A stretch of 20,321 bases of DNA from a virus, in the IMG/VR virus record IMGVR_UViG_3300027844_000093, positions 1-20,321 of that record; one strand, 5' to 3'. Shown in pieces: positions 1 to 20,321 of this stretch. The first letter of the stretch is position 1; each line of letters opens with the position of its first letter. The notes beneath the pieces are model-generated. The model was not told the DNA's origin. It did not search any database and saw only the letters and a program-made list of their open reading frames with translations. The translations under genes and the position numbers were made by a program.

Positions 1-2727
1 TTGATCTTTATAACCATTTAGTCTAAGATCATTATACTGTAAGATATTTTCATTTCTATGATCATTTATTAGAAATTGTCTAAATACATTTTGAGCTTCT
101 TGTATTCTTAAAGCACTTTTTAAAGAAGTTCCTGCAGGCATCATTTCTAAAACTTCTGTAACAGAGTTAAGAAAATCTCTATTTTGAGTTTGAAGCTTAC
201 CTAGTATAACTTTTAATTGTTTTTGTTCTTTAGAAGATAGCTTCTTTAAAAGATATTTGTCAAGTATAGCTCTTGGTTGATTACCAAAAGCATCCATCTT
301 AAGTCCTTGAGACCTAATAAACTCTTCAGTTATCTTTGCTTGTCTACCAAAAGGATCTATTAATCTAGAAGTTGCACCAGGTAATCCACCAGTACCTTCA
401 CCTGATAATGAGCTTCCTCTAAGAATAGGATTAAAAAATCTAGGAACAGCATCTCCAATTACATCCTCTATCCAACTTTCTCCTGAATGTCTAGCACTCT
501 CTGTTTCACGTATTAACTCTGGTCTATACAGGTCTGTAAATGAAGTTTCTTGAGACCATCTAATAACAAAGGAAGTATTTGTAGGACCATACTCATATAG
601 ATTTAAACGTTCTATAGGTATATCACCATTTCTATAAATTTCAAGAGGACTAAGAGAACCATCTCTTCTAGCTATTTCATGAATTTCTAGTCTTTCCCCT
701 GGAAAAAAATCTTGCCAATTATAATGCTCAATAGGTGGAAAAGCTTTTGAACTATTAAGATGCTCCTTGCCTAACCCTTTTTCTATTAAAAGTCTTTCTT
801 TTAAAGCAGTATATGCTGCCATAACTTCCTTAGGATCTATAAAGTCTAAGCTACTAGATTTTTTAAAAGCTACTCCAAAGTCAAAACCATCTCCTACAGG
901 AACTAACTTATTAAAAGAAGAAGCTAATACTAAAGACTGTCCTTCTAATATCTCTTTTGTAGTATCATAAAGATCTTCCAAATATGCTTTTTTTGCAGGA
1001 AAATTAGGATCTGCTGGTTCAAGAAGAAGGAGTCTTTTTTCTTTTAAAGCTTCATTTCTCATTGCTCTAAGATGAGAAAAGTCAAGAGTTTGTCCTACAT
1101 TGCCATGTTTATAAACATTACCCGGAGCATCCATAAACATCAAAGCCATCTGATCAACATTAAAACCAATCTGTTCACCAATAGTAGGCTCTCGTATAAT
1201 AGCCTCTTGAAGTTTAGTACCAGCTTCAGGATTAGTTCTATTAGTTGAAGCAAATGGTGCATCTACTTTTGGATTAGATTGTTCGGGGGCTTCTAATTTT
1301 TGTCTTTCTATGTGGGCTTCTATTTTTTGTTGTTCTGCGATATCAAACAACCTACGATATTCAGTTGCAGCTGCTTCTCCAATATTTTGTCTAATTGCAG
1401 CCTCAGTATCAACTGAGGCTCTGTTAGCATCAGGAGATTTAATATCTTTAGCTACTTTTGCAGCCATTGTAGTTGCCGCTATGCCATCAAACATAACTTC
1501 TGTACTATGTCCATGAATAGTCTTTTTATATTCAGGTCCTCTGCCTTCTGCTTCTTCAAACTCCTTATCTGTAAAAACTTCTTCTTCTTTTAATTTAGCC
1601 TTTATTTTCTCTGTTGTAAATGGTGCATTTGGTTCTATTTCTAGATACTCTGGAGTATTTTTACCAAAGGCGCCTTTAATTTTTCTTTTAGCTGCTCTTA
1701 CTCCTCTAGGAGCAAAGATAAGTATAAGAGACTCAATAATTAAAGAGGTCTTTCCAGGGTCATCTGGAGTACTCTTTTTAGAAACCCACGCTATTGCTTC
1801 AGCTAAGTATTCAAAAGCCTTACCTACTACAGAAAACTTATCTACATCTATACCAACAACCCTTAGGACACTATCAAGTCCTTCTGAAACTTGGTGTGTA
1901 TAAGCAGTTTTTCTATTCTCTTGTACAAGCTCTCTCATTTTAGTAACTGTTTCTTCTTTAGCTGCATTAGCATCACTACCAAAGTCTTTAGTATTTAAAA
2001 TATTAGGGGTATCATAACCAGCAACAGCTGCCCAAGTATCTACTAACTCCCAGAAATAATCAGGAAGATGTACTATCATACTACCTAGAAAAGCTATATC
2101 ATCAATGAGAGGTATATATCCTGGATCTTTCAAGCCTGTCGTAACTCTCTTAATTACTTCAATAGCTTTAGTTTCATCAATATCAGCCCTTGTTAAAACT
2201 TCTTTATTTATAACTTTTTTTTGTTCTGTTGCTATAGTCTCAAATGCCTGTTCCCACTGTAATTGATCTATCTCTTCATCAGCAGATATATAACTATCGT
2301 TTGTATCTAAACCATTATCAATAATATAAGAAGAATTTAAGTTCTTAATATACTTTTCTTTTAATGAACTAGAAGTAGATCTTCTTGTATATTTTAGAAG
2401 CTCTTTCTTTTTCTCACTAATATTAATATCAGGATTTTCAATTACACCAGTTAAATAAAGAGCAGCATCTTCATCTTGTTCCTCTTTCCATTTAGTTTTA
2501 GCTTCTGTAATTAAATCAGAATAACCATAAGTAACTATCTCGTCATTAATAGATTTATAAAGTTCTATAACATCCATTTCTTTTTCAGGAGCAAGTAGCA
2601 TAGAAGCATAGAAATTATTATCCTTATCTTGCGTAGTTGCTCTATCTTCATATAGAGGAGGAGTAAGTCCTAAGTCTGTTACCTGTTTAGAATTATCCAA
2701 AGATGGTTTTCCCGTATTTCTTTGCAT
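1..2727 (-). CDS. Large internal virion (ejection) protein, gp15/gp16-like, 3' end outside the window
   Basis: One uninterrupted reading frame of 909 codons runs from an ATG at 2727 off the left edge, so the C-terminus is missing. The frame is open back to a stop just upstream of another ATG at 2739; starts at 2739, 2727 or 2577 are all possible and none has a strong ribosome site. It overlaps the end of the gp14-like gene by about 35 bases. The product is mostly charged and helical, with one hydrophobic stretch near residues 325-340 (LIIESLILIFAP) followed by a basic patch. I see no lysozyme or transglycosylase motif. The role is inferred from order: nozzle, gp13-like, gp14-like, then a very large protein matches the T7 ejectosome layout, in which these proteins sit inside the head and form the DNA channel through the envelope. 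Family membership is not proven by sequence. Confidence 0.72.
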   Translation of the reverse strand, partial: MQRNTGKPSLDNSKQVTDLGLTPPLYEDRATTQDKDNNFYASMLLAPEKEMDVIELYKSINDEIVTYGYSDLITEAKTKWKEEQDEDAALYLTGVIENPDINISEKKKELLKYTRRSTSSSLKEKYIKNLNSSYIIDNGLDTNDSYISADEEIDQLQWEQAFETIATEQKKVINKEVLTRADIDETKAIEVIKRVTTGLKDPGYIPLIDDIAFLGSMIVHLPDYFWELVDTWAAVAGYDTPNILNTKDFGSDANAAKEETVTKMRELVQENRKTAYTHQVSEGLDSVLRVVGIDVDKFSVVGKAFEYLAEAIAWVSKKSTPDDPGKTSLIIESLILIFAPRGVRAAKRKIKGAFGKNTPEYLEIEPNAPFTTEKIKAKLKEEEVFTDKEFEEAEGRGPEYKKTIHGHSTEVMFDGIAATTMAAKVAKDIKSPDANRASVDTEAAIRQNIGEAAATEYRRLFDIAEQQKIEAHIERQKLEAPEQSNPKVDAPFASTNRTNPEAGTKLQEAIIREPTIGEQIGFNVDQMALMFMDAPGNVYKHGNVGQTLDFSHLRAMRNEALKEKRLLLLEPADPNFPAKKAYLEDLYDTTKEILEGQSLVLASSFNKLVPVGDGFDFGVAFKKSSSLDFIDPKEVMAAYTALKERLLIEKGLGKEHLNSSKAFPPIEHYNWQDFFPGERLEIHEIARRDGSLSPLEIYRNGDIPIERLNLYEYGPTNTSFVIRWSQETSFTDLYRPELIRETESARHSGESWIEDVIGDAVPRFFNPILRGSSLSGEGTGGLPGATSRLIDPFGRQAKITEEFIRSQGLKMDAFGNQPRAILDKYLLKKLSSKEQKQLKVILGKLQTQNRDFLNSVTEVLEMMPAGTSLKSALRIQEAQNVFRQFLINDHRNENILQYNDLRLNGYKDQ

Positions 2728-3361
2728 TATTAAAGGCATTACTTATTTTCGCTGAGTCATCAAACAGTGTTCCTCCTAAAGTTGTAACATTTGTCCACAT
2801 ATCAGATTTACTTTTTACTTGATTTGCTCGAGACATAGAATTTGCAGCAGCAGTATTTAAGTTACTTACTTGATTACCATAATCTTCTGATACTCCAAAA
2901 TTACCTAAGTTTGCAGTCAACTGTGTATTTCCTGATCCTATTGCTCCTACAATAGATGAAGTTCCTCCAGCTCCTAGTCTTGAATTAGCACCAGCTGCCT
3001 CCACATTACCTACCTCTATTCTAGATGCACGTTGCACTTGTAATCTCTGTCTTTTAGCTTGTAGTGCTCTATACCTAGTTGCAACCTCATTAGCTCTATT
3101 TTGTTGGTCTTGAGCTTGTCGCATAAAACCTGATTGAGCAGCTGCGTATTTTCTTTGATTAACTGCCCCTGCTGTTTGCATAACTAATCCACCTAGTTGC
3201 ATGGCAGTTCCAAAACCTCCAAATCCTGATGCTATTCCTGCTATTCCTGTATGTATACTGGCAGTCTGAGCAAACATACCAGCCATTGGTCCATAACCTG
3301 CCATACCAAAACCTGTAGCTGCAAGAGCGATTGGTGCTATTGTTTTAAGTGCTTTACTCAT
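2693..3361 (-). CDS. Internal virion protein, T7 gp14-like
   Basis: The 222-aa product opens with a hydrophobic, Ala/Gly/Met-rich segment (about residues 8-65) and continues with an Arg/Gln-rich helical stretch (about 70-115, with AQDQQNRANEVATRYRALQ) and a Ser/Asn/Gly-rich C-terminal half. This pattern, a membrane-active N-terminus followed by a Q/R-rich helix, is typical of gp14-type ejection proteins of podoviruses, which leave the capsid first and insert in the outer membrane. Size is close to T7 gp14. The start at 3361 has a good ribosome site (GGAGATATAAT before ATG). It begins one base after the stop of the 101-aa gene and its end overlaps the next large gene. Position between the gp13-like and the large internal protein supports the call. 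Confidence 0.78.
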   Translation of the reverse strand: MSKALKTIAPIALAATGFGMAGYGPMAGMFAQTASIHTGIAGIASGFGGFGTAMQLGGLVMQTAGAVNQRKYAAAQSGFMRQAQDQQNRANEVATRYRALQAKRQRLQVQRASRIEVGNVEAAGANSRLGAGGTSSIVGAIGSGNTQLTANLGNFGVSEDYGNQVSNLNTAAANSMSRANQVKSKSDMWTNVTTLGGTLFDDSAKISNAFNNAKKYGKTIFG

Positions 3362-3362
3362 A

Positions 3363-3668
3363 TTATATCTCCAGTACTGTTAAATAATTTAATAATCCAT
3401 CTTCAGTTAATATAATTCCATTTGGTACTGCTTTAGCTCCAAATACTATATTAAACTTCCTTTCTTTTTTTGATTCACATAATCCATAAACTCTTTTAAT
3501 TCCTCTATCTCTTAACTTTTGTTTAGCTATTTCTAAACCCTTTTTATATCTTTTAAATTTATTATGACTCCATGAAAGACATTCTATATGCATTGTCCAT
3601 TCATTTATTTCTTTATTAAAATCTACACCTATAAAACCATTATCACCTTCTTCGTACAATATGTCCAT
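3363..3668 (-). CDS. Small GNAT-like protein, possible T7 gp13-like internal virion protein
   Basis: The 101-aa product has the look of a compact acetyltransferase-type (GNAT) fold: a helix with KGLEIAKQKLRDRGIKRVYG leading to a beta strand, then a stretch like the end of the acetyl-CoA region (NIVFGAKAVPNGIILTEDG). It is shorter than a complete acetyltransferase and I do not see the classic R/Q-x-x-G-x-G/A loop, so catalysis is doubtful. T7-like phages carry a small protein of this type (gp13) just before gp14, needed for head assembly or maturation, and this gene sits in exactly that place. The ribosome site before the ATG at 3668 is weak; it starts 4 bases after the nozzle gene ends, so translation is probably coupled. 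A plain hypothetical protein is the alternative. Confidence 0.55.
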   Translation of the reverse strand: MDILYEEGDNGFIGVDFNKEINEWTMHIECLSWSHNKFKRYKKGLEIAKQKLRDRGIKRVYGLCESKKERKFNIVFGAKAVPNGIILTEDGLLNYLTVLEI

Positions 3669-3672
3669 AGAC

Positions 3673-5928
3673 TTACTGAGTTGATAACATAGTGACTGGA
3701 TGTCCCCACCCTAGCAATCTCATATCCTTTCCGGTCTCAGATTTAATATATAAACTCAAGCATTTACCTGAACCTCTAAGTTTATTTTTAGTTACTACCA
3801 TAGTATCTCCACTATCCCAAGTAGCACTTACTCCAGTAGGAGTATAATTTCTTAATAATCTATAAGCTTGAAACTCTGGTCCCCATTGACCATTTGCTGC
3901 TGAGTCTGCCCAATTCCATTGAGCTTGTACTTTACATGATGATTGATTGTTAAATATAAAACTAGTACCAGCAGCACTAAATCCATCTTCAGTTTGTTGT
4001 AAATACATAAATAAATAAGGTATTTGTTTCTCTCTCATTATATCACCAAATAATTCGTACCCTGTAACTAAGTAACTTAAGTATGTAACTCCTGTTGCAT
4101 CAGCAGTTTTCCAATCCATAAAATCACTACCATTATATTTAGATAATGTAAATGATGTTCCTCTAATAGTTAATAAACTAAACTGTGCACTTCTATTAAC
4201 TGGTATATCATCATCAACAACAACACCTGTTCCTGCTGTAACTATAACACTATCTGTTCCTGCTACAACTGTTTCCTCAGTAATTGATATAGAGTATCCT
4301 GGAACATTCACATAATCTGCTATATATGGTGAAGCACTTGCTAAATCTGATATTGTATTCTTATACCAAGCTTGTAATGTTAAATCAAATATTAATTCTT
4401 TAGTATATCTATTAATATAGTTTGTTTCTGAGTAACTAGCCTCATCATTATATAAAAATCTTACTGTATTTTCTCTTTCATCATAAAAACCCTTAGCATT
4501 ATTCTTACCTAATTCAGGTATACTTAAATATAATGTCTGAATAGACTTTAAAGATAAAGATTCTGAAGTAAAACGACCATTAACAGCATCTGGTTTAAGA
4601 GTATATATACCAGCTCGTGACCAGTATATAAAATTACCATTTACATTTACTACTGCATTAGGATTAAATACACCATTAGTAGAAATCTTACTTGCCTGGA
4701 AAGATGTAGCAATAAAGCCACCAGTATCTCCATAAATTTCCCATATACCATTTTCTGCAAAAACTAATATCGAGGCTTGGGAAGCTACAATTTTAACTAT
4801 CTTAGTGATATCAGGTATCTGTATAGAGCCGCCATCAGTAGCAATTAAATCATTAATTCCTGGATCTGTAGGGTCAGCCTCTTGATGACATATTCCTAAG
4901 TCATCATTATTTCTAATAACCCTAGAGAAGAATACATATCCTGAATAATTAGGGCTTCTACTATCTCCTCCTGATACATGTGATTCTATACCAGAATAAA
5001 ATACACGTTGTGCATAGGATGTTACAGTAGATATGTTACCTTGTTCAGAATCACTAGGTAATCCTGTAGTAACATCAGACTTAGCCATTCTAGAGTTACC
5101 CCTATTAAAGGCATCAATAATAAAGGAACCTTTAGCTATCTGATAATTAGATTGAGAATTCTTAACTAATGTTTCTGGATCATACTTTTCATAATCAGTA
5201 TCAGATGGATTAGATACTTTACCTAATGTCCAACTGTCAGAGTTACTTGGATACTCTCCTGTTTCATTAAAATGATAATCTAATGCATCTGGATATGATG
5301 CATCACCAGTAACAATTTTTTCATTCCATCCTTGGTTTCTTAAATTATATTTATGTCCATCTGATAAAGTAGTAGGTCTATTATCAATAGCTAAACCATC
5401 ATGTACACCATAAATATCTCTAATATTAAGAGTAATTGTACTTTGAGAAACATTACCAGAAGATTTATCATATGTTAAGAGTACTGGATTATCTAAGTCT
5501 TTACTTACTATAATACAACTATTATTAATAATAGAAACTTCTATATCACTATTACTTAAACCAGCTACAGTAATAGCAGCACCACTATTTTTTAAATTAC
5601 CTGAAGGATTAGAAGCAAGCATATTCATAAACCAAAGTTTATTATATACACGCACAATTCCTAATGATACAGTAGTATCTCCTGCTGGAGATTCCCATAT
5701 ATGAAAAGATTGTTTACCTTCTGCTATTTGAGCAGTAGTTAGACCAGTAGCTGTTAAGGCATAACCAGTTTCATAATCAACACCTAAACGTCTGTACCTT
5801 GAACCATCACGGTTAAGTACAAAGTTAGCTTCATCTACAGAGGCATTCTCTGGAAATGTTAATTGATTAGCTTCAGTTACTAGACCCTTAACAAAGGACC
5901 TAAAAGCCTTTTCGCCCTTTTGAGCCAT
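3673..5928 (-). CDS. Tail tubular protein B / nozzle-like tail protein
   Basis: The 751-aa product begins MAQKGEKAFRSFVKGLVTEANQL and soon reaches NFVLNRDGSRYRRLGVDYE, the pattern of podovirus nozzle or stabilisation proteins in which an N-terminal segment states 'origin' and 'colour' of the virion beta-propeller. The middle is beta-rich, with motifs such as ASILVFAENGIWEIYGD (near 380-400) and FIYWSRAGIYTLKPD (near 430-450), repeated propeller-like strands that are common in this family. No transmembrane segment is visible. In T7-like tails this protein (gp12) forms a hexamer below the adaptor ring and closes the DNA channel. Start at 5928 has a strong ribosome site (GAGGAGATTTA) and shares a base with the stop of the previous gene (TAATG). 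It is followed by the ejection protein genes, as in T7. Confidence 0.8.
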   Translation of the reverse strand: MAQKGEKAFRSFVKGLVTEANQLTFPENASVDEANFVLNRDGSRYRRLGVDYETGYALTATGLTTAQIAEGKQSFHIWESPAGDTTVSLGIVRVYNKLWFMNMLASNPSGNLKNSGAAITVAGLSNSDIEVSIINNSCIIVSKDLDNPVLLTYDKSSGNVSQSTITLNIRDIYGVHDGLAIDNRPTTLSDGHKYNLRNQGWNEKIVTGDASYPDALDYHFNETGEYPSNSDSWTLGKVSNPSDTDYEKYDPETLVKNSQSNYQIAKGSFIIDAFNRGNSRMAKSDVTTGLPSDSEQGNISTVTSYAQRVFYSGIESHVSGGDSRSPNYSGYVFFSRVIRNNDDLGICHQEADPTDPGINDLIATDGGSIQIPDITKIVKIVASQASILVFAENGIWEIYGDTGGFIATSFQASKISTNGVFNPNAVVNVNGNFIYWSRAGIYTLKPDAVNGRFTSESLSLKSIQTLYLSIPELGKNNAKGFYDERENTVRFLYNDEASYSETNYINRYTKELIFDLTLQAWYKNTISDLASASPYIADYVNVPGYSISITEETVVAGTDSVIVTAGTGVVVDDDIPVNRSAQFSLLTIRGTSFTLSKYNGSDFMDWKTADATGVTYLSYLVTGYELFGDIMREKQIPYLFMYLQQTEDGFSAAGTSFIFNNQSSCKVQAQWNWADSAANGQWGPEFQAYRLLRNYTPTGVSATWDSGDTMVVTKNKLRGSGKCLSLYIKSETGKDMRLLGWGHPVTMLSTQ

Positions 5929-6209
5929 TAAATCTCCTCAGATTTTTTAGCTTGTTTAGCGTAATATTTTTCTTTAGGTGTTAATTTTGCTTTAGCTGCA
6001 GCTTTAGCTGTGGCTTCTTTCTGCTCACTAATATATTTAAGTACTACAGTATCTACAGTATTTAAAGATGTAAACAATCCATTTAATTCTGCAGGTAATT
6101 GTCCACCATCACTCCATTGTAATTCATAGTGTGATGTTCCTGGTTTAATATAGGTTTGTATTTCTTTTACACCTTTTGTTTTATAACTTCTTATAACTTC
6201 TTGTGCCAT
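5928..6209 (-). CDS. Small structural-region protein, Ala/Lys-rich C-terminus
   Basis: The 93-aa product is not a family I can name. Residues 1-60 look like a small beta/alpha domain (SYKTKGVKEIQTYIKPG, HYELQWSDGGQLPAEL), and residues 60-93 form a highly charged Ala/Lys/Glu helix (EQKEATAKAAAKAKLTPKEK). No signal peptide or membrane segment is seen. Start at 6209 has a clear ribosome site (AAGGATATTAAC before ATG). It lies between the lysine-rich cluster and the nozzle gene, with which it shares a TAATG junction, so it is probably co-translated with the nozzle and may be a virion or tail-assembly protein. That role is only inferred from position. Confidence 0.7.
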   Translation of the reverse strand: MAQEVIRSYKTKGVKEIQTYIKPGTSHYELQWSDGGQLPAELNGLFTSLNTVDTVVLKYISEQKEATAKAAAKAKLTPKEKYYAKQAKKSEEI

Positions 6210-6224
6210 GTTAATATCCTTGTT

Positions 6225-6428
6225 TTATATGGAGTAGTCTTTTACTCGATTTTGTTTCATTGGTTTTAATATTACTGTTTTACTACTTCCATCTGAATAA
6301 TGCAATTTAAAACCTTTTTTCTTTACAGTTTTAGTTTTTGGTTTTGGATTTATATCTCCAGCTAATCCAGCAATAAGAAACCTAGGTTTTCCCAATTTAG
6401 TATTTGATTCCCATAGAAGCTCTAGCAT
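6225..6428 (-). CDS. Small basic protein of unknown function
   Basis: A 67-aa basic product (pI clearly high from composition) with a central lysine cluster (PKPKTKTVKKKGFKLHYSDG) and a short hydrophobic segment near residues 16-24 (RFLIAGLAG). Its start at 6428 lies inside the end of the upstream 216-aa gene, an overlap of 32 bases in another frame, and has only a weak ribosome site, so the exact start is uncertain. It ends 15 bases before the 93-aa gene. The motif LHYSDGSSKTV resembles the QWSDGG stretch of that neighbour, but I cannot say whether the two are related. Function unknown. Confidence 0.6.
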   Translation of the reverse strand: MLELLWESNTKLGKPRFLIAGLAGDINPKPKTKTVKKKGFKLHYSDGSSKTVILKPMKQNRVKDYSI

Positions 6429-7047
6429 TTCTCATTTGATTACGTCCTTGTGCTCTTTTTTTCTTCTTCTTTGTATCTGCTTGTACAGCCTTTTTATAGT
6501 TAGGTTTTGGTGAAGTTGATTCGCTATTACCAATATTACCTTGATTCGCATTACCATACATAGATGGAGTTACTGGAGCTTTATCTTTAACTGCTCTTTG
6601 TCCCGGAACTTCCTGACCTGAAGGTCTATTAAGTTTACTTCGTCCAAACATAGACCCTGTCATATCTGTAGGTTTAAATACAGAAGCACCCTTCTTTAAA
6701 TTAGCTGGTACTTTACTTTTAGAAGTATTATCTAAAGCTTTTTTCATTGAAAGATTTAATGCTTTTTGCATGCCACCAGTATTATTACCTGGAGCTTCAG
6801 TCATACCAGTTTTACCACCATACCCATTATTTTTAGAATTATTTGTAGTTTTAATAGTTTTCTTACTCTTATTATCTTTCTTACTATCTGTTTTTTCTAT
6901 TTCATTCCAGATTTTATTAACTTTTTTATCAAATACTACTTTCTTGGTCTTGTTATTCCTTTCTTGTGCTTTCTTTTTTTTATCCTTTCGCCATTGCTTT
7001 GTTTTTTCTACTTCTTTATCCCACCACGGTCCAAAAAAATTTCCCAT
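6397..7047 (-). CDS. Lysine-rich, disordered structural-region protein
   Basis: The 216-aa product is dominated by Lys, Asn, Ser and Thr, with no hydrophobic core visible. It begins MGNFFGPWWDKEVEKTKQW, then a lysine/glutamate-rich stretch (about 15-75), a Gly/Asn-rich linker near 75-95, and a basic tail with TKKKKKRAQGRNQMRNARA near 193-212. Such composition suggests a long flexible protein that binds nucleic acid or packs within the capsid. No enzyme motif is present. Start at 7047 shares a base with the stop of the 57-aa gene (TAATG) and is preceded by a GAGGGAGAGG ribosome site. It sits between adaptor and nozzle genes, a place where podoviruses often keep small virion proteins. A role as virion-internal or assembly protein is a guess. 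Confidence 0.72.
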   Translation of the reverse strand: MGNFFGPWWDKEVEKTKQWRKDKKKKAQERNNKTKKVVFDKKVNKIWNEIEKTDSKKDNKSKKTIKTTNNSKNNGYGGKTGMTEAPGNNTGGMQKALNLSMKKALDNTSKSKVPANLKKGASVFKPTDMTGSMFGRSKLNRPSGQEVPGQRAVKDKAPVTPSMYGNANQGNIGNSESTSPKPNYKKAVQADTKKKKKRAQGRNQMRNARASMGIKY

Positions 7048-7220
7048 TACCCTCTCCCTCTTAAAGTTTTATTAAATGAACCCTTAACACGTTTCCATGT
7101 CATAGGATCCTTTGTTTTTTTATTCAAAGTACTTACATACACACCTCTTTTAAGTTTCTTTTTTTTAGGTGCTCCATATACATCACCTTTAATGAAGGGC
7201 TTAGTATTCCAAGTTTCCAT
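7047..7220 (-). CDS. Very small basic protein (57 aa)
   Basis: A short frame of 57 codons plus stop, starting METWNTKPFIKGDVYG and ending KTLRGRG. About a third of its residues are Lys or Arg, including PKKKKLKRG near residues 18-26. The start ATG at 7220 shares one base with the stop of the head-tail adaptor gene, and its own stop shares one base with the ATG of the 216-aa gene; both junctions read TAATG. This perfect fit between two genes is the strongest sign that it is real. It has no motif I recognise. With its neighbours it forms a cluster of lysine-rich small proteins that may bind DNA or the tail channel. Confidence 0.72.
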   Translation of the reverse strand: METWNTKPFIKGDVYGAPKKKKLKRGVYVSTLNKKTKDPMTWKRVKGSFNKTLRGRG

Positions 7221-7996
7221 TAGTAGTTAGGTGTCTTTTTGTTAGCTACATTCCTACCATAGTTAGGATATGTAATTCCATTCTTAATTCTGAAAGCTTC
7301 TTCAGACATTATACGTCTTTGTCTAAGAGATGTTTGTTCAGCTTTCTGGTTAGCCATTTGTTTTAAAGTTAAAAAGGCTGCAGACTTAGCTTCAGATAAA
7401 AGATATGTAAACATCTGTACTGGTAAATCAGGAGTAAAAGTATCTCCTATAGTAAAGACTATAGAACGTTTACCATGACATTGTGTTTTACTTTGTTGTA
7501 GAGTACTATCTAATGTTGCTAGATAAGAATCAAATACCATAGTTACATCATCAAATGAAGTAAAGTATTGAGGTTGCTTATCATTTAAAACATTAATAAA
7601 TATTCCAGTAGTGTCAGTTACCTTCTTAACCTTAGTAGCTGTACTATCTCTCTCATCACATAACTTCATAAAATCTTCGGGAGTTTTATATTCAATAATT
7701 TGATATAGATCTCTAGCTGATGCTGTTAATTTATTATTATATTTAATATATTTTAAATCTATAATATCATCTGGTAAAAGCATATGAGTAGGTCTATCTG
7801 AAGTACCACTTGCTGTCATTCTAAATAACTCATATAAGAAATCATAATCTTTACCATCAATAATACTATAGTAAGTAGACTTAACAATCTGTGCTACTTG
7901 TAAAGCCTCTACACTATCATTAATAGAATTGACATTATCAGAATCCATGTCTGACATAATGTCTTGTACAATTTCTAATAAATTCATTTTAGCCAT
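7220..7996 (-). CDS. Head-tail adaptor / tail tubular protein A-like
   Basis: The 258-aa product starts MAKMNLLEIVQDIMSDMDSD and has the helical N-terminus (VNSINDSVEALQVAQIVKST, residues about 22-42) followed by YSIIDGKDYDFLYELFRM, a pattern of podovirus adaptor proteins that form a ring under the portal (T7 gp11-type). A strand-rich middle (LLPDDIIDLKYIKYNNK; ITDTTGIFINVL-like segments) and a C-terminal helix rich in Gln/Arg (about 210-245, QMANQKAEQTSLRQRRIMSE) follow. Start at 7996 has a TAGGATAAATT ribosome site. Gene order supports the role: portal, scaffold, capsid, decoration, this gene, then nozzle. A second, different adaptor is encoded at 18120-18746. Confidence 0.78.
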   Translation of the reverse strand: MAKMNLLEIVQDIMSDMDSDNVNSINDSVEALQVAQIVKSTYYSIIDGKDYDFLYELFRMTASGTSDRPTHMLLPDDIIDLKYIKYNNKLTASARDLYQIIEYKTPEDFMKLCDERDSTATKVKKVTDTTGIFINVLNDKQPQYFTSFDDVTMVFDSYLATLDSTLQQSKTQCHGKRSIVFTIGDTFTPDLPVQMFTYLLSEAKSAAFLTLKQMANQKAEQTSLRQRRIMSEEAFRIKNGITYPNYGRNVANKKTPNY

Positions 7997-8004
7997 AATT
8001 TATC

Positions 8005-8574
8005 CTAGGTTGCTGTTAGAGTTAATGCTAGTTTAGTAACTGTCATATCTCCAGCACCTGTTGTATTATCTGCATATACTTCGAAGTAATCATTTGTTGC
8101 TGCTGAGACTAAGCAAGAACCAACTATATGAGTTGCATCTGCTGTAACTACATCTGCATAAGATTCAGAACCTGCTATAACAGTTCCATTCTTATGTACA
8201 GCTATTAATACTGGAACATCAGAACCTACAGCATGTTGAACTGTAATATCAAAATCAAGTTTTACTACGGCTGTAAGAGTTCCAGTATATGTTAATCGTG
8301 CAGTAGTTGCTTCTGTTACTAAGCTTCCTAAACCAGAAGCTATTGTTGTTGGTGCTACTATAGTAGGTGAAGCATTCCATGTATGTGTATATGGAGAACC
8401 TACATTATAAAAATAAAATTTTCCTTTTGGTAAAGCCATCGTGCTTGTAGTCAGTGTTGACCAAGCTCCTGATGCTGAACCATTTGCCACATAAACTTTA
8501 TTGGCAGCAGCTGCCGCTGCCCCTTTGGGCTCATGCAAGTCAGTGCCAGTAATAGTATTATGTTGTATTGTCAT
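8005..8574 (-). CDS. Virion decoration or head-fibre protein, beta-sandwich type
   Basis: The 189-aa product begins MTIQHNTITGTDLHEPKGAA and soon has NKVYVANGSASGAW. The 'HEPKGA...VYVADG..SG.W' type opening is a recurrent N-terminal module in phage virion proteins, where it probably attaches an outer domain to the particle. Residues 60-189 are alternating Thr/Val/Ala-rich strands (LVTEATTARLTYTGTLTAVV, VPVLIAVHKNGTVIAGS), suggesting a jelly-roll like C1q/TNF-type heads. No enzyme motif is visible. Start at 8574 has an AAGGAAATAAC ribosome site. It lies downstream of the hairpin at 8597-8618, so it may be made at a lower level than the capsid protein. Tail-fibre tip is a possible alternative. 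Confidence 0.62.
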   Translation of the reverse strand: MTIQHNTITGTDLHEPKGAAAAAANKVYVANGSASGAWSTLTTSTMALPKGKFYFYNVGSPYTHTWNASPTIVAPTTIASGLGSLVTEATTARLTYTGTLTAVVKLDFDITVQHAVGSDVPVLIAVHKNGTVIAGSESYADVVTADATHIVGSCLVSAATNDYFEVYADNTTGAGDMTVTKLALTLTAT

Positions 8575-8596
8575 GTTATTTCCTTGTTAAATTAGG

Positions 8597-8618
8597 GGTA
8601 AGCCCCGAAGGGCTTACC
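8597..8618 (-). terminator. Hairpin with UUCG loop after the capsid 2 / decoration genes
   Basis: On the minus strand the 9-base arms GGTAAGCCC and GGGCTTACC are perfectly complementary around a TTCG tetraloop, the very stable C(UUCG)G type. It lies 18 bases past the stop of the 158-aa gene. The following bases (CCTAATTTAAC) are not a proper U tract, so it may be a leaky terminator or an RNA-end stabiliser that lowers expression of the genes downstream. Confidence 0.75.
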
Positions 8619-8635
8619 GAGATATTACATACTAC

Positions 8636-9112
8636 TTAGTTGTATTGATATTTTACAACTAATTCAAATCTACCTGCTGTTAAAGCTACAGACATTGCTA
8701 CGACTACTTCACATGCTGCTGTACCAATAGTTTTACCTATTAGTGCACCTGCACCTGCTGTACGAGTACCTTTTGTAGTAACTGCAGTATTATCAAGTTG
8801 TGCAGCTGCTGCAAGTCCATCTGGATCAACAGAAACACCGGCAGTAGTAGTTAAACCTACTGTCATTGCTGTAGATGATCCAGCGGCTCCTGCTGTTAAA
8901 ACACGCAGATGAGCACTTAGAACTGTGCAATTAGCTGGAAGTACCTGTTCTAAATTACTTGCAGTATATGTAGGTAACTTATCCCAGTCAAATGTCCAAC
9001 TTGCTTCTTTTACTTTACCAACTGAGTTGTCCTGACCGCCATATTGGTTGTCAGTTCCTCGGACGCCATAATGGTTGGCTACGCCTCTTTTACTTCCTAT
9101 TTCATATCCCAT
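8636..9112 (-). CDS. Capsid decoration-like protein
   Basis: The 158-aa product starts MGYEIGSKRGVANHYGVRG and contains a region rich in Ala, Thr, Val and Gly (about 60-140) that predicts small beta strands; it ends in a typical strand (GRFELVVKYQYN). There is one unpaired-looking cysteine near residue 62 and one near 135. The gene follows the second major capsid gene by 9 bases, with a strong ribosome site (CTAGGAGATTATA before ATG). A small beta-rich protein made in large amounts with the capsid protein is most simply a head decoration (cement) protein, but I know no firm family for it. It ends just before the hairpin at 8597-8618, so it shares the capsid protein transcript. Confidence 0.68.
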   Translation of the reverse strand: MGYEIGSKRGVANHYGVRGTDNQYGGQDNSVGKVKEASWTFDWDKLPTYTASNLEQVLPANCTVLSAHLRVLTAGAAGSSTAMTVGLTTTAGVSVDPDGLAAAAQLDNTAVTTKGTRTAGAGALIGKTIGTAACEVVVAMSVALTAGRFELVVKYQYN

Positions 9113-9121
9113 TATAATCTC

Positions 9122-10117
9122 CTAGTAAGCAGATGGGCTTGTTAAAAGCACACCTAAAGTATCAACTCGTTGAGCTCCTAAGCCGAATCGAGAAGTAACT
9201 TGATACTTGTCACCCCTTTCTTCTTCAGCTCTCCAGCCTTCAGTCATTGGTGCACGTCTCCATGCATGCATGATTGGTTTACATGAATCATCTGCTACGC
9301 ACATGAACACGTTTGCTTTATCACCAATAGCTGCTGTTTCAGATGTAAGTCCATATGCAACAGCATTTAGTGCTTCAGTAGCAGTTATTGCTGGTAGGAA
9401 GTTAGATGTATAAACATCCCATCCCATAATGTTTCTCACAAACTTATGATCTCTTGCGAAACCTTCATTTAGAACACCCACAAATTGTGGAGTATTATCA
9501 ACGACTGTTGTTGCAGAAATCAATGTGTTAAGTGTAGCCTCTACGATAGGGTCAACGATTGCAATTCTGCCACCTGCTGGTGCGTTTGCTTTATCGAAAG
9601 ACAATTTCATAGCTACAAAATCAGCTAATGTAGTTGTACGTGCATTAGCTGCTGCAGATCCTACCCAACGGTGAGGTCTTGCATTCACTAAGTTAAGTCC
9701 ATCTGCGCCACCAGTTTTATCCTGGGCAGCATCTGCTACGGCTAAGAATCGTGATTCATGGTTTTCACCAAGAGCACGTGTTGATTCCATAGCTCGCATA
9801 GCCATTAATGTATCTACCTGTGAACCATCTTCACGTAGGTCATCAGATACTTTCCAAGCATCACCGATATAATCAGTAATAGCTAGGGTAATAGTACCTG
9901 TGTCTATGTTAGTAAAGTTCAGAGGCACATCCTCTGCTGCATCTTGAAGTGTTACAGTACCAACTGTTTTAATGTTTAGTGTTGTACCTGAACCGAAGTC
10001 TGTTACATCACGCCACATCCCTTCTGGAAGAAGGTAGTCGTGTAAGTTATCAAGAATAAACTGAGAATATTGCTGCGCTTCAATGAACGCAGTGGTATTA
10101 CTTGTCAGTTGTGCCAT
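9122..10117 (-). CDS. Major capsid protein 2 (HK97-fold, T7-like head module)
   Basis: The 331-aa product starts MAQLTSNTTAFIEAQQYSQF, has an N-terminal helix and then strands with FGSGTTLNIKTVGTVTLQDA (about 42-62), a long 'spine' helix near 100-125 (VDTLMAMRAMESTRALGENH), and a strand-rich C-terminal half (KVFMC-like strand, RRAPMTEGWRAEEERGDKYQ, LGAQRVDTLGVLL). This order of E-loop, spine helix, A-domain strands matches HK97-fold capsid proteins. It sits directly after a scaffold gene and before a decoration gene. Start at 10117 has TTAGGAGACTAAAAA before the ATG; the stop is TAG. It does not resemble the capsid gene at 19123-20112. GC content looks higher and codon use more even than in its neighbours, as often in highly expressed phage genes. 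Confidence 0.88.
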   Translation of the reverse strand: MAQLTSNTTAFIEAQQYSQFILDNLHDYLLPEGMWRDVTDFGSGTTLNIKTVGTVTLQDAAEDVPLNFTNIDTGTITLAITDYIGDAWKVSDDLREDGSQVDTLMAMRAMESTRALGENHESRFLAVADAAQDKTGGADGLNLVNARPHRWVGSAAANARTTTLADFVAMKLSFDKANAPAGGRIAIVDPIVEATLNTLISATTVVDNTPQFVGVLNEGFARDHKFVRNIMGWDVYTSNFLPAITATEALNAVAYGLTSETAAIGDKANVFMCVADDSCKPIMHAWRRAPMTEGWRAEEERGDKYQVTSRFGLGAQRVDTLGVLLTSPSAY

Positions 10118-10128
10118 TTTTTAGTCTC

Positions 10129-10845
10129 CTAAGACTGTTGTTTTATTTTCTCGCCTGCTCGTCCCCACGCTCTCAATAAGTCCTTAGTTGAACCACCCTC
10201 TACTTTAGCTGACAAAGCTTCAGGAGCTGCGGTATTACTAAGAGCTTCTGTATTAACATCACTTGAAGAATTACCTACAGGTGGTATAGTAGCAGTTAAA
10301 CCTGCTGCTTTTAATACAAGAGTTGGCGAAGTTGCTGCAAGCTCATTTAGTTTTGTAACGGTAACATTTAGTTCTTTAGCTATAGAGTTATATGTAGCTT
10401 CAGCTTTATCTCCATACTGAGCAGTAAACTTTGCAGCTACTGCTTTAGCATTGGAATCTGCTTGAGCTTTATTTTCTCTAATAGATAAAGTTTTATTAAC
10501 TAAATCCATTACGTTATCTTGATTAATCTCAGCACCTTGAGTGGTATTCTCTATTGGCTGTGATCCAGACTTAAGTTCATCTATAAGTTCCTGAGTAGTT
10601 TGTCTCTTAGTCAGTTCTTCTTTTACTTCAGCAAGTTCAGACTCGAGAGTCTCAATATGCTTTTGTGCATGAGGTACTGATCTTAGAGCATCTTCTGGGC
10701 TCTGGTACTTTTTACCTTCACCAACTAATTCTTGAGCTTCGGTCGGAATCTCGAATGTTTTTGGTGGAGTATCTGTTTGTACAGCCTCAGTTGTATTTGG
10801 CTCTACAGGTGTTTCAGTTGTTTCTGTTTTTACTTCATCTTCCAT
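10129..10845 (-). CDS. Capsid scaffolding protein (module 2)
   Basis: The 238-aa product starts MEDEVKTETTETPVEPNTTE. The frame is open 10 codons further upstream (ATG at 10875), but the ATG at 10845 has a textbook ribosome site (AAGGAGATAAG) and is chosen here. The N-terminus is acidic and disordered (1-45), followed by a motif KKYQSPEDALRSVPHAQKHI near 50-70, a strong coiled coil (LESELAEVKEELTKR, about 72-90), and a helical C-terminal part with a basic end (RAWGRAGEKIKQQS). Acidic, helical, directly before the capsid gene: this is the typical scaffold that guides capsid shell assembly and then leaves. The ALxSxPHAQKHI motif is common in scaffolds of podoviruses. Confidence 0.85.
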   Translation of the reverse strand: MEDEVKTETTETPVEPNTTEAVQTDTPPKTFEIPTEAQELVGEGKKYQSPEDALRSVPHAQKHIETLESELAEVKEELTKRQTTQELIDELKSGSQPIENTTQGAEINQDNVMDLVNKTLSIRENKAQADSNAKAVAAKFTAQYGDKAEATYNSIAKELNVTVTKLNELAATSPTLVLKAAGLTATIPPVGNSSSDVNTEALSNTAAPEALSAKVEGGSTKDLLRAWGRAGEKIKQQS

Positions 10846-10846
10846 G

Positions 10847-11071
10847 TTACTTATCTCCTTGGTCAGGTATTGCATTTAATAATTTAGTGTATGCTCTTTG
10901 TAATCCTCTTTGGTAAGCTTGAAACTCAGACCAGCAAGGTTTACTAAAGTTCTCTTCATCCATACACTTTCGTTGTGCAAGATCAAATTGATCTTCTAAG
11001 TAAGCTCTTATTTCTCTAAAAGCTTCTATCTTTGTTAGGGCTTTGCCCTTTTCTGATTTTAAATCTATCAT
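10847..11071 (-). CDS. Small helical protein of unknown function ahead of scaffold
   Basis: The 74-aa product is charged and helical (KIEAFREIRAYLEDQFDLAQ near 14-33), with two cysteines near residues 36 and 46, and no motif I recognise. Its stop lies one base before the scaffold start, whose ribosome site is inside its last codons, so the two are probably coupled. The ATG at 11071 falls almost exactly where transcription should begin from the promoter at 11078-11106, and no ribosome site precedes it. So it would be translated as a leaderless message, or from transcripts that read through from the portal gene. It is the first gene of the capsid 2 operon. Phages often have a short gene of this kind between portal and scaffold; role unknown. 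Confidence 0.68.
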   Translation of the reverse strand: MIDLKSEKGKALTKIEAFREIRAYLEDQFDLAQRKCMDEENFSKPCWSEFQAYQRGLQRAYTKLLNAIPDQGDK

Positions 11072-11077
11072 ACTAAT

Positions 11078-11106
11078 ATTATATCACATATTACGTTAAA
11101 AGTCAA
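11078..11106 (-). promoter_or_regulatory. Near-consensus sigma70 promoter for the scaffold / capsid 2 operon
   Basis: On the minus strand TTGACT (11106-11101) is followed by exactly 17 bases and then TATAAT (11083-11078), preceded by TGA, which gives an extended -10 (TGn). This is one of the few intergenic gaps in the window, between the portal stop and the 74-aa gene. It should be read by the host housekeeping RNA polymerase and drive the 74-aa, scaffold, capsid and decoration genes. The expected start of transcription is near 11071. Confidence 0.82.
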
Positions 11107-11108
11107 GC

Positions 11109-12938
11109 CTATTCAGGTACATCAGCTATAGGATCTATATCTATAGGAAGATCTTGTTCCATTTGCTGAAGATCTTGATTTAGCGTTTCTTCCTCTATTC
11201 CAGGAGTTTGCTGTTGATCTTGTATATCTTGTTGTATTTGCATTTTAAGTTTCTCTTGTTCTGCAGCTTCAAATATAGCAGCATTATCTTGAATAAAGCC
11301 ATACTTTTCAAAACCCATATATTCTTCTACCATTATAGCTAGATTCTTAGGCGAAATATGTGGAGATATTATTTGTCCAATTGGACTATTGAATACTCCT
11401 AAAATATTCTGTAATAGTTGTGCTCTAGCAGCATAATGTCTAGCACCAACAGGTCTTATCTTTCCTCTAGAAGTCAAATCTTCTTTAGTTACAGATAAGA
11501 AGTCTTGTACACCAAAATCATCATCATATACTTTAGATAGTTCTGGTAAATTTAGATTACGTTTAGCAGTTTCTAACATTGTATTAAGAATAGGTTCTAA
11601 GAACTCTACTTCAAATTGATTAATCTTATTCTGGAATATTCTACCAGCAGCATTCTGTAAAGACTGTACTTCAAAAGCAGTCTTCTCGCCAGGGGTTCTA
11701 ATACCCATAGCTTCTTTAGGAGCCCCAGCCATCTCTTCCATTGTATTCATTAGTGCAGCTAATTCATTATTAACTTGGAAAGCAGCAGGATTAGGGGGTA
11801 ACATATCTACAGCACCATCCTCTTGTAACTGTATTACAGCTTCAGGTCCCCAAGTAAATGGTTCTACATCACCTTTAAGTACCATTGGGGGATGGATAGT
11901 TAAATCTAAAGCATCAGCTTTAAGATTCTCTAAGTGATCTAATCTATATTGAATACCTACTAGATTATCTAGAGGTCCCATACCATAAAGGTTATCAGGT
12001 CTCTTTCTCCATCCTACATGATGTTTAGTATCATGACCAATGTAACTAGGATTTTCTATATTCCTAATAACATAACTTCTATCAATGATAGTTATAATTC
12101 TATTTTTATGTAATTTATCTGCAGCACTATCATAGTAGTCTCCTTCAAATTGAAGTATCTCTACCATTCCAGATTGATAATATTCTTGTAAAGTTCCAAA
12201 GCCATCTGCTATATAAGCACTTGCTTTATTAACATCTTCCATCCTAAACATTGAGATTGACTTTCTAACTTTTAATGCTTTATCAAAGATAGCCTTTTTA
12301 TATTGTAAGTCTGGTCGTGTATCTATTTCACCTTTTAATTCTCCTACAGTTTTAACATATCTTGTAAACTTAGGACTCTTTGCAAAAGAAGTAGCTATTG
12401 GATTAAATACAATATCAAATGGTGAAACTCTTACAAGTTTAGGACCATTATATGTAGTTATAGTTTCTTCTGTAATAGGATCTACATGAGATTCATTTAT
12501 ATACTGAACTTCCCCAAAGCAATTCCCATAGTCAATATAGTCAGCTACTAAATCAGCGATAGTTTCTCTAAATCCACCTTCTTTTAGTTTAGTTTTCATG
12601 TAAGCTTCTATAGCTCTACGCTTTTTCATCGTAGATGATTCCATAGTAGCACCTTCCCATTTCATCCAATCTTCATTAGGGAATAAAGCATCCATATAGT
12701 TAGCATGTAGATTATCTCTAATCTGTGTTAGTTTAGGAAGAGTAGTCTTATTTTTCCAAGGTAGAGTACTATTAGATGTACTTGTAGTATCAGTAGCAAA
12801 TAGATAATTTCTTAGTTCTCTCCACTCAGCTTCTTTACTATTTCTTTGAATCCACCATTGATTATATAACCCAGCTAATTCTTTAGCTATGTTTTCTTGT
12901 GCTATTAATCCTTGAATTTCTGCTACTTCACCAGCCAT
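11109..12938 (-). CDS. Portal protein
   Basis: The 609-aa product forms the dodecameric ring through which DNA enters and leaves the head. It starts MAGEVAEIQGLIAQENIAKE and has the podovirus portal pattern: an N-terminal helical region with WWIQRNSKEAEWRELRNYLF (28-47), a conserved LPKLTQIRDNLHANYMDALF (near 68-87), a segment KHHVGWRKRPDNLYGMGPLD (near 303-322), and a helical C-terminus rich in Gln/Glu (from about 555), which suits a barrel reaching into the capsid. Size agrees with T7-like portals (about 520-600). Start at 12938 has AAGGAATTAAT before the ATG. It lies 9 bases after terminase, and its end is followed by the sigma70 promoter. Confidence 0.9.
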   Translation of the reverse strand: MAGEVAEIQGLIAQENIAKELAGLYNQWWIQRNSKEAEWRELRNYLFATDTTSTSNSTLPWKNKTTLPKLTQIRDNLHANYMDALFPNEDWMKWEGATMESSTMKKRRAIEAYMKTKLKEGGFRETIADLVADYIDYGNCFGEVQYINESHVDPITEETITTYNGPKLVRVSPFDIVFNPIATSFAKSPKFTRYVKTVGELKGEIDTRPDLQYKKAIFDKALKVRKSISMFRMEDVNKASAYIADGFGTLQEYYQSGMVEILQFEGDYYDSAADKLHKNRIITIIDRSYVIRNIENPSYIGHDTKHHVGWRKRPDNLYGMGPLDNLVGIQYRLDHLENLKADALDLTIHPPMVLKGDVEPFTWGPEAVIQLQEDGAVDMLPPNPAAFQVNNELAALMNTMEEMAGAPKEAMGIRTPGEKTAFEVQSLQNAAGRIFQNKINQFEVEFLEPILNTMLETAKRNLNLPELSKVYDDDFGVQDFLSVTKEDLTSRGKIRPVGARHYAARAQLLQNILGVFNSPIGQIISPHISPKNLAIMVEEYMGFEKYGFIQDNAAIFEAAEQEKLKMQIQQDIQDQQQTPGIEEETLNQDLQQMEQDLPIDIDPIADVPE

Positions 12939-12947
12939 ATTAATTCC

Positions 12948-14480
12948 TTAATTAAAACTCACTCCACCAAAACGGTTATGAGTCATTGTTTTTTTATTTA
13001 GTCCTAAGTTCATATGAGCTCTTAGTTTAGGTACTAAAGATATTGCCATTGCATTTGATAGTGCATCTTTAATGTCATCATGAGGTGGGTGTACCATTAC
13101 AAGCTCTTCTTCTAATGTTTGACAGTTACCACCTTTATAATGCCATACTTGTAGGTTATCATACTTAGGTTCAAGTACTGCTCCTACTCTTTGTGCTTTA
13201 TCTCCTAGATGTCTAGTAGGTCTAAACTCATCTACAGATAAAGGTATTCCGTTTGGTTTAAGATAACTGTCTTTTAGTTCTTTTACGATAGTCTGTTGTG
13301 CTACTGTTATCTCTGCTCTTATCTTTCTAAAGCCCCATTTTTCCCAAGCGTGTAAAATATGTGTATAATAATCTACAATCTTTTCTGTTTTAAATCTATC
13401 TATATCTAATATATAATAATTAGCTTGGTGGTCTACACCGATAACTACTAAAGCAGTATAATCAGCTTGTTTTCTTAATGAGAAAGCAAAATCAATAGCA
13501 GCATAAACATTTAATTTTCTATCTCTTATATACCAATCACCTTCTTTATTTGTTACATTAGCCCTATCAAAGTATTGAAAATTTTCTTTATTAATCCTGG
13601 CACTTTCAGTAGTATTTGGATCATTATAGTACTGTGCAAAAAACTGAGTTGTATCAATATATTTTGCCTTAATCCTAGCCAACTCTTTACTATCGAATCC
13701 AAATGCTTTTCCATCTTTCCTTGTCCTTTTAGCCCATAAAAACTCTCCGTCTGTTTCTACGACTCGTTGGAACAATTCGTATACTTCCTTCTCTTCGAGT
13801 ACTTCTCCTTCATCATCATAATATACTTCTTTCATATTAATCATAGTATCATATATATCACGGGGATGATACCTAGTTCCTACAACCCATTCCTGTGCTC
13901 CTGGATTTTCAATAGAAGCTAACTGTGAATAGGCATTCTCTACTTTCTCTCTACCTTCTTCCGTATAGGCATTCCCTGGTACAACAATGTCATCAAGTAC
14001 GACAATATCTGCGTGGAAGCCTGTAGTATTACTAGTAAGACCAACAGCTTTACAAGTAGCATCTCTTATTCCCTCCAGTTTACGTTGAGGATGGTCAACA
14101 GCTATTTCAGCTACTGCCCACCTCTCTCGTTTCCCTTCTTCTGGGTGAATCATATCACTCCAGTATCTACGATAGATTGATGAATCTATTATCTGTTTAA
14201 TTGCATATAACTGTTTCTCTGCTAAGTCAGCTGTTGCTGATACATAAAGAACAGTTGTTTCAGGATGCTTAGTTATCCACCAAGCAGTCCTATAAGCAGC
14301 TAGTTTACTCTTCATATGTCCACGAGGAAGTAATACTAACTGATTATCTTTAGCTTCTTGTCTACTCCACCATGATATAAGTTCTTCATGTAATGCACCA
14401 TACAATATATGTGGAGCAACTAACTTAATAAATGTTATAAGATCCGCTTCTGCCGCTTCTCTTATTAAATCATTTTTCAA
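12948..14480 (-). CDS. Terminase large subunit
   Basis: The 510-aa product is the ATP-driven packaging motor and nuclease. The ATPase part shows a Walker A-like motif LPRGHMKSK (51-59), Walker B VVLDD (160-164) and a coupling motif VGTRYHP (200-206). The RNase H-like nuclease part shows D330 in YAAIDFAF and the acidic cluster HDDIKDA (467-473). Length is normal for the family. The start codon is TTG at 14480, directly after the TAA of the upstream 60-aa gene; there is no ATG until codon 56, which would remove Walker A, so TTG is accepted. The ribosome site is weak (AAGAG), suggesting translational coupling. No clear small terminase is visible next to it. Confidence 0.93.
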   Translation of the reverse strand: MKNDLIREAAEADLITFIKLVAPHILYGALHEELISWWSRQEAKDNQLVLLPRGHMKSKLAAYRTAWWITKHPETTVLYVSATADLAEKQLYAIKQIIDSSIYRRYWSDMIHPEEGKRERWAVAEIAVDHPQRKLEGIRDATCKAVGLTSNTTGFHADIVVLDDIVVPGNAYTEEGREKVENAYSQLASIENPGAQEWVVGTRYHPRDIYDTMINMKEVYYDDEGEVLEEKEVYELFQRVVETDGEFLWAKRTRKDGKAFGFDSKELARIKAKYIDTTQFFAQYYNDPNTTESARINKENFQYFDRANVTNKEGDWYIRDRKLNVYAAIDFAFSLRKQADYTALVVIGVDHQANYYILDIDRFKTEKIVDYYTHILHAWEKWGFRKIRAEITVAQQTIVKELKDSYLKPNGIPLSVDEFRPTRHLGDKAQRVGAVLEPKYDNLQVWHYKGGNCQTLEEELVMVHPPHDDIKDALSNAMAISLVPKLRAHMNLGLNKKTMTHNRFGGVSFN

Positions 14481-14663
14481 TTACAGTTTACTCTTTATCC
14501 AAACCCATACTCTATTCTTTAACCAAGATGGTATATCTTTTAAGCTTTTAGGAGCTAAATCTTGATATGTGTTTATAATACTATAGTATAATGTAAACCA
14601 ACGAAATTCTAAATATTCTTCCCAAATGTATAAAATAATAATAATATATAATAGATGTTCCAA
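14481..14663 (-). CDS. Small membrane-anchored protein, TTG start
   Basis: The 60-aa product has a hydrophobic N-terminal helix (LLYIIIILYIW, residues 4-14) and a basic, tryptophan-rich C-terminus (WLKNRVWVWIKSKL). It starts with TTG at 14663, directly after the TAA of the upstream gene, and has an unusually strong ribosome site (GAGGAGAAG) seven or so bases before it. That combination makes it likely to be real in spite of the rare start. One membrane segment with a basic tail could suit a pinholin or a small lysis or packaging helper, but no family is recognised. It lies just before terminase and the two are joined by a second TAA-TTG junction. Confidence 0.65.
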   Translation of the reverse strand: MEHLLYIIIILYIWEEYLEFRWFTLYYSIINTYQDLAPKSLKDIPSWLKNRVWVWIKSKL

Positions 14664-14873
14664 TTACTTCTCCTCAGTTGTTAATGCTATCTGTAGTTTT
14701 AAAAGAAAAGCTTCTTTACCTGTATTTAGTTGATCTAAATTAAATAACAATTGATTAGTCTTTCTTTCTAAATCACCTATATGTTGAAACATTACTGTTT
14801 GTTCTTTATTTAAATCTTCTACAAAGTACTCTTTCCCGTGTAACTCAAATGGTGTTTTTTTGGTTTTTGCCAT
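14664..14873 (-). CDS. Small coiled-coil protein, DUF6447-like
   Basis: The 69-aa product starts MAKTKKTPFELHGKEYFVED and continues with a helix-rich stretch (LNKEQTVMFQHIGDLERKTN, LLFNLDQLNTGKEAFLLKLQ) likely to form a short coiled coil. It resembles small proteins common in cyanophage and other marine phage genomes (DUF6447 by recall). Function unknown. The start at 14873 has an excellent ribosome site (GGAGAAATAAAA before ATG), which lies within the end of the iscU-like gene two bases upstream. Because it is so close to terminase, a cryptic small-terminase role cannot be excluded, although it lacks a recognisable helix-turn-helix. Confidence 0.7.
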   Translation of the reverse strand: MAKTKKTPFELHGKEYFVEDLNKEQTVMFQHIGDLERKTNQLLFNLDQLNTGKEAFLLKLQIALTTEEK

Positions 14874-14875
14874 TT

Positions 14876-15247
14876 TTATTTCTCCTTAAAATTAGTTATT
14901 GCTGCTTTAATTGCATCTTCTGCTAAAACACTACAATGTATTTTTACTGGCGGTAAAGCTAGTTCTTCTACAATGTCTGTATTTTTTATATCCTGTGCTT
15001 CTGTTAATGTCTTACCTTTTAATAATTCTGTAACTAAACTACTTGATGCAATTGCTGAACCACATCCATAGGTTTTAAATTTCGCATCTGTTATAACATC
15101 ATTATCTACTTTAATTTGTAGTTTCATAACATCACCACAAGCAGGAGCACCTACCATTCCAGTTCCAACATTAGAGTCAGACTTATCAAAAGAACCTACA
15201 TTTCTTGGGTTCTCATAATGGTCTAATACTTTTTGACTATAAGACAT
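14876..15247 (-). CDS. iscU: Iron-sulfur cluster assembly scaffold, IscU-type
   Basis: The 123-aa product matches bacterial IscU along its whole length. Cluster ligands are all present: C37 (GAPACGDV), D39, C62 (YGCGSAIASSS), H104 and C105 (KIHCSVLAEDAIKAA). The LPPVK loop (98-102) that binds the HscA chaperone is intact, and the N-terminus (YSQKVLDHYENPRNVGSF) is close to that of Escherichia coli IscU as I remember it; only a few C-terminal residues are missing. In cells IscU builds [2Fe-2S] on sulfur from IscS and hands it on with HscA/HscB. None of those partners is encoded here, so the phage protein must use host ones. It shares a TAATG with the erpA-like gene and is followed within 2 bases by a phage gene. 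Function in infection is unknown. Confidence 0.96.
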   Translation of the reverse strand: MSYSQKVLDHYENPRNVGSFDKSDSNVGTGMVGAPACGDVMKLQIKVDNDVITDAKFKTYGCGSAIASSSLVTELLKGKTLTEAQDIKNTDIVEELALPPVKIHCSVLAEDAIKAAITNFKEK

Positions 15248-15567
15248 TAGACTGCGAAACTACTTCCACAACCACAAGATGCTTTAGCACTAGGGTTATG
15301 TATTTGAAATTGAGAGCCTTGTAATGACTCTTTATAATCTATTTCTGCTTCTTGTAAATACTGTAAACTCATTGGGTCTACTAATATTGTACAATTATCT
15401 TTCTCAACTTTTGTATCATCTTCATTTATCTTTTCATCAAATGTAAAACCATATTGCATACCAGAGCATCCACCACCTTCAACATAAACTCTTAAATTAA
15501 TATTAGGGTTATTTTCTTCAGCTATTAAATCTTTTATTTTAATAACTGCATTATCAGTAAGTGTCAT
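15247..15567 (-). CDS. erpA: Iron-sulfur cluster carrier, ErpA-type (A-type carrier)
   Basis: The 106-aa product is an HesB/IscA/SufA-family A-type carrier. Its three cluster cysteines are present: C34 in [13 protein letters not shown], and C98 and C100 in [12 protein letters not shown]. The VDPMSLQYL stretch (63-71) and the exact C-terminal pattern NP.AK..CGCGSSF are those of ErpA rather than IscA. ErpA receives clusters from IscU or SufBCD and passes them to target enzymes, including those of isoprenoid synthesis and respiration. Length is normal. Start at 15567 and stop at 15247 both sit in TAATG overlaps, with the 120-aa gene and the iscU-like gene. So the pair is built into the phage operon and not a loose insertion. 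Confidence 0.95.
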
Positions 15568-15929
15568 TATTCACTTTCCCAACTTAAAGTTTCTTCATTC
15601 CAAGTATACATTTCTCCATCATCTGGATAAGGTGTAGGTGCTTCCCATTGACAAGTATCTTCATTTAAAGTCCATGATGGATAAGGTTGAGGTGCATAAA
15701 AAGCATCCCTTGTTTCATCATAAGTATATCCAACTCCAGCATAATTCTTTCTAAAGTTATTGTTGTATGAAGTCTGTACCCATACTGAATCAGTATCATT
15801 ATTGAGGGTCTGTATAAAAGATAATCCTAATAATTCTTGTTCTACATTGTTATCATCTAAAATAACTTCATTATTAACTACTATAACTTGTTCTACTATT
15901 CCGTTTTCTATTTTTGCAAAATGTGCCAT
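15567..15929 (-). CDS. Fibre-associated protein of a type common in marine phages
   Basis: The 120-aa product starts [20 protein letters not shown] and ends with repeated aromatic/proline segments: [54 protein letters not shown] know this pattern (NYAG.GYTYD...DAF, PYPSW.L.E) from many cyanophage and pelagic phage genomes, where it lies near tail-fibre genes and is annotated as hypothetical. It is probably a virion-associated protein, perhaps a chaperone or tip of the fibre. The ribosome site before the ATG at 15929 is weak (CGGAAAAAAT). It follows the glycine-rich gene by 12 bases and runs into the erpA-like gene through TAATG. Confidence 0.75.
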
Positions 15930-15941
15930 ATTTTTTCCGTA

Positions 15942-16751
15942 TTAACTAGTGTATGAACCTGTACCTGTAAATCTCATTATAGTATAGATACCTGATGTAC
16001 TTACTGCTGGAGAACCTGTAGTTGTTCCTGAATAACTAGCTGTTGGAACTTTAAGCACTACAATTCCACTTTGTCCAAGATTAGTAGATGTTCCATTAGA
16101 ACCTCCGCCATTTCCTGTATTTGCTGTAGCTGCCCATCCTGTACCATTTGCACCAACTAATCCAGTACCATAATATCCTTTACCACCACCAGCACCAGCT
16201 GAATAATAAAGATTATTACCTATAACACTAATTTGTGAACCCGCTCCACCAGTACCTCCTGTACCACCTGAAGAATTAGTCCCAGCACCTACTTTACCAC
16301 CACCACCGCCACCGCCATATCCTGAACCACCTTGACCATTACCACCTGCATTACCTTGTCCTGCTGTACCTGCACCACCTGCACCATCAGTATTATCACC
16401 ACCACCTCCACCACCAGAACCTCCAGCAGCTCCAGCACTATCAGGAAGTCCACCACCACCACCTGCTGTGGAAGTAATAGTTGCAAGACCAGAACCAGAT
16501 AATACAGAATTAGTGCCATTAGTATTGTTTGCTCCGCCTCCACCAATAGCAGATATTGTTAAAACTGTCTCTAAAGCAACTTCAGAATATGTAGCCTGAA
16601 GCACTCCGCCGCCACCACCGCCACCTTGATAATAATCAACAGAAGCACCACTATATGAATTACCACCGCCGCCACCAGCAACTACAAGATATTCTATATC
16701 ATAAGGTTGTGCTGATGATGTGCCTTGTAACATTCTAAAGCTAGTAAACAT
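15942..16751 (-). CDS. Glycine-rich tail adhesin / fibre tip protein
   Basis: The 269-aa product has a short N-terminus, the segment YDIEYLVVAGGGGG (17-30), then long glycine-rich runs (about 40-210) with GGGGGG blocks split by Asn, Ser, Thr and Ala, a strand SGIVVLKVP near 229-237, and a C-terminus YTIMRFTGTGSYTS. The 'EYLVVAGGGGGG ... SGIVVLRYP ... FTGSGSYT' layout is widespread in phage and bacterial adhesins. In some T-even-like adhesins such glycine runs fold as packed polyglycine helices that expose variable loops binding the host. It probably decides host range. Start at 16751 shares a base with the stop of the 318-aa gene. The repeats are a possible site of recombination or assembly error. 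Confidence 0.82.
   Translation of the reverse strand: MFTSFRMLQGTSSAQPYDIEYLVVAGGGGGNSYSGASVDYYQGGGGGGGVLQATYSEVALETVLTISAIGGGGANNTNGTNSVLSGSGLATITSTAGGGGGLPDSAGAAGGSGGGGGGDNTDGAGGAGTAGQGNAGGNGQGGSGYGGGGGGGKVGAGTNSSGGTGGTGGAGSQISVIGNNLYYSAGAGGGKGYYGTGLVGANGTGWAATANTGNGGGSNGTSTNLGQSGIVVLKVPTASYSGTTTGSPAVSTSGIYTIMRFTGTGSYTS
16240..16690 (-). repeat. Low-complexity glycine-codon repeats
   Basis: On the plus strand this stretch is dense in CCA, CCG and CCT triplets (for example around 16295-16320, 16395-16425, 16605-16625 and 16660-16680), which are GGN glycine codons on the coding strand. The tracts differ in length and third base, and the local GC content is well above that of the surrounding AT-rich DNA. 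Such tracts can change length by slippage or recombine with similar fibre genes. Confidence 0.7.
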
Positions 16752-17707
16752 TAAGCGTATCCTGTTCCTGCTTGATTAGCATACCAATTAGTACCATCTG
16801 ATACGAATACATAAATATCAATACCTGAACCTAGAGTTGGAGCTGAACCACCATTCCATTTAATAGTACCTGACCAAGTAATACTTGTAGCAGTTGCGTG
16901 AACGATAGTAAATGATTTACCTGAAGTAGCTGCTGGCATTGTAATTGTCATTGTTCCAGAGCAAGAATATAATGTACCATCATCACTTAAATTAGGTGTA
17001 AACGATATAGATTTGGTTGTCTTGGTTTCAGTAATTGCCTCTAAAGTAACATTTCCTGTAAGAGTTCCTCCAGCTAATGGTAGTTTAGTTGAGTCAGCGG
17101 GTAAGTTAGTTAAAGCAGAACCATCTATTGCTGGTAATGCACCAGTAAGTTTAGAAGATGACATACCAGCTATTTTTCCATCTGTTACATTAGCGTCTAA
17201 TATTTTAGCAGTGATTACTGCATCATTTGCGATGGTTAGAGATGTTGCTCCTGTTACATCACCTGTATGTGTAGCATTGGTTACTTTCGCTGTGTTAGCA
17301 GTTATTTCTGTATTGATTGAGTTAGCAAGTTTGTCAGTAGTTACATTATCATCTACAATATTTGCTGTAGCCACTACATCAGCATCATTAATAACAGTTC
17401 CATTTAAAGTAACTGCTTTTTCAGCAGGATAAGTACAAAATACATCACTTGTCCCTGCTAAAGTAATTTTTGAACCAGAGTTACTAGACTCTAGGACTGT
17501 ATCTCTGGATAAAGTTGTGCCTGATAAAGTATAAGTGCCTAAACCTACTTCCCAGTTATCACCACTAACAATAGAGTAATAAGTAGTGTTTGCATTACCA
17601 ATAACAGAAAATGCTTGAAAGCCAGCTTCTGCTCCTGCTAATACAACTGTAATTGTACCAGTCGTGGTAGTTGTTTCTTTGACTCTATCTTTAAATACAA
17701 GTGCCAT
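16751..17707 (-). CDS. Tail fibre protein with virion-attachment N-terminus
   Basis: The 318-aa product starts MALVFKDRVKETTTTTGTIT and has GFQAFSVIGNANTTYYSIVS (29-48), YTLSGTTLSRDTVLESSNSG (58-77) and the segment VFCTYPAEKAV. This N-terminal module (about 100 aa) recurs in marine phage structural proteins and likely attaches the fibre. The middle is a repetitive Thr/Ala/Asp-rich stretch (105-195, with IVDDNVTTDKLANSIN and ANDAVITAKILDANVTDGKI), typical of a trimeric fibre shaft, then KLPLAGGTLTGNVTL (about 206-220), a common fibre motif, and a beta-rich C-terminal domain ending WYANQAGTGYA. Start at 17707 has a GAGGATTAATC ribosome site. It overlaps the glycine-rich gene by TAATG, so shaft and tip are made together. 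Confidence 0.82.
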   Translation of the reverse strand: MALVFKDRVKETTTTTGTITVVLAGAEAGFQAFSVIGNANTTYYSIVSGDNWEVGLGTYTLSGTTLSRDTVLESSNSGSKITLAGTSDVFCTYPAEKAVTLNGTVINDADVVATANIVDDNVTTDKLANSINTEITANTAKVTNATHTGDVTGATSLTIANDAVITAKILDANVTDGKIAGMSSSKLTGALPAIDGSALTNLPADSTKLPLAGGTLTGNVTLEAITETKTTKSISFTPNLSDDGTLYSCSGTMTITMPAATSGKSFTIVHATATSITWSGTIKWNGGSAPTLGSGIDIYVFVSDGTNWYANQAGTGYA

Positions 17708-17717
17708 GATTAATCCT

Positions 17718-18113
17718 CTATGCTAATGTTACTGTTAAATTGCCTGTTGTGATTTTAAATACATCACCAGAGTCAATAGTTTTGGTTGCATCTAGTGCTG
17801 TATGGTATAACATATTGCCACTTGAAGCTGCATCCCAAAGACCAATCCAACCTACTGTTCCCCATCCTGCTGTTGCAGTTGGAAAGGTTGCGTCTGCGTC
17901 TGAAGCTACAGAACCTGATGTACCAGAAGCAACTGCAAAAGAAGATGCAGTTCTAGCGTAAGAACCACCAGACACTTCTGTTCCTGTTCCAGCATCTGTA
18001 GGGTTTGCTGTGTGTAAAGAAATGTAAGGGTTATTCATACCTGCCCATGATGGTGTTCCGTTAAGACTTAAATTTAAAAGTGTGACTTCTAGGAAGTCTG
18101 ACATATCTGCCAT
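17718..18113 (-). CDS. Phage tail-fibre-type protein (Gp80-like), small virion protein
   Basis: The 131-aa product begins MADMSDFLEVTLLNLSLNGT and has YISLHTANPTDAGTGTEVSG (29-48) followed by GSYARTASSF. The pattern 'LHTADPG..G.EVSGG.YAR..V.F' marks a family found in many phages and usually labelled as tail-fibre or minor virion protein; the exact family name is from memory. The rest is beta-rich (VGWIGLWDAASSGNMLYHTA, DVFKITTGNLTVTLA). It is a single domain with no signal or membrane segment. Start at 18113 has a GAGGTAAATTATT ribosome site. It lies 6 bases after the adaptor gene and 10 before the fibre gene, linking head completion and fibre genes. Confidence 0.75.
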   Translation of the reverse strand: MADMSDFLEVTLLNLSLNGTPSWAGMNNPYISLHTANPTDAGTGTEVSGGSYARTASSFAVASGTSGSVASDADATFPTATAGWGTVGWIGLWDAASSGNMLYHTALDATKTIDSGDVFKITTGNLTVTLA

Positions 18114-18119
18114 AATAAT

Positions 18120-18746
18120 TTACCTCGTAGTTGTGGTTATAGACATTGGATGAGCAGGAAATTCCCCCTCATCATCTGATTTAGTTAAAGCATTAACACC
18201 TCTGTCATACATTGCTGACCAAGTTGCTAATCTCTCATCATTCATCAAGAATGGCTCTGCTTCACCAAGTGCTGCATAAAGCAGTAAATCAGGTGTGTTT
18301 GCTAACCAAAGGTTTGATGAAACTGTTGAACTCATATATGTAGGCTTGTAATAATAAAGCATTTGCAATGTATAAGCTGTGTCTGGTATTGGAGCAAATC
18401 TAAACTCTTGTCCTAATGCTGTATAAAATACAGGTAGTCCAGATGCTGTTGCTCTTGTGTTTCTAAAAAAGTTACTTGGAGATTGAAAAGTAACTGTTTG
18501 AATTGGGTCAGTAGAAGATATATGCAAATCTTTCATTGCTAAAAAGTCTGCTGGTATTTCTACTGTGCCATCTGCGGAAGTTGTAGTTGTAGTAACTATT
18601 TTAAGCATTGGTCTAATTCGCAAATCTCTAGCCAATCTATCTTCTGCTAATCTAATAAATTCAGGGATAGTAGCTGTCAAATCATCTCTAGCTAAATAAT
18701 TTGCTATGGTAGCCTGTAGCGTTGTATAGTCTGTAAAAAATGCCAT
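18120..18746 (-). CDS. Head-tail adaptor, SU10 type
   Basis: The 208-aa product starts MAFFTDYTTLQATIANYLAR and continues DDLTATIPEFIRLAEDRLAR (21-40), then DLRIRPMLKIVTTTTTSADG and EIPADFLAMKDLHI. These segments are typical of the adaptor proteins of SU10-like phages and of many siphoviruses, in which a helical bundle docks under the portal. Its presence with a DUF5309 capsid is the usual combination. Start at 18746 has an AGGAAGAATATAA ribosome site and follows directly on the stop of the 104-aa gene. A second adaptor of another type lies at 7220-7996, so two head-tail adaptors are present in the window. Confidence 0.8.
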   Translation of the reverse strand: MAFFTDYTTLQATIANYLARDDLTATIPEFIRLAEDRLARDLRIRPMLKIVTTTTTSADGTVEIPADFLAMKDLHISSTDPIQTVTFQSPSNFFRNTRATASGLPVFYTALGQEFRFAPIPDTAYTLQMLYYYKPTYMSSTVSSNLWLANTPDLLLYAALGEAEPFLMNDERLATWSAMYDRGVNALTKSDDEGEFPAHPMSITTTTR

Positions 18747-19061
18747 TTATATTCTTCCTGGTTTTGTTCTAAAAAATCTGTTGTCTGGGTGGTTTAAGAA
18801 AGCTTTAAATCTTTTCATATCTAGTATATGATGTCCACGACAAATACCATCTTGGGTTAATTTATCCCATACTGTATTGGGTAGAGCAGCTATTTTATTA
18901 CCAAATACATCTCCATCACCCCAAGTTGTTGAGGCATTATTAAATTCTTGTTTGTTCTGTTCTACAATATCTGATACATCTTGTATTGTTTCTATTACAT
19001 ACTTACCATCTCCAACATTATGTCTTTTTTGATGTCGGTATGATATTGGTTTTTTGTTCAT
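18747..19061 (-). CDS. Conserved small protein between capsid 1 and adaptor
   Basis: The 104-aa product starts MNKKPISYRHQKRHNVGDGK, is hydrophilic, and ends ILDMKRFKAFLNHPDNRFFR followed by TKPGRI. I recall similar proteins placed right after DUF5309-type capsid genes in marine phages, but none with a proven role. There are two notable parts: a basic N-terminus (HQKRHNVGDGKYVIETIQDV) and a Trp/Asp segment (ASTTWGDGDVFGNKIAALPN). A single Cys and a RGHHILD motif near residues 74-82 are present, but not enough to claim metal binding. The start at 19061 has a TAGGATAATT ribosome site just after the terminator at 19080-19097. Function unknown. Confidence 0.72.
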   Translation of the reverse strand: MNKKPISYRHQKRHNVGDGKYVIETIQDVSDIVEQNKQEFNNASTTWGDGDVFGNKIAALPNTVWDKLTQDGICRGHHILDMKRFKAFLNHPDNRFFRTKPGRI

Positions 19062-19074
19062 AATTATCCTAAAA

Positions 19075-19097
19075 AGATAAGCCCACCGAAGTGGGCT
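19075..19097 (-). terminator. Intrinsic terminator after major capsid protein 1
   Basis: On the minus strand AGCCCAC and GTGGGCT pair perfectly around a TTCG tetraloop (stem 19097-19091 with 19086-19080), followed at once by TATCTTTTT, a proper U tract. It lies 25 bases past the capsid stop, in a 61-base gap. It should end most transcripts from the capsid gene and lower expression of the 104-aa gene and those after it. Confidence 0.85.
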
Positions 19098-19122
19098 ATA
19101 TCAATATCTAAATTAAATTAGA

Positions 19123-20112
19123 TTAAGTAGCTAATAAATCAGCAACGATACCATGTGCTGCTTCATTATTTACTTGCAGAGTAAGCTCTGTAAGCATTTG
19201 GTGTTTTTCAGCATCACCATTTTTAGCTAACATATTAGACTGGAATGGTCTTAAAGTTGCTAAAGATAACATTGTAGGGTCAAGCACTAAAGCCTGTTCC
19301 CCATTTGGTGCATAGTCAGGTGTCATAAATCTATCAGGTACTACTGACATAACGCCAAAGTCTGATAAATAAACATCTGCTCCACCAATAATAGTAGTTT
19401 GCTTATTAGATGGTGCTGCATAACGCTGTGCTGCAATACCTGCAAAAGCTGATACTACTTGTTTTTGATAAGGTGGTACAACCAACATAGTTGGATTACC
19501 CCCTGCTTCAAATACTTTCTTAACAGCAATTTTAAGAGATGCTTCTGTAAACGCTGCTGTAGTACCAGTTGAACCTGCAGTTCTAATTGCTGAACCTGGA
19601 GGTGCTGCTGGTGCTGCTGGAGCTGCTCCTGATGTACCTGTACTTACTGAAGACCAATTGGTTCTAATCCAAGTTTGGATAGAAGCCAATTTTGGTGCTA
19701 CTGATGAGCTACCAGTTACAGGAGCTACATTACCAAGAATAGATTTCTCTATATCTCTTTTTAACTCTTGTCCTGCTTTGGCTAATTGATAAGCTGTTTC
19801 AGTCTTACGACCTGCTTTATCAACTGCGTCAAGCGTACCAGTAATATTTACTGTTTTACCCATAATTTGAGTTCTGTTAGTAGCTCTAACTGTAGGTACT
19901 GCTGTAAATGCTGCCGCATCTGCTCCTTCAATTAATGCTGTGTTAGCTGCTGCACCTAGTGTGTCAGTCTGCCATTCATGAAGTGTTGCTGTTGCTTTTG
20001 TTTTACCAATAGATGAAACTACTGGTGTTTCCGTTGGTGCGATATTGTAGATGGTGTTAGATAAATCCTCACGCATCCCAATCGCAGGTGTATATGCTGC
20101 GAATACTGCCAT
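19123..20112 (-). CDS. Major capsid protein 1 (DUF5309 / SU10 type)
   Basis: The 329-aa product starts MAVFAAYTPAIGMREDLSNT and has IYNIAPTETPVVSSIGKTKA (21-40) followed by TATLHEWQTDTL, the signature of the DUF5309 major head proteins of phage SU10 and many marine phages. A helix AYQLAKAGQELKRDIEKSIL (near 107-126) fits the spine helix. The second half has ILVVPP- and DVYLSDFGVMSVVPDRFM-type strands of the A domain. A Pro/Ala/Gly linker lies near 163-175. Start at 20112 has AAGGAGAAATAAC before the ATG. It is preceded by a scaffold-like C-terminus and followed by a strong terminator, as expected for the most abundant virion protein. It is not related by eye to capsid 2. Confidence 0.92.
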   Translation of the reverse strand: MAVFAAYTPAIGMREDLSNTIYNIAPTETPVVSSIGKTKATATLHEWQTDTLGAAANTALIEGADAAAFTAVPTVRATNRTQIMGKTVNITGTLDAVDKAGRKTETAYQLAKAGQELKRDIEKSILGNVAPVTGSSSVAPKLASIQTWIRTNWSSVSTGTSGAAPAAPAAPPGSAIRTAGSTGTTAAFTEASLKIAVKKVFEAGGNPTMLVVPPYQKQVVSAFAGIAAQRYAAPSNKQTTIIGGADVYLSDFGVMSVVPDRFMTPDYAPNGEQALVLDPTMLSLATLRPFQSNMLAKNGDAEKHQMLTELTLQVNNEAAHGIVADLLAT

Positions 20113-20124
20113 TGTTATTTCTCC

Positions 20125-20321
20125 TTACATTAAGTTTTCAAATATAGAAGCTGCATCTCTGGCATCACCAGATTTCATTAGCCTCTGTTGTAATTTCTTT
20201 TGTTTATCAGTTACATTCTGCTTTACCTTTGCTCCACCTTTAATCATCTTGGGAGCATTAGCTACTTTCTTTTTAACGCCAGCTTTACCTGCCATTAATT
20301 TATCGTATTGTGCAGCTTTAT
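20125..20321 (-). CDS. C-terminus of scaffold-like protein (module 1), 5' end outside the window
   Basis: The open frame enters at the right edge and ends with TAA at 20125, 12 bases before the capsid 1 start; 64 codons are visible. The product is basic (AGKAGVKKKVANAPKMIKGG) and then KLQQRLMKSGDARDAASIFE, finishing with NLM. The 'RL.KSG...DAASIFE.L' ending is one I associate with scaffold-type proteins just before DUF5309 capsid genes, in which a helical C-terminus contacts the capsid protein. It is also the position expected for a scaffold. Without the N-terminus a protease-scaffold fusion cannot be excluded. Confidence 0.7.
   Translation of the reverse strand, partial: KAAQYDKLMAGKAGVKKKVANAPKMIKGGAKVKQNVTDKQKKLQQRLMKSGDARDAASIFENLM

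Follow-up and report, generated by a model that had tools for sequence, protein, structure and literature searches.

Between the adaptor and nozzle genes of the virus analyzed here lie four small genes whose products are not of one kind: three are basic and mostly predicted to be disordered, and one is predicted to be folded. Our best explanation for this block, a tentative one drawn by analogy with phage T7, is a set of gp7.3-like channel proteins together with a nozzle-coupled factor, and the block may be a module of accessory tail-channel genes, inserted where the adaptor and nozzle genes meet. The window, as we call the whole 20,321-nt stretch of DNA that was analyzed, belongs to a Zobellviridae-type podovirus that is kin to the Methylophilales phages MEP401 and MEP402.

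Organization of the adaptor-nozzle region

The region comprises the following genes, given with the evidence for each:

7220..7996, minus strand: 258-aa adaptor of the tail tubular A-like kind, which borders the block upstream; matches phrog_7592 "tail protein" at E 5e-83
7047..7220, minus strand: 57-aa protein, first after the adaptor; sequence and 25-member alignment
6397..7047, minus strand: 216-aa protein; ORF, AlphaFold model, and dN/dS
6225..6428, minus strand: 67-aa basic protein; ORF and 66-aa L105 homologue
5928..6209, minus strand: 93-aa protein of the phrog_9082 / RIO-1 gp45 / ICP2 gp10 family; HMM and fold
3673..5928, minus strand: 751-aa nozzle (tail tubular B-like / tail appendage), which borders the block downstream; matches phrog_8094 "tail appendage" at E 3e-191

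The four ORFs lie on the minus strand where the initial annotation had placed them. The linkage by TAATG or overlapping ends described there holds for the adaptor/57-aa junction, where the start of the 57-aa gene overlaps the adaptor stop, and for the 57-aa/216-aa and 93-aa/nozzle junctions (all TAATG), as well as for the 216-aa and 67-aa genes, which overlap by 32 nt (a start of the latter at a later TTG is possible); it does not hold for the 67-aa and 93-aa genes, which are spaced by 15 nt. We considered by eye whether a frameshift could join the 57-aa ORF to the adaptor and discarded the idea, as the shifted frame hits a stop at once. The adaptor gene is syntenic with MEP402 gp40, annotated "putative adaptor protein," and the nozzle protein shares 74% identity with its MEP402 counterpart. 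Searching by sequence with the nozzle and adaptor brought up no phage relative of solved structure, and there is therefore no template by which to place the small proteins in the tail.

Composition and predicted structure of the small proteins

Lysine makes up 22.8, 19.9, 19.4, and 15.1% of the 57-, 216-, 67-, and 93-aa proteins, respectively, and 5.6% across the 22 other genes of the window, one of which is equally lysine-rich (a 56-aa ORF at 20125-20295, 21.4%); neither the nozzle nor the adaptor of this genome is rich in lysine. When each protein's own ORF was base-shuffled 2000 times, the observed lysine content was reached by 0.15% of shuffles for the 57-aa protein, 0.15% for the 216-aa protein, and 1.6% for the 67-aa protein, but by 29% for the 93-aa ORF. 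The description of all four products as lysine-rich thus stands beyond base composition for three of them, while the 93-aa protein falls within its shuffle range. Runs of lysine occur in three of the four, as had been noted (KKKK in the 57-aa, KKKK and KKKKK in the 216-aa, and KKK in the 67-aa protein), with none in the 93-aa protein. These three are also basic and predicted to be flexible, as judged from charge, from charge-hydropathy, and, for the 216-aa protein, from AlphaFold; this part of the initial annotation does not extend to the 93-aa protein (net charge +4), and the charge-hydropathy plot separates the groups imperfectly, its line placing the 93-aa protein narrowly among the disordered proteins and T7 gp7.3 among the folded ones. 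The abundance also ascribed to the four products is not a property that sequence can show.

The 57-aa protein consists of an N-terminal anchor motif, NTKPFIKGDVYG, followed by a lysine-rich tail that is predicted to be disordered; across the alignment of 25 the consensus anchor is NTKAFIxxxQYG, in which F, Y, and G are invariant. AlphaFold predicts for the 216-aa protein a long basic N-terminal helix (residues 7-61) and then a disordered lysine-rich region (mean pLDDT 55.9; 133 of 216 residues below 50, mostly past residue 61), and the end of this protein varies. None of the 57-, 216-, and 67-aa proteins has a Pfam match above the curated cut-off, and against PHROG they gave only weak matches of unknown function (E 0.17 and 0.23). 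The proposal of a histone-like core found no backing among these searches, which returned no DNA-binding, nucleoid, or core family in either database.

The 93-aa protein stands apart. It is small, nearly neutral, and predicted to be folded, and throughout Zobellviridae its gene directly precedes that of the nozzle; as it is a core gene of the family and not basic, the original grouping with the other three is not supported. Nor is it without a family, since all 27 aligned members match phrog_9082 (E 0.0017 for the window protein, 1.2e-10 for the best aligned member). Its AlphaFold model is a beta-beta-beta-alpha fold (mean pLDDT 71.7), and Foldseek against BFVD returned matches with probability 1.00 to Lentibacter phage ICBM3, RIO-1, CRP-5, and CVT22 and 0.98 to ICP2_2011_A, with a best E of 0.0012, none below 0.001, and TM-scores by query length of 0.42 to 0.55. 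In pairwise comparisons with RIO-1 gp45 and ICP2 gp10, 0 of 500 shuffles reached the observed score; the likeness to PA11 gp39 is weak (18/500). With the RIO-1 gp45 / ICP2 gp10 family, which is annotated as of unknown function, the protein has in common the HMM match, the fold, and a gene placed just before the nozzle. Relatives in PA11, CW02, ICP2, RIO-1, and HP1 are 62 to 72 aa long, whereas the window copy has a longer C-terminal tail of mixed charge; net charge ranges from -2 to +6 among the family members listed. Searches of the PDB gave chance matches only, with the 93-aa profile (best E 0.48) and with the model in Foldseek (best E 1.7).

Conservation among relatives

Our survey covered 57 distinct adaptor-nozzle gaps, comprising 31 loci found by the nozzle, 16 found by the small proteins, and 10 named phage records, with near-identical gaps counted separately; from the 42 loci originally found by the nozzle, three in which the adaptor had no match (L009, L012, and L033) and eight exact duplicates were left out. 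The shortest gap measures 172 nt and the longest 1289 nt. With the 93-aa family set aside, lysine-rich ORFs are present in 46 of the 57, and 11 have no lysine-rich gene, among them PA11, SIO1, RIO-1, ICP2, CW02, HP1, and GX1. The 57-aa type is likewise found in 46 of the 57 gaps, and in 29 of the 31 retrieved by the nozzle alone, and wherever present it is the first gene past the adaptor. The 93-aa type lies directly upstream of the nozzle in 54 gaps by regular expression. The expression missed three gaps: a copy that is divergent or overlapping can be recognized by eye in PA11 (gp39) and GX1 (ORF13), and L043 has only a weak tblastn match (E 5e-4). Searches with the 57-aa or 93-aa protein gave 56 loci, which are not independent because some are one contig found twice; the adaptor lies beside the match in 55 and the nozzle in 52, and in the five without one neighbor the contig ends there.

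Lack of conservation in relatives had been named earlier as one of two things that would refute the proposal, and that half is answered, since the block is conserved. The conservation extends to MEP401 and MEP402, isolates on one host (Methylophilales bacterium FZCC0133). MEP401 gp37 and MEP402 gp39 are of the 57-aa type, and MEP401 gp36 and MEP402 gp37 are of the 93-aa type, all in the gene order of the window. MEP402 gp38 occupies the place of the 216-aa gene, but 157 of 500 shuffles reach the score between the two, which is no detectable similarity, and part of that "family" is therefore defined by position and composition only. In the MEP401 annotation gp37 is followed directly by gp36, and this phage lacks the 216-aa type; the 67-aa gene is annotated in neither phage. 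The 67-aa gene is rare but real: its last ten residues, KQNRVKDYSI, are identical in a 66-aa homologue from L105 (0/500 shuffles reach the score), and the L002 copy has a two-residue indel that keeps the frame. Further scans for relatives returned the L105 and L002 contigs themselves and no others, and the conserved C terminus is known from two lineages only.

The dN/dS values stay under 1 in all three types measured (57, 93, and 216 aa). Those of the 57-aa type (0.11 to 0.45, from three pairs differing in protein) indicate purifying selection, and those of the 216-aa type (0.55 to 0.64, rough values from poor alignments) suggest that this gene evolves fast.

A recurring pattern among the relatives is a lysine-rich body that varies, joined to a short end peptide that is conserved. 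In other genomes the C terminus KPKKQGY ends different ORFs in 25 of the 57 gaps, and in 14 of the 31 found by the nozzle, the fairer figure given that the scan yielding many such gaps used a query bearing this peptide; of 471 mechanical ORFs located outside the gap none ends in it, nor do the window's own 57-, 216-, and 67-aa proteins. A looser motif was counted in 21 of 155 ORFs within the gap and, beyond it, in 7 of 284 and in 3 of 187, but the length floors were unequal (20 aa in the gap, 60 aa outside) and the figures do not compare directly. Three of these 21 ORFs (27 aa, in L008 to L010) look spurious. Single genomes add unrelated lysine-rich families beside the 57-aa type, namely, a phrog_15706-like protein (L027) and phrog_2423 (L017). 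Assignment of the L027 protein to Fusello_VP2_Capsid was rejected (17.8 bits against a Pfam cut-off of 27).

Proposed role and alternatives

Several other readings of the block were weighed. That its lysine richness is A+T drift in dispensable or spurious ORFs would suit a window of 35% G+C and the fast-evolving 216-aa gene, but lysine exceeds base shuffles in three ORFs, dN/dS is below 1 for the three types measured, the 67-aa ORF has a frame-keeping indel and a shared C terminus, and the nozzle and adaptor show no such enrichment; we regard this reading as highly improbable. It is also improbable, if less so, that these are late-expressed accessory proteins that bind nucleic acids or are directed at the host and that happen to be encoded at a permissive site in the structural operon. 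The variable gap size, the unrelated lysine-rich families inserted in L027 and L017, and the missing 216-aa type in MEP401 would be expected of such a spot; the invariable position of the 57-aa gene directly after the adaptor, its purifying selection, and the conserved end peptides, which hint at docking to a common partner, argue otherwise.

The block could instead encode non-virion assembly factors, chaperones co-translated with the adaptor and nozzle and later lost, as the start/stop overlaps at both borders and the linkage seen between the 57-aa gene and the adaptor and between the 93-aa gene and the nozzle might suggest. This reading fits the 93-aa protein best. To our knowledge, however, chaperones are rarely so lysine-rich and disordered, and this counts against the reading, which we consider rather unlikely. 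The closest precedent by function, T7 gp7.3, is itself a virion protein according to the available part of PMC11784390. Head-internal core or ejection proteins (gp6.7-like, or a histone-like DNA neutralizer), packaged with the genome and then ejected, are an unlikely alternative in our estimation. The basic, mostly disordered character of the block proteins and the predicted long basic helix of the 216-aa protein would agree with such a role, and T7 gp6.7, a small core protein resolved only in part, offers a precedent (available text of PMC11784390); yet the internal virion protein genes of RIO-1 and ICP2 lie downstream of the nozzle, whereas the block lies between adaptor and nozzle, and no core or nucleoid family was matched in Pfam or PHROG.

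For the favored reading, gp7.3-like channel proteins with a nozzle-coupled factor, we infer presence in the virion and the following arrangement. The conserved end of the 57- and 67-aa-type peptides would dock where adaptor and nozzle meet, on one or the other, with the lysine-rich body occupying the channel and gripping the leading DNA end. The peptides may aid seating of the nozzle on the adaptor and at infection would exit ahead of the DNA; the 93-aa protein would most likely act apart, as a partner in nozzle assembly or stability. The reading builds on the lysine enrichment, the recurrence of the block, and the constrained end peptides; against it count the eleven gaps with no lysine-rich gene, the missing 216-aa type in MEP401, the other gene position of gp7.3, and a sequence likeness to gp7.3 no better than chance. 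A bolder version, which we think unlikely, is that this lineage lines or plugs the channel through adaptor and nozzle with lysine-rich peptides that form a modular, evolvable set, in which interchangeable disordered bodies bear shared end tags that move from one ORF to another and bind at sites in common. If true, the charge lining of the channel could be retuned without altering the ring proteins. The end tags named in this version are KPKKQGY, GRGY, and KQNRVKDYSI, and candidates for interchangeable bodies in relatives are as short as 21 to 26 aa.

A position-fixed lysine-rich block with constrained end peptides provides concrete candidates for channel proteins in Methylophilales phages, and the difference of one such gene between MEP401 and MEP402, which share a host, makes the question testable. 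Our literature search found no virion proteome of any phage with the lysine-rich block. HP1 has the 93-aa type (gp19) and no lysine-rich block, and a virion proteome of Pseudoalteromonas phages including its genus is reported in the available portion of PMC5498523.

Comparison with T7 gp6.7 and gp7.3

Counterparts of gp7.3 and gp6.7 are described as hard to spot by sequence in Peru-2 and ICP3 (PMC13320782, in the part available). T7 gp6.7 (PF17570) is like the block proteins in being small and partly disordered with a basic C terminus, and it is a virion protein; it differs in being a head core protein with another gene position and no similarity to the window proteins, for which the shuffles reaching the score against gp6.7 were at chance (32/500 for the 216-aa, 67/500 for the 67-aa, and 294/500 for the 57-aa protein).

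Judged by sequence, the window proteins are not members of the gp7.3 family (PF11653 VirionAssem_T7, phrog_1320) either. PF11653 matched none of the four, nor MEP402 gp38, gp39, or the L003 protein of the 216-aa type, and recovered T7 gp7.3 itself at E 2.8e-61 as a positive control. Pairwise scores against gp7.3 were also at chance (45/500, 206/500, and 393/500 for the 216-, 67-, and 57-aa proteins), the nozzle-binding C terminus of gp7.3 (GGKKSLSVARSSGGGINI type) was not detected in the window (best score reached by 45/500 shuffles), and a likeness of the 216-aa C terminus to gp7.3 was accordingly dropped as homology. The systems differ further in that T7 has one gp7.3, encoded upstream of the portal gene, whereas the window has several lysine-rich peptides encoded between adaptor and nozzle, and in that the anchor of the 57-aa type is N-terminal while the conserved end of gp7.3 is C-terminal.

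What they have in common is architecture and place, gp7.3 being likewise small and lysine-rich. Six copies of gp7.3 sit at the adaptor-nozzle junction of T7, where the conserved C terminus docks on the nozzle and lysines K84 and K85 touch the DNA end (available text of PMC11784390), and a variable body with a conserved C terminus is seen in six annotated gp7.3-type proteins and one MmP1 frame, all read from T7-like relatives. A lysine-rich body with a short conserved terminus is likewise found in the 57-aa (N-terminal) and 67-aa (C-terminal) proteins. The earlier suggestion that such proteins line the ejection channel would thereby gain a precise precedent in T7 gp7.3, as the block is encoded at exactly the adaptor-nozzle border where the gp7.3 protein sits.

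Genomic setting and composition of the block

The window is a virus record of 20,321 bases. The genes surrounding the block all lie on the minus strand: terminase comes first, then portal, scaffold, capsid, two small genes, the adaptor, the block itself, the nozzle, and further genes, an order that MEP402 has as well; the nozzle is 74% identical to those of MEP402 and MEP401, two Zobellviridae records whose host is Methylophilales bacterium FZCC0133. An independent contig (L002) matches window bases 47-10711 at 99.8% identity and spans the block, which is therefore not an assembly artefact. The four open reading frames that the initial annotation had described were all found where it had placed them:

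7047-7220, minus strand, 57-aa protein
6397-7047, minus strand, 216-aa protein
6225-6428, minus strand, 67-aa protein
5928-6209, minus strand, 93-aa protein

Lysine makes up 22.8, 19.9, 19.4, and 15.1% of these proteins, respectively, and 5.6% over 22 other window genes, one of which, a 56-aa ORF at 20125-20295, is equally lysine-rich. Since the DNA is 65% A+T, the bases of each ORF were shuffled 2,000 times as a control; the real lysine fraction was attained in 0.15, 0.15, and 1.6% of shuffles for the 57-, 216-, and 67-aa proteins and in 29% for the 93-aa protein, so that the lysine richness ascribed to all four exceeds composition in the first three but not in the last. Linkage by TAATG or overlapping ends likewise applies to most of the block: by coordinates, TAATG is common to the adaptor/57, 57/216, and 93/nozzle borders and the 216- and 67-aa genes overlap by 32 nt, but the 67- and 93-aa genes lie 15 nt apart. 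Purine-rich ribosome-binding sites are visible by eye ahead of the 216-aa gene, the 93-aa gene, and the nozzle.

Conservation in relatives

Among loci retrieved by the 57- or 93-aa protein, counting confirmed relatives only (27 of 144, 14 of 28, and 15 of 48 pattern matches), the adaptor adjoins the match in 55 of 56 and the nozzle in 52 of 56, and in the five exceptions the contig stops at that point; these 56 loci are not independent, as two queries retrieved the same contig in several cases and many loci belong to the nozzle-found set too. Across 57 distinct adaptor-nozzle gaps, counterparts of the 57-aa protein (57-aa type) occur in 46 and, by regular expression, those of the 93-aa protein in 54, which goes against one of the refuting outcomes named for the block, lack of conservation in relatives.

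The 57-aa type combines the N-terminal motif NTKAFIxxxQYG, in which F, Y, and G are invariant across 25 sequences, with a lysine tail. Of the 31 nozzle-retrieved gaps, 29 contain it, and in all 46 gaps that have it the start lies no more than 17 nt ahead of, or 33 nt beyond, the point where the adaptor match ends. Within the 57 gaps it is absent from PA11, SIO1, RIO-1, ICP2, CW02, HP1, GX1, Manatee Spring phage MW202697, and three metagenomic loci (L041, L043, and L102). Its dN/dS is 0.11 to 0.45 in three pairs with differing proteins, and the MEP401 and MEP402 genes differ by synonymous changes only.

The 216-aa protein evolves fast (dN/dS 0.55 to 0.64). Shuffle tests show relatedness to the counterparts in L105, L003, L004, L006, and L010 (0 of 500 shuffles attained the score in each), weak similarity to those in L013 and L022 (69 and 9 of 500), and no detectable similarity to those in MEP402, L011, and L016 (157, 280, and 252 of 500); MEP401 has no such gene, though it shares its host with MEP402. 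AlphaFold predicts one helix (residues 7 to 61) followed by disorder, and lone charged helices are often over-predicted. Outside the window, the scans of relatives' contigs turned up the 67-aa type in L002 and L105 alone; the window and L105 proteins have identical last ten residues and a common lysine-rich segment upstream. The constrained ends in the window are the 57-aa N terminus and the 67-aa C terminus.

Relatives have a different end, KPKKQGY, on an ORF in 25 of the 57 gaps (14 of the 31 nozzle-found); it is on 0 of 471 mechanical ORFs outside the gap and on none of the window's own block proteins. The carrier was identified in all of these gaps but L081 and L082, and in 20 of the 25 it is the 57-aa type; in L013 and L021 it closes a 67-aa protein other than the window's type and in L020 a separate 26-aa peptide, and the 57-aa type of these three loci lacks it. 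In L017 and L027, lysine-rich families of other kinds occur beside the 57-aa type, as if the gap could take up basic peptides from differing sources.

Lysine-rich peptides and families in the gaps of relatives (the peptide ORFs are 21 to 26 aa, 43 to 46% lysine)
L003 5664-5729, 21-aa peptide, 43% lysine, GRGY end
L105 4697-4762, 21-aa peptide, 43% lysine, GRGY end
L020 5487-5567, 26-aa peptide, KKQGY end
L017 5601-5738, phrog_2423 lysine-rich family beside the 57-aa type (E = 4e-22)
L027 3150-3347, phrog_15706 lysine-rich family beside the 57-aa type (E = 1e-5)

The 93-aa protein

The statement that no family could be recognised is wrong for the 93-aa protein, as 27 of 27 aligned members of its type match phrog_9082. 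The AlphaFold model (mean pLDDT 71.7, every residue below 90) shows a beta-beta-beta-alpha fold plus a loose tail, and Foldseek returned probability 1.00 to proteins of Lentibacter phage ICBM3, RIO-1, CRP-5, and CVT22 and 0.98 to ICP2_2011_A, with no E-value below 0.001. RIO-1 gp45, ICP2 gp10, CW02 gp44, and HP1 gp19 each lie between adaptor and nozzle, and the RIO-1 record itself states the similarity and common position of gp45 and ICP2 gp10. Its dN/dS is 0.12 to 0.57. The gene is already known as part of the family's core; the simplest reading of its position and conservation is a nozzle-coupled assembly or stability factor. In RIO-1 (L049 5159-9290) and HP1 (L054 3159-5855), the nozzle gene is in two parts, annotated as separate "tail appendage" genes that flank other genes.

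The remainder of the window

The window is MEP402-like to 14466 and from about 15549 resembles Venkman, a different Methylophilales phage, to its end (74.8% over 17412-20321). It holds two capsid genes:

9122-10117, major capsid gene, MEP402-like
19123-20112, second major capsid gene, unrelated to the first (SU10_MCP, E = 2e-92)

The second was found in 0 of 22 relatives searched (19 virus records, many fragments; no positive control). Because of the switch and the two unrelated capsids, the window looks chimeric, either as a contig or through true recombination, with the block untouched. The stretch where the phage types switch contains two adjacent genes (14876-15567) that, by eye, we take to resemble IscU-like and IscA-like iron-sulfur proteins. 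The 56-aa ORF at 20125-20295 (21.4% lysine) matches positions 292 to 340 of 342 in the phrog_3927 head scaffolding family (E = 4e-4) and so probably represents the last part of a scaffold gene, lying at the edge of the window.

Possible role of the lysine-rich proteins

In the library searched there was no paper on lysine-rich phage proteins with a tail tubular protein, and among titles on Zobellviridae with virion mass spectrometry or cryo-EM none was a tail structure for the family; to judge by these searches, the lysine-rich set is a variant, not described before, of small accessory proteins for the channel or for ejection. In T7 (PMC11784390), gp6.7 is a core protein, and gp7.3 (99 aa) docks where adaptor and nozzle meet, binding two nozzle subunits through its C-terminal loop, with lysines 84 and 85 contacting the DNA end, a mostly positive N-terminal part, and a proposed function in aiding nozzle assembly into the adaptor. 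HMM and pairwise tests fail to place the block in the gp7.3 family, and a charge-hydropathy plot places T7 gp7.3 itself narrowly among folded proteins and the 93-aa protein narrowly among disordered ones. Within T7-like relatives (six annotated proteins and one unannotated MmP1 frame), gp7.3-type proteins vary in the body and are conserved at the C terminus. By analogy, the lysine-rich block is a tentative candidate for a gp7.3-like role, which is the best-supported account because the block is built much like T7 gp7.3 and is encoded at the border that corresponds to its place in the tail.
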